Shown here: one piece after another, positions 1-64,000 of the stretch | Layout of the letters: each line of letters starts with the position of its first letter | Position numbering within the stretch: position 1 is the stretch's first letter | NCBI RefSeq assembly: GCF_001687105.1 | Contig: NZ_CP014595.1 | Coordinates: forward strand, 2,803,001-2,867,000 | Reading direction: 5' to 3' | From: Salipiger sp. CCB-MM3 | Lineage (GTDB): Bacteria; Pseudomonadota; Alphaproteobacteria; Rhodobacterales; Rhodobacteraceae | DNA: 64,000 nucleotides | The notes under the pieces: model-generated | The model's database searches: none | The model's input: the letters and a program-made list of their open reading frames with translations, nothing else | Told to the model about the DNA's origin: nothing | Made by a program: the position numbers and the translations under genes

Positions 1-582
1 TCGACGCCGCTCTTTCCCGAGGTCTGGGGCGATTGCACCGCCGCGCAGGAGGTCTGCCGCGCCGCGCCCGGCGGCGACAGCGAGGCGCATGGCGGCTTCG
101 AGGCGGATCAGCAGGCGCTCGATCTCGTCACTTTCTACAGTCGCAACCTTGCCGTGCCCGCGCGGCGCGATGCGGACGATCCGCAGGTGCTGCGCGGCAA
201 GCAGGTCTTTTACGAGACCGGCTGCCCGGCCTGCCACACCCCGAAATTCGTCACCCACCGGCTCGACGCCCGACCCGAGCAGAGCTTTCAGCTGATCTGG
301 CCCTATTCGGACATGCTGCTGCACGACATGGGCGAGGGGCTGGCCGACCACCGGCCCGAGGGCCGCGCCACGGGGCGCGAGTGGCGCACCGCGCCGCTCT
401 GGGGCATCGGCCTGACCGAACGGGTGAGCGGTCATACCACCTTCCTGCACGACGGACGGGCCCGCAGCCTGCTGGAGGCGATCCTCTGGCATGGCGGCGA
501 GGCCGAAACGCAGCGCGCGCGGGTGGTGTCCATGGCGCCGCCGGACCGCGCGGCCTTGATCCGATATCTGGAGAGTTTGTGA
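1..582 (+). CDS. Di-heme oxidoreductase (DUF1111/thiol oxidoreductase-like), C-terminal part
   Basis: The reading frame is open from the first base of the window, so the 5' part of the gene lies outside. One c-type heme site, CPACH, is visible at codons 75-79 of the fragment. It is followed by conserved text such as 'APLWGIGL', 'FLHDGRARSLLEAILWHGGE' and a terminal 'LIRYLESL', which is typical of the C-terminal cytochrome domain of the DUF1111 di-heme family. These are exported periplasmic proteins related to MauG/cytochrome c peroxidase. The stop codon is directly followed by the ATG of the imelysin gene, which implies translational coupling. The usual operon is imelysin, DUF1111, imelysin, DUF1513, a set linked to iron acquisition in Alphaproteobacteria. 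The iron role is inferred from family context. Confidence 0.85.
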   Translation, partial: STPLFPEVWGDCTAAQEVCRAAPGGDSEAHGGFEADQQALDLVTFYSRNLAVPARRDADDPQVLRGKQVFYETGCPACHTPKFVTHRLDARPEQSFQLIWPYSDMLLHDMGEGLADHRPEGRATGREWRTAPLWGIGLTERVSGHTTFLHDGRARSLLEAILWHGGEAETQRARVVSMAPPDRAALIRYLESL

Positions 583-1578
583 ATGAAACACCGTCTGACC
601 CTCTGCGCCGTGCTGGCCGCAGGTCCGCTTTGTGGCCCGCTTCACGCCGGGGTGCCCGAGGCGCTCTCCGAGCAGATCCTGCCCAGCTTCATGGCCTTCG
701 CCGAGGCCACTGGGACGCTGGCCGAGGCTGCCGAGCAAGATTGCACCGCCGCAAGCCTGCGCGATCCGTGGAACCACGCCTTCGATCGCTGGAACGCGCT
801 GGCCGACATTCACATCGGCCCGTCGGAGACCGGTGCGTTGCCGGTGGCCTTCTGGCCCGACAGCCGCGGCTTCACCCCCAAGACGCTGTCGCGCTTCATC
901 GCGTCCGAAGACCCGGTGGGCACCGACCCTGCCGCCTTTGCCGATGCCTCGATCGCGGTGCGCGGGCTCTACCCGCTGGAGTTCATGCTCTATGATGAGG
1001 AGTTCTCTGGCTACGCGCAGGGCAGCTACGCCTGCACGCTGGTGCAGACCATGACCCGGGATCTGGCGCGGCAGGCGGCAGCGCTCGAAACCGGCTGGAC
1101 CGAGAGCTTTGCCAATGTGCTGCTGACCGCCGGGGAAGAGGGCAACGCGACCTATCTCGCCGAGGATGAGGCGATGCGCGCGCTCTTCACGCAGGTGGTC
1201 TCGGGGCTCGAGTTCACCGCCGACACCCGCCTTGGCCGTCCCTTGGGCAGTTTCGAGCGCCCGCGTCCGACCCGCGCCGAGGCGTGGCGCTCGGGGCGCA
1301 GCCTGCGCAACGTGCTGCGCGATGCCGAAGGCGCCTATGCGCTCGCCAAGGCGCTGGCCGATTGGGAGATGCCGGTGACCGATGCCGCCATGGAGCAATT
1401 GCGCGAGGTGGCGAGCCGGGTCGAGGACCCCTCGTTCCAGCAGGTGGGCGATCCGTCGGAGCGTCTGCATGTGGAGATCGTCCAGCAGCAGGTGCGCGCG
1501 CTGAAGGACGCCATCGAGGCCGAACTGGGCGCGCCGCTCGGCATCGCCGCCGGGTTCAATTCCGCAGACGGAGACTGA
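583..1578 (+). CDS. Imelysin family (peptidase M75-like) periplasmic protein
   Basis: This 331-residue protein starts with a cleavable-looking signal peptide ending near 'GPLHAG' (residues 1-23), so it is probably periplasmic. It has the helical imelysin fold pattern, including 'DPWNHAFDRWNALADIHIGP', 'LPVAFWPDSRGFTP', and 'GLYPLEFMLYD' at about residue 129. Imelysin proteins carry a GxHxxE motif thought to bind metal. Here the motif reads GLYPLE, with Tyr in place of His. The ATG begins on the base after the upstream stop. Neighbours (DUF1111 before, DUF1513 after) are the standard iron-regulated partners of this family. It is not a proven peptidase, and most members are regarded as non-proteolytic iron-uptake components. 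Confidence 0.88.
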   Translation: MKHRLTLCAVLAAGPLCGPLHAGVPEALSEQILPSFMAFAEATGTLAEAAEQDCTAASLRDPWNHAFDRWNALADIHIGPSETGALPVAFWPDSRGFTPKTLSRFIASEDPVGTDPAAFADASIAVRGLYPLEFMLYDEEFSGYAQGSYACTLVQTMTRDLARQAAALETGWTESFANVLLTAGEEGNATYLAEDEAMRALFTQVVSGLEFTADTRLGRPLGSFERPRPTRAEAWRSGRSLRNVLRDAEGAYALAKALADWEMPVTDAAMEQLREVASRVEDPSFQQVGDPSERLHVEIVQQQVRALKDAIEAELGAPLGIAAGFNSADGD

Positions 1579-1582
1579 CGCC

Positions 1583-2659
1583 ATGACCACACGCCGCAGC
1601 TTTCTTGCCAGCCTGCTTGCCGTCTCTGCCGCGCCCGCGACGGGCTGGGCGGCGGTGGGTGATCCGGCCTATCTGGCCGCCGCGAAACAGGGTGACGGCA
1701 GCTTTACCCTGATCGGCCTGCGCGACGATGGGGCCGAGGCCTTTCGTGTGCCGCTGCCGGCGCGCGGCCATGCCGCCTGCGCCCACCCCAGCCGCGCCGA
1801 GGCCGTGGGCTTTGCCCGTCGTCCGGGCACCTATGCGCTGGTCATCGACTGCATCACCGGCGCGCTGCTGCACGAGCTGAGCGCCCCCGAGGGCCACAGT
1901 TTCAACGGCCATGGCGCGTTTTCCGCCGATGGCACCGTGCTTTTCACCTCCGAGCAGGAGGCCGAAGGCAGCGCCGGGCGGATCGGTATCTGGGACGTCG
2001 AGGCGGGCTACAAACGCGTCTCGGATTTCCCCACGCACGGCCTTGGTCCGCATGAGATGCGCCTGATGCCGGACGGGCAGAGCCTTGTGGTGGCCAATGG
2101 CGGCATTCAGACCGACGCATGGGACCGCACCAAGCTCAACATCGACAGCATGAAGCCGAACCTGTCGTATGTCGGCTTGAATGGCACGCTGATGGAGATG
2201 GTCGAACTGGAGGAGGACCTGCACCAGAACTCCATCCGCCACCTTGCGCTGCGCGCTGACGGGCTGGTGGGATTCTGTATGCAATGGCAGGGCGAGCCCG
2301 GCGCGGCGACGCCGCTTCTGGGGCTGCACCGCCGTGGTGAGGCGCCAGTGCTCTGCGAGGCACCGCTGGCCGACGAGCTGGCGATGAACGGCTATGCGGG
2401 CAGCGTCGCTTTCTCGGGAGACGGGCAGGAGATCGCCATCACCTCGCCGCGCGGCGGGCGCATCCACCGGTTCTCGGAGGCGGGCGCTTTCCTTGGCGCC
2501 GTGTCGCGGACCGATGTCTGCGGTCTGGCCACGCATGAGGGCGGCTATATCGCCAGCGACGGGCTTGGCGGGCTCATCGAACTGCGCGGAGATGCCCCGA
2601 GGGCGCTGCGCCGCGCCGAGGTGGCGTGGGACAATCATCTGGTGCGCATCGCGGGCTGA
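1583..2659 (+). CDS. DUF1513 domain-containing exported protein
   Basis: This 358-residue protein begins with a Tat-like signal peptide: 'TRRSFL' near residue 3, a hydrophobic stretch and an Ala-rich cleavage region near residue 25. The rest matches the DUF1513 family, which has a beta-propeller-like repeat pattern with segments such as 'GHSFNGHGAFSADG', 'GLGPHEMRLMPDG', 'VVANGGI' and 'NHLVRIAG' at the C-terminus. It starts four bases after the imelysin stop and is the last gene of this unit. Its biochemical role is unknown; family context places it with imelysin and the di-heme oxidoreductase in periplasmic iron handling. A GC-rich hairpin follows at 2666-2691. Confidence 0.87.
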   Translation: MTTRRSFLASLLAVSAAPATGWAAVGDPAYLAAAKQGDGSFTLIGLRDDGAEAFRVPLPARGHAACAHPSRAEAVGFARRPGTYALVIDCITGALLHELSAPEGHSFNGHGAFSADGTVLFTSEQEAEGSAGRIGIWDVEAGYKRVSDFPTHGLGPHEMRLMPDGQSLVVANGGIQTDAWDRTKLNIDSMKPNLSYVGLNGTLMEMVELEEDLHQNSIRHLALRADGLVGFCMQWQGEPGAATPLLGLHRRGEAPVLCEAPLADELAMNGYAGSVAFSGDGQEIAITSPRGGRIHRFSEAGAFLGAVSRTDVCGLATHEGGYIASDGLGGLIELRGDAPRALRRAEVAWDNHLVRIAG

Positions 2660-2665
2660 ACCCGG

Positions 2666-2691
2666 GCACCGGCATCGCAGGGTGCCGGTGC
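2666..2691 (+). terminator. Hairpin after the imelysin/DUF1513 operon
   Basis: An 8-bp perfect inverted repeat, GCACCGGC and GCCGGTGC, with a 10-base loop begins 7 bases after the DUF1513 stop. There is no run of T after it, so it may be a weak terminator or an mRNA 3'-end stabiliser. Confidence 0.45.
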
Positions 2692-2803
2692 TTCGTGCGG
2701 TATACAAAGGTATTCCGCTAATATACTGAAAACGCTTGCGTAATTTCTTTACTTCGCGGGGTGTGTGGCTACTGTCGGGAAAAAGACTCCCGGAGCCTGC
2801 ACT

Positions 2804-4093
2804 ATGCCGCCGATCCAAGACCACCCGCTGCGCTATCAGCTTGCCAATGAGTTGCATGCAAGGCCGTTCCCGGCGCTAGAGGCGCCATGCCGCGCCATCT
2901 ATCTGGCAATCAAACGGCCCAGCGATGCCGCCTCGCGCGATCGCAGCGCGGATCTGGCGCATCTCATCGACCTGCTTGATCGTCACGGCGCGCCGCATCC
3001 GCAGCCCGACGCCAAGCATTACTCGGGCAAGATCGGCAAGGCCGAGATCAAATGGGAACTGCACACCGAGTTCGTCACCTACACCGCCTTTCTGCCGGGG
3101 CTGGGCGACACGCCCTTTGATCCGCGCGACTTTGGCATCTTCCCCGAGGACTGGCTCGAGAAAGCCCCGGGCGTGCGGATGACCTCGGCAATGATCCGCA
3201 TCGCGCCGCGTCCCGCCGATCCCAACCAGATGAACGATGTCTTCAGCGATTGGTTCGTCGCCGACAGCGTGGCGGTCAGCCGAATGCTGGACGATGCGCT
3301 GGTGGTGGGCGGCGATTTCCGCATCGACCCGGCTGGGCATCAGCGCTTTGGCATCTTCGTCAGTCCCGGCGTCGGAGAGCGGCGGGTGGGCCGCGTGGTG
3401 CAGCGGATTTGCGAGATCGAGGTGTATAAGACCATGGCTATGCTCGGGTTTACCCGTGTCACCGCCATCCGCTCGGACCTGATCCGCATCGACGAGGATC
3501 TGACACGGCTGTCGACCCAGATGACCCATGGCGACACCCCCGAAGAGGACACATTGCGCGCGCTCCTGCGGGTGTCTTCCGAGCTAGAGACCGTGGCGGC
3601 GCAGAGCGCTTTCCGCCTCTCGGCCACGGCGGCCTATGAGGCGCTGGTGGGCCAGCGCATCGCGGTGCTGCGCGAAGAGCGCTTCGAGGGGCGGCAGACC
3701 TTCCGCGAGTTCATGGCGCGGCGCTTCGATCCCGCCATGCGCACGGTGAAAAGCAGCGAAAAGCAGCTTTCGGACATGTCGGCTCGCGCCATGCGCGCCG
3801 CCGAGCTTCTGCGCACGAGTGTGGAGGTCAAACGCTCCGCCCAGAACCAGGACATCCTTGCCAGCATGGACAAACGCGCCGACCAGCAGCTGCAACTGCA
3901 AACCACGGTCGAGGGGCTGTCGGTGGTCGCGATCTCTTACTACGCGGTCTCGCTGGTGGGCTATCTGCTCTATCCCGTCGCCGATGCGGTGGGCATCTCG
4001 AAGGGTATGCTGACCGCCATGTCGGTGCTGCCGGTGGTGCTGCTGGTCTGGCTGGGGATCCACCGCATCCGGCATAAGGTCGAAGGGCACTAG
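2804..4093 (+). CDS. DUF3422 domain membrane protein
   Basis: A 429-residue protein beginning 'MPPIQDHPLRYQLANELHAR', the usual DUF3422 N-terminus. An in-frame GTG at 2765 would add 13 poorly family-like residues, so the ATG at 2804 is preferred. Conserved family text includes 'ANELHARPFP', 'LHTEFVTYTAF' and 'HQRFGIFVSPGVGERRVGR'. The last ~55 residues contain two hydrophobic segments ('VVAISYYAVSLVGYLLYPVA' and 'MLTAMSVLPVVLLVWLGI') separated by a short loop. This gives a long soluble N-terminal region followed by a C-terminal transmembrane hairpin, an architecture reminiscent of CorA-type proteins (inference only). Function is unknown. It is preceded by an AT-richer 140-bp stretch likely to hold its promoter and followed by a terminator at 4098. 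Confidence 0.85.
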   Translation: MPPIQDHPLRYQLANELHARPFPALEAPCRAIYLAIKRPSDAASRDRSADLAHLIDLLDRHGAPHPQPDAKHYSGKIGKAEIKWELHTEFVTYTAFLPGLGDTPFDPRDFGIFPEDWLEKAPGVRMTSAMIRIAPRPADPNQMNDVFSDWFVADSVAVSRMLDDALVVGGDFRIDPAGHQRFGIFVSPGVGERRVGRVVQRICEIEVYKTMAMLGFTRVTAIRSDLIRIDEDLTRLSTQMTHGDTPEEDTLRALLRVSSELETVAAQSAFRLSATAAYEALVGQRIAVLREERFEGRQTFREFMARRFDPAMRTVKSSEKQLSDMSARAMRAAELLRTSVEVKRSAQNQDILASMDKRADQQLQLQTTVEGLSVVAISYYAVSLVGYLLYPVADAVGISKGMLTAMSVLPVVLLVWLGIHRIRHKVEGH

Positions 4094-4097
4094 CGCG

Positions 4098-4115
4098 CCG
4101 CCGCGGGCGGTTTTT
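4098..4115 (+). terminator. Rho-independent terminator after DUF3422 gene
   Basis: CCGCC-GCG-GGCGG stem-loop followed directly by TTTTT, five bases after the gene's stop codon. Confidence 0.75.
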
Positions 4116-4131
4116 CCTCGAAAGGTTGGCA

Positions 4132-4164
4132 CTTTCCCGCGCCTTGCGATAAAGCGCGGGAAAG
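4132..4164. promoter_or_regulatory. 11-bp perfect inverted repeat upstream of glycosyltransferase gene
   Basis: CTTTCCCGCGC and its exact complement GCGCGGGAAAG flank an 11-base spacer, ending 17 bases before the ATG at 4182. There is no T-run, so it is more likely an operator or a 5'-UTR hairpin that could occlude the ribosome site than a terminator. Its nature is inferred. Confidence 0.4.
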
Positions 4165-4181
4165 ACCGTTCGGAGGGCACC

Positions 4182-4976
4182 ATGCGCGCCAATATCTTCT
4201 GCATCAAATGGGGCACCGCCTTTGGGCCGGAATACGTCAACCGGCTGTATTCCGGCGTGCGGCGGCATATGGATCGCCCGGTGCGCTTCTTTTGCATGAC
4301 CGAACACGCCGAGGGGCTGCACCCGGATATCGAGATTATCGACCTGCCGGTCGAACCCTTTGCCGAGCCCATGGCCGCCGCGCTGGCCGTCGCCAACCGG
4401 CAGGGCGCTATGCGCAAGGTCTCGCTGTTCCGGCCCGGCCTCGTGCCCGATCTGGAAGGGCCGGTTCTGGGCTTTGATCTCGACGTCGTGATCACCGGCC
4501 CGCTGGGCGAAATTCACGATCTCGCGCCCGGCACCATCGCCATGCGCCACGACTGGACCGAGAAGCGCAAGGGGCGGCCCACCGGCCATGGCTCGGTGTT
4601 CCGTTTCGATCCGGCGCAGCATGGGTTCCTGTACGAAGACCTTGCCAAGGACGCCTATGCAGAGGTCGAAAAGGCCCGCGGATCAGAGCAGCGCTATACC
4701 TCGCACAAAGCGATGGATCGCGATGTTTTCACATATATCCCAGAGCCTTGGGTCGTGTCCTTCAAGTATGACTGCAATCCGTTTCCGGGCAATTGGCTGC
4801 ATGCGCCGCGCCTGCCGGAAGAGGCGCGCGTGGTCTGCTTTCATGGCCACCCGAAGATGTCCGAGGCGCTGGAGGGCTACAACGGCAGCCTGATCCGCCA
4901 TTCCAAACCCTGCGATTGGCTGCGCGAGCATTGGATCGACCGGGCACGCGCGGATCTCGGCCAAGACTGGGCCTGA
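4182..4976 (+). CDS. Glycosyltransferase-like protein
   Basis: A 264-residue soluble protein with features of an A-fold sugar-nucleotide glycosyltransferase. The N-terminus 'ANIFCIKWGTAFGPEYVNRL' resembles nucleotide-binding starts in GT8-like proteins, 'GFDLDVVITG' near residue 98 supplies a DxD-type metal/nucleotide motif, and 'VVCFHGHPKM' near residue 226 matches the C-terminal FHG-P-KP element common in this group. An upstream purine-rich stretch (CGGAGGG) is a good ribosome site. No acceptor can be named. It stands alone between a terminator and fabF. Family assignment is from motif recall, so the exact GT class is open. Confidence 0.7.
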   Translation: MRANIFCIKWGTAFGPEYVNRLYSGVRRHMDRPVRFFCMTEHAEGLHPDIEIIDLPVEPFAEPMAAALAVANRQGAMRKVSLFRPGLVPDLEGPVLGFDLDVVITGPLGEIHDLAPGTIAMRHDWTEKRKGRPTGHGSVFRFDPAQHGFLYEDLAKDAYAEVEKARGSEQRYTSHKAMDRDVFTYIPEPWVVSFKYDCNPFPGNWLHAPRLPEEARVVCFHGHPKMSEALEGYNGSLIRHSKPCDWLREHWIDRARADLGQDWA

Positions 4977-5069
4977 TCCTTCGGAAGATTAACCGTTATG
5001 CTTGCCGACTATGCCGCCCGCGCGGTAAGAGCGGCGTCAACATTACGAACTTGAGAGAGAGGCAGAGCA

Positions 5070-6329
5070 ATGCGTCGCGTTGTGGTTACCGGGCTGGGGC
5101 TTGTCACGCCGCTGGCGGATGGTGTCGAAAAGAGCTGGGAACGTATTCTTGACGGCCAGTCGGGCGCTGGCCCGATTCAAGGCTTCGATACCGAGGGGCT
5201 CACCACCACCTATGCCTGCGAAGTGCCGCTGGGTGACGGCTCGGACGGGACGTTCAATGCCGATGCCTATATGGAGCCGAAAGAGCAGCGCAAGGTCGAT
5301 ACCTTCATTCTCTTTGGTATGGCCGCCGCGCAGCAGGCGGTCGAGGATTCCGGCTGGACCCCCACCGAGAAAGAAGATCTGGAGCGCACCGGCGTTCTGA
5401 TCGGCTCGGGCATCGGTGGCCTCAACTCCATCGCAAACACCGCCGTGATGATGGAACAGAAGGGCCCGCGCCGCGTGTCGCCGTTCTTTGTGCCCGGCGC
5501 GCTGATCAACCTCATTTCGGGTCAGGTCTCGATCAAATACGGCTTCAAGGGTCCGAACCACTCGGTGGTCACCGCCTGCTCGACCGGCGCGCACGCCATC
5601 GGCGACGCGATGCGGCTGATCAAATACGGCGACGCCGACGTGATGGTCGCGGGCGGCGCCGAGGCGGCGATCTGCAAGATCGGCATCGCCGGGTTCAACG
5701 CCTGCAAGGCGCTGTCGACCAAGCGCGCCGACGATCCGCAGAAGGCCAGCCGTCCTTATGATGCCGACCGTGACGGTTTCGTCATGGGCGAGGGCGCGGG
5801 CATCGTCGTGCTCGAGGAATACGAGCACGCCAAGGCGCGCGGCGCGAAGATCTACGCTGAGGTCCTCGGCTACGGTCTGTCGGGCGACGCCTATCACATC
5901 ACCGCCCCCTCCGAGGATGGCGAGGGTGGCGAGCGCTCGATGCGCGCGGCGCTGAAATCCGCCGGGCTCGAGCCGTCGGACATCGACTACATCAACGCCC
6001 ACGGCACCTCGACCATGGCCGACACGATCGAGCTTGGCGCGGTGGAACGGCTGCTGGGCGATCACGCCAAGAACGTCACCATGTCGTCGACCAAATCGGC
6101 CACCGGCCACCTGCTGGGCGCCGCCGGTGCGATCGAGGCGATCTTCTCGATCCTCGCGATCCGCGATCAGGTCGCGCCGCCGACGATCAACCTCGACAAC
6201 CCGGCGGTGGAGACGCCCATCGATCTCGCCCCCAACGCCAAGCGCGCGCGCAAGGTGACCTACGCCCTGTCCAACAGCTTCGGCTTCGGCGGCACCAACG
6301 CGAGCGTGATCTTCGGGAAGGTCAGCTGA
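5070..6329 (+). CDS. fabF: 3-oxoacyl-[acyl-carrier-protein] synthase II
   Basis: A 419-residue condensing enzyme that elongates acyl-ACP with malonyl-ACP in type II fatty acid synthesis in the cytoplasm. The catalytic triad is visible: Cys170 in 'VTACSTGAHAIGDA', His311 in 'INAHGTSTMADTIE' and His347 in 'TKSATGHLLGAAGAIEA'. The C-terminus 'ALSNSFGFGGTNASVIFGK' is diagnostic. Length is normal for FabF (about 410-420). A purine-rich ribosome site (GAGAGAGAGG) precedes the ATG. The next gene, mltG, starts one base after the stop, so the two are probably co-transcribed. acpP, often the gene before fabF, is not immediately upstream here. Confidence 0.97.
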   Translation: MRRVVVTGLGLVTPLADGVEKSWERILDGQSGAGPIQGFDTEGLTTTYACEVPLGDGSDGTFNADAYMEPKEQRKVDTFILFGMAAAQQAVEDSGWTPTEKEDLERTGVLIGSGIGGLNSIANTAVMMEQKGPRRVSPFFVPGALINLISGQVSIKYGFKGPNHSVVTACSTGAHAIGDAMRLIKYGDADVMVAGGAEAAICKIGIAGFNACKALSTKRADDPQKASRPYDADRDGFVMGEGAGIVVLEEYEHAKARGAKIYAEVLGYGLSGDAYHITAPSEDGEGGERSMRAALKSAGLEPSDIDYINAHGTSTMADTIELGAVERLLGDHAKNVTMSSTKSATGHLLGAAGAIEAIFSILAIRDQVAPPTINLDNPAVETPIDLAPNAKRARKVTYALSNSFGFGGTNASVIFGKVS

Positions 6330-6330
6330 T

Positions 6331-7491
6331 ATGTGGCGCAACATCGCCTCCAACGCGATGACCTTTCTGGTGGTGCTGGTGTTCCTCGCCGGCGGGCTGC
6401 TGCTCTGGGCTCAGAACGAGTACAGCGCCGAGGGTCCGCTGGAGCAGCCCATGTGCCTGCAGGTCGAACGCGGCTCGAATTTCACCCGCGTCTCGCACGA
6501 TCTCGCGGAACAGGGCGCGATCAGCTCTGACATGATCTTCCGTCTCGGCGCCGACTATGGCGACAAGACCGATCTGCTCAAGGCCGGGTCCTATCTGGTG
6601 CCCGAGCATGCCTCGATGACGCAGATCACCGACATCGTCACCAAGGGCGGCGCGTCGACCTGTGGCACCGAGGTGGTCTATCGCATCGGCGTCAACAGCG
6701 CTGAGGTGCAGGTGCGCGAACTCGACCCCGAGACCGGCCGCTATGTGGAGCGCATCGAGTTCGACCCCGCCAGCGACGAGCCGCGCCCCGAAGGCTATGA
6801 GGCGATCAAATCCGAGGTCGGCACGCGCTTCCGCGTGGCGCTGGCCGAGGGTGTGACCAGCTGGAAAGTGGTCGAGGAACTGGGCCAGATCGACGTGCTC
6901 GACGGCGAGGTCGCCGAGCGTCCCGCCGAGGGCGCGCTTGCCCCCGACAGCTATGAGATCAGCCCCGGCGACAGCCGCGCCGATCTCATCGCGCGTATGG
7001 AGCAGGCGCAGGAGGCGATCCTCGCGCAGGCGTGGCAGAACCGCGCCGAGGGCGTGCCCTATGACAGCCCCGAAGAGGCGCTGATCATGGCGTCGATCGT
7101 CGAGAAGGAAACCGGTGTCGCCGAGGAGCGTCCGATGGTGGCTTCGGTCTTCGTCAACCGTATCGAGCGCGGCATGCGCCTGCAGACGGACCCGACGGTG
7201 ATCTACGGGCTGACCAATGGCGAAGGCGTGCTGGGCCGCGGGTTGCGCCAGTCCGAGCTGCGCAAAGAGACGCCGTACAACACCTATGTCATCGACGGCC
7301 TGCCGCCGACCCCGATCGCCAACCCGGGCCGCGCCAGCATCGAGGCGGCGCTGAACCCGGCGCAATCGGACTATGTGTACTTCGTGGCGGATGGATCGGG
7401 CGGCCATGCCTTTGCGGCGACGCTGGCCGAGCACAACCGCAACGTCGCCGCATGGCGCAAGATCGAAGCGGAGAAGGCTGAGGGCAACTGA
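6331..7491 (+). CDS. mltG: Endolytic murein transglycosylase MltG
   Basis: A 386-residue inner-membrane protein with an N-terminal anchor ('AMTFLVVLVFLAGGLLLWAQ', residues 7-26) and a periplasmic YceG/MltG domain. The catalytic Glu lies in 'MASIVEKETGVAEERP' around residue 258. Other family blocks are 'RLQTDPTVIYGL', 'YNTYVIDGLPPTPIANPG' and 'YFVADGSGGHAFAATLAEHN'. It cleaves nascent glycan strands and acts as a terminase of peptidoglycan polymerisation. The ATG follows the fabF stop after a single base, a conserved fabF-mltG pairing. A strong terminator lies 20 bases after the stop. Confidence 0.95.
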   Translation: MWRNIASNAMTFLVVLVFLAGGLLLWAQNEYSAEGPLEQPMCLQVERGSNFTRVSHDLAEQGAISSDMIFRLGADYGDKTDLLKAGSYLVPEHASMTQITDIVTKGGASTCGTEVVYRIGVNSAEVQVRELDPETGRYVERIEFDPASDEPRPEGYEAIKSEVGTRFRVALAEGVTSWKVVEELGQIDVLDGEVAERPAEGALAPDSYEISPGDSRADLIARMEQAQEAILAQAWQNRAEGVPYDSPEEALIMASIVEKETGVAEERPMVASVFVNRIERGMRLQTDPTVIYGLTNGEGVLGRGLRQSELRKETPYNTYVIDGLPPTPIANPGRASIEAALNPAQSDYVYFVADGSGGHAFAATLAEHNRNVAAWRKIEAEKAEGN

Positions 7492-7512
7492 GCACTCTCT
7501 GTCGGAAACAAG

Positions 7513-7542
7513 AAAAGGCCGGGCGCGATGCCCGGCCTTTTT
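7513..7542 (+). terminator. Rho-independent terminator after mltG
   Basis: A 12-base stem beginning AAAAGGCCGGGC, a 5-base loop (GCGAT), and the complement ending in CCTTTTT. The A-run on the 5' side means it could also act on the minus strand. Confidence 0.9.
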
Positions 7543-7575
7543 CGTTTTGGGGATGAGAGCACGGTATGAAAAACG

Positions 7576-7772
7576 CCCGGGATCAAGGCGAAGCCGCCGG
7601 GCGAGCGGTCGTTTATCGTGGCGCCATCGGTCCAAGCGCGATGGACGACGCCGTCCGGGCGGGCTGGCGCTTTGGCGACCTCGCCAAACGTTCGTATGTG
7701 CTTCGGATTTGGCGGGCATAAAGCGCGCATGTCATTGGTTGCGGCGCCACCCCACGGTCCGGCGCACGCACG
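7576..7772. repeat. Dispersed intergenic repeat, type A copy 1
   Basis: About 195 bases between the mltG terminator and the 3' end of rsmA share four ordered blocks with the copy at 44426-44581. These are ATCAAGGCGAAGCCGCCGGG (7582-7601, identical), a GGCGGGCTGGCGCTTTGGC block (7655-7676), ATAAAGCGCGCATGTCA (7718-7734) and GGCGCCACCCCA (7743-7754). The spacing between blocks varies. Both copies sit in a convergent gene junction. The minus strand of the first block reads PGGFALIPG, but the frame is not sustained between copies, so a nucleic-acid role is more likely than coding. This accounts for most of the gene-free stretch 7492-7793. Confidence 0.7.
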
Positions 7773-7793
7773 ACTGCCGTGGCTACTTTAAGT

Positions 7794-8633
7794 TCAGCCC
7801 TTCAGCACCCGCGCCAGTGCGCAGAATTGCTCGAGCGAGACCTGCTCGGCGCGCTCGGTGGGCTCGATGCCCGCCGCCCGCAGCTTGTCCTCGATGTCCG
7901 GCGTCAGCCCCTTCAGCGCGGCGCGCAGCATCTTGCGGCGCTGGTTGAAGGCCATGGCGACGACCCGCTCCAAGGTCTTGGCGTCGGCGGGGTAGCGCGG
8001 CTCGGGCAGGGCTTTCAGATGCACCACCGCCGAGGACACTTTGGGCGGCGGGGTGAAGGCCGAGGGCGGCAGGCTGATTACGATACGCGCCTCGCAGCGC
8101 CATTGCGCCAGCAGAGCGAGCCGCCCATAGGCCTTCGAGCCGGGCTGCGCGACGATGCGCTCGGCCACCTCGCGCTGGAACATCAGCGTCAGGGTCGACC
8201 AGAAGGGCGGCCAGTCGGTCGGCGTCAGCCAGCGCACCAGCAGCTCGGTGCCGACGTTGTAGGGCAGGTTGGCGCAGATGGCGATCGGCGGGGTGAGCCG
8301 CTCGAGCGGGTCGATCTCCAGCGCGTCGCCGTTGATCACCTCGAGGCGGCCGTCGTAGTGCAGCACGATCTCGTCGAGCGCGGGCAGGCAGCGCGCGTCC
8401 TTCTCGACCGCCAGCACCCGCCGTGCGCCCTCGGCCAGCAGCCCGCGGGTGAGCCCGCCGGGGCCGGGACCGATCTCCAGGACATCCATATTCGACAGAT
8501 CGCCCGCCGCCCGCGCGATCTTGGCGGTCAGGTTGAGATCGAGCAGGAAGTTCTGCCCGAGCGATTTCTTGGCGCTCAGCTGATGGGTGGCGATCACCTC
8601 GCGCAGCGGGGGCAGGCCGTCGATACCGCTCAT
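7794..8633 (-). CDS. rsmA: 16S rRNA (adenine(1518)-N(6)/adenine(1519)-N(6))-dimethyltransferase
   Basis: A 279-residue KsgA/RsmA enzyme that dimethylates two adjacent adenines near the 3' end of 16S rRNA. The start at '[18 protein letters not shown]' fits the family; the frame stays open upstream but only through unrelated sequence and a repeat. The SAM-binding motif I is '[20 protein letters not shown]' (about residues 50-69), and the catalytic NLPY is in '[14 protein letters not shown]'. The C-terminal block contains '[15 protein letters not shown]'. It is the last gene of the minus-strand run lptF-lptG-lptD-surA-pdxA-rsmA and is separated from pdxA by 70 bases holding a dispersed repeat. 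The surA-pdxA-rsmA order is widely conserved in Proteobacteria. Confidence 0.96.
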
Positions 8634-8645
8634 GTCTTCATTGTT

Positions 8646-8703
8646 CTCCAAATACGCCGGGGGTGAGCCCGAAGGGCGAGGGGGCAGCGCCCCCTCTATA
8701 CCT
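8646..8703. repeat. Dispersed AATACGCC / GGGGGCAGCGCCCCC element, copy 1
   Basis: Between pdxA and rsmA. It contains CAAATACGCCGGGGG, then GAGCCCGAAGGGCGA and the hairpin GGGGGCAGCGCCCCC. This is the right-hand half of the element seen complete at 21948-22050 and 50042-50155. Confidence 0.7.
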
Positions 8704-9690
8704 CTACCCCTGCGGCGCGCCAGCCGAAAGCTCGGCGGCCATGCGCAGCGCGGCGAGCGTCGAGGAGGGATTTGCCAGCCCCTTGCCCGCGATGTCGAAG
8801 GCAGTGCCATGGTCGGGCGAGGTGCGCACGAAGGGCAGGCCGAGCGTGACGTTGACGCCCTCGTCAAAGCCCAGTGTCTTCACCGGGATCAGCGCCTGAT
8901 CGTGATACATGCAGACCGCCACGTCATAGCGCGCGCGGGCGGCAGCGTGGAACATCGTGTCGGCGGGCAGCGGGCCGATCAGATCCATGCCCTCGGCGCG
9001 CAGCCGGTCCAGCAGCGGCGCGATCATCTCGATCTCTTGCCGGCCCATGCGCCCGCCTTCGCCGGCATGCGGATTAAGCCCGGCCACGGCGATGCGCGGG
9101 CGGGCGATGCCAAAGCCCGCCATGGCCTCATGGGTGATGCGCAGCCGGGCCTCGAGCAGCTCGGCGGTCAGCGCCTGCGGCACCTCTTCGAGCGCGATAT
9201 GGATGGTGGCGGGCACCACCTTTAGCTCGGGACAGGCGAGCATCATCACCACCTCGGGCACATGGCCGAGATGGGCGAGAAATTCGGTATGGCCGGGGAA
9301 AGCGAAGCCGCAGCCGCTCGCCAGCGCTTGCTTCGAGATCGGCAGGGTGCAGAGCGCCGCGGCCTCACCGCGCTGGCACAGGGCGACGCCGCGCTCGATG
9401 GCGGCGACGACACCAGCGGCCTGCGCTGCCTGCGGCACGCCCGGCACGCGGGGCCCGGGCATCTCCTGCACCAGCACCGGCAGGCCGCGCGTGGCGGCCT
9501 CTGGCGCCTCGGCGGGGCGCTCGATGATCACATGCGGCACAGTGCCCGGCAGGTGGTGCGGCGCGCCGATCCAGAAGAACGGCAGCTCGGTCCCGAGCGC
9601 CTGCCACGCGGCCTCGGCCAGTTCCGGCCCGATGCCCGAGGGCTCGCCGCACGACAGCGCGAGGGGCAGAGCGGGCCGGTGCGGGCTCAT
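8704..9690 (-). CDS. pdxA: 4-hydroxythreonine-4-phosphate dehydrogenase
   Basis: A 328-residue NAD-dependent enzyme of the DXP-dependent pyridoxal phosphate pathway. It converts 4-phosphohydroxythreonine to the precursor condensed by PdxJ. Family signatures are visible: '[14 protein letters not shown]' at the N-terminus, the metal-site segment '[21 protein letters not shown]', '[16 protein letters not shown]', and '[20 protein letters not shown]'. The C-terminal '[15 protein letters not shown]' completes the pattern. The ATG overlaps the surA stop by an ATGA junction (9687-9690), which decides the start and shows translational coupling. The surA-pdxA-rsmA order is common in Gram-negative bacteria. 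Confidence 0.96.
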
Positions 9691-10925
9691 TTCTCGACGA
9701 TGCGCGCGTTGGCGCGCAGCTGCGCGAGATAGGCCTCGGAGAGCTGGTTGAGCCGCTGGTTGCGCAGACCGACGCTCACCTGCTGGCGGTCGGCGTCGGC
9801 GGTGACCTCCGGCGTGCGGCTGCACATCATCAGGAACATCAGCGTCTGGCCGTTGGAGCGCGTCAGCGCGGTCGAGACCTCGCCCGCATCGAGCTTCGAC
9901 AGCTCATAGGCGATGTCGGTGGGGATCTCCGAAGGTGCTTGCTGGTGGCGCTGCAGCACCTCGGCGGGCTGGCCCTTGGCGACGCCATAAAGATCGTCGC
10001 AGCGGTCGATCTTGCTGGCCAGAACCCGCGCCTTGGCGAGGGTCTCGGCGCTGCGGCCACCGGCCATGTAGTAAGTGGCGTAATCGACCGAGGCGATCTC
10101 GGGTTCGGAATAGCCGCTCTCTTCGACCTGACGCATCTGGAAGAGCGCCACGGCGCCTTGGATCGGGATCGGATCGGTGACCTCGCCGGGGGCGAGACCG
10201 ATCACCAGCGGGCGCAGCACGGGCGGCAGGTCGTTGAGATCCTGCCACGGCAGCCGTCCGCCTTCACCGCGGGTGGCGGTGGCCGAATATTCGCGCGCGG
10301 CGGCGGAGAAATCGGCGGTCGAGCGGTAGTTCGAGATGCGCTCGGCGAGGTTGTTCACCTGCGCCTCGGTGCCGGGACGGATCGGGATGATGATCTCCGA
10401 CAGCAGCACACGCACGTTCGAGCCGGTGCCGGTGCCCGAGAGCGCGCGGTCGACCTCTTCGTCGCTCACCTGCGCGCGGGCCTGAAAGCGCGCCTGCACC
10501 AGTTGCCGCCACGCATAACCGGCGCGGACGAAATCACGGAAGGTCTGCTCGTCGACGCCGTTCTGCGCCAGCAGGGCGACGAACTGGTCGAGGCCGAGAT
10601 TGCCGCGTTGGGCAAATTCGCTCATCCCGTCTTCGATTTCCTCGTCGGTGGGGGCGATCCCCGCGTCGGAGGCGGCCTGCATGCGCAGCCGGTCGTCGAT
10701 CAGCTGTTCGCGTGCCAGCTGCTGCGGGTTCTGGCCGGAGTTGAGCACCTCAATCATCCGTGCGCGCTGCTGGATCTCGTAGTTGGTGATCACCATCTCG
10801 TCGACGGTGATCGCGGGCGAGAACAGCCCCTGCGCGGGCAGCGCGGCAGGAGCGAGCGCCAGACCGGCCGCCAAGAGGACGGAACGGAGGAGGCGGGCCG
10901 AAAAGCGGACGGGGGTCACTTGCAT
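9687..10925 (-). CDS. surA: Periplasmic chaperone / peptidyl-prolyl isomerase SurA
   Basis: A 412-residue exported protein. Residues 1-31 form a signal peptide ending 'APAALPAQG'. An N-terminal SurA chaperone region follows ('ITVDEMVITNYEIQQRARMI', 'LIDDRLRMQAA'). A single parvulin-type domain lies at roughly residues 165-270 ('VRVLLSEIIIPI', 'GGRLPWQDLNDLPPVL', 'ALFQMRQVEESG'). It assists folding of outer-membrane proteins, and LptD, encoded just upstream, is a known client in enterobacteria. The start overlaps the end of lptD by 10 bases. The family often has two parvulin domains, but one is usual in Alphaproteobacteria. Confidence 0.92.
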   Translation of the reverse strand: MQVTPVRFSARLLRSVLLAAGLALAPAALPAQGLFSPAITVDEMVITNYEIQQRARMIEVLNSGQNPQQLAREQLIDDRLRMQAASDAGIAPTDEEIEDGMSEFAQRGNLGLDQFVALLAQNGVDEQTFRDFVRAGYAWRQLVQARFQARAQVSDEEVDRALSGTGTGSNVRVLLSEIIIPIRPGTEAQVNNLAERISNYRSTADFSAAAREYSATATRGEGGRLPWQDLNDLPPVLRPLVIGLAPGEVTDPIPIQGAVALFQMRQVEESGYSEPEIASVDYATYYMAGGRSAETLAKARVLASKIDRCDDLYGVAKGQPAEVLQRHQQAPSEIPTDIAYELSKLDAGEVSTALTRSNGQTLMFLMMCSRTPEVTADADRQQVSVGLRNQRLNQLSEAYLAQLRANARIVEK

Positions 10926-13084
10926 GTGCGTCGATACTCCTTGGCGCTATCCGTGGTGCCGAAGCCTGTCAGCGCGACGGAAAGGCCGAAATCGGTTGAC
11001 GGTTCCAGGTTGCTCGAGGACGCGTATTTGCGCGTTACCGAGAAATCCACCTGGACGCATTCATTGCGGTATTGCAGGCCCAGACCAGCGCGGTCAAGCC
11101 GTTGATCGGCAAGGTCGTAGCGCCATTCTGCCGAGCTGGTCCAATTGCGGGCGAAGCGGTAGCTGCCATCGAGCGACCATTCCGATTGCGTCTCGTCGCG
11201 GTCCTCGTCGGGGTCCTGCACCAGCAGCAGGTAAGAGGCGCCAAGATCGATGCGCGCATTGCTCCAGTCGACACGCGCTTCGGCCTTGTTGAAATCGGTG
11301 ATCCCGCCGAGCAGGCCGCGCGCCGAGATGGTCAGCCCGGCGTCATTGCTGAAGCCTGCGGCGATCAGCCAGTCGGACAGGCTGCTGTCGAGACCGGACG
11401 AGCGGCTGAAGTCTTCATCCACATCCGCCTGCCAGACCCGCCCGACGGTCATGCCCGCGCGCCAGCCATCGGGAGCCTCGTGCAGCCAGCGCAGGCCAGC
11501 GGCCACCGACTGGCCATGCTCGCGCCGGTCGGCAGCGGGAAAGCGCGACAGCGACAGCAGGTTGCCCTCGTCGAACTCGACACGGGTGCTCTCATCCGAG
11601 ACGATATTGACCCGCGTGCCGCCGACCAGCGCGTATTGCGCCACCGGCTCGAGCAGCGTGCGCGCGCCATCGGCACCGCGCCGGATCAGTGGCCAGCGCA
11701 ATTCGACGGCGGTGGCTCCCATCACGCGCGAGACGTCGCTGTCCGAGCTGCTGTCCTGACTGTAGTCGTAGCGGTCGAACCACAGGCTGTTGGTCCAGCC
11801 CATGCGGATGCCGCCCGCCAGCGTCCAGCGCTTGCGCCAGCTCGCCTCGGCGGTCAGCCGCGCCACGTCGCGCCCGATGATGTCCTCGTCGGAGGTGCGG
11901 TAATGCCCGTGCAGCTCGGTGCCGAGCCGCAGCTCGCCGCCGATGCGATCCGGGAAGAACCGCTTCTCGTAAGATCCGTCAAAAATCCACGACGGCAGTT
12001 CCTCGTCCTTTTCCGAGGCGCGCAGCGATTGGTAATGCGACAGCCCAAAGCGCAGCAGATCATCGGACCGGGCACGCGACAGCTCGATGGTGCTGCCCAG
12101 CCGGTCGAGGTCTTCATAGTCGTAATCGTTCAGATAGGCCTCGTCGCTGACCATCTTGAGATCGAGATCAAGCTGGAATTCGTTGCGCAGCCCGAATGTG
12201 CCTTCGGCAAAGAGATAGCCGCGGGTGGTGTCATCGGTCAGCGTGTCGCGGGTGAGCGCGCCGTTGAGTTCCAGATCGCCCCGCGCGAAGGCGCGGCGAT
12301 AGCGCGCCTCCAGAGTCTTTGTGACGGGCGAGATATAGGGCGTCAGCGTGACGTCCTGATGCTCGCCGATCGGCACGAAATAGGGCAGTTTGACCCCGAA
12401 GCCGAGCAGCGTGGAGCTTCGGAACGTCGGGATCAGGAACCCTCGGGTGCGCTTCAGCGTGGGGTCGGGCAGGCGCATGCTGGGCACCCAGAACACCGGC
12501 ACATCAAGCACCCGCAGTTGCGCGCCTTCGAAATAGATCTGCTTGGCTTCCTCGTCATGGACCACGCGCTGCGCGCGGATCGACCAAAGCGGAACCTCTT
12601 CCCTGCCGCAGACCTGACAGGAGGTCACCGCGACGCGGCTGAGTTGCGTGAAACGGCCCTCGGCGCGGCGCGCCTCGACGGCGGCCAGCTGCAATTGCTC
12701 GTTCATCACCATGCGCGCGCCGCTGAGGATGCCGTTGCGCAGCCCTTCTTCAAGCTCGGCGCTCTCGGCCAGCATAAGGTTACCCGAAGCATCGGTGATG
12801 CGAATCGGCCCTTCGATCTGCAGGCTGTCGGCCTCTTGATCGTAGATGATACGGCTGGCGGACAGCCGGGTGCCGTCCTGCAGCGCCTCGACATTGCCTT
12901 GGGCGATCAGCCGGTTACCGCTTTCGACATAGACGCTATCGGCGACCAGCAGGGCGGCCGTGGCGCTCTGTTCGCCGCCGGTCGGGGAAACGGCGGTCTG
13001 GGCGCGCAGCGCATCGGGAAGGGTCGCGCAGAGCGGCAGGCCAAGGGCCAGTGCCGCCGCGAGCAGGCGGGTGTGGGGGGTCAT
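10916..13084 (-). CDS. lptD: LPS-assembly protein LptD
   Basis: A 722-residue outer-membrane beta-barrel protein that inserts lipopolysaccharide into the outer leaflet. It has a signal peptide (residues 1-28), an N-terminal OstA/LptA-like domain ('LLVADSVYVESGNRLIAQGN', 'GTRLSASRIIYDQEADSL'), and a C-terminal LptD barrel starting near 'VPVFWVPSMRLPDPTLKR' and 'GFLIPTFRSSTLLGFGVKLP'. Cysteines in 'SCQVCGR' and near the C-terminus ('RRTCK') are available for inter-domain disulfides. The ATG overlaps the lptG stop (ATGA, 13081-13084), which sets the start. Together with lptF and lptG this is an LPS export operon. Confidence 0.95.
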   Translation of the reverse strand: MTPHTRLLAAALALGLPLCATLPDALRAQTAVSPTGGEQSATAALLVADSVYVESGNRLIAQGNVEALQDGTRLSASRIIYDQEADSLQIEGPIRITDASGNLMLAESAELEEGLRNGILSGARMVMNEQLQLAAVEARRAEGRFTQLSRVAVTSCQVCGREEVPLWSIRAQRVVHDEEAKQIYFEGAQLRVLDVPVFWVPSMRLPDPTLKRTRGFLIPTFRSSTLLGFGVKLPYFVPIGEHQDVTLTPYISPVTKTLEARYRRAFARGDLELNGALTRDTLTDDTTRGYLFAEGTFGLRNEFQLDLDLKMVSDEAYLNDYDYEDLDRLGSTIELSRARSDDLLRFGLSHYQSLRASEKDEELPSWIFDGSYEKRFFPDRIGGELRLGTELHGHYRTSDEDIIGRDVARLTAEASWRKRWTLAGGIRMGWTNSLWFDRYDYSQDSSSDSDVSRVMGATAVELRWPLIRRGADGARTLLEPVAQYALVGGTRVNIVSDESTRVEFDEGNLLSLSRFPAADRREHGQSVAAGLRWLHEAPDGWRAGMTVGRVWQADVDEDFSRSSGLDSSLSDWLIAAGFSNDAGLTISARGLLGGITDFNKAEARVDWSNARIDLGASYLLLVQDPDEDRDETQSEWSLDGSYRFARNWTSSAEWRYDLADQRLDRAGLGLQYRNECVQVDFSVTRKYASSSNLEPSTDFGLSVALTGFGTTDSAKEYRRTCK

Positions 13085-14175
13085 CCTTCCTCCATCTGAA
13101 GCACCAGACCCAGCGCCAGCAGCAAGGCGGCGACAGGCGGCACCCAAGCGGCAAGCAGCGGGTTCAGCTGCCCGTTTTCGCCGAGGATCTGCGCGAAGTT
13201 CCTGACGTAGTAAAGCCCGAAGCCGAGCATGACGGACCCGAGCACCGAAAGCCCGGTGTTGGCCAGCCGTGCCGGGCGCATGGTGAACCCGGCGGCGACC
13301 AGCACCATAGCCACCAGAAACACCGGCTGGGCCAGTTCCGACTGCAGCCACACGATGTGCCGCCGCGCCGAGAAGCCCGCGTTTTCAAGCCCGCGAATAA
13401 AGGCCGGAAGCTCCCAGATCGGGATCGCCGAGGGCTGGCCGAAACGGTCGCGGATGCCGTCTTGGGTGAGGTTCGAGGGCACCCGCATCTCGTCGTAGCT
13501 GAGCGCGGCGGCCTCGGGGTTCACCGCGCCGCTGAGCGGCCATGTCTTGGCCTTGGTCAGCACCCAGTCGCCGCCTTCCAGCCGGGCGCGCTCGGCGATG
13601 ATGCGCTGGTCCGGTCCGCCGCCCGGCGCGTAGGAGACGAAGCTGACATCGTAAAGCACCGTCGCGTCGGGGTTGGTGCGGCTGGCGCGGATCACCGTCT
13701 GGCCGTTCTCGTCGCCCTGCCGCAGCCACAGGCCCTCGGAGCCGATCGACAGCACCGAGCCGCCGTCGCTGTCCCATTCCTGTTCAAGATCGGCGGCGCG
13801 CTTCGAGGTGGCAGCGACGATGGGATTGACCATCGCCACGGCAAAGCAGCCGATCGCCAGCGCCACGCCCACCGGCCCCATGAGCGCCGCCAGACCCGAG
13901 CGCCCCGCAGCGCGGCTGACCACCAGTTCGGAACTGCGCGCCAGCGAGATGCAGAGCGAGATCGCCGCAAGGATGATCACCAGCGGCAGGATCGTGTAAA
14001 CGCCCTCGGGCAGCTTCAGCAGGGTGATGTGAACCACCTGTCCAAAGCCTTCGCTCTCGCCGAATTTCCGCAATTGCTCGACCAGATCGACGAGGAAGAA
14101 GAACAGCGCGAAGATCAGGCCAATGGCGAGAAAGAGCTTCAGGAAGCGGCGGGCGAAATAGTAGTGCAGGATCAT
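13081..14175 (-). CDS. lptG: LPS export ABC transporter permease LptG
   Basis: A 364-residue YjgP/YjgQ-family inner-membrane protein. It starts 'MILHYYFARRFLKLFLAIGL' with the first transmembrane segment at about residues 12-32. Further hydrophobic segments lie near 60-80 and 95-120, and there are three near the C-terminus ('PVFLVAMVLVAAGF', 'VLGSVMLGFGLYYV', 'VAALLLALGLVL'), with a periplasmic beta-jellyroll region between. It pairs with LptF to extract LPS from the inner membrane, powered by LptB (not in this window). Its ATG overlaps the lptF stop (14172-14175). Confidence 0.94.
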   Translation of the reverse strand: MILHYYFARRFLKLFLAIGLIFALFFFLVDLVEQLRKFGESEGFGQVVHITLLKLPEGVYTILPLVIILAAISLCISLARSSELVVSRAAGRSGLAALMGPVGVALAIGCFAVAMVNPIVAATSKRAADLEQEWDSDGGSVLSIGSEGLWLRQGDENGQTVIRASRTNPDATVLYDVSFVSYAPGGGPDQRIIAERARLEGGDWVLTKAKTWPLSGAVNPEAAALSYDEMRVPSNLTQDGIRDRFGQPSAIPIWELPAFIRGLENAGFSARRHIVWLQSELAQPVFLVAMVLVAAGFTMRPARLANTGLSVLGSVMLGFGLYYVRNFAQILGENGQLNPLLAAWVPPVAALLLALGLVLQMEEG

Positions 14176-15317
14176 GCGGCGGCTCCGGAAGCGGCCTGCC
14201 GGCGGCGTGCGGCGCTGGGACGGCGGGGGCGGGCGGCACGCCAGAGCATCAGCGCGCTGATGGCGAAACCGGCGATGCTGGGCAGGTAGATCAGCGGCCA
14301 GAGCGCGCCATTGGCCCGCACCGGGGTCGAGACCGCGCTTTCGATGATCTTGATCAGCACCAGCAGGAAGATCGCGCCGACGATCTGCCGGGTGACGCCA
14401 AAGCGCGAGAAACTGCCGGTCATCAGCGCCGCATAGCCGATCAGCGCCGCGACAACGCAAAGCAGCGGCTGCTCAAAGCGCATATGCGCCTCTTCCAGCA
14501 CTTCGCCGACCGAGTCGTTGACCTCTTCGGCCACCGCTTCGGTGTCGGTCAGCAGTTCCAGCGTGCCGATCTGCCGGGCGCGGCGTCCGGGGCGGCGGTC
14601 GGGGGTGATCAGGCCAGAAATGTCGTAGGTGAGATCGGTGAACGTGGTGGTCGACAAGCTGTTGTCCGACAGACGCAGTGTCTCGGCGATGCCCTCGACC
14701 ATGGTCAGCATGGTGTCGCCACCGTTGCCGCGCAGAATATAGGCGGTGCGCGCGGTGTAGATCACCTCGCGGCCTTCCTGACGGCGGTCCGACAGAAAGA
14801 CGTCGCGCAGCTCTCCCTCGGGCGAGATCTCGCGGATGTAGAAAGTCACGCCCTTGGTGGGGTGCAGGAAGGTGCCCTCATGCAGCAGTCGTGCCGAGAC
14901 AGAGCCCGAGATCTCGGCCTCCCGCTCGCGCAGCTGGGCGATCGACAGCGGCACCAGAGCATGGGTCAGCACCGCCATCATCGCGCCGATGATCACCCCA
15001 AAGACCAGCACCGGACGCGCGAGGCGCCACGGCGAGAAGCCCGCGGCCTGCACCACGGTCAGTTCCGAATCGTTGCTGGCGCGATTGGTGACGTAGACGG
15101 CGGCGGCGAAGGCCGCGATGGGCAGCACGATCCCGATCACCGCGGGCAGGCTGAGCAGCGTGAACTCGAGGAAAATACCGCCGGTGTGCCCATCGGCGAT
15201 CAGGTCGCCAAAGAGGTTCACCGCACGGTTCACCCAATAGACCATCACCAGCACCAGCGAGAAAAATCCGAACAGGATCATGAGCTGCGACAGCATGTAT
15301 CTGTCGAATCTCTGCAC
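14172..15317 (-). CDS. lptF: LPS export ABC transporter permease LptF
   Basis: A 381-residue YjgP/YjgQ permease, partner of LptG. The preferred start is GTG at 15317, giving 'MQRFDRYMLSQLMILFGFF', with a GGGGGA ribosome site seven bases upstream. The frame stays open further upstream to an ATG at 15392, but that adds 25 residues not typical of the family. Transmembrane segments are near residues 8-30, 48-75 and 90-110 and three lie at the C-terminus. The cytoplasmic loop 'SNDSELTVVQAAGFSPWRL' holds the coupling region. First gene of the minus-strand operon, divergent from pepA with 141 bases between the two starts. Confidence 0.93.
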   Translation of the reverse strand: MQRFDRYMLSQLMILFGFFSLVLVMVYWVNRAVNLFGDLIADGHTGGIFLEFTLLSLPAVIGIVLPIAAFAAAVYVTNRASNDSELTVVQAAGFSPWRLARPVLVFGVIIGAMMAVLTHALVPLSIAQLREREAEISGSVSARLLHEGTFLHPTKGVTFYIREISPEGELRDVFLSDRRQEGREVIYTARTAYILRGNGGDTMLTMVEGIAETLRLSDNSLSTTTFTDLTYDISGLITPDRRPGRRARQIGTLELLTDTEAVAEEVNDSVGEVLEEAHMRFEQPLLCVVAALIGYAALMTGSFSRFGVTRQIVGAIFLLVLIKIIESAVSTPVRANGALWPLIYLPSIAGFAISALMLWRAARPRRPSAARRRQAASGAAA

Positions 15318-15458
15318 TCGATTTTCCCCCGGCTTTCCTTTGGCGACGACCCTAGACGATCGGTCATCGTCGGAAAAGGTGCCTCTGGTCAAGCCGATTG
15401 CGGCGAACTAGGACTCGGAGACAAACACAAACACGACAGACAACGGGAAGGACGGCGG

Positions 15459-16931
15459 ATGAGCGAGCTGCGCGGTTTCGAATTTTCGGCGGTGGAACTG
15501 GATGGGCTGGCCGAGCGAGAGGGGCGCTTGGCGCTGCTGATCAACGCTGAGGGCCGGATGAGCCCCGGTGCCCGGCGCCTCAACCGTCTTTCGAAGGGCG
15601 CCGTGGCGCGGCTGCTGGAGTCGGACCGTTGGGAAAATGCAAAAGCGGGTGAAGTGATCACTCTTGCCTTTCCGACCGGCCTCGCCGCCGAGGCGCTGGA
15701 TGTCGTGAAGCTCGAGCGCCGTCCGAGCGTCGCCGAGGCACGAAAGGCCGGGGCCGCGCTGGCGAAAACCGCCGGAACGGCGGCGCTGACCATCGTCGGG
15801 GAAAGCACCGCGCGGCTGCCGCATCTGGCGCTGGCGCTGGCGCTGCGCGGCCACGCGGTGGTCAATCACAAGTCCGAGAGCGCCGAGACCCCGGCGAACG
15901 CAACCATCCTGTGCGCAAAGCCCGAGCAGACCGAAACCGCTGCGACCTCGCTCTTGGCGGTGGCCGAAGGTGTCGCCTTTACCCGCGATCTGGTGAGCGA
16001 GCCCGCCAACGTGCTGACCACCGAAGAGTTCGCCGCCCGTCTCGAGGCGCTGACCGCGCTTGGCGTCGAGGTTGAGGTGCTGGACGAGGCGCGTATGGCC
16101 GAACTGGGCATGAACGCGCTGCTGGCCGTGGGGCAGGGATCTGCCGCGCCGTCGAAGATGGTGGTGATGCGCTGGAAGGGGGCCGATGGCGATCCGCTGG
16201 CGCTGGTCGGCAAGGGCGTGGTCTTTGACACCGGCGGCATCTCGCTGAAGCCGGGGCCGGGCATGGAAGACATGACCATGGACATGGGCGGCGCGGGCAC
16301 GGTTGCGGGCGTGATGAAGGCGCTGGCCCTGCGCAAGGCGCCCGCCCATGTGGTGGGTCTTGTGGGGCTGGTCGAGAACATGCCCTCGGGCACCGCGATG
16401 CGGCCCGGCGATATCGTGAAATCCATGAAGGGCGACACGATCGAGATCCTCAACACCGACGCCGAGGGCCGCCTCGTGCTGTGCGATGTGCTGTGGTACG
16501 CGCAGGAGCATGTGAAGCCCGCCGCGATGGTCGATCTGGCCACGCTCACCGGCGCCTGCATCGTTGCGCTGGGGCATGAGAATGCCGCGGTCTACGCCAA
16601 TGAAGACGATTTCGCCCGCGACTTCCTCAAGGCCGCCGAGACCGAGGGCGAGGGCGCGTGGCGGATGCCGCTGGGCCAAGCCTATGACGACATGCTGAAA
16701 TCTCCGCTGGCGGACATGAAGAACATCGGCGGGCGTCCCGCCGGGTCGATCACCGCGGCGCAATTCCTCAAGCGCTTTGTGCGTGACGATGTGCCGTGGA
16801 TCCATCTCGACATCGCCGGGGTCGCCAAGGTCAAATCGCCGACCCTGCTTGCGCCCGCCGGGGCTACCGGCTGGGGGGTGCTGTCGCTCGACCGGCTGGT
16901 GCGCGAGCGTTTCGAAAAGACCGAGGGCTGA
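15459..16931 (+). CDS. pepA: Leucyl aminopeptidase (M17 family)
   Basis: A 490-residue two-metal aminopeptidase removing N-terminal residues from peptides in the cytoplasm. The M17 signature NTDAEGRLVL is at residues 332-341. The metal-binding blocks 'LVGKGVVFDTGGISLKPG' and 'DMTMDMGGAGTVAGVMKAL' precede it. The C-terminal segment 'DVPWIHLDIAGVA' is also typical. The ATG at 15459 is preceded by GGGAAGGACGG. The frame is open far upstream but overlaps lptF in antisense, so the extension is rejected. Some M17 members double as DNA-binding proteins in other bacteria; nothing here shows that. Confidence 0.95.
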   Translation: MSELRGFEFSAVELDGLAEREGRLALLINAEGRMSPGARRLNRLSKGAVARLLESDRWENAKAGEVITLAFPTGLAAEALDVVKLERRPSVAEARKAGAALAKTAGTAALTIVGESTARLPHLALALALRGHAVVNHKSESAETPANATILCAKPEQTETAATSLLAVAEGVAFTRDLVSEPANVLTTEEFAARLEALTALGVEVEVLDEARMAELGMNALLAVGQGSAAPSKMVVMRWKGADGDPLALVGKGVVFDTGGISLKPGPGMEDMTMDMGGAGTVAGVMKALALRKAPAHVVGLVGLVENMPSGTAMRPGDIVKSMKGDTIEILNTDAEGRLVLCDVLWYAQEHVKPAAMVDLATLTGACIVALGHENAAVYANEDDFARDFLKAAETEGEGAWRMPLGQAYDDMLKSPLADMKNIGGRPAGSITAAQFLKRFVRDDVPWIHLDIAGVAKVKSPTLLAPAGATGWGVLSLDRLVRERFEKTEG

Positions 16932-16998
16932 GATCATGGGCGCTGCCGCGCTGCGCTTTCGCGAGCCCCTTCCACACGCCGATCACGGAGCCTGAGCC

Positions 16999-17457
16999 AT
17001 GGGCGTTGCGATGTTCTATCACCTCACCCAGAGGCCGCTGGAGGAGACCCTGCCGATGCTGCTGGAGAAATCTCTGGCGGCAGGCTGGCGGGTGGCGGTG
17101 CGCGGCGTCGATCCGGGGCGGCTCGACTGGCTGGACGAGCGGCTGTGGCTTGGACCCGAGGAAGGTTTTCTTCCGCATGGCAGGGCCGGGGGCGCCCATG
17201 ATGCGCAGCAGCCGATCCTGCTAACCGAGCGCGCCGATCTGCCCAATGGCGCGAGCTGCCTGATGTCGGTGGATGGCGCCGAGGTCTCTGCCGAAGAGGT
17301 CGCGCAGATGGAACGTGTCTGCATCCTTTTCGACGGTATGGACGAGCGCGCGCTGACGCAGGCCCGCGGGCAGTGGCGCGCGCTGACTGGCGCGGGCTGC
17401 ACGGCGCAATATTGGTCAGAAGGGTCGGGGCGCTGGGAGAAAAAGGCCGAATCCTGA
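16999..17457 (+). CDS. holC: DNA polymerase III chi subunit
   Basis: A 152-residue protein with the HolC pattern: 'MFYHLTQRPLEETLPMLLEK' at the start, then 'WRVAVRGVDPGRLDWLDERL', 'EEGFLPHGRAGG', 'QPILLTERADLPNGASCLMS' and 'ERVCILFDGMDERALTQARG'. Chi links the clamp loader to single-stranded DNA-binding protein during replication. It follows pepA by 67 bases, a common pepA-holC pairing in Proteobacteria. An alternative in-frame ATG at 17011 would begin the protein at 'MFYHLTQ'. Confidence 0.92.
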   Translation: MGVAMFYHLTQRPLEETLPMLLEKSLAAGWRVAVRGVDPGRLDWLDERLWLGPEEGFLPHGRAGGAHDAQQPILLTERADLPNGASCLMSVDGAEVSAEEVAQMERVCILFDGMDERALTQARGQWRALTGAGCTAQYWSEGSGRWEKKAES

Positions 17458-17967
17458 GCGGCACCTCCTGCGAATACTGACGAATTCGCGGGCATATTTT
17501 TTCCGCCCGCGTGTCCGCGGATTTGATCATTCCCGTGTAGCGAGAATAAATGCTTGCATAATTGCAACAGCATATAAAGATTATCAAAATTATAACTTTT
17601 CCACGGAATTTCGACCAGAAATGTCACCTCGCTTACACTGCGGTGGCGGAAAATTTCCTACAAGATGTTCACACCGCTTGGCGTGCGACTCGTGCGTTGC
17701 GGCGGTGTCTTGCGCGGGTTTACCCGCAAGAGGGTGAGGGTATACGAGTAACGGCTGTTTCAATTCCGGTCTTGGTCGATTTGGGCGCATCGGGTAAATT
17801 CCCGAAAGCTCGAAGCGCAGGGCGGGTTGAAACGGCCATTTACCTATTTCATTCTATAAAGATGACTGCTTTTATGAACGACGTTTGCAATAGCTTGCAA
17901 CTTTCCGCACATGACATGCGTGTTTTGTTCTTGCACAAGTCGTCAATCCGGGTAACGGACTGATCTC
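17458..17967 (+). promoter_or_regulatory. AT-rich gene-free stretch upstream of Crp/Fnr gene
   Basis: A 510-base stretch far richer in A+T than its neighbours. A frame of 133 codons runs through it (17562-17963) but has no family likeness or ribosome site, so it is not called. Visible structure: a near-palindrome TTGCATAATTGCAA (17552-17565), a direct repeat TTGCAATAGCTTGCAA (17885-17900), and a hairpin CTTGCGCGGGT/ACCCGCAAG (17709-17730). Probably an extended promoter/leader for the Crp/Fnr gene, possibly with autoregulation or a small RNA. The low G+C could also mark acquired DNA. Confidence 0.45.
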
Positions 17968-18627
17968 ATGACATCTTTGATCGATCATCAGGCGCTGCTT
18001 GGCTGTCCGCTCCTCGAAGGGCTGACGGTTGCGCAGAAAGAGGCCTTCCTCGCCGATTGTACCGTGCATCGCTTTGATGCGCCGACGGACATCCTCAAGC
18101 AGGGTGAGCCGACCCCGGTGTTCTACCTGATCGGTCGCGGCCGGGTCGAGGTGATCTATCTCGACAAGCAGGGCAATGCTGCGGTGGTGCATGTGGCCGA
18201 TCCCGGTGAAGTGCTGGGCGAGGTCGAAGGTCTGTCGGGCACGCGCTGCGCCTCGACCTGCCGGACGCTCCCGGATGCCATCGTGCTGTCGGCCACCGAC
18301 GAGCTGTTGTTCCGGCACATGCCGCCGCGGCTGATTGTGCGGAACACTGCCGCGATCCTGCAAAGCCGCCTGACACGCGACAACGAGCTGCGGGCCATTG
18401 CGCAGTTCTTCTCGGTCGAAGAGCGGCTGTGCATCTACCTGCATCAGTTCACCACCGACGAGCATCCCGAGGCGCGGCTCAGCCAGTCCTACCTTGCCGC
18501 CATGGTGGGGTGCTCGCGGCAGACCATCAACAAGCTGCTGGGTGATCTGCGCCGAGAGGGGATCATCGAGCTGCGGCGCGGTGCGATTCTTGTGCTGGAC
18601 CGCGAGCGGCTGAAGATCGACGTCTGA
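17968..18627 (+). CDS. Crp/Fnr family transcriptional regulator
   Basis: A 219-residue regulator with an N-terminal cyclic-nucleotide-binding fold (about residues 20-140: 'ILKQGEPTPVFYLIGRGRVE', 'GEVLGEVEGLSG') and a C-terminal winged helix-turn-helix (about 160-210: 'LSQSYLAAMVGCSRQTINKL'). The N-terminal cysteine cluster of oxygen-sensing Fnr is absent and the cAMP phosphate-binding signature is not clear, so the effector is unknown. It is preceded by a long AT-rich leader. Subfamily and target genes cannot be named from sequence. Confidence 0.88.
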   Translation: MTSLIDHQALLGCPLLEGLTVAQKEAFLADCTVHRFDAPTDILKQGEPTPVFYLIGRGRVEVIYLDKQGNAAVVHVADPGEVLGEVEGLSGTRCASTCRTLPDAIVLSATDELLFRHMPPRLIVRNTAAILQSRLTRDNELRAIAQFFSVEERLCIYLHQFTTDEHPEARLSQSYLAAMVGCSRQTINKLLGDLRREGIIELRRGAILVLDRERLKIDV

Positions 18628-18630
18628 GCC

Positions 18631-19215
18631 TCAGCCCCGCTGCAGCACCATCTTTCCACCCGCAATCTCCAGCCGGTCGAAACGCTGCAGATAGCTCATC
18701 CCAAGCAGAGAATTGTCCATCTCGCCGCCGTTGACATAGGCGGGCAGATCGCTGTCCGCGAACCGTCCGAGCGTGACCTTTTCAAGCCTCACCGGCGCGG
18801 TTTCGACAGAGCCATTGGCGGTGCGCGCGCGCGAATGGAAGATCAGCGCATCGGGATCCAGCCCGGCACGCTCGGCATCGCGGCGGGTCAGCACCACGCC
18901 ACTGGCGCCGGTGTCGACCACAAAGCGCACGGGCACGTCGTTGATCTGCAGGGTCAGGTAATAATGCCCGTCGGGCGCGCGCGGCAATTCGATCCGCCCG
19001 GTCTCGGCAAAGACCGACTGCTGCGGCAGGACCGTCTGACGGATGTCTCCCCAAAGGCCGATGGCCGCCAGCACCGCGACAAAGATCAGGCCCCAGGCCG
19101 CCAGTTGCTGCAATTTCTGACCGATGCGGCCCCGGTGCTGCACGAACATCCAGATCACCAGCGCCGTCAGCAACAGCCCCAGATAGCCCAGACGTCCGAT
19201 CTCATAGCCCGACAC
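18631..19215 (-). CDS. Retropepsin-like aspartic protease (TIGR02281 family)
   Basis: A 194-residue protein with two N-terminal transmembrane segments (residues 8-27 and 38-56) followed by a single-lobed pepsin-like domain. The catalytic motif is 'FVVDTGASGVVLTRRDAERA' near residue 100. The 'LLGMSYLQRFDRLEI' block near the C-terminus is the second conserved element. Such 'clan AA' proteases are found across Alphaproteobacteria and probably act as homodimers in the periplasm. The substrate is unknown. The gene is convergent with the Crp/Fnr gene, the stops being 3 bases apart. Confidence 0.88.
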   Translation of the reverse strand: MSGYEIGRLGYLGLLLTALVIWMFVQHRGRIGQKLQQLAAWGLIFVAVLAAIGLWGDIRQTVLPQQSVFAETGRIELPRAPDGHYYLTLQINDVPVRFVVDTGASGVVLTRRDAERAGLDPDALIFHSRARTANGSVETAPVRLEKVTLGRFADSDLPAYVNGGEMDNSLLGMSYLQRFDRLEIAGGKMVLQRG

Positions 19216-19302
19216 GGCGCGCTCCTTCTGTCATTGGGTTAATGTAGGGGGTCTTGCGGCAGCTTACGAGTCCCGCGTGGGGCGGCATCTCGCGGCAGGA
19301 GC

Positions 19303-19926
19303 CTAGAACACGCCGGACCAGTCGATGCCGCGGATGCCGTCGATGACAAACTGCACCGAAAGCGCCGCCAGCAGCATGCCGAAGAGCCGGGTGATCACCA
19401 CGATGCCCACATGGCCAAGTGCGCGCTCCATCGGGCCCGCCACAAGGAAACAGCCCAGCACCATCAGCAGCACGACGCCCAGAACGCCCAGCACCATGGC
19501 GGTCTCGAGCGCGCCGTCCGACTGGCCCATCAGCAGGATGATCGAGGCGATGGCGCCAGGACCGGCGATCAGGGGAATGGCGATGGGAAACACCGAAGGG
19601 TCGGGCATCACCTCATCCTCGACCTTATCCTCGCGGCGCTTGGTGCGCCGCTCGAACAGCATGTCGAGCGCGGTCAGGAACAGCAGCAGCCCGCCCGAGA
19701 TGCGGAAGGCGGGCATGGAGATGCCGATGAAGCCCAGCACCGCCTCGCCGAAGAAGGCAAAGAGCATCAGGATCACCAGCGCGGTGATACAGGCGCGAAT
19801 GCCCACAGCCCGGCGATGCGCGCTGTCCGCCCCTTGGGTCAGCGCGATGAACACCGGGGTCAACCCGATCGGGTCGATCACCACGAAAAGCGTGGCGAAG
19901 GCGCTGATGAGAAAGGCCATGTCCAT
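19303..19926 (-). CDS. MarC family integral membrane protein
   Basis: A 207-residue hydrophobic protein with about six transmembrane segments. It starts 'MAFLISAFATLFVVIDPIGL' and contains 'GLLLFLTALDMLF' and 'FPIAIPLIAGPGAI', typical of the MarC/UPF0056 family. Despite the name, these proteins are not proven multidrug exporters and their substrate is unknown. It is transcribed on the minus strand after the ABC-F gene, with 49 bases between. Confidence 0.9.
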   Translation of the reverse strand: MDMAFLISAFATLFVVIDPIGLTPVFIALTQGADSAHRRAVGIRACITALVILMLFAFFGEAVLGFIGISMPAFRISGGLLLFLTALDMLFERRTKRREDKVEDEVMPDPSVFPIAIPLIAGPGAIASIILLMGQSDGALETAMVLGVLGVVLLMVLGCFLVAGPMERALGHVGIVVITRLFGMLLAALSVQFVIDGIRGIDWSGVF

Positions 19927-19975
19927 GACTAAGGGCTATGGGCTCGACGCCCGCCTGTCCAGAGAAACGAAGGGC

Positions 19976-21850
19976 TCAGCTGGCCTGAGCGGTCTCCAGC
20001 TTCTCCATCGCCGCCTCCCACAGCGCCTCGGCGCGGTGCAGCCCGTCCATGACTTCCGCATATTTGCGGTTCCAAGTCTCCAGCTCTCCGGCGCGGCCAT
20101 CCTCATAGAGCGCGGGATCGGCCAGTTTCTTGGCCAGCTTCTCACGCATCTCTTCGATCTTGCCGACCCGTTCCTCGCATTTGCGCGCCTCCGAGCGCAG
20201 CGCCTGCATCTCGTCGCGGCTCGGGCGCTTGGGCTTGGCGGCGGCGGCCTTTTCGGCAGCCTTTGCCGCCTTGCCGGGTTTCTCGGGCTTGTCCTGCGTC
20301 AGCAGCAGCTTGCGGTAGGCTTCGAGGTCTTCCTCATAGGGCGTCACCGTGCCGTCCTTGACCAGCCACAGCCGGTCGGCGACCAGCCCCAGCAGGTGCA
20401 TGTCGTGCGACACGAGGATCACCGCGCCGGAATAGGCGGTGAGCGCCTCGACCAGCGCCTCGCGGCTTTCGATGTCGAGGTGGTTGGTCGGCTCGTCGAG
20501 GATCAGCATATGCGGCGCATCGAGCGTCGCCAGCAACAGCGACAGACGCGCCTTCTGCCCGCCCGAGAGGCGGCCGACTTCCGTCTCCGCCTGATCGGCG
20601 CCAAGCCCGAAGCCCGCCAGTTGCGCACGCAGCTTCGGCGGCGCGGTCTCGGGGCGCTCGCGCTGCAAGTGCTGCAGCGGGGTCTCGACGAGATGCAGCT
20701 CGTCCACCTGATGCTGGGCGAAATAGCCGATGCGCAGTTTCGAGCTCGACGTCATCTTGCCGCCCATCAGATCCAGCCGCCCGGCAAAGAGCTTCGACAG
20801 CGTCGACTTGCCCTGACCGTTGCGGCCCAGCAGCGCGATGCGGTCGTCCTGATCGATGCGCAGCGACAGTTTGCGCAGCACGACGGTCTCGCCATAGCCG
20901 GTGGAGGCATCCTCCAGCGCCAGAATGGGCGGCGACAGCTCGTCGGGCTGCGGAAAGGTGAAGACGCGCTTTGCCACATCCTCGGGGGCGGTGATCCGCT
21001 CCATCTTCTCCAGCATCTTCACCCGCGCCTGCGCCTGCCGGGCCTTCGAGGCCTTGGCGCGGAAACGGTCGACGAATTTCTGCAGGTGGGCGCGGCGGTC
21101 GTCCTGCTTCTTGGCCATGGCGGCCTGCACCGCACGGCGCTCGGCGCGGGTGCGGGCGAACGTGTCGTAATTGCCCTGATAGAGCACCAGCTTGCGGTCT
21201 TCGAGATGCAGGATCGCACCGACGGCCCGGTTCAGCAGGCCGCGGTCGTGGCTGATCACGATGACCGTATGCGGGTAGCTCTGCAAATAGCTCTCGAGCC
21301 AGAGCGCGCCTTCGAGGTCGAGGTAGTTGGTCGGCTCGTCGAGCAGCAGCAGGTCGGGCTCGGCAAAGAGCACGCCCGCAAGTGCCACGCGCATCCGCCA
21401 GCCGCCCGAGAAATCCGAGCAGGGGCGCTGTTGCGCCGCCTCGTCAAAGCCAAGGCCCTTGAGGATGGTGGCGGCGCGCGCCTCGGCAGACCACGCGTCG
21501 ATATCCGCCAGCCGCGTCTGCACCTCGGCGATACGATGCGCGTCGGTGGCGGTCTCGGCCTCGGCCATCAGCGCGGCGCGTTCAAGATCGCAGGCTAGAA
21601 CCGTCTCGATCAGCGAGACATCCGAGGCCGGCGCCTCCTGCGCAACGCCGCCGATCTTGGCGCGGGCGGGCAGCTCAAGCTCGCCGCCGTCGAGCGTCAG
21701 CTCGCCGCGGATCAGGCGGAAGAGCGTGGTCTTGCCAGCGCCATTGGGGCCGACGAGGCCGACCTTGTGGCCGGCGGGAATCACGGCAGAGGCTTCCTCG
21801 AGCAGAGGGCGGCCTTCGACGGAATAGGAGATGTCTCGAATACTCAGCAT
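19976..21850 (-). CDS. ABC-F family ATP-binding protein
   Basis: A 624-residue soluble protein with two ABC ATPase domains and no membrane domain. The first has Walker A 'GPNGAGKTT' (about residue 36) and 'FSGGWRMRVAL' as signature. The second has 'GRNGQGKST' and 'LSGGQKARLSLLL' followed by 'LILDEPTNHLDIES'. A charged linker between them and a C-terminal Lys/Ala-rich coiled region complete the ABC-F architecture. These act on ribosomes (translation factor or protection), not transport. The start 'MLSIRDISYSVEGRPL' is preferred; an in-frame ATG at 21862 adds four residues. It is closest in layout to Uup/YheS-type members. Confidence 0.92.
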   Translation of the reverse strand: MLSIRDISYSVEGRPLLEEASAVIPAGHKVGLVGPNGAGKTTLFRLIRGELTLDGGELELPARAKIGGVAQEAPASDVSLIETVLACDLERAALMAEAETATDAHRIAEVQTRLADIDAWSAEARAATILKGLGFDEAAQQRPCSDFSGGWRMRVALAGVLFAEPDLLLLDEPTNYLDLEGALWLESYLQSYPHTVIVISHDRGLLNRAVGAILHLEDRKLVLYQGNYDTFARTRAERRAVQAAMAKKQDDRRAHLQKFVDRFRAKASKARQAQARVKMLEKMERITAPEDVAKRVFTFPQPDELSPPILALEDASTGYGETVVLRKLSLRIDQDDRIALLGRNGQGKSTLSKLFAGRLDLMGGKMTSSSKLRIGYFAQHQVDELHLVETPLQHLQRERPETAPPKLRAQLAGFGLGADQAETEVGRLSGGQKARLSLLLATLDAPHMLILDEPTNHLDIESREALVEALTAYSGAVILVSHDMHLLGLVADRLWLVKDGTVTPYEEDLEAYRKLLLTQDKPEKPGKAAKAAEKAAAAKPKRPSRDEMQALRSEARKCEERVGKIEEMREKLAKKLADPALYEDGRAGELETWNRKYAEVMDGLHRAEALWEAAMEKLETAQAS

Positions 21851-21947
21851 GAGGCTGCCCATAGCAGAGGCCGCGGGCGGGCAACATCCCCCTTTGCACG
21901 CATAGCGCCTTTGCCGGGGCGCGCCTCCCGGCGGTCACGTCGCGCGG

Positions 21948-22050
21948 TGCGTATTTTCAAAGAGAAGAAGACCAAGGGGCGTCCGCTTCTTCTCTTTACA
22001 AATACGCCGGGGTGAATTGGCCGCAGGCCAAGAGGGGCAGCGCCCCTTTT
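21948..22050. repeat. Dispersed GCGTATTT...AGAAGAAG hairpin element, full copy
   Basis: The left arm (21949-21970) starts GCGTATTT and ends AGAGAAGAAG. After a 16-base loop the right arm (21987-22008) is its near-exact complement, ending AAATACGC. Then follow GGGG, a short inverted repeat TTGGCCGCAGGCCAA, and AGGGGCAGCGCCCC plus a T-run. It lies between the ABC-F gene and ndk (divergent) and takes up much of the 324-base gap there. The terminal hairpin with T-run could end transcription rightwards. Confidence 0.8.
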
Positions 22051-22174
22051 TTGCCTATCAATGAGGCATCGGCGGGCAGCAGGGTCTTCCCAATCCATCA
22101 ACCCCATGGTAACGCCCTGCGCAGAGAATACTGGCCGGGCCGTCGCCCGGCCTTGCGATATTGGAGAGACCAAA

Positions 22175-22597
22175 ATGGCCGTCGAACGCACCCTGTCGAT
22201 CATCAAGCCCGACGCAACCCGCCGCAACCTGACCGGCAAGATCAACGCCAAGTTCGAAGAAGCTGGCCTGCGCATCGTCGCGCAGAAGCGCATCCAGCTG
22301 ACCCCGGCACAGGCCGGCGAGTTCTACAAGGTCCACGCCGAGCGTCCGTTCTACGGCGAGCTGTGCGAATTCATGGCCTCCGAGCCGGTCGTCGTGCAGG
22401 TGCTGGAAGGTGAAGGCGCAATCGCCAAGAACCGTGAAGTGATGGGCGCCACCAACCCGGCAGACGCCGCAGAGGGCACCATCCGCGCAGAGTTCGCCGA
22501 GTCGGTCGGCGAGAACTCGGTGCACGGTTCGGACGCGCCGGAAACCGCCGCCGAAGAGATCGCCTACTTCTTCTCGGGCCTCGAGCTCGTCGGCTGA
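22175..22597 (+). CDS. ndk: Nucleoside diphosphate kinase
   Basis: A 140-residue enzyme that transfers the gamma phosphate between nucleoside triphosphates and diphosphates. It starts '[18 protein letters not shown]'. The active-site His sits in '[20 protein letters not shown]', the classic NSVHGSD signature at about residues 115-121. Length is exactly that of bacterial Ndk. GGAGAG precedes the ATG. A strong terminator follows at 22637. Confidence 0.98.
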
Positions 22598-22636
22598 GCG
22601 ATTTCGCTCACCCCGGTCGTGAGACCGAAACATACG

Positions 22637-22664
22637 AAAGGGCGCCCCTCGGGGCGCCCTTTTG
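22637..22664 (+). terminator. Rho-independent terminator after ndk
   Basis: AAAGGGCGCCCC-TC-GGGGCGCCCTTTTG: a 12-base perfect stem flanked by A-run and T-run, so bidirectional. It probably also serves the convergent DUF4112 gene. Confidence 0.9.
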
Positions 22665-22699
22665 CGTTTGGCAGGTTCATCTGGCGCGGCAATGCAGCG

Positions 22700-23101
22700 T
22701 CAGGCAACTGCAGGGCGAACAGGCCTTGCGGGGCCGCTGCCCGCTGCCGCCACGCGGCTCTGCGCCCAGTCGCGCAGCAGCATGGCGTTGCGGGTATTGG
22801 CGCGGTAGCCGATGTCGAGAATATCGCCCACCAGCGGCAGCAAACCGACGATCCAGTCGACCGCGATATTGCCGCCCATCTGCGCCAGCAGCGGCGCGGG
22901 CGCGCCCATCTCGCGGGCCTCTTTCACGATCCAGACCGCCGGCGCGAGGGCGAGCGTGTCACCCACGCCGGGCACGAGGCCCAGCACCGCGTCCCAGCCG
23001 AACCGGATCGGCGTGAAGGGGATGCGGTAGGCCCGGTCCATGCGCCGTGCCCAGCGATCGATGCGGTCGAGCCGCGCGAGATCAGACTGTGAAATGCTCA
23101 T
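22700..23101 (-). CDS. DUF4112 domain protein
   Basis: A 133-residue protein. The core 'PIRFGWDAVLGLVPGVGDTL' and 'VDWIVGLLPLVGDILDIGYR' are the two hallmark segments of DUF4112, each a hydrophobic stretch with a G-V/L-G-D turn. Probably a small membrane-associated protein of unknown function. It lies 18 bases from the Pmp3-type gene on the same strand, so the two may be co-transcribed. Confidence 0.85.
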   Translation of the reverse strand: MSISQSDLARLDRIDRWARRMDRAYRIPFTPIRFGWDAVLGLVPGVGDTLALAPAVWIVKEAREMGAPAPLLAQMGGNIAVDWIVGLLPLVGDILDIGYRANTRNAMLLRDWAQSRVAAAGSGPARPVRPAVA

Positions 23102-23119
23102 GGCTGGGGCCCTCCGCGC

Positions 23120-23299
23120 TTACACGCTCTGCTGCTTGGGGCCGGTGCGCGCGATGATCCAGATGGCGTGCACGATGCCCGGGATATAGCCGAGGATGGT
23201 CAGCAGGATGTTGATCCAGAAATGCTTGCCCAGACCCACCTGCAGAAAGACGCCGAGGGGGGGAAGAATGATCGAGAGGATGATGCGGATCAGGTCCAT
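23120..23299 (-). CDS. YqaE/Pmp3 family small membrane protein
   Basis: A 59-residue protein consisting of two transmembrane segments ('IRIILSIILPPLGVFLQVGL' and 'INILLTILGYIPGIVHAIWI'). This is the typical UPF0057/Pmp3 fold, seen in stress-induced small membrane proteins from bacteria to plants. The ATG at 23299 fits the family start 'MDLIRI'; the open frame upstream adds 16 unrelated residues. Possible role in membrane potential or salt stress, by family only. Confidence 0.9.
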   Translation of the reverse strand: MDLIRIILSIILPPLGVFLQVGLGKHFWINILLTILGYIPGIVHAIWIIARTGPKQQSV

Positions 23300-23419
23300 G
23301 TCAGTCTCCGTTGCGGTTGTGTTCGTCGTTGCAGGGCCAACACGCAAACTCGGGGGCTGGTTCCTTGAGGGTCGATGGAATGCGCCTCAAGGTATTGAAA
23401 TATATTTAAATAATGTGAT

Positions 23420-23767
23420 TTAGCGGGTTTTCTTGCCGGGGTCTACGACGCCGATCTCGTCAAGGATCGCCTCGATCCCGGAGAGCGGGGCTTGGGCTGT
23501 GTGCTCTGCGACCAGCGCGTCGAACCGCAGGCGCAGGGCCTCTTTCTCCTTGCCGCGGCAATCGTTCCACGGACGCCCCTGCAGCGCCATATGCAGCACG
23601 TAATAGCCGATGAAATGCGGCTTGGTGCCTTGGGCGAGAAGCCGCCCGTAAGCGGCATCCGCGCCGATCTCGCGCAGGGTTTCGGCGTCGGGAATGCCCG
23701 CGTTTATGCAGGCGCCCTCCATCGCGGGCCCAAGGTTGCGGATGCTCGAGATCGGTGTGCCGGACAT
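23420..23767 (-). CDS. TfoX/Sxy C-terminal domain protein
   Basis: A 115-residue protein. 'ISSIRNLGPAMEGACINAGI' and 'LREIGADAAYGRLLAQG' are the TfoX C-terminal domain hallmark (a helix-hairpin-helix-like region). The N-terminal domain found in enterobacterial and Pasteurellaceae TfoX/Sxy competence regulators is absent. A competence role cannot be assumed. It lies 18 bases downstream of the aminotransferase gene on the same strand. Confidence 0.82.
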   Translation of the reverse strand: MSGTPISSIRNLGPAMEGACINAGIPDAETLREIGADAAYGRLLAQGTKPHFIGYYVLHMALQGRPWNDCRGKEKEALRLRFDALVAEHTAQAPLSGIEAILDEIGVVDPGKKTR

Positions 23768-23785
23768 GCGCTAGGCTGCCATTGC

Positions 23786-24973
23786 TCAGGCGGCCTTGGC
23801 GAGACCGGCGGCGAAACCGGCCAGCGTCGAGAGCGCCTCGGAAAACTGCGCGTCGGGCAGGGTGAGCGCGACGCGGATGAAGCCCGCTGCCGAGGGGCCG
23901 AAGCTCTCGCCCGGCATGACCGCAATGCGGTGCGCGTCGAGCAGAGCGTCGGCGAAAGCGATGCCGGAAAGGCCGGTCGCGCGCACGTCGAGGAAGAGAT
24001 ACATGGCGCCGCCCGAGGGCACGAGGCCAACGGTGGTCTGCGCGGCGAGGATGCCCTGCGCCAGCGCGCGGCGGCGGCGGAACGGCTCGGCGACGCGCGG
24101 CTCCAGCGTGGCATCCGCGGTGAGCGCATAAAGCGCGGCGTCCTGAATGTAGCCGGGCACGCCGTAGGTGGTGTTGGTGGCCAGATCGATCAGCGCCGAG
24201 ATCGCCGCTTCGGGCGCGATCAGCCAGCCGATGCGGCTGCCGGTCATCGCGTGGCTTTTCGACAGCGAGCCGATCACCATGGTGCGCTCGGCCATGCCGG
24301 GCAGGGCGCGGGGGCTGAGGTGGGCGCCCTCCCAGATCTGCGTGTCGTAGACCTCGTCGGAGATCACCCAGAGGTCCTGCTCTCGTGCCAAATCGGCGAT
24401 GCCGGTCAGCGTTTCGCGGGGGTAGACCGCGCCGGTGGGGTTGTTGGGCGTGTTGATCAGCAGCGAGCTTGCGCCGCTGGCGACGGCGCTGCGGCGCAGG
24501 TCGGCAGGATCGGGAAAGAAGCTGCGCTCGGGGCGGGTCTGCACGCTGTGGGGGATCGCCCCGGCGGCGCGGATGGTGCCGGGATAGGTGACGTAATGCG
24601 GCTCGACCATCAGCGCGGCGCCGCCCGGAGTGCAGGCCGCCATATGCGCGGCGAAAAGCGCCGACTGACCACCGGGGGTGACCAGCACGTTCGCGCGCGT
24701 GGTCGGCACGCCGCTGCGCTCGGTGACCCGCGCGGCGATGGCATCGCGCAGCGCAGGGGTGCCGGGAACCACCGCATAGCCGGTGTGCCCGGCGCTGGCG
24801 GCGCGGTGCATCTCGGCAAGAATCGCGGGATCGGTCTTTGTGTCGGGCTCGCCGATGGTCAGCTCGGTGACCGGCTGCCCTGCGGCGACCAGCGCGCGGG
24901 CCTTGTAGAAGATCTCCCAGCCGTCGCCGCCCCCGGCGTTGAGAGAGGTGATGCGGCTGGAAAGGGTCGGCAT
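23786..24973 (-). CDS. Class I/II pyridoxal-phosphate aminotransferase
   Basis: A 395-residue fold-type I aminotransferase. 'INTPNNPTGAVYP' is the conserved Asn-containing PLP-binding loop, 'WVISDEVYD' carries the Asp/Tyr pair, and the Schiff-base lysine is about residue 239 in 'GSLSKSHAMTGSRIGW'. The frame is open for about 290 codons upstream, but the family start is 'MPTLSSRITSL' at 24973. The amino donor and acceptor cannot be named; it resembles aspartate/valine-pyruvate-type enzymes. It diverges from the GTA cluster. Confidence 0.9.
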   Translation of the reverse strand: MPTLSSRITSLNAGGGDGWEIFYKARALVAAGQPVTELTIGEPDTKTDPAILAEMHRAASAGHTGYAVVPGTPALRDAIAARVTERSGVPTTRANVLVTPGGQSALFAAHMAACTPGGAALMVEPHYVTYPGTIRAAGAIPHSVQTRPERSFFPDPADLRRSAVASGASSLLINTPNNPTGAVYPRETLTGIADLAREQDLWVISDEVYDTQIWEGAHLSPRALPGMAERTMVIGSLSKSHAMTGSRIGWLIAPEAAISALIDLATNTTYGVPGYIQDAALYALTADATLEPRVAEPFRRRRALAQGILAAQTTVGLVPSGGAMYLFLDVRATGLSGIAFADALLDAHRIAVMPGESFGPSAAGFIRVALTLPDAQFSEALSTLAGFAAGLAKAA

Positions 24974-25086
24974 GGCGCGGCTCCGGACTGTGCTATGGGT
25001 GACTTTGTGCCAGAGCGTCCGGGGGGCGGCAAGAGCGTAGGGGGCGCGTTGGAGCGGGCGCTGCGGTGGTCTATTATTATCAATCA

Positions 25087-25101
25087 TTAACAGTGGTTTA
25101 G
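25087..25101 (+). promoter_or_regulatory. CtrA-like site upstream of GTA cluster
   Basis: TTAA-CAGTGGT-TTAG, one mismatch from the CtrA full site TTAA-N7-TTAA. It is 25 bases upstream of a promoter-like TTGACT and about 195 bases before GTA g1. In Rhodobacter capsulatus the GTA promoter is activated by GafA, itself under CtrA. Direct CtrA binding here is a hypothesis. Confidence 0.3.
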
Positions 25102-25125
25102 ATATGCTCCGTGCGGCCCGGTAAC

Positions 25126-25154
25126 TTGACTTGGCGTGCGCTGCCGCGTAGCTT
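25126..25154 (+). promoter_or_regulatory. Candidate promoter of GTA leader
   Basis: TTGACT, a 17-base spacer, then TAGCTT. The -35-like box is good and the -10 weak, but the position fits a short transcript ending at the terminator at 25215 or reading through into g1. Confidence 0.35.
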
Positions 25155-25161
25155 TTTAGAC

Positions 25162-25197
25162 ATGCTGGACGAATTGAGCAGGCGGCCCCGGGGGTGA
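25162..25197 (+). other. Possible 11-codon leader reading frame before GTA g1
   Basis: ATG...TGA encoding MLDELSRRPRG, its last codons lying inside the 5' arm of the terminator hairpin at 25182-25210. Such overlap is the layout of translational attenuators. No clear ribosome site is seen, so this is speculative. Confidence 0.25.
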
Positions 25198-25215
25198 TCC
25201 CGGTGGCCGTTTTTT
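25182..25215 (+). terminator. Rho-independent terminator in GTA leader
   Basis: A GC-rich stem from GGCCCCGGG to CCCGGTGGCC with loop GGTGAT, followed by TTTTTT (25210-25215). No plus-strand gene ends upstream, because the neighbour is on the minus strand. It must therefore end a short leader or small RNA starting after about 25100. A second hairpin (GGCCTGC/GCAGGCC, 25225-25254) with an A-rich loop follows before g1. Confidence 0.65.
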
Positions 25216-25294
25216 CGTTTGGCGGGCCTGCATCCAAAAAAACCAAAGCAGGCCGAGCAGAGGCACTTTCCACAGGCAAGAAAGGTATCGAGCC

Positions 25295-25636
25295 ATGGTT
25301 CTCATCCATCTCGACGAGGAACTGACCCGTCTCGAAGAAGAGCGGGAGATGATCGCCGACATGCTGCGGCATCTGGGCGCCGACATGCGGCGTCTGCGCG
25401 GGCAGTACGAGGAAAGCGGCACTTTGGACAAACCCGAGACCAGCAAGGCGGTGGCGGATCTGCGCTACTGGCTCAAGGTCGCTCATGAAACGGAGGCACT
25501 GATCACCAATGTCAGACGCAAGCAAAAGGGAATTGCAGGGGACTGGGCGCTCGATCTCGAGCGGGCCCGGCTTGAGGTCGGCTGCCGCATGGCTCGCCTC
25601 CGCCGGTGCTGCGGTGCAGGAGAGCTTTCTGACTGA
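25295..25636 (+). CDS. GTA small terminase-like protein (g1)
   Basis: A 113-residue acidic/basic helical protein. It begins 'MVLIHLDEELTRLEEEREMI' with heptad-like coil and ends in 'KGIAGDWALDLERARLEVGC', matching RcGTA gene 1. In the prototypical GTA this is the small terminase subunit, which lacks the specific DNA-recognition of phage TerS and so permits packaging of random host DNA. Its 3' end overlaps the likely start of g2. The ribosome site AAGAAAGG precedes the ATG. First structural gene of the cluster. Confidence 0.85.
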   Translation: MVLIHLDEELTRLEEEREMIADMLRHLGADMRRLRGQYEESGTLDKPETSKAVADLRYWLKVAHETEALITNVRRKQKGIAGDWALDLERARLEVGCRMARLRRCCGAGELSD

Positions 25637-26918
25637 GCTGACCGAGGGGGAGCGCCTTGCGCTCCCCTTTCTGTTCGAGTTCTGGGCCATGGAGCACCAG
25701 CTGCCGCCCGAGGGCGATTGGCGCTCTTGGGTGATCATGGGCGGGCGCGGGGCGGGCAAGACCCGTGCCGGGGCCGAATGGGTGCGCGCCATGGTCGAAG
25801 GGGCGCTGCCGCTCTCGCCGGGGCAGTGCAAACGCGTGGCGCTGGTGGGCGAGACGCTGGATCAGGCGCGTGAGGTGATGGTCTTTGGCGACAGCGGCAT
25901 CCTCGCCTGTTCTCCGCCCGACCGGCGCCCGGACTGGAGCGCCACGCGGCGTTGCCTGACGTGGCCCAATGGCGCCGAGGCGATGGTGTTTTCGGCGCAT
26001 GATCCCGAGGCTTTGCGCGGCCCGCAGTTCGATGCCGCATGGGCGGATGAATTGGCGAAATGGCGCAAGGCGCGCGATACATGGGACATGCTGCAATTCG
26101 CGCTGCGGCTCGGCACCCATCCGCGCGCCTGTGTGACCACCACGCCGCGCAATGTGGCGGTGCTCAAGGAGGTGCTCGACCTGCCGAGCACCGTGGTGAC
26201 CCGTGCGCCGACCGAAGCCAACCGCGCCAATCTTGCGGCGTCTTTCCTTGACGAGGTGCGGGCGCGTTATGGCGCGACGCGGCTGGCGCGGCAGGAGTTG
26301 GATGGCGAGATGGTCTCTGACGTGGATGGCACGCTTTGGACGCAGGACATGCTGGAGCGCGCGCGGCTGGCCGAGGTGCCGGGGTGCTTTGACCGGATCG
26401 TCGTGGCGGTGGATCCCCCAGCGGGCGACGGGCAGAGCGCGGACGCCTGCGGGATCGTGGTCTGCGGCGTGGTCAGCGACGGGCCGCCGCAGGTATGGCG
26501 GGCCTATGTGCTCGAGGATGCCTCGGTGCAGGGAATGGGGCCGACCGGCTGGGCGCAAGCGGCGGTCGAGGCGCTGGAGCGCTGGCAGGGGGACCGCATC
26601 GTCGCCGAGGTCAATCAGGGCGGCGCCATGGTCGAGGCAGTGCTGCGGCAGGTGGCGCCCAATGTGCCGCTGCGCAAGGTGACGGCGACCCGAGGCAAGG
26701 CGTCCCGCGCCGAGCCGGTGGCGGCGCTCTACGAGCAGGGGCGGATCGGGCACGCGCGGCGGTTCGAGGCGCTCGAAGAGCAGATGGGGCTGATGACGGT
26801 TGCGGGGTTTGCCGGGCAGGGCTCGCCGGACCGGGTGGATGCGCTGGTCTGGGCGCTGACCGAACTGGTGACCGGCCCGGCGGAAAGCTGGCGTCGGCCC
26901 CGGATGCGGCTTTTGTGA
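25572..26918 (+). CDS. GTA large terminase (g2)
   Basis: A phage-type packaging ATPase/nuclease. Walker A is 'IMGGRGAGKTRAGAEWV', the Walker B region is near 'FDAAWADELAKW', the motif III-like 'TTPRNVAVL' follows, and acidic nuclease residues lie in 'VVAVDPPAGDGQSADACGI'. It pumps DNA into the GTA capsid by headful packaging. The start is uncertain: TTG at 25572 (448 residues, GAGCGGG upstream) begins close to the usual 'AAAWLAS' N-terminus. ATG at 25509 would overlap g1 by 128 bases, and GTG at 25614 is a third option. A hairpin follows directly, and the portal gene is 4.3 kb away instead of adjacent. Confidence 0.93.
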   Translation: MRSAAAWLASAGAAVQESFLTELTEGERLALPFLFEFWAMEHQLPPEGDWRSWVIMGGRGAGKTRAGAEWVRAMVEGALPLSPGQCKRVALVGETLDQAREVMVFGDSGILACSPPDRRPDWSATRRCLTWPNGAEAMVFSAHDPEALRGPQFDAAWADELAKWRKARDTWDMLQFALRLGTHPRACVTTTPRNVAVLKEVLDLPSTVVTRAPTEANRANLAASFLDEVRARYGATRLARQELDGEMVSDVDGTLWTQDMLERARLAEVPGCFDRIVVAVDPPAGDGQSADACGIVVCGVVSDGPPQVWRAYVLEDASVQGMGPTGWAQAAVEALERWQGDRIVAEVNQGGAMVEAVLRQVAPNVPLRKVTATRGKASRAEPVAALYEQGRIGHARRFEALEEQMGLMTVAGFAGQGSPDRVDALVWALTELVTGPAESWRRPRMRLL

Positions 26919-26924
26919 CTTGCC

Positions 26925-26956
26925 GCAGGGTCATCGGCTTTGGTGGGTGACCCTGC
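26925..26956 (+). terminator. Hairpin directly after GTA g2
   Basis: A 9-bp perfect inverted repeat, GCAGGGTCA and TGACCCTGC, with a 14-base loop, six bases after the g2 stop and followed by AAAT. Lacking a T-run it may be a weak terminator or mRNA end. It would close a g1-g2 transcription unit separate from g3-g15. Confidence 0.45.
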
Positions 26957-27177
26957 AAATCCGGATTTCGACGCGATTTTCGCCGGTTGGCGGGCGTTTT
27001 CGATGCACGTTCCCGAGATTGCGGCGCTGCGGCGGACCCTCAGGCTTGCGCGGCGTCAATTTTCACGCAAGGCTCGCGCCGCGGTCTTTGCCACATTTTC
27101 GGCTGTCACGAGACCGTCAAGATAAGAACCTACACGCGCGTCACGGCCAATCGGGCCGGGTCCGGATACCGGGGAGA

Positions 27178-28287
27178 ATGATTGTGAAAGCAAATACAAA
27201 GATTTGGCTGGCTGGCGTCGCCGCGCTGATGGCCACGACGTCGATGGTACAGGCGCAAGACCTGTCCGAGCTTGAGGCGGCGGCGATCGAAGAAGGCATG
27301 CTGACCACCATCGCTCTGCCGCACAGCTGGTGCGGCTATGGCGACGTGATCGCGGGCTTCAAGGCCAAATACCCCGACATCGAGGTCAACGAGTTGAACC
27401 CCGACGCGGGCTCGGCGGATGAGCTGGAAGCCGTGCGCGCCAACAAGGGCAACACCGGCCCGCAGGCGCCCGACGTTCTGGACGTGGGCCTGTCGTTCGG
27501 CCCGCAGGCCAAGGAAGAAGGCCTGCTGCAGCCCTACAAGGTTTCGACTTGGGACGAGATCCCCGACGCGGTGAAGGATGAGGAAGGCTACTGGTACGGC
27601 GACTATTACGGCGTCATGTCGTTCATGGTGAACAAGGACCTGATCGACACCACGCCCGAGGATTGGTCGGACCTGCTGAAGCCCGAATATGCGGGCTCGG
27701 TGGCGCTGGCGGGCGATCCGCGCGCCTCGAACCAAGCGATCCTCGCGGTGCTCGCAGCGGGCATGGCCGAGGGCGGTGCCGCTGGCAAGGATGCCGGTGA
27801 GAAGGGCCTCGATTTCTTCAAGAAGATGAACGAGGCGGGCAACTTCGTGCCGGTCATCGGCAAGGCGGGCACGCTGGCGCAGGGCGCGACCCCGATCACC
27901 ATCATGTGGGACTATAACGCTCTGGCGGCCCGCGACACGCTGAACGGCAACCCGCCGGTCGATGTGGTGGTGCCGAAGTCGGGCGTTCTGGCCGGTGTTT
28001 ATGTGCAGGGCATCTCGGCCCACGCGCCGCACCCGAACGCCGCGAAACTGTGGATGGAGTATCTCTATTCCGACGAGGGCCAGAGCCTGTGGCTCAAGGG
28101 CTACTGCCACCCGGCGCGGTTCAACGCGATGGCCGCCGATGGCAAGATCTCGCAGGAACTGCTCGACGCGCTGCCGCCGGCGGAAAGCTATGAGGCCGCC
28201 TATTTCCCGTCGCTCGGCGAGCAGGCGGGCAACAAAGAAGCGGTCGTCGGTGGCTGGGATGCCGTCGTGGGCGCCAACGTCCAGTAA
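27178..28287 (+). CDS. ABC transporter periplasmic substrate-binding protein
   Basis: A 369-residue exported solute-binding protein of the family 1/polyamine-iron type. The signal peptide ends 'MVQAQD' near residue 26. Mature features include 'TIALPHSWCGYGDVIAGFKA', 'VLDVGLSFGPQAKEEGLLQP', 'WYGDYYGVMSFMVNKDLI', 'ITIMWDYNALAARD' and 'AKLWMEYLYSDEGQSLWLKG'. A GTG at 27184 has better spacing from GGGGAG than the ATG at 27178, so it may be the true start. It is the first gene of a complete importer operon sitting inside the GTA cluster. The substrate is unknown; spermidine/putrescine, ferric iron or phosphonate-type ligands are the usual ones for this class. Confidence 0.88.
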   Translation: MIVKANTKIWLAGVAALMATTSMVQAQDLSELEAAAIEEGMLTTIALPHSWCGYGDVIAGFKAKYPDIEVNELNPDAGSADELEAVRANKGNTGPQAPDVLDVGLSFGPQAKEEGLLQPYKVSTWDEIPDAVKDEEGYWYGDYYGVMSFMVNKDLIDTTPEDWSDLLKPEYAGSVALAGDPRASNQAILAVLAAGMAEGGAAGKDAGEKGLDFFKKMNEAGNFVPVIGKAGTLAQGATPITIMWDYNALAARDTLNGNPPVDVVVPKSGVLAGVYVQGISAHAPHPNAAKLWMEYLYSDEGQSLWLKGYCHPARFNAMAADGKISQELLDALPPAESYEAAYFPSLGEQAGNKEAVVGGWDAVVGANVQ

Positions 28288-28300
28288 GACCGAACTCTCG

Positions 28301-28330
28301 GGGGCCCACCGGATGTTCCGGGCGGGCCCC
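28301..28330 (+). other. Intercistronic hairpin after the binding-protein gene
   Basis: GGGGCCC and GGGCCCC arms with a further paired CCGG inside, between the binding-protein and permease genes. Such hairpins commonly protect the binding-protein mRNA and reduce permease expression. Confidence 0.5.
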
Positions 28331-28410
28331 TGTCCCGCCGGCGTGTGTCTGCAAGCAAAGGCACCGGGGCGGGAGTGGCGTTTTCCGTCCTGCCCTTATC
28401 CGGACCTTGT

Positions 28411-29292
28411 GTGACTGACCTGACATCCCCCCCGCCAAAGCGCCGCTGGCGTCCAAGCCTGACATGGCTGGGCCTCCTGCCCTTCGCGCTGTTCATCGCG
28501 CTGTTTCTGGTGATGCCGACGATGAAGATCGTCATCGGTGCCTTCCAGCGTGCCGACGGCTCTTTCACCTTCGAGAATATCGCCGGGCTGTTCACCGCGT
28601 CGATCCTGTCGTCCTATTGGATCTCGATCAAGATTTCCGTCGCCTCGTCGGCGATCGGCTGTCTCATCGGCTTTCTGATGGCGGCGGGCATGGTGCTGGG
28701 CGGGCTGCCGCGCGGCATCCGCTCGCCGCTGATGACCTTCTCTGGCGTCGCCTCGAACTTTGCAGGCGTGCCGCTGGCCTTCGCCTTTCTGGCGACGCTC
28801 GGCCCGCTGGGTCTGGTGACCATGTTCCTGCGCACCGAGTTCGGCATCAACCTGCGCGCCATGGGGTTCAACATCCTCAGCTTCTGGGGGCTGACGATCA
28901 CGTACCTCTTTTTCCAGATTCCGCTGATGATCCTGATCATCACCCCGGCGCTGGACGGGCTGAAGCGCGAATGGCGCGAGGCGGCGTCCTGCCTTGGGGC
29001 GAGCGGCGCGCAATATTGGCGCATCGTGGCGCTGCCGATCCTCTTTCCGACCATCCTCGGCACCTTCGCGCTGCTCTTTGCCAATGCCTTCGGTGCCGTG
29101 GCGACCGCCATCGCTTTGACAGGAAGCTCGCTCAACATCGTGCCGATCATGCTGTTCGCGCAAATTCGCGGTGACGTGCTGGGCAACCCGCATCTGGGCT
29201 ATGCCATGGCCTTTGGGATGATCCTCGTCACCGGGCTGGCCAACGTCATCTACATCTGGCTGCGCATCCGTTCCGAAAGGTGGCTGAAATGA
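28411..29292 (+). CDS. ABC transporter permease
   Basis: A 293-residue inner-membrane permease with about six transmembrane segments. It starts with a Pro/Arg-rich cytoplasmic tail then 'LGLLPFALFIALFLVMPTMK'. The EAA loop that contacts the ATPase is 'EWREAASCLGASGAQYWRIV' followed by LPILFPTILGTF. GTG at 28411 is the preferred start. An ATG at 28345 would add 22 residues through the intergenic hairpin region. The stop overlaps the next permease's ATG (ATGA). Confidence 0.9.
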   Translation: MTDLTSPPPKRRWRPSLTWLGLLPFALFIALFLVMPTMKIVIGAFQRADGSFTFENIAGLFTASILSSYWISIKISVASSAIGCLIGFLMAAGMVLGGLPRGIRSPLMTFSGVASNFAGVPLAFAFLATLGPLGLVTMFLRTEFGINLRAMGFNILSFWGLTITYLFFQIPLMILIITPALDGLKREWREAASCLGASGAQYWRIVALPILFPTILGTFALLFANAFGAVATAIALTGSSLNIVPIMLFAQIRGDVLGNPHLGYAMAFGMILVTGLANVIYIWLRIRSERWLK

Positions 29293-30067
29293 CCAAGGCT
29301 GCCTCTTGGGCCATCCTGCTTCTGGGCCTGACCTATTTCATCCTGCCGCTGGTCGGCATGGTCGAATTCTCGCTGTCCATGCGGCGGGGCGAATATAGTT
29401 TCGACGCCTATGCCGCGGTGCTGGCCGATCCGCAGTTCCGCGAGACCTTTTCCTATTCGGTGGTGATGGCGCTGCTGACCATCGTCTTTGGCATCCTGCT
29501 GGTGGTGCCCACCGCGTTTTGGGTGCGGCTGAAGCTGCCGCGTCTGCGCCCGCTGGTCGAGTTCGTTACCCTGCTGCCGCTGGTGATCCCGGCGATCGTC
29601 ACGGTGTTTGGCTATATCCGGCTTTACAACACCTCGAGCTGGCTGCCGCTGACCGGCACGACCTTTGGCACCAACCTGCTGCTGATGTTCGGCTACGCCA
29701 TGCTGTCGCTGCCCTATATGTACCGCGCGGTCGACACCGGGCTGCGCACCATCGACGTCGCCACGCTCACCGAAGCGGCGCAGAGCCTTGGCGCGGGGTG
29801 GTTCACCATCATCGCCAAACTGATCCTGCCCAATGTGCTGGTCGCGGTGCTGTCGGGATCTTTCGTGACATTCGCCATCGTCATGGGCGAGTTCACCATG
29901 GCGGCGCTGCTCAACCGTCCAGCCTTTGGCCCGTATCTGCAGCTGATGGGGGCCAACAAGGCCTATGAGCCCTTCGCGCTGGCCACCATCGCTTTCATCA
30001 TCACCTGGGCCTGCATGGGGCTGATCCAGCTGGTCACCAGATTTACCAAACACGACAAGGCGGGCCG

Positions 30068-30071
<4 letters not shown>
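29289..30071 (+). CDS. ABC transporter permease, second subunit
   Basis: A 260-residue PotC-type permease with about six transmembrane segments. The EAA loop is 'LTEAAQSLGAGWFTIIAKLI' followed by LPNVL. It begins at the ATGA overlap with the first permease and ends in an ATGA overlap with the ATPase gene, so the three are translationally coupled. With the partner permease it forms the heterodimeric channel. Confidence 0.92.
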
Positions 30072-31114
<1,043 letters not shown>

Positions 31115-31267
31115 CGCTTCACCTCACACATTGCACCTGCCTTAGAGGGTGTTGCCATGGCGGCGGGCGCTGCCTGCAAGCGTGGTTAACCAACGCTCTC
31201 TAGGGTTCTTCTCAACGCGCAACACGGCCGGGTGGCCGATGTTCCGGGGCGAAGCGAGGAGCGTGCA
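31115..31267 (+). promoter_or_regulatory. Junction between ABC importer and GTA portal gene
   Basis: A 153-base gap containing GTGGTTAACCAACGC (a TTAACC half-site resembling part of a CtrA box, around 31183-31197). No clear terminator is seen. A promoter driving g3-g15 would have to be here or further upstream in the importer operon. Confidence 0.3.
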
Positions 31268-32488
31268 ATGGTGTTCGAATTTCTGCGGCGGACGCGCGAG
31301 GGGGAAACTCTGCCCGAGGTGAAGGCCTCTGCCGTCGGGCCGCTTGTCGCGATGCAGGCGGTCGGGCGCGTGGCTTGGACGCCGCGTGACACCGGCTCGC
31401 TGACCCGGCAGGGGTTCTCTGGCAACCCCGTGGGCTTTCGCGCGGTGAAGCTGATTTCGGAGGCTGCCGCCGCGCTGCCGCTGGTGCTGCAGGACAGCGA
31501 GATGCGCTACAGCACCCACCCGATCCTGCGTTGCCTGAACGCGCCCAATCCCGCGCAGGGCCGTGCCGAGCTTTTCGAGGCGCTGTATGGCCAGCTGCTG
31601 CTGTCGGGGGATGGCTACGTCGAAGCGGTGGGCCAGGGACGCGGGCTGCCCGTGGAGTTGCATGTGCTGCGCTCGGAACGGATGCGGCTGGTGCCGGGGG
31701 CTGATGGCTGGCCCGTCGCCTATGAGTATCATGTGGACGGCAGGCGCCATCGCTTTGACGTGCAGGACACGCCCGCACCGATCTGCCATGTGAAGAACTT
31801 CCACCCGCAGGACGATCACTATGGCCTCTCGCCGCTGCAACCGGCGGCGCAGGCGGTGGATGTGCACAACAGCGCCTCGCGCTGGTCCAAGGGGCTGCTC
31901 GACAATGCGGCGCGGCCCTCGGGGGCGATTGTCTGGACCGGGGCCGACGGGCAGGGCACGCTTGCGCAGGACCAGTACGAGCGGCTGGTGGCGGAGATGG
32001 AGAGCAACCATCAGGGGGCGCGCAACGCCGGGCGGCCGATGCTGCTTGAAGGCGGGCTCGACTGGAAGCCCATGGGGTTCTCTCCCTCGGACATGGAGTT
32101 CCGCCAGACCAAGGAGGCCGCCGCGCGCGAGATCGCCATCGCCTTTGGCGTGCCGCCGATGCTGCTGGGCATCCCAGGTGATGCGACCTACGCCAATTAC
32201 CAAGAGGCCAACCGCGCCTTCTACCGGCTGACCGTGCTGCCACTGGCGCAGCGGGTGAGCGCCGCGCTGGGCAGATGGCTGGCGGGTTTCACCGGCGAGG
32301 AGGTGGAGCTGAAGCCAGACCTCGATCAGGTGCCAGCCCTGTCGGCAGAACGCGAGACCCATTGGCGCCGCGTCTCCGAGGCGGCCTTCCTCACCGTGCC
32401 GGAAAAACGCCGGATGCTGGGGCTGCCGCCGCTCACCGAGGATGGCGACCGACCGGGGGGGAATATGGGGGAAGAACCCGGTGCGTGA
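31268..32488 (+). CDS. GTA portal protein (g3)
   Basis: A 406-residue HK97-type portal. Family text: 'GFSGNPVGFRAVKLISEAAA', 'HPILRCLNAPNPAQGRAELF', 'HVKNFHPQDDHYGLSPLQPA', and 'EIAIAFGVPPMLLGIPGDAT'. The dodecameric portal forms the vertex through which DNA is packaged. The ATG at 31268 is preceded by GCGAGGAG. The C-terminus overlaps g3.5 by eight bases. Normally g3 follows g2 closely; here an ABC importer separates them. Confidence 0.93.
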   Translation: MVFEFLRRTREGETLPEVKASAVGPLVAMQAVGRVAWTPRDTGSLTRQGFSGNPVGFRAVKLISEAAAALPLVLQDSEMRYSTHPILRCLNAPNPAQGRAELFEALYGQLLLSGDGYVEAVGQGRGLPVELHVLRSERMRLVPGADGWPVAYEYHVDGRRHRFDVQDTPAPICHVKNFHPQDDHYGLSPLQPAAQAVDVHNSASRWSKGLLDNAARPSGAIVWTGADGQGTLAQDQYERLVAEMESNHQGARNAGRPMLLEGGLDWKPMGFSPSDMEFRQTKEAAAREIAIAFGVPPMLLGIPGDATYANYQEANRAFYRLTVLPLAQRVSAALGRWLAGFTGEEVELKPDLDQVPALSAERETHWRRVSEAAFLTVPEKRRMLGLPPLTEDGDRPGGNMGEEPGA

Positions 32489-32708
32489 GCGCGATCTGCC
32501 CTATGAGCCCTTCGCCTGCGCCCCGGCGCTGAAACTCGATGCCCACGAGCGGCTGCACAAGCTGCAGATCGACGCTTTGGAGGGACGGCTCGCCCGGCTC
32601 GAACTGGTGCTGGAGCGGCTCGAGAAGCGCCTGTGGCTGGCGGTCTACGGGGTGGCCGCGGGTCTGCTGGCGCAGGCGCTGCAGGGACTGGTCACCATGG
32701 CGCCCTGA
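32481..32708 (+). CDS. GTA head formation protein (g3.5)
   Basis: A 75-residue small protein of the rcc01685-type family found between portal and protease in RcGTA clusters. It starts at GTG 32481 (GTGCGTGA junction overlapping the g3 stop, with GGGGAAG upstream). A helical stretch 'HERLHKLQIDALEGRLARLE' is followed by one hydrophobic segment ('LWLAVYGVAAGLLAQALQGL'). An ATG at 32442 would give a 47-base overlap with g3. Exact role in head assembly is not defined. Confidence 0.8.
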   Translation: MRERDLPYEPFACAPALKLDAHERLHKLQIDALEGRLARLELVLERLEKRLWLAVYGVAAGLLAQALQGLVTMAP

Positions 32709-32735
32709 GGGGCGGAACACGAAGGGATGCAAGCG

Positions 32736-33290
32736 ATGCAACTGGAGCACAAGTTCTGCCGGCTGGGCACAGAGATTACCGCGCAGGTCACCGAGGCCGA
32801 AGGGACGCGGATCGAAGGTTACGCCTCGCTCTTCGGCGCGCCGGATCAGGGGGGCGATATCGTGGCACCCGGTGCCTATGCCGCCTCGTTGAAGCGGCTG
32901 GCAGACGAGGGGCGCGCGGTGCGTATGCTCTGGCAGCACGACCCGGGCCAGCCCATCGGCATCTGGGACGAGGTGCGCGAGGACGCGCGCGGCCTGCACG
33001 TGAAGGGACGGCTGCTGGAGAGCGTCGAGAAGGGACGTGAGGCGGCGGCGCTCATCGCTGCGGGGGCCATCGACGGGCTGTCGATCGGCTATCGCACCGT
33101 CACGGCGGTGAAAGAGCACGGGGGGCGCAGGCTCATCAAGGAACTGGAGCTTTGGGAGGTGTCGCTTGTCACCTTTCCGATGCTGCCCAGTGCGCGGGTG
33201 GCGGCCAAGGGAGAGCACCCCGAGGCAGACATGATGCGTGATCTGGCGCTGGCCATCGACGCCGCGCGCCTCGACCTGGCGCGCCGCTGA
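32736..33290 (+). CDS. GTA prohead protease (g4)
   Basis: A 184-residue HK97-family (U35) protease that trims capsid subunits during head maturation. Conserved blocks: 'IEGYASLFGAPDQGGDIVAP', the His in 'VRMLWQHDPGQPIGIWDEV', and the Ser-containing 'GAIDGLSIGYRT' with 'ELELWEVSLVTFPM'. AAGGG lies nine bases before the ATG at 32736; an ATG at 32727 would add three residues. Confidence 0.92.
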   Translation: MQLEHKFCRLGTEITAQVTEAEGTRIEGYASLFGAPDQGGDIVAPGAYAASLKRLADEGRAVRMLWQHDPGQPIGIWDEVREDARGLHVKGRLLESVEKGREAAALIAAGAIDGLSIGYRTVTAVKEHGGRRLIKELELWEVSLVTFPMLPSARVAAKGEHPEADMMRDLALAIDAARLDLARR

Positions 33291-33318
33291 CGCGCGCCCT
33301 CAACAGGGGACAGAGTTG

Positions 33319-34503
33319 ATGAAGACAACCGAGAGCCATTCTCGGGCCGGGGAAGATCTGTCCCCGGTCGCCCGTGTGGGCGCCGCCATGGCGGGGCTCA
33401 CGGCGGACATCAGGGCCATGCAGGCCGACATTCACGCGAAACTGGACAAACACGAAGAGCGACTGACCATGCTGGATACCAAGACCTCTCATGCCGCGGC
33501 GCGCCCGGCGCTGGCCACCACCGCCGAGCTGGAGCTGCCGCACCGCAAGGCGTTCAACGCCTATCTGCGCACCGGCGACGACGACGGGCTGCGCGGGCTG
33601 GTGCTGGAGGGCAAGGCGCTCTCGACCGCCGTCGCGGCGGATGGCGGCTATCTCGTCGATCCGGTCACCTCCGAGACCGTCCGCGGCGTGCTGGAAGGCG
33701 CGGCCTCGATCCGTGCCATCGCCGCCGTGGTGAGCGTCGAGGCGGGCTCCTTCGACGTGCTGGTCGATCAGGGCGACACTGGCGCGGGCTGGGCGAACGA
33801 GCTTTCGGACAGTACCGAGAGCGAGACGCCGACCATCGACCGCATCCAGATCAAGCTGCACGAGCTCTCGGCCATGCCCAAGGCCTCGCAGCGTCTGCTG
33901 GACGACGCGGCCTTCGATCTGGAGGCTTGGCTCGCCGGGCGCATCGCCGACAAGTTCTCGCGCGCCGAGGCGGCGGCTTTCGTGGCGGGTGACGGCATCG
34001 ACAAGCCCATGGGCATCCTGTCGCACAGCATGGTCGACAATGAGATCTGGGAGTGGGGCAATCTGGGCTATGTGCCCTCGGAGGTGGCCGCGGGGATCGG
34101 CGATGGCGACAAGATCATCGACCTGGTCTACGCGCTGGGCGCCGAGTACCGCGCAAAGGCGAGCTTCGTGATGAACTCCAAGACCGCCGGTGCTCTGCGC
34201 AAGCTCAAGGATGCGGACGGGCGGCACCTGTGGAGCGACGGGCTCTCGGCAGGGCAACCGGCGCGGCTGCTGGGCTACCCGGTGCTGATCGCCGAGGACA
34301 TGCCCGACATCGCCGCCGATACCTATCCCATCGCTTTTGGCGACTTCGCTGCCGGTTACACGATCGCCGAACGCCCCGATCTGCGGGTGCTGCGCGATCC
34401 GTTCAGCGCCAAGCCGCATGTGCTGTTCTACGCCACCAAGCGCGTCGGCGGCGACGTGAGCGATTTCGCCGCGATCAAGCTGCTGCGCTGCGCCACCAGC
34501 TGA
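33319..34503 (+). CDS. GTA major capsid protein (g5)
   Basis: A 394-residue HK97-fold capsid protein. The N-terminal ~100 residues are a charged scaffold-like delta domain ('MQADIHAKLDKHEERLTMLD') probably removed by g4. The mature core starts near 'LPHRKAFNAYLRTGDD' and includes 'AADGGYLVDPVTSETVRGVL', 'MPKASQRLLDDAAFDLEAWL' and 'FGDFAAGYTIAERPDLRVLR'. GGGGACA precedes the ATG at 33319. Sequence is full length for an RcGTA capsid, consistent with a working particle. Confidence 0.95.
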   Translation: MKTTESHSRAGEDLSPVARVGAAMAGLTADIRAMQADIHAKLDKHEERLTMLDTKTSHAAARPALATTAELELPHRKAFNAYLRTGDDDGLRGLVLEGKALSTAVAADGGYLVDPVTSETVRGVLEGAASIRAIAAVVSVEAGSFDVLVDQGDTGAGWANELSDSTESETPTIDRIQIKLHELSAMPKASQRLLDDAAFDLEAWLAGRIADKFSRAEAAAFVAGDGIDKPMGILSHSMVDNEIWEWGNLGYVPSEVAAGIGDGDKIIDLVYALGAEYRAKASFVMNSKTAGALRKLKDADGRHLWSDGLSAGQPARLLGYPVLIAEDMPDIAADTYPIAFGDFAAGYTIAERPDLRVLRDPFSAKPHVLFYATKRVGGDVSDFAAIKLLRCATS

Positions 34504-34570
34504 GCGTGAGGGGCCATGGCGGCGAGGTGTCGCCATAGCCGCCAGCGGCACGAACCGGAGAAGGCTGATG

Positions 34571-35161
34571 ATGGTGATCGAAGAGACGCAGGTGGCGGAC
34601 GAGCTGCTGCCGGTTGAGGCGCTGACGGCGCAGCTGCGCATGGGCAGCGGCTTTGACGAGGCGGACCTGCAGGAGCCGGTGCTGCGGGCCTTTCTGCGCG
34701 CGGCACTGGCGGCGATCGAGGCCCGGACCGGCAAGGCGCTGCTGATCCGCAGCTTCCTCTGGACGCTGCACGGCTGGCGCGACCCCGAGGGCGCGGTGCT
34801 CCCGCTGGCGCCGGTGCAGAGCGTCACCGAACTGGCGCTGATCGACCGCAACGGCGCGGCGCAGGTGATCGCGCCCGAGCGCTACCGGCTGGAGGTGGAC
34901 AGCATCGCCCCGCGGCTGCGCCCGCAGGGGGCCACGCTTCCGAGCATCCCCGAGGGCGGCGCGGCGGAGCTGCGCTTCAGCGCGGGATTTGCCGCCAGTT
35001 TCGACGCGCTGCCGCCCGATCTGGCGCAGGCGGTGCTGCTGCTCGCGGCGCATTACTACGAATATCGCGACGAGACCGCGCTGAGCCAGGGTTGCATGCC
35101 CTTTGGGGTAACATCGCTGATCGCCCGCTACCGCCCGCTGCGCATGGGATTCACCTCATGA
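34571..35161 (+). CDS. GTA head-tail connector (g6)
   Basis: A 196-residue adaptor of the gp6-like head-tail connector family. It starts 'MVIEETQVADELLPVEALTA' (an adjacent ATG at 34568 adds one Met). Conserved features: 'LRAALAAIEARTGKALLIRS', 'PVQSVTELALIDRNG', and 'LAQAVLLLAAHYYEYRDET' near the C-terminus. Forms the ring below the portal. The stop overlaps the g7 start (ATGA). Confidence 0.88.
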   Translation: MVIEETQVADELLPVEALTAQLRMGSGFDEADLQEPVLRAFLRAALAAIEARTGKALLIRSFLWTLHGWRDPEGAVLPLAPVQSVTELALIDRNGAAQVIAPERYRLEVDSIAPRLRPQGATLPSIPEGGAAELRFSAGFAASFDALPPDLAQAVLLLAAHYYEYRDETALSQGCMPFGVTSLIARYRPLRMGFTS

Positions 35162-35496
35162 GGGCGGTGCGTCTTTCACAGCGGCTGGTGCTCGAGGCCC
35201 CGGCACGCACGCCCGACGGGATGGGCGGTTTCACCGAGGGCTGGCAGGCGCTCGGCACGCTCTGGGCTGAACTGCAGCCGCGCAGCGGGCGCGAGGTGCA
35301 GGGCGAGGCCGGGCCGGTGGCGCGGGGCCGCTTCCGCATCACCGTGCGCGCGGCCCCCGAGGGATCCTCGAGCCGCCCGGCACCGGGCCAGCGCTTTCGG
35401 CGCGGCAGCCGCATCTTCGACATTCAGGCGGTGACCGAGTGCGACGGCTCGGGCCTCTACCTGCAATGCGAAGCGCAGGAGGAGGTGGCGTCATGA
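35158..35496 (+). CDS. GTA head-tail joining/adaptor protein (g7)
   Basis: A 112-residue beta-rich phage SPP1-type head-tail stopper. 'LSQRLVLEAPARTPDGMGGF' followed by 'WQALGTLWAELQPRSGREVQ' and 'FRITVRAAPE' is typical. The ATGA overlap with g6 fixes the start and the ATGA overlap with g8 fixes the end. Confidence 0.88.
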   Translation: MRAVRLSQRLVLEAPARTPDGMGGFTEGWQALGTLWAELQPRSGREVQGEAGPVARGRFRITVRAAPEGSSSRPAPGQRFRRGSRIFDIQAVTECDGSGLYLQCEAQEEVAS

Positions 35497-35900
35497 GCTA
35501 TGCGATGTCCGGCGCGTTGCAGGCGGCGGTCTTCGCCGCGCTGCAGGGCGATGCCACGCTGGCCGAGCTGGTCGGCAGCAACATCTACGACGCGCTGCCC
35601 GCCGGAAACCTGCCGCCGCTCTACGTCACGCTCGGCGCGGAAGAGGCGCGCGACGCCTCGGATGTGGGCAGCCGCGGCGCTTGGCACGATCTCACCGTTG
35701 CCGTGGTGACTGAGGCGGCGGGCTTTGCGGCGGCCAAGACGGTGGCGGCGGCGGTCTCGGACGCGCTGCATGAGGCGGACCTGGCGCTGAGCCGCGGACG
35801 GTTGATCAGCCTGCGCTTTCGCCGTGCCCGCGCCCGCCGCGAGACCGGCGGTCTGCGCCGCATCGAAATGACATTCCGCGCGCGGCTTGAAGACGACTGA
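35493..35900 (+). CDS. GTA tail terminator (DUF3168, g8)
   Basis: A 135-residue DUF3168 protein, the phage tail-completion/terminator fold. 'MSGALQAAVFAALQGDATLA', 'IYDALPAGNLPPLYVTLG' and 'RRIEMTFRARLEDD' are the characteristic blocks. It caps the tail tube at its head-proximal end. The start overlaps the g7 stop. Confidence 0.88.
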   Translation: MSYAMSGALQAAVFAALQGDATLAELVGSNIYDALPAGNLPPLYVTLGAEEARDASDVGSRGAWHDLTVAVVTEAAGFAAAKTVAAAVSDALHEADLALSRGRLISLRFRRARARRETGGLRRIEMTFRARLEDD

Positions 35901-35926
35901 ACGCGCCAAATCAAGGAGTTGCGACA

Positions 35927-36349
35927 ATGGCTGCCCAGAACGGCAAGGACCTTCTGATCAAGCTCGACCTGACCGGCGACGGCCAGTTCGAGACCATGGC
36001 GGGGCTGCGCGCCACGCGGGTGAGTTTCAACGCCGAGAGCGTCGATGTGACCTCTCTGGAAAGCGCCGGAGGCTGGCGCGAACTGCTCGCCGGGGCCGGG
36101 GTAAAATCGGCCAATCTCTCGGGCTCGGGCGTGTTCAAGGACGCGGGCACCGACGAGCGCGCGCGGCAGATCTTCTTTGACGGAGAGACGCCGGATTTTC
36201 AGGTGATCATCCCCGATTTCGGCACCGTGGAGGGGCCGTTTCAACTCACCTCGATCGACTATGCCGGCAGCCACGACGGCGAGGCGACCTATGAGATCGC
36301 GCTCGCCTCGGCGGGGGCGCTGAGTTTCGTGCCGGCGGTGGAGGCCTAA
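35927..36349 (+). CDS. GTA major tail tube protein (g9)
   Basis: A 140-residue tail tube subunit: 'MAAQNGKDLLIKLDLTGDGQ', 'ESVDVTSLESAGGWRELLAG' and 'FELTSIDYAG'-like text (here 'PFQLTSIDYAGSHDGEATYE'). AAGGAG lies eight bases before the ATG. Hexameric rings stack to form the tube through which DNA leaves. Confidence 0.92.
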   Translation: MAAQNGKDLLIKLDLTGDGQFETMAGLRATRVSFNAESVDVTSLESAGGWRELLAGAGVKSANLSGSGVFKDAGTDERARQIFFDGETPDFQVIIPDFGTVEGPFQLTSIDYAGSHDGEATYEIALASAGALSFVPAVEA

Positions 36350-36673
36350 ATGTCGAACCCGTGGCGCGGAGAGGTGGCGCTGGAGATCGACGGCCAGCGC
36401 CATGTGATGCGGCTGACGCTGGGCGCGTTGGCCGAACTGGAGGCGATGCTGGAGGACGGCACGCTGCTTGATCTGGTGCGCCGTTTCGAAAGCGGCAGCT
36501 GTTCGACCCGCGACGTGCTCGCGCTGATCGTCGCGGGGCTGCGCGGGGGCGGCTGGCCGGGCACGGCGCAGGACCTCGTAAGCGCCGAGATCGGCGGCGG
36601 CCCGCTGCTGGCCGCGCGCGCGGCGGCGGAGCTGCTGGCGCATGCTTTCGCGCTGCCCGGAGAGACCGGATGA
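36350..36673 (+). CDS. GTA tail assembly protein (g10)
   Basis: A 107-residue protein of the GTA family tail-chaperone type (gene 10). 'WRGEVALEIDGQRHVMRLTL' then 'LGALAELEAMLEDGTLLDLV' are conserved. It starts on the base after the g9 stop and overlaps g10.1 by an ATGA. By position equivalent to the phage gpG-like tail assembly chaperone. Confidence 0.86.
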   Translation: MSNPWRGEVALEIDGQRHVMRLTLGALAELEAMLEDGTLLDLVRRFESGSCSTRDVLALIVAGLRGGGWPGTAQDLVSAEIGGGPLLAARAAAELLAHAFALPGETG

Positions 36674-36873
36674 GCGGCTTTGACTGGGCGGCGCTTTTGC
36701 GTGCGGCGGTCGAGCGGCTGGGGCTGCGCCCGGCGGAGTTCTGGGCGCTGACCCCCGCCGAACTGCGGCTGATGCTGGGGGGCGGCGGCGGGTCGCGCGC
36801 GATGGGCCGCGCCCGGCTGGAGGAATTGATCGCGGCCTTTCCGGACGCGGTGCAGGGAGATGGCGATGACTGA
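36670..36873 (+). CDS. GTA tail assembly chaperone (g10.1)
   Basis: A 67-residue protein, 'FDWAALLRAAVERLGLRPAE' followed by 'FWALTPAELRLMLGG', the small GTA/phage tail chaperone (rcc01693-like). It overlaps g10 at its start and g11 at its end. Small size makes it easy to miss, but the motif is distinctive. Confidence 0.85.
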   Translation: MSGFDWAALLRAAVERLGLRPAEFWALTPAELRLMLGGGGGSRAMGRARLEELIAAFPDAVQGDGDD

Positions 36874-37519
36874 GATGGATGATCTTGACCGGGCCCTCGA
36901 GGGGCTGGAGCAGAGCCTTGGCGGGGCCAGCACCATGGCGGCGGGGTTCGATGCGGAACTGAAGCGCATCCACCAGACGTTTTCCGCCACCGGGCGCGGC
37001 GCGTCAAAGCTCGAAGGCACGCTCAGCCGCTCGCTGGCACGGGCGTTTGATGGCGTGGTGTTCGGCGGCCGCAGCGCCTCCGAGGCGCTCGAGCAGGTGG
37101 CGCGCAGCGTGCGTGACAGTGCCTACCGCGCCGCGGTGCGCCCGGTGACCGACCATCTGGGCGGCGCTCTGGCCGCCGGGGTGACGCAGCTTTTCGGGGC
37201 GTTTTCGCCCTTTGCGCAGGGCGGCGCCTTCTCGCAGGGGCGGGTCACGCCCTTTGCCAGCGGCGGCGTCGTCAGCGGGCCGGTGCGCTTTCCCATGCGC
37301 GGCGGCACGGGCCTGATGGGCGAGGCGGGGCCCGAGGCGATCCTGCCGCTGTCGCGCGGTGCCGACGGGCGTCTTGGCGTGCGCGCCGAGGGACGCAGCC
37401 AGCCGGTCACCGTGGTGATGAACATCCAGACCCCCGACGTGCAGGGCTTTCAGCGCAGCCGCGCGCAGATCGCCGCGCAGATAAGCCGTGCGCTGTCGCA
37501 GGGCGCGCGCAACCGCTGA
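36866..37519 (+). CDS. GTA tape measure protein (g11)
   Basis: A 217-residue tail tape measure protein, much shorter than phage homologues, in line with the short GTA tail. 'LDRALEGLEQSLGGASTMAA' (helical) is followed by 'SLARAFDGVVFGGRSASEAL'. A Gly-rich tail follows with 'FAQGGAFSQGRVTPFASGGV' and 'GLMGEAGPEAILPLSRGADG', the classic C-terminal tape-measure signature. AGGGAG precedes the ATG at 36866; the ATG at 36860 overlaps that ribosome site and is less likely. Confidence 0.88.
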   Translation: MTEMDDLDRALEGLEQSLGGASTMAAGFDAELKRIHQTFSATGRGASKLEGTLSRSLARAFDGVVFGGRSASEALEQVARSVRDSAYRAAVRPVTDHLGGALAAGVTQLFGAFSPFAQGGAFSQGRVTPFASGGVVSGPVRFPMRGGTGLMGEAGPEAILPLSRGADGRLGVRAEGRSQPVTVVMNIQTPDVQGFQRSRAQIAAQISRALSQGARNR

Positions 37520-37529
37520 AGGAGCGATC

Positions 37530-38162
37530 ATGAGCTTTCACGAGATACGCTTTCCCGCCGACCTCAGCTTTGGCGCCATGGGCGGGCCAGAGCGCCGCAC
37601 CGATGTGGTCGAACTGAGCTCGGGCTTCGAAGAGCGCAACACCCCTTGGGCACAGTCGCGGCGGCGCTTCGATGCCGGGCTGGGGCTGCGCTCGCTGGAT
37701 CATATCGCGCAACTGCTGGCGTTCTTCGAGGCGCGGCGGGGGCAGCTTTATGGGTTTCGCTGGAAGGATTGGTCGGATTACGCCTCTTGCCTGCCATCGC
37801 AGAGCGTCTCTGCCGGGGATCAGGTGATCGCCCGCGGCGACGGCGCGACCCGCAGCTTCCAGCTCACCAAAACCTACCGCTCGGGCACGGCCACCTATGC
37901 GCGCGCCATCACCAAGCCGGTGGCCGGAACGGTGCTGGCGGCGGTGCAGGATGTTGCGATGCATGAGGGCGTACATTTCGAGGTAGACACCACCAGCGGC
38001 CTCGTCACCTTCGCCGAGCCGCCGCTGGCCGGGGCCGAGGTCAGCGCGGGCTTTGAGTTCGACGTGCCAGTGCGCTTCGACACCGACCGGATCAACGTCT
38101 CGGTCGCGAGCTTTCAGGCCGGACAGGTGCCCGATGTGCCGGTGGTCGAGGTGCGGGTCTGA
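37530..38162 (+). CDS. GTA distal tail protein (DUF2460, g12)
   Basis: A 210-residue DUF2460/TIGR02217 protein: 'FHEIRFPADLSFGAMGGPER', 'VELSSGFEERNTPWAQSRRR', 'LYGFRWKDWSDY' and 'VPVRFDTDRINVSVASFQAG'. Forms the ring joining tube to baseplate hub. The stop overlaps the g13 start by one base. AAGGAG is seven bases before the ATG. Confidence 0.92.
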   Translation: MSFHEIRFPADLSFGAMGGPERRTDVVELSSGFEERNTPWAQSRRRFDAGLGLRSLDHIAQLLAFFEARRGQLYGFRWKDWSDYASCLPSQSVSAGDQVIARGDGATRSFQLTKTYRSGTATYARAITKPVAGTVLAAVQDVAMHEGVHFEVDTTSGLVTFAEPPLAGAEVSAGFEFDVPVRFDTDRINVSVASFQAGQVPDVPVVEVRV

Positions 38163-39043
38163 TGGGCGCTGCAGAGCTTCACGCGCATCTGGCGGGCGGG
38201 CTGACCACCGTGGTGCGTTGCTGGGCGTTGACCCGGCGCGATGGTCTGCGCCTTGGCTTTACCGACCACGACCGCGCGCTGAGCTTCGACGGGCTGGAGT
38301 TCCGCGCCGACAGCGGGCTCAGCGCCAAGGCAGTGCAGCAGGCGACCGGGCTTTCGGTGGACAATTCCGAGGCGATGGGCGCGCTGTCGGATGCATCGCT
38401 CTCGGAGGCAGATATTGAGGCCGGGCGCTTTGATGATGCCGAGCTTGTCGCTTGGCTGGTCAACTGGGCCGACGTCAGCCAGCGCCGCATCCTGTTTCGC
38501 GGCACGCTGGGACAAATCCGGCGCGGCCCTTCGGCCTTTCATGCGGAACTGCGCGGGCTGACCGAGCGGCTGAACCGTCCCTTAGGGCGGGTCTACCACA
38601 AATCCTGCGCCGCGGTTCTGGGCGATGCGGCGTGCAAGTTCGATCTCAAGACTGCCGGTTATCTTGCTGAAACTGATATCATTTCAGTGGATGGATCGCA
38701 GAGCCTTTCGGTTGCGCTTCTGCCGGGGTTCGAGCTTGGCTGGTTCAGCCGTGGGCGGCTCGAGATGCTGAGCGGCGCCGCTGCGGGGCTGTCCGGAGGG
38801 ATCAAGCGTGACCGCCATATCGACGGGCTGCGGGTCATCGACCTGTGGGAGCCGCTGCGCGCGCCGCTTGCGCCGGGAGATCGCGTTCGGCTCACCGCGG
38901 GCTGCGACAAGATGTTCGAAAGCTGCCAGTTTAAATTCAACAACATCATAAACTTCCAAGGGTTTCCTGACGTGCCGGAAGAGGATTGGATGCTGACCCA
39001 TGCCAGCAGCGCATCGGTCACCGACGGCGGGTCGAGACGATGA
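38162..39043 (+). CDS. GTA baseplate hub protein (DUF2163/phage BR0599 family, g13)
   Basis: A 293-residue protein with an N-terminal DUF2163 region ('AELHAHLAGGLTTVVRCWAL', 'LGFTDHDRALSFDGLEFRAD') and a C-terminal phage BR0599-type region. Four cysteines in 'SCAAVLGDAACKFD' and 'AGCDKMFESC' are spaced as in hub proteins reported to hold an iron-sulfur cluster in RcGTA; that is recalled knowledge, with the cysteines seen directly. Overlaps g14 by ATGA. Confidence 0.9.
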   Translation: MGAAELHAHLAGGLTTVVRCWALTRRDGLRLGFTDHDRALSFDGLEFRADSGLSAKAVQQATGLSVDNSEAMGALSDASLSEADIEAGRFDDAELVAWLVNWADVSQRRILFRGTLGQIRRGPSAFHAELRGLTERLNRPLGRVYHKSCAAVLGDAACKFDLKTAGYLAETDIISVDGSQSLSVALLPGFELGWFSRGRLEMLSGAAAGLSGGIKRDRHIDGLRVIDLWEPLRAPLAPGDRVRLTAGCDKMFESCQFKFNNIINFQGFPDVPEEDWMLTHASSASVTDGGSRR

Positions 39044-39480
39044 GCCGCGCGCACGCAGTGGCGGTGGCCCGCAGCTGGATCGGCACGCCTTATCTGCATC
39101 AGGGATCGCGGCGCGGCGCGGGCTGCGACTGCCTCGGGCTGCTGCGCGGCGTCTGGCGCGAACTGCTGGGGCCAGAGCCCGAGCCGGTGCCGCGCTACAG
39201 CATGGACTGGTCGGAGCCGCAGGGCGAAGAGGCGCTGCTGCAGGCCGCCCTGCGCCACCTGCGCCCGAAAACCTTGGGCGATGAGTCCCCGGGCGATGTG
39301 CTTCTGTTCCGCATGCGCGCGGGCAGCGTCGCCAAGCATCTGGGGCTGCAGGCGCGCACTGGGGTCGATGCGTCCTTCATCCATGCCTACAGCGGCCATG
39401 GGGTGATCGAAAGCGCCCTCAGCGCCCCGTGGCGGCGGCGCATCGCGGCACGTTTTGCCCTTCCGATGGAGAACGACTGA
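39040..39480 (+). CDS. GTA NlpC/P60 family cell-wall peptidase (g14)
   Basis: A 146-residue NlpC/P60 endopeptidase. The catalytic Cys is in 'GAGCDCLGLLRGVW' (about residue 31), and the His is near 'SVAKHLGLQA'. It starts 'MSRAHAVAVARSWIGTPYLH'. It is thought to cut peptidoglycan during DNA entry into recipients. Overlaps g13 at its start and shares one base with g15. Confidence 0.92.
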   Translation: MSRAHAVAVARSWIGTPYLHQGSRRGAGCDCLGLLRGVWRELLGPEPEPVPRYSMDWSEPQGEEALLQAALRHLRPKTLGDESPGDVLLFRMRAGSVAKHLGLQARTGVDASFIHAYSGHGVIESALSAPWRRRIAARFALPMEND

Positions 39481-42400
39481 TGGCGACTATCCTCCTTTCC
39501 GCCGCGGGTGCGGCGCTTGGCAGCGCGGTGGGCGGCTCGGTGCTTGGCCTGTCGATGACCGCCGTTGGCCGCTTCATCGGCGCCGGTCTGGGGCGCGCTT
39601 TGGACCAGCGCCTGATGGGGGGCGGCTCGGAGACCGTCGAGACCGGGCGGATCGAGCGTTTCCGGCTCAGTGGCGCTGGCGAGGGCGCGGCGGTGTCGCA
39701 GGTGTTTGGCCGGATGCGCATCGGCGGGCAGGTGATCTGGGCCAGCGAGTTCCGCGAAGAGGTGAAGAAACAGACGGTCTCGAGCGGCGGCAAGGGCAGC
39801 CCGCGCAGCGAGACCACGGTGAAAAGCTACAGCTATTCGGTGAGCCTCGCTCTGGCGCTCTGCGAGGGCGAGATCACCGGGGTGAACCGTGTCTGGGCGG
39901 ATGGCAGTGAGATCGCGTTGCGCGATCTCAACATGCGCGTCTACAGCGGCAGCGACGATCAGCTGCCCGATCCCAAGATGGAGGCGGTCGAGGGCGCGGG
40001 ACTGGTGCCGGCCTATCGCGGCACCGCCTATGTGGTGATCGAGGATCTGCTGCTCGAACGCTTCGGCAACCGCGTGCCGCAGCTGAGTTTCGAGGTCACG
40101 CGACCAGAGCTTGCGGACGCCGAGGATGTGCCTCTGGCGATCCGCGGCGTGGCGATGATCCCCGGCACCGGCGAATATGCTTTGGCGACCCGGCCGGTCT
40201 ATCTCGATTACGGGGGCGGCGCGAAAGGCGCGGTCAATCTTAACACGCCCGCCGATGTCCCGGATTTCCTCGTGTCGCTGGATCAGCTGCGCGATGAGCT
40301 GCCCGCGTGCCGCGCCGCCTCGCTGGTGGTGAGCTGGTTTGGCGATGACCTGCGCTGCGGGAGTTGCGCGATCCGGCCCAAGCTGGAGCAGGCGGACTGG
40401 GACTCCGAGGAGATGCCGTGGCGGGTCTCGGGGCTGGGGCGCGATGCGGCGGGTCTGGTGCCGAGGCTGGAGGACCGTCCGGTCTATGGCGGCACGCCGT
40501 CGGACGCCTCGGTGATCGAGGCGCTGCAGGAGATGGCGGCGCGTGGGCTCGAGGTGGTCTATTACCCCTTCATCCTGATGGAGCAGATGGCGGGCAATGA
40601 TCTTCCCGACCCGTGGACCGGCGCCGAGGGGCAGCCGGTGCTGCCGTGGCGCGGCAGGATCACGCTGAGCGCGGCGCCGGGGCGTGCGCGCTCGCCCGAT
40701 GGCACGACGGCAGCGGAGGATGAGGTGGCGGCCTTCTTCGGCAGCGCCGCGGCGGCGGATTTCTCGGTGCAGGAAGGCGGCGTGAGCTACGCGGGGCCGG
40801 ATGAATGGTCGTTCCGGCGCTTCATCCTGCATCAGGCGGCGCTCTGCGCGGCAGCGGGCGGTGTTGCGGCCTTCTGCATCGGCTCGGAGATGCGCGGGCT
40901 GACGCAGATCCGCGGCGCTTCGGGCTTTCCCGCGGTGGCGGCGCTGCGCGCCTTGGCCGCCGAGTGCCGGGCGCTGCTGGGGCCGGAGGTGAAGATCGGC
41001 TATGCCGCCGATTGGAGCGAGTATTTCGGCTATCACCCGCAGGACGGCTCGGGCGATGTCTATTTCCATCTCGACCCGCTGTGGAGCGATCCGCAGATCG
41101 ATTTCATCGGCATCGACAATTACATGCCGCTGTCGGACTGGCGCGATGGTGACGATCATGCCGATGCCGCATGGGGGGCGATTTACGATCCCGGATACCT
41201 CATGTCGAACGTCGAGGGCGGCGAGGGGTTCGACTGGTATTACCCCAGCGCCGAGGCCCGCGAGGCGCAGCGCCGCGTTGCGATCACCGATGGCGCGCAT
41301 GGCGAGCCGTGGGTCTATCGCTACAAGGATTTGCGCAGCTGGTGGTCGAACCTGCACCACGAGCGGATCGGCGGTGTGCGGCAGGCGCCGCCGACCGGTT
41401 GGGAGCCGCAAAGCAAGCCGATCTGGTTCACCGAACTGGGCTGCGCCGCCATCGACAAGGGCGCCAACCAGCCCAATAAATTCCTCGATCCGAAAAGCTC
41501 TGAGAGCCTTCTTCCGCATTATTCCAATGGCTTGCGGGACGATCTTATGCAGCGCCAGTACCTGCGTGCGATCCATGCCCATTGGAATGACCCGGCGCAT
41601 AACCCGGTCTCGGAGGTCTATGGCGGGCCGATGCTCGACATGTCCAAGGCGCTGGTCTGGGCGTGGGATGCGCGGCCGTTTCCGTGGTTTCCGGGGCTCG
41701 AGGATCTGTGGAGCGATGGCGGCAACTACCGGCGCGGGCATTGGCTGAACGGGCGCTGCTCGGCGCGCACGCTGGCGTCGGTGGTGGCCGAGGTCTGCAC
41801 CGCTGCCGGGGTGCCGCAGTTCGACGTGAGCCGCCTCTGGGGCTGGGTGCGCGGCTATCAGATCGACCGTGTGGGCGATGCGCGAAGCGCGCTGCAGGGG
41901 CTCTTACTGGCGCATGGGGTGGATGCGATCGAACGCGACGGTGTGCTGCTGTTCCTGCCGCGCCGGGGCCGGGCTGCGGTGGCGCTGGACCTGAGCGATC
42001 TGGTGCATGACGGCGATGACGAGGGGGATCTGCGGCAGACCCGTGCCGCCGAGGCCGAGATGTCGGGGCGGCTGCGGCTGCGCTTTGTCGAGGCCGAGGG
42101 CGATCACGCCATCGCCGCCGAGGAGGTGGTGCTGCCCGACGAGGGCACCCATGCGGTGGCCGAGAGCGAACTGCCGCTGTCGCTGAGCCGGGCCGAGGGG
42201 AGGATGATCCTCGAGCGTTGGCTGGCCGAGGCGCGGATCGCGCGGGACACGCTGGACTTCAGCCTGCCGCCGTCGCGGCTCGAGCTCGGTGCGGGCGACA
42301 TCGTCTCGCTGCCATCCCCCTCGGGCGTCACGCGGATGCGTATCGACCGGGTGGAGATCGGCGACAGCCAGCGCATCGAGGCGGTGCGGATCGAGCCCGA

Positions 42401-43391
42401 CACCTATCTTCCTGCACACATGCAGGACAGCGCGCCGCTGCTGCGGCCCTTCGCGGCGCCGGTTCCGGTGCTGCCGCTGTTCCTCGATCTGCCGTTGATG
42501 AGCGGCGCGGAGGTGCCCCATGCGCCGCATCTTGCGCTGACCGCGCAGCCTTGGCCGGGCAGCGTCGCGGTTTATGACGCGCCAAGCGATGCGGACTACG
42601 TGCTGAACGAGATTCTCGCCGCGCGCGCCACCGTGGGGCGCACCGAAACGCCGCTTTTCGCAGCGCCGCCGGGACGGATCGACCGCGGCGACGCGCTGCA
42701 ACTGCGGCTGACGTCCGGCGCGCTGCAGTCGGTGGAAGAGGCGGCGTTTCTGGCCGGTGCCAATCTGATGGCCATCGGTGACGGCAGCCCGGGCAACTGG
42801 GAAGTGCTGCAGTTCCGCGATGCGCAACTGGCCGAGCCGGGCGTGTGGTTCGTCTCGCACCGGCTGCGCGGTCAGGCGGGCAGCGACGGGCTGATGCCCG
42901 AGGTCTGGCCGGTGGGCTCATGGGTGGTGCTGCTCGACGGCGCGCCGCAGCAGATCGCGCTGGCGGCGGCGCAGCGGCGGCAGGCGCGGCATTACCGCAT
43001 CGGACCCGCGCGGCGCGGCTATGACGATCCGAGCTATGTGCACCGGGTGCTGGCGTTTGATGGCAACGGGCTGCGGCCCTACCGACCAGCGCATCTGCGC
43101 GCGGATTTTGGCGCGGGTGGGCTGTCAGTCAGCTGGATTCGGCGCACCCGGATCGAGGGCGATGATTGGGATCTGCCCGAGGTTCCCCTGGGCGAGGAAA
43201 GCGAGAGCTATCTCATTCGCGTCACGCAGGGGGAGACGCTGATCCGCGAGGCGTTTTCCGGCGTCCCGTCTTGGAGTTACGATCCGGCGATTGATGGGCT
43301 TTCGGGGGCGTTCGAGCTGCGCGTGGCACAAGTGTCGGCGCGCTATGGGCCAGGGCCTTTCGCGACGCTGGCGCTGTCGGCCGGAGAGTGA
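39480..43391 (+). CDS. GTA megatron / host-interaction tail protein (TIM-barrel, g15)
   Basis: A 1303-residue protein, the largest of the cluster. Residues 1-60 form a hydrophobic Gly/Ala-rich lead ('ILLSAAGAALGSAVGGSVLG'). The GTA TIM-barrel/glycoside-hydrolase-like domain spans about residues 440-740 ('YAADWSEYFGYHPQDGSGDV', 'IDFIGIDNYMPLSDW', 'PIWFTELGCAAIDKGANQPN'). Phage tail_3-like and C-terminal beta domains follow. In RcGTA it forms the central fibre of the baseplate and contacts the recipient surface. Intact length supports function. It is the last gene of the head-tail cluster; ghsA/ghsB spikes and lysis genes are not in this window. Confidence 0.94.
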   Translation: MATILLSAAGAALGSAVGGSVLGLSMTAVGRFIGAGLGRALDQRLMGGGSETVETGRIERFRLSGAGEGAAVSQVFGRMRIGGQVIWASEFREEVKKQTVSSGGKGSPRSETTVKSYSYSVSLALALCEGEITGVNRVWADGSEIALRDLNMRVYSGSDDQLPDPKMEAVEGAGLVPAYRGTAYVVIEDLLLERFGNRVPQLSFEVTRPELADAEDVPLAIRGVAMIPGTGEYALATRPVYLDYGGGAKGAVNLNTPADVPDFLVSLDQLRDELPACRAASLVVSWFGDDLRCGSCAIRPKLEQADWDSEEMPWRVSGLGRDAAGLVPRLEDRPVYGGTPSDASVIEALQEMAARGLEVVYYPFILMEQMAGNDLPDPWTGAEGQPVLPWRGRITLSAAPGRARSPDGTTAAEDEVAAFFGSAAAADFSVQEGGVSYAGPDEWSFRRFILHQAALCAAAGGVAAFCIGSEMRGLTQIRGASGFPAVAALRALAAECRALLGPEVKIGYAADWSEYFGYHPQDGSGDVYFHLDPLWSDPQIDFIGIDNYMPLSDWRDGDDHADAAWGAIYDPGYLMSNVEGGEGFDWYYPSAEAREAQRRVAITDGAHGEPWVYRYKDLRSWWSNLHHERIGGVRQAPPTGWEPQSKPIWFTELGCAAIDKGANQPNKFLDPKSSESLLPHYSNGLRDDLMQRQYLRAIHAHWNDPAHNPVSEVYGGPMLDMSKALVWAWDARPFPWFPGLEDLWSDGGNYRRGHWLNGRCSARTLASVVAEVCTAAGVPQFDVSRLWGWVRGYQIDRVGDARSALQGLLLAHGVDAIERDGVLLFLPRRGRAAVALDLSDLVHDGDDEGDLRQTRAAEAEMSGRLRLRFVEAEGDHAIAAEEVVLPDEGTHAVAESELPLSLSRAEGRMILERWLAEARIARDTLDFSLPPSRLELGAGDIVSLPSPSGVTRMRIDRVEIGDSQRIEAVRIEPDTYLPAHMQDSAPLLRPFAAPVPVLPLFLDLPLMSGAEVPHAPHLALTAQPWPGSVAVYDAPSDADYVLNEILAARATVGRTETPLFAAPPGRIDRGDALQLRLTSGALQSVEEAAFLAGANLMAIGDGSPGNWEVLQFRDAQLAEPGVWFVSHRLRGQAGSDGLMPEVWPVGSWVVLLDGAPQQIALAAAQRRQARHYRIGPARRGYDDPSYVHRVLAFDGNGLRPYRPAHLRADFGAGGLSVSWIRRTRIEGDDWDLPEVPLGEESESYLIRVTQGETLIREAFSGVPSWSYDPAIDGLSGAFELRVAQVSARYGPGPFATLALSAGE

Positions 43392-43526
43392 GACCTGAGA
43401 GTGAGACCCGCGGCGCAGGGCAATCGGCGCTTTCATCTCCGCCCGCGATCCCCTAGATCACGGTTTTGCATTTCGGCGCGCCGCGCCTATCTGCTAGACT
43501 GCTGGGCAACCGCACGGAGGATTCCA

Positions 43527-44345
43527 ATGGCCAAGACCCGCGCCAAGATCGCCGAACTCGACCCTGTCTGGGCCCGGATCATCCACGAGGCCGAAGAGGT
43601 CGTGGCCGCCGAGCCGCTGCTTGGGGGCTCGGTGCATTATTCGATCCTGCACCATCCCACCATAGAGCGGGCTTTGGCCTATCGGATCTCGCTCAAGCTG
43701 GCCAATGGCGAGATGTCCGAGCAAATCCTGCGTGAGATCTGCGACGAGGCCTACAGCATGGACCCCTCGCTGGCACTGAAGGCGCGCGCCGACATTCAGG
43801 CCACTTATGAGCGTGACCCGGCCTGCCACCGCTATCTGCAGCCGCTGCTCTACTTCAAGGGCTTTCAGGCGATCCAGAGCCAGCGCGTGGCGAACTGGCT
43901 GTGGACCCAAGGCCGTCGCGATCTGTCGTATTTTTTCCAGATGCGCTCGTCCGAGGTGTTCGGCGTCGACATTCACCCGGCGGCGAAGATCGGCAAGGGC
44001 ATCATGATCGACCACGCGCATTCCATCGTCATCGGTGAGACGGCGGTGGTGGGCGATGACGTGTCGATCCTGCACTCGGTGACGCTGGGCGGCACCGGCA
44101 AGGAAGACGAGGACCGTCACCCCAAGATCGGCAATGGCGTGCTGATCGGCGCAGGGGCCAAGGTGCTCGGCAATATCAAGGTCGGCTGCGGCTCGCGCAT
44201 TGCCGCGGGTTCGGTGGTTCTGGCCGAGGTGCCGCCGTGCAAGACCGTGGCGGGCGTGCCTGCCAAGATCGTCGGCGAGGCGGGCTGCGATCAGCCCTCG
44301 CGCTCGATGGACCAGAAGCTGACCGGCTGCAATTGCAGCGAGTGA
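43527..44345 (+). CDS. cysE: Serine O-acetyltransferase
   Basis: A 272-residue enzyme that acetylates L-serine from acetyl-CoA, the first step of cysteine synthesis. An N-terminal helical domain ('DPVWARIIHEAEEVVAAEPL', 'HYSILHHPTIERALAYRISL') precedes a left-handed beta-helix of hexapeptide repeats ('AAKIGKGIMIDHAHSIVIGE', 'SILHSVTLGGTGKEDEDRHP', 'GVLIGAGAKVLGNIKVGCGS'). The catalytic Asp/His are in 'FGVDIHP' and 'DHAHS'. CGGAGG precedes the ATG. I recall cysE as a frequent neighbour of GTA clusters in Rhodobacterales. Terminator at 44371. Confidence 0.95.
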   Translation: MAKTRAKIAELDPVWARIIHEAEEVVAAEPLLGGSVHYSILHHPTIERALAYRISLKLANGEMSEQILREICDEAYSMDPSLALKARADIQATYERDPACHRYLQPLLYFKGFQAIQSQRVANWLWTQGRRDLSYFFQMRSSEVFGVDIHPAAKIGKGIMIDHAHSIVIGETAVVGDDVSILHSVTLGGTGKEDEDRHPKIGNGVLIGAGAKVLGNIKVGCGSRIAAGSVVLAEVPPCKTVAGVPAKIVGEAGCDQPSRSMDQKLTGCNCSE

Positions 44346-44370
44346 GCGGTTTCAGGATCGCGAAATAGAG

Positions 44371-44402
44371 AAAGGCGCGGACCTCGGGGTCCGCGCCTTT
44401 TG
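44371..44402 (+). terminator. Rho-independent terminator after cysE
   Basis: AAAGGCGCGGACC-TCGG-GGTCCGCGCCTTTTG: a 13-base perfect stem, 25 bases after the cysE stop. Confidence 0.9.
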
Positions 44403-44425
44403 CGTTGTCGTGGTGACCTGATCCA

Positions 44426-44581
44426 CCCGGAATCAAGGCGAAGCCGCCGGGTGAGCGCCGGCCCGTCCCGGCGGGCTGGCGCTTTGGCATCCGCGCGCTT
44501 GGCTCAGATGTCGTCAGGACTTGGCCTCGATAAACCGCCCATGTCAGACGCTGCAGCGCCACCCCAACGGGCCAGCGCTCA
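44426..44581. repeat. Dispersed intergenic repeat, type A copy 2
   Basis: Shares ordered blocks with 7576-7772: ATCAAGGCGAAGCCGCCGGG (44432-44451), GGCGGGCTGGCGCTTTGGC (44470-44488), ATAAACCGCCCATGTCA (44530-44546) and AGCGCCACCCCA (44556-44567). Like copy 1 it lies between a strong terminator and the 3' end of a convergent minus-strand gene. Confidence 0.7.
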
Positions 44582-44606
44582 CCCGCCTTGTTCCGGTGCG
44601 TGCGGG

Positions 44607-45806
44607 TCACTCCGCCGGCATGACGGCGGGCATGACGCGGCGGGCGCGGCTGCGGCTCTCGAACCATGCCAGAGCCAGCATTAAGATCCCGCCTGCGGCG
44701 AGCGCGGCGCCCACTTGACCCGTTGCGCCCCAGCCATGGCCCGCGGCCAGCGCGCGCCCGGCGAGGAACGGCCCCAGCGCGTTGGCGGCGTTGAAGGCGG
44801 CGTGGTTGAGCGCGGCGGCCAGCGTCTGCGCTTCTCCGGCCACATCCATCAGGCGCATCTGCAGCGGGATGGCGAGGCTGGCGGTGGTGCCGAGCAGGAA
44901 GATCGACAGGCTCATCATCATCCAATCACCGATCACCACGGTGTAGAGCAGCGACATCAGCACCATGCCCACCAGCAGCAGCAGCGCGCCGCCGAGCCGC
45001 GACCAATCGGCCAGACGCCCGGCGATGAGGTTGCCGAGCACGCCGCCAAGGCCAAAGCCCGAGAGCGCCGCCGGGATCGCCCAAGCGGGGGCGGTGGTGG
45101 CGTCGAGCATGGCGGCGGAGAAATAGGAGTAGACCGCGAAGACCCCGCCAAAGCCAATGGCACCGATCATCAGCGTGCTCCAGACAGCGCGGTTGGCCAG
45201 CGCGCCAAGCTCACGCAGCGGGCTCGGCATCGGGCCGGTCTGCACGTTGGGCGCGACGCGGGTGATCATCAGCGCCGAAGCGGCGGCGATGGCGGCGGTC
45301 ACGACAAAACACAGACGCCAGCCAAACACCTGACCCGCGGCACCGGCGAGCGGCACTCCGATCACATTGGCGATGGTCAGCCCCATGAGCACCTGCGCCA
45401 CGCCGCGCGCCTTGCGGCCCTCGGGCGAGAACTCGGCGGCGAACAGCATCGAGATGCCGAGGAAGGCACCATGCGGCAGACCCGAGGCGAAACGCCCGAT
45501 GATCAGCGTGGTAAGATCGGTGGACATGGAGCTCAGCAGGTTGCCGAGACCAAAGAAAGAGATCAGCAGGATCAGCAGCAGCTTGCGCGGGATCATCGAG
45601 CCGAGGACGGCCAGCACCGGCGCGCCGACGACGACGCCAAGCGCATAGGCGCTGACCGCGTGGCCGGCTTCGGGTTCGGTCACCGACAGATCGGCGGCGT
45701 AATAGGGCAGCAGCCCCATTGCGGCGAATTCGGAAACGCCGATTGCAAAGGCGCCAAGCGCCAGCGAGAGGATCGTCAGAACGGCCTGACGGTCTTGGGT
45801 AGCCAT
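44607..45806 (-). CDS. MFS transporter (AraJ/DHA1-like)
   Basis: A 399-residue major facilitator with about twelve transmembrane segments. The N-terminal 'LGAFAIGVSEFAAMGLLPYY' is the DHA1 motif C-like start of AraJ/YdhP-type exporters. 'GRFASGLPHGAFLGISMLFA' and 'VAQVLMGLTIANVIGVPLAG' are further DHA1 signatures. The ATG at 45806 fits the family start; the open frame upstream adds 62 unrelated residues. The substrate is unknown; members include arabinose/drug exporters. Confidence 0.88.
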   Translation of the reverse strand: MATQDRQAVLTILSLALGAFAIGVSEFAAMGLLPYYAADLSVTEPEAGHAVSAYALGVVVGAPVLAVLGSMIPRKLLLILLISFFGLGNLLSSMSTDLTTLIIGRFASGLPHGAFLGISMLFAAEFSPEGRKARGVAQVLMGLTIANVIGVPLAGAAGQVFGWRLCFVVTAAIAAASALMITRVAPNVQTGPMPSPLRELGALANRAVWSTLMIGAIGFGGVFAVYSYFSAAMLDATTAPAWAIPAALSGFGLGGVLGNLIAGRLADWSRLGGALLLLVGMVLMSLLYTVVIGDWMMMSLSIFLLGTTASLAIPLQMRLMDVAGEAQTLAAALNHAAFNAANALGPFLAGRALAAGHGWGATGQVGAALAAGGILMLALAWFESRSRARRVMPAVMPAE

Positions 45807-46037
45807 GTCACAGCTCCGATGGTCGGAAGTTGGGTTGGACGTGGGTCGTCGAATGCGATGTCGGGAAGCCTTGGCGGGGCGGGTGTCAAACAGGCATGAC
45901 AAGCCCGCCGCGACGCAGCATGAGCTTAATCTACGCGAACGGTACATCTTCTCAAGCGACGCCTGCGCAAGCTCGCCATGCAGCGATTGCATGACGCACG
46001 GGCAGCTTTCCGCGCGCCGAGTGCGAGGCCTGAACGG
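45807..46037. other. Gap between MFS gene and pdhC terminator
   Basis: Upstream region of the MFS gene. No sustained reading frame with family likeness, no strong repeat. Presumably holds the MFS promoter (minus strand); boxes are not obvious. Confidence 0.4.
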
Positions 46038-46068
46038 AAAACGGCCCCCGCCGCAAGGGCGAGGGCCG
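46038..46068 (-). terminator. Terminator of pdhABC operon
   Basis: Read on the minus strand: CGGCCC...GGGCCG stem with an inner GCC/GGC pair, followed by TTTTC. It begins 26 bases after the pdhC stop. Confidence 0.75.
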
Positions 46069-46094
46069 CTGATGTGCTCAGGTTTTGCGGCGGA

Positions 46095-47417
46095 TCAGGC
46101 CAGCATCACCATCGGGTTCTCGAGGTTGTCAGCGATGGCCGACAGCAGCTCGGCGCCAAGCGCGCCGTCGATGACCCGGTGGTCGACCGAGAGCGTCACC
46201 GACATCACGGTGGCCACGGTCAGCTCGCCATCTTCGCCGACAATCGGCTTCTTGACGCCCGCGCCCACGGCGAGGATCGCGCCATGCGGCGGGTTGATCA
46301 CCGCGTCGAAGTTGTCGATGCCATACATGCCGAGGTTTGAGATCGCGAAGCTGCCGCCGACATATTCATGCGGTGCGAGCTTCTTGTTGCGGGCGCGGCC
46401 CGCCAGATCCTTCATCTCGGACGAGAGCGCCGACAGCGACTTCATCTCGGCGTCTTTCAGCACCGGGGTGAAGAGACCGCCTTCGATCGCCACGGCCACG
46501 GCCACATCGGAGGGCTTGAGCTTGAAGATGCGGTCGCCTGCCCAGACGGCGTTTGCGTCAGGCACGGACTGCAGCGCCAGCGCGCAGGCCTTGATGATGA
46601 AGTCGTTGACCGAGAGCTTCACGCCGCGCGCTTCCAGCTGCTTGTTGAGCTGGCTGCGGAACTTCAGCAGCGCGTCGAGCTTGATGTCGCGGCGCAGGTA
46701 GAAGTGCGGGATGGTCTGCTTGGCCTCGGTGAGGCGGCTGGCCACCGTCTTGCGCATGCCGTCGAGTTTGACCTCTTCGAAGTCGCGCCCGTCGTACATC
46801 TTGCGCACCGCGTCCGTGGACGGACCGGCGGGCATGACGGCGGCATCGGCGGCCTTCTTCTCGGCAGGTGCCGCAGCCTCGGACTTGGCCGGAGCAGCGC
46901 CGGGCTTGGCGGCCTCGACGTCGGCTTTGACGATGCGACCGTGCGGGCCGGTGCCTTTGACCTGCGCCAGGTCGAGCCCCTTGTCCGCCGCGATGCGGCG
47001 GGCCAGCGGCGAGGCGAAGATGCGGGTGCCATCGGCAGCGGCGGGCGCTGCCGGGGCAGGGGTTGCGGAGCCAGCTGCCGGGGTGGCGGCCGCGGCCTTG
47101 GCCTCTTCCGCCTTGGGCGCTTCGGCTTTCGCCTCGGGTTTGGCGGCCGAGGTGTCGATGTCGTCGGCGCTTTCACCTTCTTCGAGCAACACGGCGATGG
47201 GGGTGTTCACCTTCACCCCTTCGCTGCCTTCCTCGATGAGGATCTTGCCGATGGTGCCTTCGTCGACGGCTTCGAACTCCATCGTCGCCTTGTCGGTCTC
47301 GATCTCGGCGAGGATGTCGCCGGAGTTGACCGTATCGCCCTCTTTCACCAGCCATTTGGCCAGTGTGCCTTCCTCCATGGTCGGCGACAGCGCGGGCATC
47401 AGGATTTCCGTGGGCAT
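46095..47417 (-). CDS. pdhC: Pyruvate dehydrogenase complex dihydrolipoamide acetyltransferase (E2)
   Basis: A 440-residue E2 core subunit. An N-terminal lipoyl domain has the modified Lys in '[15 protein letters not shown]' (residues ~41-43). An Ala/Pro/Lys-rich linker follows, then a peripheral-subunit-binding domain near residue 135 ('[20 protein letters not shown]'), a second linker, and the catalytic domain with '[17 protein letters not shown]' holding the active-site His and Asp. It transfers acetyl to CoA in the cytoplasmic complex. AAGGAGAG lies six bases before the ATG; pdhB ends 12 bases upstream. Confidence 0.96.
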
Positions 47418-47429
47418 GACGCGCTCTCC

Positions 47430-48809
47430 TTACCGGTAGGTGACTTGGCGGACCGCGTCGACCACCTCTGCGGTGGTGATCAGCGCGTGCTTTTCGAGGT
47501 TCGCCGCATAGGGCATGGGCACGTCCTTGCCGGTGCAGTTGATCACCGGAGCGTCGAGCCAGTCGAAAGCGTTCTGCATGATGTAGGCCGACAGGTGGTT
47601 GCCGATCGAGCCGACGGGCCAGCCTTCTTCCACGGTCACGCAGCGGTTGGTCTTCTTCACCGACTCGATGACGGTGCCATAGTCGATCGGGCGCAGGGTG
47701 CGCAGGTCGATGACCTCGGCCGAGATGCCGTCTTCCGCCAGCTTCTCCGCCGCCTCGAGGGCGTAGGTCATGCCGATGCCGAAGGACACGATGGTGACAT
47801 CTTCGCCTTCGCGCCAGATGCGGGCCTTGCCGAAGGGCACGGTGAAATCATCCATCACCGGCACATCGAAGGAGCGGCCGTAGAGGATTTCGTTCTCGAG
47901 GAAGATCACCGGGTTGGGATCGCGGATCGCCGATTTGAGCAGGCCTTTGGCGTCCGAGGCCGAGTAGGGCATCGCCACCTTGAGGCCGGGCACCATCGCG
48001 TACCATGCCGCGTAGTCCTGGGAGTGCTGCGCGCCGACGCGGGCCGCCGCGCCGTTCGGGCCGCGGAACACCATGGGCGCACCCATCTGGCCGCCGGACA
48101 TGTAGAGCGTCTTGGCCGCCGAGTTGATGATGTGGTCAATCGCCTGCATGGCGAAGTTGAAGGTCATGAACTCGACGATGGGCTTGAGCCCGCCGAAGGC
48201 CGCGCCGACGCCGATACCGGCAAAGCCGTGCTCGGTGATCGGCGTGTCGATCACCCGCTTGGAGCCGAACTCGTCGAGCAGGCCCTGGGTCACCTTATAG
48301 GCGCCCTGATACTCGGCCACTTCCTCGCCCATGACGAAGACATTGGCGTCCGAGCGCATTTCCTCGGCCATGGCGTCGCGCAGCGCTTCGCGCACGGTCT
48401 GCTGCTTGAGCTCGGTGCCCTCGGGCCAGTCGGGCTCGACCGCTTTGGCCTTGGGCGTTGCGGGGGCGGAGGCGGGGGCCGCCTCTGCCGGAGCCGCGGG
48501 GGCTTCTTCGGCGGCTGCCGGAGCGGCGTCGCCACCCGAGGAGGTCTCGATCGACGAGGCGTCTTCGCCTTCCTCGACCAGCACGGCGATCGGGGTGTTG
48601 ACCTTCACGCCTTCGGTGCCTTCCTCGATGAGGATCTTGCCGACGATGCCTTCATCGACCGCTTCGAACTCCATCGTGGCCTTGTCGGTCTCGATCTCGG
48701 CGAGAATGTCGCCCGAGGTGACGGTGTCGCCTTCCTTGACCAGCCATTTGGCCAGCGTGCCCTCTTCCATGGTCGGCGAGAGCGCGGGCATGAGAATTTC
48801 GGTTGCCAT
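47430..48809 (-). CDS. pdhB: Pyruvate dehydrogenase E1 beta subunit with N-terminal lipoyl domain
   Basis: A 459-residue protein. Residues 1-80 are a lipoyl domain almost identical to that of PdhC ('[12 protein letters not shown]'-type start, Lys in '[12 protein letters not shown]'). A linker follows (residues 90-130, Ala/Pro rich), then the transketolase-like E1 beta domain: '[20 protein letters not shown]', '[20 protein letters not shown]', '[20 protein letters not shown]' and '[20 protein letters not shown]'. The fused lipoyl domain is a known trait of alphaproteobacterial PdhB. Works with PdhA as heterotetrameric E1. Confidence 0.96.
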
Positions 48810-48829
48810 ATGCGTCTAGTCCTTCTGCC

Positions 48830-49852
48830 TCAGGCCTCTACCGCGTCGCCTTGCGGCACTTCGTCGGCATAGATGTCGGTCCACAGCTCTTCCAGAGCGG
48901 GCTCCGGGCTCTCTTTCGAGAACTCCGCCGAGGCGTTGACGATGTCCTTGATTTCCTTGTCGATGGCCTTGAGGTCATCTTCCGAAGCGTGCTTGCCCTG
49001 CAGCAGCAGGTCGCGCACGTTCTGGATCGGGTCGCGCTCGTCGCGCATCTTCTGCACTTCCTCGCGGGTCCGGTATTTCGCCGGGTCCGACATGGAGTGG
49101 CCGCGGTAGCGGTAGGTCTTGATCTCGAGGATGTAGGGGCCCTTGCCGGCGCGGCAGTGCGCCACCGCCTTTTCGCCGGCTTCCTTGACCGCCAGCACGT
49201 CCATACCGTCGACCAGTTCGCCCGGGATGCCGAAGGGCGCGCCGCGGGTGTAGATCTCGTCGGTGGAGGTCGAGCGCTTCTGCGAGGTGCCCATGGCGTA
49301 TTGGTTGTTCTCGATCACGAACACCACCGGCAGCTTCCAGATCGAGGCCATGTTGAAGGTCTCATAGACCTGGCCCTGGTTGGCAGCGCCGTCGCCGAAA
49401 TAGGTGAAGGTCACGCGGGAGTTGTCGAGATAGGCATCGGCAAAGGCGAGACCGGCGCCAAGCGGCACCTGCGCGCCGACGATGCCGTGGCCGCCGTAGA
49501 AATGCTTCTCGCGGCTGAACATGTGCATCGAGCCGCCCTTACCCTTGGAATAGCCGCCTTCGCGGCCGGTCAGCTCGGCCATCACGCCGTTCGGGTCCAT
49601 GCCGCAGGCGAGCATGTGGCCGTGGTCGCGATAGGAGGTGACGCGCTTGTCGCCTTCCTCCGCTGCGGCCTCGAGGCCGACGACAACGGCTTCCTGACCG
49701 ATGTATAGGTGACAGAACCCACCGATGAGCCCCATGCCATACAGCTGACCCGCCTTCTCTTCGAAGCGGCGGATGAGCAGCATGTCACGATAGTATTGCT
49801 TGAGCTCTTCGGGCGAGACGTTCGGCTTGGCGGCTGGTTTCCGGGCGGCCAT
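48830..49852 (-). CDS. pdhA: Pyruvate dehydrogenase E1 alpha subunit
   Basis: A 340-residue thiamine-diphosphate enzyme subunit. TPP-binding motif 'FTYFGDGAANQGQVYETFNM' (about residues 156-175), 'GFCHLYIGQEAVVVGLEAAA', 'SYRDHGHMLACGMDP' and 'KTYRYRGHSMSDPAKYRTRE' (phosphorylation-loop region in mitochondrial relatives). GGGAGGAG is five bases before the ATG at 49852; a TTG further up at 49867 is rejected. Decarboxylates pyruvate with PdhB. Promoter region upstream carries two palindromes. Confidence 0.96.
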   Translation of the reverse strand: MAARKPAAKPNVSPEELKQYYRDMLLIRRFEEKAGQLYGMGLIGGFCHLYIGQEAVVVGLEAAAEEGDKRVTSYRDHGHMLACGMDPNGVMAELTGREGGYSKGKGGSMHMFSREKHFYGGHGIVGAQVPLGAGLAFADAYLDNSRVTFTYFGDGAANQGQVYETFNMASIWKLPVVFVIENNQYAMGTSQKRSTSTDEIYTRGAPFGIPGELVDGMDVLAVKEAGEKAVAHCRAGKGPYILEIKTYRYRGHSMSDPAKYRTREEVQKMRDERDPIQNVRDLLLQGKHASEDDLKAIDKEIKDIVNASAEFSKESPEPALEELWTDIYADEVPQGDAVEA

Positions 49853-49870
49853 TAGCGCTCCTCCCAACTT

Positions 49871-49886
49871 AGTTTAGTGTTAAACT
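49871..49886. promoter_or_regulatory. Palindrome upstream of pdhA (site 1)
   Basis: AGTTTA-GTGT-TAAACT, a perfect 6-bp inverted repeat, 19 bases before the pdhA start codon. Candidate operator for a repressor. Confidence 0.4.
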
Positions 49887-49905
49887 TTCTCACACAGTAA
49901 AGCCC

Positions 49906-49921
49906 TGACACGTCAGTGTCA
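49906..49921. promoter_or_regulatory. Palindrome upstream of pdhA (site 2)
   Basis: TGACAC-GTCA-GTGTCA, a perfect 6-bp inverted repeat, 54 bases before the start codon. The two palindromes are 19 bases apart and differ in sequence, so they would be sites for two factors or for one factor and a promoter element. Confidence 0.4.
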
Positions 49922-50041
49922 AAGGGCGCTGGCGGCTGTTGCGGGAAAAAGTGGTGCGGGCCGGGCTCAGGGCAAGCGGGTGGCGAAACCCCGCCGGCGC
50001 GCGCCGCTGCCTGCGCGGCGCTCGGACGGACTGTTGCGATA

Positions 50042-50155
50042 TGCGTATTTGGAAAGAGAAGAAGCCCTCTGAGGCGCTCTCCCCGGGGCTTCTTCTCTTC
50101 AAAAATACGCCGGGGGAGCGCGCAGCGTAGCGGCGGGCGGGGGCGGAGCCCCTAG
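50042..50155. repeat. Dispersed GCGTATTT...AGAAGAAG hairpin element, full copy
   Basis: The left arm (50043-50067) starts GCGTATTTGG and ends GAAGAAGCCC. The right arm (50086-50110) is its near complement, starting GGGCTTCTTC and ending AAATACGC. It is followed by CGGGGGAGCGC and a GC-rich GGGGGCGGAGCCCC tail. It lies between pdhA and ftsB/divIC and is the main content of the 337-base gap 49853-50189. Confidence 0.8.
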
Positions 50156-50189
50156 ATCGGTAGGGTTGGATGGAGTGCCGCGGCGGGCC

Positions 50190-50489
50190 TTAGCGCACGA
50201 CGATTTCGTCCGAGCGGATCATTCCCAGAACGTCGCGGGCCTGCTGGTCGAGCAGGTCGAGATCGAGAAAATCATCCGACAGGCGGCGAGTGAGGTTTTC
50301 CATATGAGCCACCTCGGTGTTGAGCCGGTCAAGCTCGGCGGTCAGCCGGTCGCCCTCGACCTCGATCTCGGCGCGGCGGAACACGCCATAGTCGCCCTGA
50401 ACCGCAGCAAAGGTGAAATAGCCTGCAAGGCTCACCGCGATACTCGCGAAAATCAGGCCGCCAAAGGCCGGTTTGCGTCTGCCCGTCAT
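50190..50489 (-). CDS. Septum formation initiator (FtsB/DivIC-type)
   Basis: A 99-residue bitopic protein: one transmembrane segment ('GLIFASIAVSLAGYFTFAAV', about residues 10-29) followed by a coiled coil ('EIEVEGDRLTAELDRLNTEV') and 'DLDLLDQQARDVLGMIRSDE', the DivIC signature. A divisome scaffold partner of FtsL/FtsQ. The start ATG at 50489 gives the usual basic N-terminus 'MTGRRKP'. In Rhodobacterales it is often found next to the pdh operon, as here. Confidence 0.88.
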   Translation of the reverse strand: MTGRRKPAFGGLIFASIAVSLAGYFTFAAVQGDYGVFRRAEIEVEGDRLTAELDRLNTEVAHMENLTRRLSDDFLDLDLLDQQARDVLGMIRSDEIVVR

Positions 50490-50710
50490 GAAAATTGGGT
50501 CCTGCTCAAAGGTCGTACCGCTCTGCACTCTGCCGCGGCCCCTCGTTCGTGCGGGGGCCTTCCGGCGCAGAAACTATGCCACAGGCGAATCGTGTTGGGA
50601 ATGCTTGCCGGTGCCGGGGGCGGGCGCGGGCCCGGAATTTGCCGCTTTTCCCGGCGGGTGTGCCGGGAAAAGCGCAGTTGCGGTGGCCAGTTACCGCCGC
50701 TTTCCGCCTG

Positions 50711-51889
50711 TTACCCTAGTGCTGCGACACCGGGCAGGGTCTTGCCTTCCATCCATTCGAGGAAGGCGCCGCCCGCGGTGGAGATATAGGTGAAATCCTC
50801 CGACGCGCCGGCCTTGTTGAGCGCCGCCACCGTGTCGCCGCCACCGGCGACCGAGACCAGCTCGCCCTGCGCGGTGCGCTTGGCGGCAAATTTGGCCGCG
50901 GCATTGGTGGCCGCATCGAAGGGGGCGATCTCGAAGGCGCCAAGCGGGCCGTTCCAGATCAGCGTCTCGGCGCGGCCGATGGCCTGCTCGACGTGGGCCA
51001 CGCTGTCGGGACCGGCGTCGAGGATCATCGCATCCGCGGGGCAGGCCTCGGCGGGCACCACTTCCGACGGCGCGTTTTCACGGAACTCGCGCGCCACCAC
51101 CACGTCGCGCGGCAGCAGGATCTCGCAGCCCGCCGCGGCGGCCTTCTCGGCGATTTCGAGGGCGGTGCCGGTCATCTCATGCTCGCAGAGCGACTTGCCC
51201 ACGTCCACGCCCTGCGCGGCAAGGAAGGTGTTGGCCATGCCGCCGCCGATCACCAGCATGTCGACCTTTTCCACCAGATTGCCCAGCAGGTCGAGCTTGG
51301 TCGACACTTTCGCGCCGCCGACCACCGCCAGCACCGGGCGCTTGGGGTTGCCCAGAGCCGCCTCGAGCGCTTCCAGTTCGGCCTGCATCAGCCGTCCGGC
51401 GCAGGCCGGCAGCAGATGCGCCAGCGCGGCGGTGGAGGCATGGGCGCGGTGCGCCGCCGAGAAGGCATCGTTGCAATAGACATCGCCAAGCGCGGCATAG
51501 CGCTGCGCCAGCGCCTCGTCGTTCTTTTCCTCACCGGGCTCGAAGCGGGTGTTTTCCAGCAGCACGATCTGGCCCTCGCCGCAGCCGTCGATCACCGCCG
51601 CGGCCTCGTCGAGCGTGGCGAAATTGACGGTGGTGCCAAAGGCGGCCTCGAGCGCGGGCACCAGCATTTTCAGCGACATCTCGGGCACAACCTTGCCCTT
51701 GGGGCGGCCGAAATGGGCGAGCAGCACCGGCGTGCCGCCGCGCGACAGGATGTCCTGCACGGTGGGGGCCACGCGCTCGATCCGGGTTGCATCGGTGACC
51801 ACGCCGCCATCCACCGGCACGTTGATGTCGACACGGGTCAGCACGCGCTTGCCGCTCAGGTCCATGTCGTCGAGTGTCTTCCAGGCCAT
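50711..51889 (-). CDS. pgk: Phosphoglycerate kinase
   Basis: A 392-residue glycolytic/gluconeogenic kinase interconverting 1,3-bisphosphoglycerate and 3-phosphoglycerate with ADP/ATP. '[20 protein letters not shown]' is the N-terminal signature, '[13 protein letters not shown]' the substrate loop, '[20 protein letters not shown]' the hinge, and '[20 protein letters not shown]' the C-terminal nucleotide site. The frame continues upstream but the family start is '[11 protein letters not shown]' at 51889, preceded by AGGAGG. It diverges from the cyclophilin pair. Confidence 0.97.
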
Positions 51890-52049
51890 TCTGGTCCTCC
51901 TGATCTCGTCCTTGCCCAAAGGTCTGCCCCGAGCGGCCCCAGAGGTCAATGCAACACAAGAGCTTGCGCTGTTTGAGCGCGCGCCCGACTTGGCATTCGG
52001 AGCGGGGCAGACTAAATCTCGGCCAGCACTTGCCATAGGGAGTATCGAC

Positions 52050-52556
52050 ATGGCCGAGATCAAGGACCCCGAGAACACCATTCTCATCGAGCTGAAAGGT
52101 GGCACCGTCACCATCGAGCTGCTGCCCGACGTGGCCCCCAAACACGCCGAGCGCATGAAGGAACTGGCGCGCGCGGGCGAGTATGACAACGTCTGTTTCC
52201 ACCGCGTGATCGACGGTTTCATGGCGCAGACCGGCGATGTCGAGCATGGCGACATGGAAGACGGTTTCAACCTGCGCCGCGCCGGCACTGGCGGCTCGGA
52301 CCTGCCGGACCTGCCGGCGGAGTTCTCGAAACTGCCGCATGACCGGGGCACGCTGGGCGCCGCGCGCTCGATGAACCCGAACTCGGCCAACTCGCAGTTC
52401 TTCATCAACTTCAAGGACAACCACTTCCTCAACGGCCAGTACACCGTCTATGGCCGGGTTGTCGAAGGCATGGAGCATGTGGACGCGATCACCCGCGGCG
52501 AGCCGCCTGCCGAGCCCGACCGGATGATCTCGGTGAAGGTGGCTGCAGATGCGTAA
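52050..52556 (+). CDS. Cyclophilin-type peptidyl-prolyl isomerase, cytoplasmic
   Basis: A 168-residue cyclophilin with no signal peptide. Active-site text: '[20 protein letters not shown]', '[20 protein letters not shown]' and '[16 protein letters not shown]'. It catalyses cis-trans isomerisation before proline. The stop overlaps the next cyclophilin's start by eight bases, so the two are translationally coupled. Confidence 0.94.
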
Positions 52557-53097
52557 GCTGGCGCTGCTGCTTTCGGTGCTGGCCTCGCCCGCGCTGGCGG
52601 CGGGGCTCGACGTGCAGGTCGAAGGCGAGGGCGCCAATGGCACCTTCCACATCGAACTGTTCGACGATGTCGCGCCCGAGGCCTCGGCCCGGCTGACCGA
52701 ACTGGCGAAATCCGGCGCTTATGATGGCGTGGTGTTTCACCGGGTGATCGACGGCTTCATGGCGCAGACCGGCGACGTGCAATACGGCAAGCTGGGCGAG
52801 GACCTGCGCATGGCGGGCACCGGCGGCTCGGACATGGATGATCTGCCGGCGGAGTTCTCGGACAAATCGTTCGAGCGCGGCGTGGTCGGCATGGCCCGCT
52901 CGCAAAACCCCAACTCGGCCAACTCGCAGTTCTTCATCATGTTCGCCCCGGCGCCGCATCTGAACGGCCAGTACACGGTGGTGGGCGAGGTGACCTCGGG
53001 CATGGAAGTGGTCGACGCGATCAAGCGCGGCGAAGGCCGCAATGGCGCGGTGATCGGCAAGCCCGACGTGATGACCTCGGTGAGCGTGACCGAGTAA
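52549..53097 (+). CDS. Cyclophilin-type peptidyl-prolyl isomerase, periplasmic
   Basis: A 182-residue cyclophilin with a signal peptide (residues 1-17, '[15 protein letters not shown]'), so exported. It shares '[15 protein letters not shown]', '[20 protein letters not shown]' and 'QYTVVGEVTSGMEVVDAIKR' with the upstream paralogue. This makes a tandem pair with one cytoplasmic and one periplasmic enzyme. Confidence 0.94.
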   Translation: MRKLALLLSVLASPALAAGLDVQVEGEGANGTFHIELFDDVAPEASARLTELAKSGAYDGVVFHRVIDGFMAQTGDVQYGKLGEDLRMAGTGGSDMDDLPAEFSDKSFERGVVGMARSQNPNSANSQFFIMFAPAPHLNGQYTVVGEVTSGMEVVDAIKRGEGRNGAVIGKPDVMTSVSVTE

Positions 53098-53107
53098 GCC
53101 TTGCGCT

Positions 53108-53182
53108 GGGGAGGGGCGCTGCCCCTCTTGCCCTGCGGGCAATTCACCCGGGAGTTCTTGGGGCGTATTTGCGAAGAGAAGA
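53108..53182. repeat. Dispersed intergenic element, rearranged copy
   Basis: GGGGAGGGGCGCTGCCCCTC (the inverted GGGGCAGCGCCCC module), then GCCCTGCGGGC, then GGGCGTATTTGCGAAGAGAAGAAG-type arm at 53161-53183. Compared with the full copies the modules appear in reverse order/orientation. Adjacent to a terminator. Confidence 0.7.
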
Positions 53183-53216
53183 AGGGCTGGGCACCGCGCG
53201 GTGGCCGGCCCTTTTT
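53183..53216 (+). terminator. Rho-independent terminator after cyclophilin pair
   Basis: AGGGCTGGGCACCG-CGCGGTGGCCGGCCCTTTTT: an imperfect GC-rich stem ending in a five-T run, formed partly from the dispersed repeat. Confidence 0.7.
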
Positions 53217-53275
53217 CATTTGCGGGTGTTAGGGCAGGTGCGTCGCGGCTGTCAACGCACCGAGGCGCTTGGCTA

Positions 53276-54199
53276 TCAGCGCGCCGAGGCGCTTGGCAGG
53301 CGGCGGGCCAGCGGGGCGAGGGCGCGGCTGTGCATCCAAGTGCCGCCGAGCCGATGCACGCGCGCGCCGGTGCCGAGCTTGAAATGCGTCAGCCCCGGCG
53401 CGTCTTGCTGGTTGAGGATGCCCATGTCGAGCCAGAGGTGCCCCTGCGCCGCAAGCCAGCGCGCGGCCTCCCAAAGCAGCAGGTTCATCGCGCCGGAGCG
53501 GCGGCCCTCGGGCCTTGTGACGCCACTGGTCCAACTGGCCATCAGCCCGTGGCGCAGCACCGCGATAGCGGCGACGGGCGCGCCCTCCAGCCGCGCCTCC
53601 CAGATCAGCGCGTCGCCGGGGTTGGCGGCAGCATAGGCGGCAAGGAAGCCCGGCGGCAGGTTGCGATAGCGCCGGGCGCGCGCCTGCGCCGCCTCTGTGG
53701 GCAGCAGCCAGTGATCGCCGCGCAGCGCCAGCCGCCGCAGCCGCAGCCCGCTGCGTTGCGCCCGGTTGAGCCGGTTGCGCCATTTTTGCGCCAGTGCGGC
53801 GCGCATCTCCGTCTCGGGGCCGAGCGGCAGCAGCGCCAAGCTCGCCGGGGTGAGCAGCGGCCAGAAGCCCGCGCGGCGCAGCACCTCGGGCGGCGTGCCA
53901 TCGGCATTGAGCAGCAGCGGCCCGCGGGGGCGGGCTGCGAGAAACCCCTCGAACCATGCGTCCAGCGGTGCGGGGGCGTCGCAATCGCGCGTTACGGGGC
54001 CGCGTGAGAGCAACTCGACCCGGCCAAGGCCGGGCAGGTGGCGCGCCTGTGTCTGCCAGTGCAGCCACTCGCGGCCCGACGCGCTGCCTGAGCCAGTCAA
54101 TGTGCCGCCGCGCGTCTCGGTGCCGAGAGCCGCGCAGGCGCGGGCGTATTGCGGCGATTGCGGCAGGGGCAAGGTCAGGGGCAGGCATGGCGCGTCCAT
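53276..54199 (-). CDS. GNAT/FemAB-like acyltransferase
   Basis: A 307-residue protein starting 'MDAPCLPLTLPLPQSPQYAR'; a second ATG at 54226 adds nine residues. The middle 'LAQKWRNRLNRAQRSGLRLR' and the C-terminal half 'LIWEARLEGAPVAAIAVLRH', 'AMNLLLWEAARWLAAQGHLW' and 'LTHFKLGTGARVHRLGG' match the acetyltransferase fold of the GNAT/BioF2-like and FemAB group. Substrate unknown. It lies on the minus strand between the cyclophilin terminator and a small divergent reading frame. Confidence 0.75.
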   Translation of the reverse strand: MDAPCLPLTLPLPQSPQYARACAALGTETRGGTLTGSGSASGREWLHWQTQARHLPGLGRVELLSRGPVTRDCDAPAPLDAWFEGFLAARPRGPLLLNADGTPPEVLRRAGFWPLLTPASLALLPLGPETEMRAALAQKWRNRLNRAQRSGLRLRRLALRGDHWLLPTEAAQARARRYRNLPPGFLAAYAAANPGDALIWEARLEGAPVAAIAVLRHGLMASWTSGVTRPEGRRSGAMNLLLWEAARWLAAQGHLWLDMGILNQQDAPGLTHFKLGTGARVHRLGGTWMHSRALAPLARRLPSASAR

Positions 54200-54246
54200 G
54201 CGGGCATTAACGTTTCGAGAAGTCACGATGTGGTTAACATGGCCGC

Positions 54247-56008
<1,762 letters not shown>

Positions 56009-56030
56009 GCCGCGGCGGATTGAGAAGATC

Positions 56031-56058
56031 AGGGCCGGTCCTTCGGGGCCGGCCTTTT
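56031..56058 (+). terminator. Rho-independent terminator after guaB
   Basis: GGCCGGTCC-TTCG-GGGCCGGCC stem (one G-T pair) with a stable TTCG tetraloop, then TTTTT. Confidence 0.9.
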
Positions 56059-56169
56059 TCTTTGGGTGTGCTATGGCGGCGAGCGCTATCTTTCTTTCAA
56101 GCATGAAAGGGCGAGTAGGGCACGTAGGTGCTTGGGATACTATAGATCGAGAGGTAGCGCGTTTTCGCG

Positions 56170-56775
56170 TCACCGCTGGTGCTGATATTTCTGGTCGAGC
56201 CCTTCGCGCGGGCCGGACGTAAGTACCGAGACCTCGCAAGGTCCGACGTCAGCGACGGCATCCCTATGCGCATATTCAATTCGAACAGAAATTCCATGTT
56301 GGCTCGACGGTCGCGCGATCGCTCTCCAAGCGCACTCTGCGGATTGACCCCGCACTGTGACACCAGCCTCCGCCACATATGTAAGGCCATTTCCGATATG
56401 CTTGCCGACTTTCGCCAGCCCGCCGAGCTCTGACTGCAGTTGCGCGCCGACCACCCCTCTGTGGTCGATGATCTTAATGACCGTGCGGAGAATCTTGTTC
56501 CAGTTCGGCCTAGCGACCGGGATGCCATCGAGCGTCGCCCTTACCGGCTTCATGTGACTGAGTTGTGGGGGCCCGGGCGCGCTGGCGGCGACTTCGTAGA
56601 GCGCAAGGCCGTCTGGCAATGGCTTGGGCGCCGCGGCTTGAGGCGCAGATGCGCAGTTCTCGGTTTCTTGCCGCACCAGTTGTTCTACGATGGCCGCTGG
56701 TGTCACGGCTCGGCGTTGTGATTGCAGCATCCGCAGGTTGGCGAATGTCGTCTCGTCGATCGTGATCGTCGGCAT
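56170..56775 (-). CDS. SepA-like putative effector family protein
   Basis: A 201-residue protein of lower G+C than its surroundings. The N-terminal ~45 residues ('MPTITIDETTFANLRMLQSQ') resemble ribbon-helix-helix/antitoxin-like starts. After a Pro/Ala linker, a C-terminal domain reads 'LSHMKPVRATLDGIPVARPN' then WNKILRTVIKI, 'GLTYVAEAGVTVRGQSAECA' and WRAI. The S/T-H-x-K..ATLDG..P.PNWN pattern is one I associate with proteins annotated as 'T4SS effector SepA family'; that name rests on weak evidence. GGAGAG is eight bases before the ATG. Isolated, convergent with guaB, and probably acquired. Function unknown. Confidence 0.6.
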   Translation of the reverse strand: MPTITIDETTFANLRMLQSQRRAVTPAAIVEQLVRQETENCASAPQAAAPKPLPDGLALYEVAASAPGPPQLSHMKPVRATLDGIPVARPNWNKILRTVIKIIDHRGVVGAQLQSELGGLAKVGKHIGNGLTYVAEAGVTVRGQSAECAWRAIARPSSQHGISVRIEYAHRDAVADVGPCEVSVLTSGPREGLDQKYQHQR

Positions 56776-57017
56776 TTCGGCGCTCTCCGGTGCGGGCGGA
56801 AGATGCAGCATTTAATGAAATCAATTCTGAATATTCGGTAAATTGTCCGAGGCCGAGTCCGAAGCTGTGGGCGGTAGGGCGCATCGCCTCTTTCCTGCGC
56901 AGCGCCGGTTGCGCGAACTGCGATCCTGCGCCGCCCGTCTTGCTTTGGCGGAAACCCAATGGCTAGAAGCGGTTGAACGGTGCCGCGCGCGGCGCCTCTC
57001 AAGCGAAAGGCCTTGCC

Positions 57018-58241
57018 ATGTCCCTCGATCTTGTCATCTCTCAGGCGCGGCTGCAGGACGGTGCGGAGCCGGTTGATATCGGCATCGCAGAGGGAAAAAT
57101 CGCCGCCATCGCGCCGCGGATCGACAGCGATGCGCCGGTGCGCGAGGCGTGGGGCGGGCTGCTCATCCGCGGCTTTGCCGACAGCCATTTGCACCTCGAC
57201 AAGGCCTGCATCCTCGAACGCGCGGTGAACCACAGCGGCACGCTCAAGGGCGCGCTTGAGGCGGTGACCGCGGCCAAGCGCGGTTTCACCCAACAGGACG
57301 TCTACGCCCGTGGCGCGAAGGTGCTGGAGCGGGCGATCGGGCAGGGCACCACGCTCATCCGCACGCAGGTCGAGATCGACCCGGTGATCGGTCTGGCGGG
57401 GTTTCACGCAGTGCAGCAACTGGCCAAGGACTATGCCTGGGCACTCGATCTGCAGATCTGCGTGTTTCCGCAGGAAGGGCTGCTGAACTATCCCGGCACC
57501 GAAGAGTTGCTGCGCGCGGCGCTGGCGCAGGGGGCGGATCTGCTGGGCGGCTGCCCCTATACCGACAGTGACCCGCATGGGCAGATCGCGCGGATCTTCG
57601 AGATGGCGCGGGAGTTCGATGTGGATCTGGATTTCCACCTCGATTTCGACCTCGATCCCGGCTGGCGGCATCTGGACGAAGTGGCGCGCCAGACCATCGC
57701 CTTTGGCATGCAGGGGCGGGTGGCGATCGGCCATGTCACAAAGCTTTCGATGCTGCCGCCCGAGGCGCTGGCGCAGAGCGTGGCGCTGCTGCGTGAGGCG
57801 GGGATCGCCCTGACCGTGCTGCCGGCGACCGATCTCTTCATCACCGGGCGCGAGTTCGATCATGCGGTGCCGCGCGGGGTGGCGCCCGCGCATCGCTTTC
57901 ACGCGGGCGGCGTGTGCTGCACGGTGGCCACCAACAATGTGCTCAACCCGTTCACGCCCTATGGCGATTGTTCGCTGCCGCGGATGGCCAATCTCTTCGC
58001 CAATGTCGCGCAACTGGGGCAGGAGGCGGAACTGAGCGCCTGTTTCGACATGGTGAGCGGTGCGGCGTTCCGCCTGCTGGGGCGCGATCCGGCGATCCGT
58101 CTGGGCAGCGCGGCGGATCTGGTGCTGCTGCCGGGGGCGAGCCGGGCGGCGACGGTTGCCGAGATCGGGCGGCCTCTGTGGGGGATGCGCGCCGGACGGA
58201 TGAGCTTTGAGGCGCCCGCGCCGCGGCTGCTGCGGCCCTGA
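57018..58241 (+). CDS. Cytosine-deaminase-like amidohydrolase
   Basis: A 407-residue metal-dependent hydrolase. The first metal motif is 'GFADSHLHLDKACIL' (HxH, about residue 57). The Gln/His stretch 'DLDFHLDFDLDPGWRHLDEV' corresponds to the HxHxDE of CodA, and 'GRVAIGHVTKLSML' to the next His. The position of the usual catalytic Asp reads Asn in 'ATNNVLNPFTPYGDCSLPRM'. C-terminal 'RLGSAADLVLLPGASRAATV' is typical of the family. The substrate is a cyclic amide/amidine or a deaminated base; it cannot be fixed. Placed between the SepA-like gene and the rRNA methyltransferase. Confidence 0.8.
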   Translation: MSLDLVISQARLQDGAEPVDIGIAEGKIAAIAPRIDSDAPVREAWGGLLIRGFADSHLHLDKACILERAVNHSGTLKGALEAVTAAKRGFTQQDVYARGAKVLERAIGQGTTLIRTQVEIDPVIGLAGFHAVQQLAKDYAWALDLQICVFPQEGLLNYPGTEELLRAALAQGADLLGGCPYTDSDPHGQIARIFEMAREFDVDLDFHLDFDLDPGWRHLDEVARQTIAFGMQGRVAIGHVTKLSMLPPEALAQSVALLREAGIALTVLPATDLFITGREFDHAVPRGVAPAHRFHAGGVCCTVATNNVLNPFTPYGDCSLPRMANLFANVAQLGQEAELSACFDMVSGAAFRLLGRDPAIRLGSAADLVLLPGASRAATVAEIGRPLWGMRAGRMSFEAPAPRLLRP

Positions 58242-58353
58242 GCTTGGGTGTCGCGGGGCGAGCGCTGCGGGGAAAGCGCTGGACGCGCCGCGCCGGAGCC
58301 GGGTAGAGGGGCGCTGAACGGCCCAAGGCGGGCGAGGTAGAGGGGCAGGCGCC

Positions 58354-58428
58354 ATGCAGCATTCCATCACAGGGCGGGTCAGCCGGACGATCACGGGCGC
58401 GGCCCTCTGGGCGGAGCGCGCAGCATGA
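58354..58428 (+). other. Possible 24-codon reading frame coupled to RsmB-type gene
   Basis: ATG 58354 to TGA 58428 encodes a 24-residue peptide starting MQHSITGRVS. It has a GAGGGGCAGG ribosome-like site upstream and its stop overlaps the next gene's ATG (ATGA). It could be a translational leader. An 11-base direct repeat GGTAGAGGGGC lies just upstream (58301-58311 and 58337-58347). Coding status uncertain. Confidence 0.25.
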
Positions 58429-59579
58429 CCCCCGGCGCACGGCTTCAGGCCGCCGCCGAGGTGCTCGACCGGATCGCTGGCGGCATGGCGGCGGAACAGG
58501 CGCTGCTTGGCTGGTCGCGGGGCGCGCGTTACGCGGGCTCCAAGGACCGGGCGGCGGTGCGTGACCATGTCTTCGACACGCTGCGGCGCTGGCGCTCGAC
58601 CGCCGTACAGGGCGGCGGCGAGAGCGGTCGCGCGCGGCTTATAGGATTGCTGCGCCAGCAGGGGATCGCACCCGAGACATTGTTCACCGGCGACGGCCAC
58701 GCCCCCGCGCCGCTGACCGATGCCGAAACGGCGGCGGGCGCGCTGCCCGAGGGGGCCGATGCGCGCGACATGCCCGATTGGCTCGACGCTCTGCTGACCG
58801 AAAGCCTTGGCGATGAGGCGGGACCGGCTGCAGAGGCGCTGCGCGAGCGCGCTCCGGTGTTTCTGCGGGTCAACAGCCTGCGCGGGGATCTGACCGCGGC
58901 GCAGGAGGCGTTGGCCGCCGAGGGGATCGAGACCCGCCCGCATCCGCTCGCCGCAGGGGCGCTTGAGGTAATCGAAGGCGCGCGCCGCATCGCGCAGGGC
59001 CGCGCCTTTGCCGAGGGTCTGGTGGAACTGCAGGATGTGGCAAGTCAGGCGGTGGTCGAGGCGCTGCCGCTGGCGCCGGGGCAGCGGGTGCTGGATTATT
59101 GCGCCGGGGGCGGGGGCAAGGCGCTCGCCATGGCCGCCCGCACCGGCGGCGAGATCGAGGCGCATGACGCCGAGCCGCGCCGCATGTCCGATCTGCCCGC
59201 CCGCGCCGAGCGCGCCGGGGCCCGTGTGCGCCCCGTGGCCAAACCCAAGGGCAGCTACGATCTGGTGCTTTGCGACGTGCCCTGTTCCGGCAGCGGTGCG
59301 TGGCGCCGGGCGCCCGAAGGCAAATGGCGGCTGACGCCGGACCGGCTGGAGGAGTTGCAGAAGGTGCAGGCCGAGATCCTCGATATCGCCGCGCGTCTGG
59401 TGCGCCCCGGCGGGGTGCTGGCCTATGCGACCTGCTCGATGCTGGCGCCCGAGAACGGCGCGCAGATCGCGGCGTTCACGCAGCGCCACCCGGAGTGGAC
59501 GGTGACGGAGCAGCGCCAGTATCTGCCGCGCGACGGTGGCGACGGTTTTTATCACGCGCTCCTGAAACGCGCCTCCTGA
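58425..59579 (+). CDS. RsmB/NOP family RNA (cytosine-5) methyltransferase
   Basis: A 384-residue SAM-dependent methyltransferase. An N-terminal NusB-like/RNA-binding part (residues 1-130) is followed by the catalytic domain. Motif I is 'VLDYCAGGGGKALAMAA' (about residue 223), motif IV 'DVPCSGSGAWRRAPEGKW', and motif VI 'LAYATCSMLAPENGAQI' holds the nucleophilic Cys. 'VELQDVASQAVVEALPL' precedes motif I as in the family. Likely methylates an rRNA cytosine. guaB followed by this gene is a common Rhodobacterales order, here interrupted by the SepA-like gene and the amidohydrolase. Confidence 0.9.
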   Translation: MTPGARLQAAAEVLDRIAGGMAAEQALLGWSRGARYAGSKDRAAVRDHVFDTLRRWRSTAVQGGGESGRARLIGLLRQQGIAPETLFTGDGHAPAPLTDAETAAGALPEGADARDMPDWLDALLTESLGDEAGPAAEALRERAPVFLRVNSLRGDLTAAQEALAAEGIETRPHPLAAGALEVIEGARRIAQGRAFAEGLVELQDVASQAVVEALPLAPGQRVLDYCAGGGGKALAMAARTGGEIEAHDAEPRRMSDLPARAERAGARVRPVAKPKGSYDLVLCDVPCSGSGAWRRAPEGKWRLTPDRLEELQKVQAEILDIAARLVRPGGVLAYATCSMLAPENGAQIAAFTQRHPEWTVTEQRQYLPRDGGDGFYHALLKRAS

Positions 59580-59657
59580 AGCACCTCTTCTGAAGCGCCG
59601 CTCGTGAAGCGTAATCTTGCCGCTCCATCCGCTGCCTGACGTCATGTCACGGCGCGG

Positions 59658-59672
59658 TTAACCTTTGGTTAA
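59658..59672 (+). promoter_or_regulatory. CtrA binding site in the cckA promoter
   Basis: TTAA-CCTTTGG-TTAA, a perfect TTAA-N7-TTAA full site, 53 bases before the cckA GTG. In alphaproteobacteria this is the recognition sequence of phosphorylated CtrA. The GGTTAACC core gives extra symmetry. Function inferred from consensus and position. Confidence 0.75.
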
Positions 59673-59724
59673 TCCTGCATGTGCCACATGAAGACGTGAT
59701 GCTTGTCGCGGGAATGGAGGCAGT

Positions 59725-62049
59725 GTGACGCAATCAGAGGCCTATGAGGCGAAAGGGCTGCCGCGGCAGCTGCGCGAGATGGTTCCGGGTCTCGTTTTGG
59801 CGGCGGCCGGTCTGGGCTGTGTCGCCGCGGCGGCCTTGCTGCCGCCGCCCGGCGATATGGCCAGCGCCGAGATGGAGCTTGCGCTTTTTGCCGCGGGCGG
59901 CGCGTTCTTTGCGCTGGCGGGGCTTCTGACGCTGCGGCGCGGTCTGGGGCGGCGCCGCGCCGGGCGCGATGTGGCGGCGCTCGAAGGCCTTATCGAGGTG
60001 GACCCGGTGCCGGCGCTGCTCTCGGGCAGCGGCGGGCGCGTGAGCTATGCCAACCGCGCGGCGCGCGCTGGCTTGGGCGCGGGGCCGGGTGACCGGGTCG
60101 AGGCGGTGCTGGCGCCGCTACTTCCTGACGCTGCGGCGCTGATCCAGCGGCTCTTGCTGCGCGCCGATGGCGAGGGCGGGGCGAGCGAGGATGTGGTGTC
60201 CTCTGCGGGGCGCTACCGGGTCACTTTGATCGAAACCGCGGGCACGGCCTGCTGGCGGCTCGAACGTCTGCCGCCGCGGCCCTTGGCCGATCCGGCGGTG
60301 CCGCCGCGCCTCCATAGCCCCGAAACGCCGGTGCTGACCGTGGGGCGCAGCGGCGCGGTGCTCTATATGAACGCGCCCGCGCGGCGCCTGTTGGGCCGCC
60401 GTATCAAGCGGCTCGACGAGGTGCTCGAGGCCGCGCCCCGCTCGGGCATGGTGCAGCAGGTGGTCACCGCGGAAGGGCCGGAGAGTTTCGAGATCCATAT
60501 CGCCGATGCGGGCGTGGGGCGGCAGGAAATCACCCTGCAGCGGCTGCCGGACACCAGCGGCGCAGCGGTGCGCGACGGCGTTGACGAGCTGCCTGTGCCG
60601 CTGCTGCGGCTGCGCCCCGACGGGCTGATCCTGCGCGCCAACCCCGAGGCCTGCCGCATGCTCGAAGTCACCAGCGCCGATGGCAGCCGGATCGGCGAGC
60701 ATATGGAGGGGCTTGGCCGCGCGATCACCGACTGGTTGGTGGATGCCGCCGCGGGCCGTGGCCTGCACCGCTCGGAGTTCCTGCGGCTGGTGCGCCCGGA
60801 CCGCGAGGTGTTCGTGCAGGTCACGCTCAACCGTGTGATGGAGGGCGGGCGCGCCGAGCTTGTCGCAGTGCTGAACGACGCCACCGAGCTCAAGACGCTC
60901 GAGGCGCAATTCGTCCAGAGCCAGAAGATGCAGGCGATCGGCCAGTTGGCCGGAGGCGTCGCGCATGATTTCAACAACCTGCTGACCGCCATCTCGGGCC
61001 ATTGCGACCTGCTGCTGCTGCGCCATGATCAGGGCGATGCCGATTATGCCGACCTCATGCAGATCAACCAGAACGCCAACCGCGCGGCGGCGCTGGTCGG
61101 ACAGTTGCTGGCCTTCTCGCGCAAGCAGACGCTCAGCGCCGAAAAGCTCGACCTGCGCGACACGCTGTCGGACCTTACCCATCTGCTCAACCGGCTGGTG
61201 GGGGAGCGGGTCAATCTGACCCTGCGCCACGATCCGGTGCTGCCGCCGATCCGCGGCGACCGCCGCCAGCTCGAGCAGGTGATGATGAACCTCGTGGTCA
61301 ACGCCCGCGACGCCATGCCCGAGGGCGGCGAGATCACCATCGAGACCGAGCGTTGCGTGCTGCACGACCCGCTGCAGCGCGACCGCGCGCGGGTCGAGCC
61401 GGGGGCCTATGCCTGCGTGAAGGTGGTCGATCAGGGCGTCGGAATCCCGCAGGACAAGCTGCAGAAAGTCTTTGAGCCCTTCTTCACCACCAAGCGCACG
61501 GGCGAGGGCACGGGGCTTGGCCTGTCGACGGTCTATGGCATCGTCAAACAGACCGGCGGCTTCATCTTTGTCGACAGCGTGATGGGCGAGGGCAGCTGTT
61601 TCACGCTGCTCTTCCCAGCCCATGAGCAGGCCGCCGAGGTGGAAGCGGTGAGGCCCGAGGAGAGCGCCAGTTCAGCGCCGCGCGACGGCAGCACCGTGCT
61701 GCTGGTCGAGGATGAAGCGCCGGTGCGCGCCTTTGCGGGCCGGGCGCTGCGGCTGCGGGGCTTTGAGGTGATCGAGGCCGAGACCGCCGAGGAGGCGCTG
61801 GAGATCCTTGGCGATGCGAAATTGCATGTGGATGTCTTTGTCACCGATGTGGTGATGCCGGGGCTCGACGGGCCCAGTTGGGTGCGCCGGGCGCTGGTCG
61901 ATAGACCGGGGACGCGGGTGGTTTTCGTGTCGGGCTATGCCGAGGAAGCGCTCGACAAAAGCCGGATCGAAGTGCCCAATTCGGTGTTCCTGCCCAAGCC
62001 GTTTTCGCTCAGCGATCTCACCGAGACGGTGCAGCGGCAGCTGGCCTGA
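59725..62049 (+). CDS. cckA: Cell cycle histidine kinase CckA (hybrid, GTA regulator)
   Basis: A 774-residue hybrid kinase. Two N-terminal transmembrane segments (about residues 20-40 and 50-70) are followed by PAS-like modules (about 90-390), a HisKA domain with the H-box '[20 protein letters not shown]' (His414), the '[20 protein letters not shown]' helix, and an HATPase domain ('[16 protein letters not shown]', '[18 protein letters not shown]'). A C-terminal receiver has Asp708 in '[15 protein letters not shown]'. This order and H-box are those of CckA, which feeds phosphate through ChpT to CtrA. In Rhodobacterales the pathway controls GTA production, release and recipient competence, and motility. 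GTG start with GGAGG upstream. Confidence 0.92.
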
Positions 62050-62058
62050 GCGGCGGGT

Positions 62059-62652
62059 TCAGCCAGCCCGTTCCCAAAGCTCGAAATCCGCCGCGCATTT
62101 GCGGCGCAGCTTGGCTTCGATCTCGGGAGACAGCGCCAGATCGGCTCGCGGCGAGACATTCTCGCGCGGCAGATCCAGTGTTAGGCCGAGACGCTCTTCC
62201 AGAAAGCCGGTGATCACCGCTTGGTTCTCGTAGCGGAACAGATGCGTGACGTTGGTGCCATTGGGCCGAGGCTCGACGAATTTCGCCTGACTGCCGACAT
62301 TGGCGAAGGGCGGACGCTCGCCGCGGGTATAGGCGTCGACGAAATCATCGAAGCTGAGGCCGCGGGTCGAGGTGGGCTTGCCCTCCAGAAACCCGCGCTG
62401 GCGATAGCGATACCACGAGCCGAGCCAGGACACCGGCTCGCGCACCACGGCCATAAGCTCCATATGCTCCACGCCCATCTTCTCGAACATCGGCCGGAAA
62501 AAGCGGTTGTAGCGGTAGACCGGCGCGTGTTTCAGCTCGGGCGGGTCGAGCACCGCCATCGACGCATGTGGCCCCAGCGCCGCCTCATAGGCGGAGGTTC
62601 CCGTCTTTGGCACCGCCAGCAGCACCAGCCGCGCCTTCCAGAACACCAGCAT
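62059..62652 (-). CDS. Sulfotransferase-like protein
   Basis: A 197-residue protein: 'VFWKARLVLLAVPKTGTSAY' supplies the 5'-phosphosulfate loop (PKTGTS) and 'ELMAVVREPVSWLGSWYRYR' the 3'-phosphate (R-EP-SW) motif of sulfotransferases. The remainder ('FEPRPNGTNVTHLFRYEN'-like text near the middle) is compact, shorter than most PAPS sulfotransferases. Family members are sometimes annotated differently in databases, so substrate and even activity are uncertain. Convergent with cckA, ten bases apart. Confidence 0.75.
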   Translation of the reverse strand: MLVFWKARLVLLAVPKTGTSAYEAALGPHASMAVLDPPELKHAPVYRYNRFFRPMFEKMGVEHMELMAVVREPVSWLGSWYRYRQRGFLEGKPTSTRGLSFDDFVDAYTRGERPPFANVGSQAKFVEPRPNGTNVTHLFRYENQAVITGFLEERLGLTLDLPRENVSPRADLALSPEIEAKLRRKCAADFELWERAG

Positions 62653-62766
62653 TCCCGTCCCCAGCTTTGTCTTTTTGCCGATAAACTACTCTTTAACCAT
62701 GTTTCGCAAGACTTACGTGAGTTCGCGCTTGAAATGTTCTCTTTTTGGTCCCATAACGGCGAGTAA

Positions 62767-62781
62767 GAACAAGAGGCGAAC
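62767..62781 (-). promoter_or_regulatory. LexA (SOS) box upstream of recA
   Basis: GAAC-AAGAGGC-GAAC, the exact complement of the alphaproteobacterial SOS box GTTC-N7-GTTC, 51 bases before the recA ATG. A degenerate second site GTTC-TCTTTTT-GGTC lies at 62737-62751. Confidence 0.8.
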
Positions 62782-62832
62782 AAAAGCAGCGATTGCCGCC
62801 CCGGACGCGGTGTGAAATAAGGATCGGAAATC

Positions 62833-63900
62833 ATGGCAACGGCAGATCTTCTGACTATGGACAGCAAGCGCAACGCGGACAGGCAAAAGGCACTCGACTC
62901 GGCGCTGGCCCAGATCGAGCGGCAATTCGGCAAGGGCTCGATCATGAAGCTGGGCGGCGACAACGCCCTGCGCGACATCGAGGCAACCTCCACCGGCTCG
63001 CTGGGGCTCGACATCGCCCTCGGCATTGGCGGCCTGCCCAAGGGCCGGATCATCGAGATCTATGGCCCCGAAAGCTCGGGCAAGACCACGCTCACCCTGC
63101 ATGCGGTGGCCGAGGAACAGAAAAAGGGCGGCGTTGCGGCCTTTGTCGACGCGGAACACGCGCTCGACCCGCAATACGCCAAGAAACTGGGCGTCGATCT
63201 TGACGAGCTGCTGATCTCGCAGCCCGACACCGGCGAACAGGCACTGGAAATTACCGACACGCTGGTGCGCTCGGGCGCGGTCAGCCTCGTGGTGGTCGAC
63301 TCCGTCGCCGCGCTGACCCCCAAGAGCGAGCTTGAGGGCGACATGGGCGACAGCTCTGTCGGCGTGCACGCCCGCCTGATGAGCCAGGCGATGCGCAAGC
63401 TCACCGGCTCGATCGCGCGCAGCAACTGCATGGTGATCTTCATCAACCAGATCCGGATGAAGATCGGCGTGATGTTCGGCTCGCCCGAAACCACCACCGG
63501 CGGCAACGCGCTGAAGTTCTACAGCTCGGTGCGCCTCGATATCCGCCGCATCGGCTCGATCAAGGACCGGGACGAAGTGGTCGGCAACGCCACCCGCGTC
63601 AAAGTGGTGAAGAACAAGGTCGCGCCGCCGTTCAAACAGGTCGAGTTCGACATCATGTACGGCGAAGGCATCTCGAAAACCGGCGAACTGCTGGACCTTG
63701 GGGTCAAGGCCGGCGTGGTCGACAAATCCGGCGCCTGGTATTCCTACGGTGACGAGCGCATCGGTCAGGGGCGTGAAAACGCCAAGAACTACCTGAAGGA
63801 AAACACCCAGATCGCCACCGAGATTGAGGATAAGATCCGCGCGGCGCATGGGCTCGAGTTCAACGGCGGCGACGGCGACGACGCGGTCACCGAGGACTGA
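62833..63900 (+). CDS. recA: Recombinase A
   Basis: A 355-residue RecA, full length. Walker A '[20 protein letters not shown]' (about residues 74-93), '[20 protein letters not shown]', Walker B-like '[20 protein letters not shown]', loop L1/L2 region '[20 protein letters not shown]' then GNALKFYSS. The C-terminal tail is acidic. Catalyses homologous pairing and LexA self-cleavage. In GTA biology it is required for recipients to integrate delivered DNA. ATG 62833 follows AAGGATCGG. Controlled by the SOS box upstream. Confidence 0.98.
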
Positions 63901-63977
63901 GGCGCGGACCACTGGTGCTGACCGCCAGTGGGGACCGCCAACGGACCTCTGGCGCGGCACCGTAGGTGCGGTCGCGA

Positions 63978-64000
63978 CATGCGTATTTGAAAAGAGAAGA
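63978..64000. repeat. Dispersed GCGTATTT...AGAGAAGA element, cut by window end
   Basis: ATGCGTATTTGAAAAGAGAAGA at the last bases: left arm of the family at 21948 and 50042; the rest lies outside the window. Confidence 0.7.

Follow-up and report, generated by a model that had tools for sequence, protein, structure and literature searches.

The GTA head-tail cluster of Rhodobacter capsulatus (RcGTA) runs from g1 to g15, and this gene order serves as the standard for comparison. Importers of the PhnSTUV, PhnSTU2 and PotD type combine an SBP_bac_6-type binding protein with two permeases and a TOBE ATPase. For the CcGTA of Caulobacter crescentus (GafYZ, terGTA), anti-termination by GafZ has been demonstrated (PMC11150451, in the part of the text available). 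The literature searched, including the accessible parts of PMC9836097, PMC6821227, PMC10883770 and PMC6209664, yielded no report of an importer between g2 and g3, which is no proof of its absence in print.

The window is a stretch of 64,000 nucleotides from Salipiger sp. CCB-MM3 (2.80-2.87 Mb of contig C1, which measures at least 2.87 Mb in a genome of 7 contigs). It holds an RcGTA-like cluster, whose genes from terminase to g15 follow the RcGTA order and share one strand (g1 and g11 assigned by position only). Gene order, gene families, strand, a promoter-like element before g1 and a serine acetyltransferase gene after g15 are shared with RcGTA. In contrast to RcGTA, the window has an importer operon of 4.1 kb between g2 and g3, so that the run from g2 to g3 is interrupted. 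The features are:

25126..25154, + strand: g1 promoter-like element (TTGACT, 17 bp, TAGCTT)
25181..25215, + strand: leader hairpin and T run, after the g1 promoter-like element and before g1 itself (from the fold)
25295..25636, + strand: g1, position of the putative small terminase (from ORF and gene order)
25509..26918, + strand: g2, large terminase (start at 25509 or 25572; Terminase_6N 7.7e-27, Terminase_6C 7.2e-20)
26975..27043, + strand: zone containing the left edge of the insert (similarity to copies elsewhere from 27043/27044)
27103..27120, + strand: Pho box CTGTCACGAGACCGTCAA (11/14 consensus positions)
27184..28287, + strand: importer binding protein (SBP_bac_6 2.1e-36)
28411..29292, + strand: importer permease 1 (ORF open from 28345, with the GTG at 28411 taken as start; BPD_transp_1 5.7e-07 on the ORF from 28345)
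29280..30071, + strand: importer permease 2 (BPD_transp_1 1.1e-06)
30068..31114, + strand: importer ATPase (ABC_tran 2.2e-38, TOBE_2 1.4e-14)
31151..31219, + strand: g3 promoter-like element (GTTGC 31151-31155, TTAAC 31186-31190, TAGGGT 31201-31206, TCAACGCG 31212-31219)
31268..32488, + strand: g3, portal (HK97; Phage_portal 4.8e-91; TIGR01537 above cut-off)
32442..32708, + strand: g3.5, GTA head formation protein (NF048001 5.6e-28, above cut-off)
32727..33290, + strand: g4, prohead protease (Peptidase_S78 2.1e-31)
33238..34503, + strand: g5, capsid (Phage_capsid 1.5e-85)
34568..39480, + strand: g6-g14, connector, tail and hub genes (Pfam matches)
39477..43391, + strand: g15, 1304 aa (GTA_TIM 2.9e-152, Phage-tail_3, Rcc01698_C)

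The split of the GTA operon by a complete importer, as claimed in the original prediction, is borne out, with all parts located on the plus strand and open. Binding protein, two permeases and ATPase form an ABC importer on one strand, with start and stop codons checked, as they were for terminase and portal; of the interval first given for it (27178-31114) the end holds, and the start moves to a GTG at 27184. The GTA genes, which had been thought full length, have open ORFs on either side of the importer and dN/dS values well below 1. Among them, the ORF in the g1 position is open and has no Pfam or NCBIfam match, that in the g11 position (36860-37519) is open and has no Pfam match, and the Pfam match of g6 is weak (24 bits at a cut-off of 21.2). 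The ORFs of g3.5 and g5 open at 32442 and 33238, and the real starts are probably further downstream.

The importer insertion at g2-g3 is lineage-specific, as a comparison of the g2-g3 spacing demonstrates. In 19/19 other genomes of the genus the gap measures 178-765 bp, too short for the importer, as against ~4.3 kb here, and the median over 109 genomes of the family is 130 bp. These short gaps rule out an ancestral arrangement, with the same importer at this place in most relatives. An assembly error at 26.9 or 31.1 kb uniting separate contigs, the other concern raised with the original prediction, is very improbable. We found no point in its support; both junctions are distant from the contig end, the importer is single-copy in the genome (its remaining DNA matches fall in the ATPase part), the genome yielded neither a second importer copy nor a repeat-driven misassembly, and two other assemblies (G050 and G168) contain an analogous arrangement.

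What is unusual about the insertion is its size of 4.3 kb and not the site itself; large gaps recur there, and a second genus carries a different importer. Gaps above 700 bp recur solely at g2-g3 (5/100 family clusters); two other junctions have one each and ten have none. Other fillers of the g2-g3 gap are unrelated to the importer, namely a GNAT gene on the opposite strand and ORFs without Pfam match. In the second genus, two of five genomes (G050 and G168, not G169, G167 and G170) carry a polyamine-type, PotABCD-like importer at g2-g3. As in the window, the importer shares the strand of the GTA genes and is placed after the g2 stop and ahead of the promoter-like element that precedes g3, with terminase and portal intact (96% and 98% identical between G050 and G168, respectively). 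The insertion differs in its importer subfamily, in its additional LuxR and SDR genes, and in its length of 5.85 kb; moreover, the highest-scoring Pho-box candidate of G050 on the GTA strand reaches only 10/14 and does not lie before the importer.

On the left, similarity to other importer copies is weaker upstream of 27043 (judged by eye), and on the right it stops at, or just before, the ATPase stop codon. The six orthologous copies in the genus occupy five addresses with sharp ends, and flanks are common only to G008 and G018, at whose address G011, G012, G007, G009 and Salipiger sp. CCB-MM3 have no importer. Carriage by a mobile element was considered and rejected, as all four long ORFs in the insert are importer genes, with no transposase or integrase among them. 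Around five copies, one of ten neighbour genes tested is a transposase part, ~3.3 kb from the G007 copy. No terminal repeats or target-site duplication were seen by eye at the junctions, in a gap that has diverged between relatives. A REP-like repeat (CGTATTT..AAAGAGAAG) occupies part of the g2-g3 gap in 4/6 close relatives with the pattern used, and does not flank the importer in the window.

A relocating importer might simply have settled in a tolerant gap as a neutral passenger, importer and GTA being transcribed independently and GTA regulation remaining unchanged. We regard this as possible but doubtful. The five addresses in six genomes, the unrelated fillers of the gap and the intact g3 element are what it would predict; the finding of importers twice at g2-g3, both in GTA orientation, is not. 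Furthermore, no terminator-like site was found between the importer and g3, and thus insulation of the two units is not visible in the DNA.

The sequences before g1 and g3 bear on how the cluster might be transcribed. TTGAC occurs upstream of g1 at 18/21 genus loci (one genome counted twice; shuffles 3.8) and at 59/74 other family loci (shuffles 11.2). The leader hairpin site is present in 46/95 g1 upstream regions, including that of the window (shuffles ~2.5), and is unlisted in the tool's own terminator scan. CcGTA likewise has a terminator near the cluster start for GTA transcription to pass, but its hairpin follows the first gene whereas that of the window precedes g1, and anti-termination, demonstrated in Caulobacter (PMC11150451, available part), is presumed for the window. 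Before g3, the TTAA-N8-15-TA[GA] part of the element, a pattern defined after the sequences had been looked at, occurs in 19/20 genus g3 upstream regions vs 0/165 control gaps. A strict pattern matched only 9/99 non-genus loci, and hence a g3 promoter would not be general. A de novo search yielded weak g3 motifs, which were set aside as evidence, and a generic sigma-70 scan of 24950-33400 returned zero promoter-like sites, the g1 element included. The conserved g3 element and the leader hairpin are further candidate differences between the window and R. capsulatus. The original prediction had left two alternatives, separate transcription units or co-expression of g3-g15 with the importer, and both fit the DNA: the former through the conserved promoter-like element that g3 has of its own in the genus, the latter in that no terminator-like site was found between importer and g3.

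The insertion might also have broken the GTA, so that g3-g15 have lost their co-expression with g1-g2 and the cluster is in decay. The 4.3 kb between packaging motor and portal would fit such a decay, and in G009, a member of the genus, the cluster has been lost between a point inside g3 and one inside g15. While dN/dS is somewhat higher in pairs with Salipiger sp. CCB-MM3 than in pairs without it for g3 (0.12-0.18 vs 0.10-0.12) and g4-g12 (0.16-0.24 vs 0.14-0.20), it is far below 1 throughout and equal in both groups for g2, and it mostly reflects time preceding the insertion. Moreover, the GTA ORFs are open, and the terminases and portals of G050 and G168 have no internal stops despite the 5.85-kb insert. 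We consider a broken GTA unlikely; GTA function would then continue despite the insertion.

The Pho box consensus consists of a pair of CTGTCAT-like repeats set 4 nt apart (PMC3131613, available part). Such a repeat pair lies upstream of the importer and is the sole site of at least 11/14 on either strand of the window. The orthologous genus copies score 11 or 12 in 6/6 cases; the diverged importers of G017 and G003, and 50/88 importer upstream regions, score below 11/14. These data suggest that the importer is probably switched on by phosphate starvation and that its substrate would be phosphorus-related, which sharpens the "nutrient importer" of the original prediction to a Pho-box-linked importer. 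Its scores stay below the curated cut-offs for a 2-aminoethylphosphonate importer (PhnSTUV / PhnSTU2), with 49.6-64.1 bits vs 310-395 for the binding protein and, for PhnT2, 428.9 bits vs 457.7 for the ATPase. All NCBIfam scores being under the curated cut-offs, it differs from the PhnSTUV, PhnSTU2 and PotD types also in its upstream Pho box and its location in a GTA cluster. By sequence, the nearest solved chain to the binding protein is 5t1p. Cj0727 of C. jejuni, presumably a phosphate-regulated relative, was given no weight. Four kinds of neighbour genes, which we take to be an RpiR regulator, an N-formylglutamate amidohydrolase, a GS-like gene and an ALDH, lie within 10 kb in 44-46/77 importer loci, among which are a Sinirhodobacter and numerous Rhizobiaceae. 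Neither the window nor the Salipiger/Alloyangia loci showed these genes, and therefore the substrate was not taken from them. Phosphate and RcGTA release are said to be the subject of Westbye 2013. In R. capsulatus, high-phosphate medium has been used against lysis during GTA production (PMC6363796, available part).

On balance, and with moderate confidence, we favor the reading that an importer under phosphate control came to lie at a natural seam of transcription; g3-g15 would keep a promoter of their own and/or an anti-terminated transcript and may have acquired phosphate control. A self-contained operon of ~4.1 kb, with a PhoB-type promoter of its own and different addresses in related genomes, would have inserted between the g2 stop codon and the promoter-like element before g3. 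By analogy with GafZ in Caulobacter, the transcript from the g1 promoter would first pass the leader hairpin and is probably anti-terminated; it could therefore also continue across the importer. The site would be tolerated because g3-g15 retain their own promoter-like element, a presumed promoter, in addition to this transcript. Under phosphate limitation, importer transcription may additionally read into g3-g15, as no terminator-like site was found between the ATPase and g3.

A more far-reaching reading, which strikes us as improbable, is that the g2-g3 junction in roseobacter GTAs acts as a point of regulatory capture: importers with nutrient-responsive promoters, placed immediately ahead of the g3 element, would bring the structural genes under a starvation signal (in the window phosphate, acting via PhoB). 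Capsid production would then be uncoupled from packaging, and gene transfer tied to the nutrient imported. A bolder addition is that the ~4.1 kb importer operon itself might travel as GTA-sized cargo.

The g2-g3 junction has taken up genes more than once in the family, which suggests at what points operons of this kind tolerate interruption. Should g3-g15 be transcribed independently of g1-g2, the notion of a single GTA transcript would have to be revised for these bacteria, and the two importer insertions would serve as natural experiments on where the GTA cluster may be cut. If the Pho-box importer indeed reads into the capsid genes, this would be a direct link from phosphate limitation to GTA production.

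The original prediction placed a complete ABC importer, intact and on the GTA strand, between the large terminase gene (g2) and the portal gene (g3) of the gene-transfer agent (GTA) cluster. This is borne out by four open genes with matching domains in the window (positions 2,803,001-2,867,000 of contig C1; genome of 5.52 Mb in seven contigs):

ends at 26918, + (GTA strand): g2, large terminase
27184-28287, same strand as g2 and g3: importer binding protein, open (SBP_bac_6)
between binding protein and ATPase, same strand: two importer permeases, open (BPD_transp_1)
ends at 31114, same strand: importer ATPase, open (ABC_tran/TOBE_2)
ATG at 31268, + (GTA strand): g3, portal

The remaining cluster is RcGTA-like through g15, which carries GTA_TIM; g1 and g11 are named from position only. 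The importer occurs once in the genome, and further matches of its DNA there are confined to the ATPase part. Directly 3' of g15 lies a serine acetyltransferase gene (43401-44345). Loss of cysE1 is reported to impair GTA transfer in R. capsulatus (PMC9552610).

Spacing across relatives, proposed earlier as a check, agrees with the prediction. Both g2 and g3 are present in 20/20 genomes of the genus, and the distance between their matches is about 4.3 kb in this genome versus 178-765 bp in the other 19, among them G002 with g2 split over two frames and G009 with a truncated g3. With all 19 other gaps in this range, the same importer does not sit here in most relatives. The gap measures 237-284 bp in six close relatives and 713-765 bp in twelve other genomes; both gaps of the latter class that were tested against Pfam hold a GNAT acetyltransferase gene on the opposite strand (loci L069:2973-3638 and L070:3026-3505, minus strand). 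Among 149 genomes of the family, g2 was detected in 122 and g3 in 116 at the cut-offs used. The two genes share contig and strand in 109 genomes, including this one, and lie apart in six, while seven have g2 only and one g3 only. The median gap is 130 bp (n=109); it is at most 300 bp in 100 genomes, 301-1000 bp in six and above 1 kb in three, namely G069 (1.5 kb), this genome (4.3 kb) and G050 (5.85 kb).

That a lineage-specific importer splits g2 from g3 stands, but the junction itself is not unusual as a site of interruption, since long gaps recur there and another importer occupies it in G050 and G168, two genomes of one other genus. We surveyed 13 junctions in 100 of the 109 family clusters (left out were this genome, two cases at a contig end and six others), with 91 to 100 loci scorable per junction. 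Gaps above 700 bp occur at g2-g3 in 5/100 loci, including G006, which belongs to the genus and is also counted among the genus loci, at g3-g4 in 1/99, at g8-g9 in 1/94 and at none of the other ten junctions (91 to 100 loci each). The 2-kb g8-g9 gap (locus L269:8434-10416, minus strand) holds a 660-aa ORF with no Pfam match.

In the G050 insert, a PotABCD-like importer and an SDR dehydrogenase are accompanied by a LuxR-type gene that runs on the opposite strand. The insert, 5.85 kb long, is present in two of five genomes of that genus, which share about 95% identity over 10 kb, and the other three have g2-g3 gaps of 127-128 bp. Read side by side, the insert follows the g2 stop and precedes the GTTGC at the start of the promoter-like element before g3, and that element is kept; in the genomes without insert, stop and GTTGC are separated by 7 bp (G169) or 12 bp (G167 and G170). 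In the window, the element (31151..31219, +) begins 36 bp past the ATPase stop. A REP-like repeat, CGTATTT..AAAGAGAAG, occurs in the window at 21950-22006, 50044 and 63982 and in the g2-g3 gaps of loci L062-L065, as a paired inverted repeat in L062-L064.

Close copies of the importer lie at other addresses. Binding protein identity is 95-96% in Alloyangia mangrovi (G007), Salipiger mangrovisoli (G008), G012 and G018, and 90% in G009; a relative at 75-76% identity is found in S. aestuarii (G003) and G017, and the remaining 12 genus genomes have matches of at most 38% only. The four importer proteins were concatenated for a tree of the window and 81 loci (three loci without all four genes dropped). 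It places the window with G007, G008, G012 and G018 at support 1.0 and with G009 at 0.88; the G003/G017 importer forms a separate lineage. This diverged importer of the same type lies about 20 kb downstream of g3 (L086:11228-15236 and L087:13248-17249). Within fetched flanks of at least about 4 kb per side, G008 and G018 are the only two with a common address; the copies in G007, G012, G009 and this genome each lie at a place of their own. Similarity between copies extends from near 27044 to the ATPase stop or just short of it. The G008/G018 site adjoins mscL. Its flanks occur without the importer in G011, where about 435 bp separate them, and in G012, where the distance is 217 bp; G007, G009 and this genome also have the flanking sequences, partly rearranged and with no importer between. 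For the G012 address, G007, G008, G013 and G018 carry the two flanks on separate contigs, and this genome yielded just one of them. A transposase-bearing 467-bp stretch from the G007 importer locus recurs at least 18 times, at near full length and 94-96% identity, in contigs C1-C5 and C7 of this genome.

The importer and GTA gene trees are compatible with vertical descent plus relocation and loss. Exchange of the importer between species may also have contributed, because G018 is placed only weakly in the GTA trees and importer dS is below GTA-gene dS (0.38 vs 0.65 for g2 between this genome and G008; 0.24 vs 0.42 between G008 and G018).

The importer is preceded by a Pho box, CTGTCACGAGACCGTCAA at 27103-27120, which agrees with the direct-repeat consensus (PMC3131613) at 11 of 14 positions. 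No other site on either window strand scores at least 11, and the GTA regions of the family contain 77 such sites in 3.26 million strand-bases. All six orthologous genus copies score 11 or 12. Counting three genomes twice, 38/88 importer upstream regions reach at least 11 versus 0.17% of shuffles, and 50/88 stay below, including the G003 and G017 copies. Against AEP-importer models the importer scores below the model cut-offs; among solved chains, 5t1p is closest in sequence.

Upstream of g3, 120 loci with g2 and g3 yielded 93 orientable by the g2 stop and 82 with at least 90 bp. GTTGC is found in 20/20 genus regions (shuffles 4.6) and TTAA-N8-15-TA[GA] in 19/20 (shuffles 0.1), counting G006 twice; outside the genus the numbers are 21/62 (8.8) and 7/62 (1.0). 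In control gaps, the latter pattern is absent (g5-g6 0/78, g10-g11 0/87) and GTTGC alone is at about chance level. TTAA-N8-15-TA[GA] also precedes g1 in 3/21 genus and 18/74 other loci. A stricter pattern, GTTGC then TC[AG]A[CA], occurs in 3/4 non-genus loci with gaps above 700 bp versus 6/95 others (Fisher p 0.002, only indicative, since the loci are related and the sequences had been inspected before the pattern was devised); with a 150-bp cut the association is not significant (p 0.18). The TTAAC within the element resembles a CtrA half-site, and putative CtrA half-sites have been reported in late RcGTA gene promoters (PMC9638019).

The g1 promoter-like element is followed, ahead of g1 itself, by a hairpin with a T run (25181-25215); a separate terminator scan of the window did not list this hairpin, apparently due to a bulge. 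By our own rule, such hairpins occur in 46/95 g1 upstream regions (11/21 genus, with G006 counted twice, and 35/74 other; shuffles 0.6 and 1.9), in 7/82 g3 upstream regions and in none of the g5-g6 (78) or g10-g11 (87) gaps. In Caulobacter, GafZ is reported to let RNA polymerase get past a terminator within the GTA cluster (PMC11150451). The leader hairpin suggests that GTAs in the family are controlled by anti-termination, and an anti-terminated transcript would make extra genes between g2 and g3 tolerable.

dN/dS between this genome and four relatives is 0.10-0.15 for g2, 0.12-0.18 for g3 and 0.16-0.24 for g4-g12 without g7, compared with 0.12-0.14, 0.10-0.12 and 0.14-0.20 in four pairs without the insert; g7 and g13-g15 were left out, and the values chiefly reflect the time before insertion. 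Constraint on g3 and the following genes is somewhat weaker in pairs with this genome, still far from neutral. G009 has a deletion in the cluster that begins inside g3 (window 31762) and ends inside g15 (window 41805; locus L068 near 3630-3650), and thus GTA loss does happen in the genus.

The importer between g2 and g3 is a genuine insertion, specific to this lineage, at a natural seam in the run of GTA genes, and a second, independent seam insertion is present elsewhere in the family. That the insertion would have a regulatory consequence for the GTA is a sound hypothesis, not a result.
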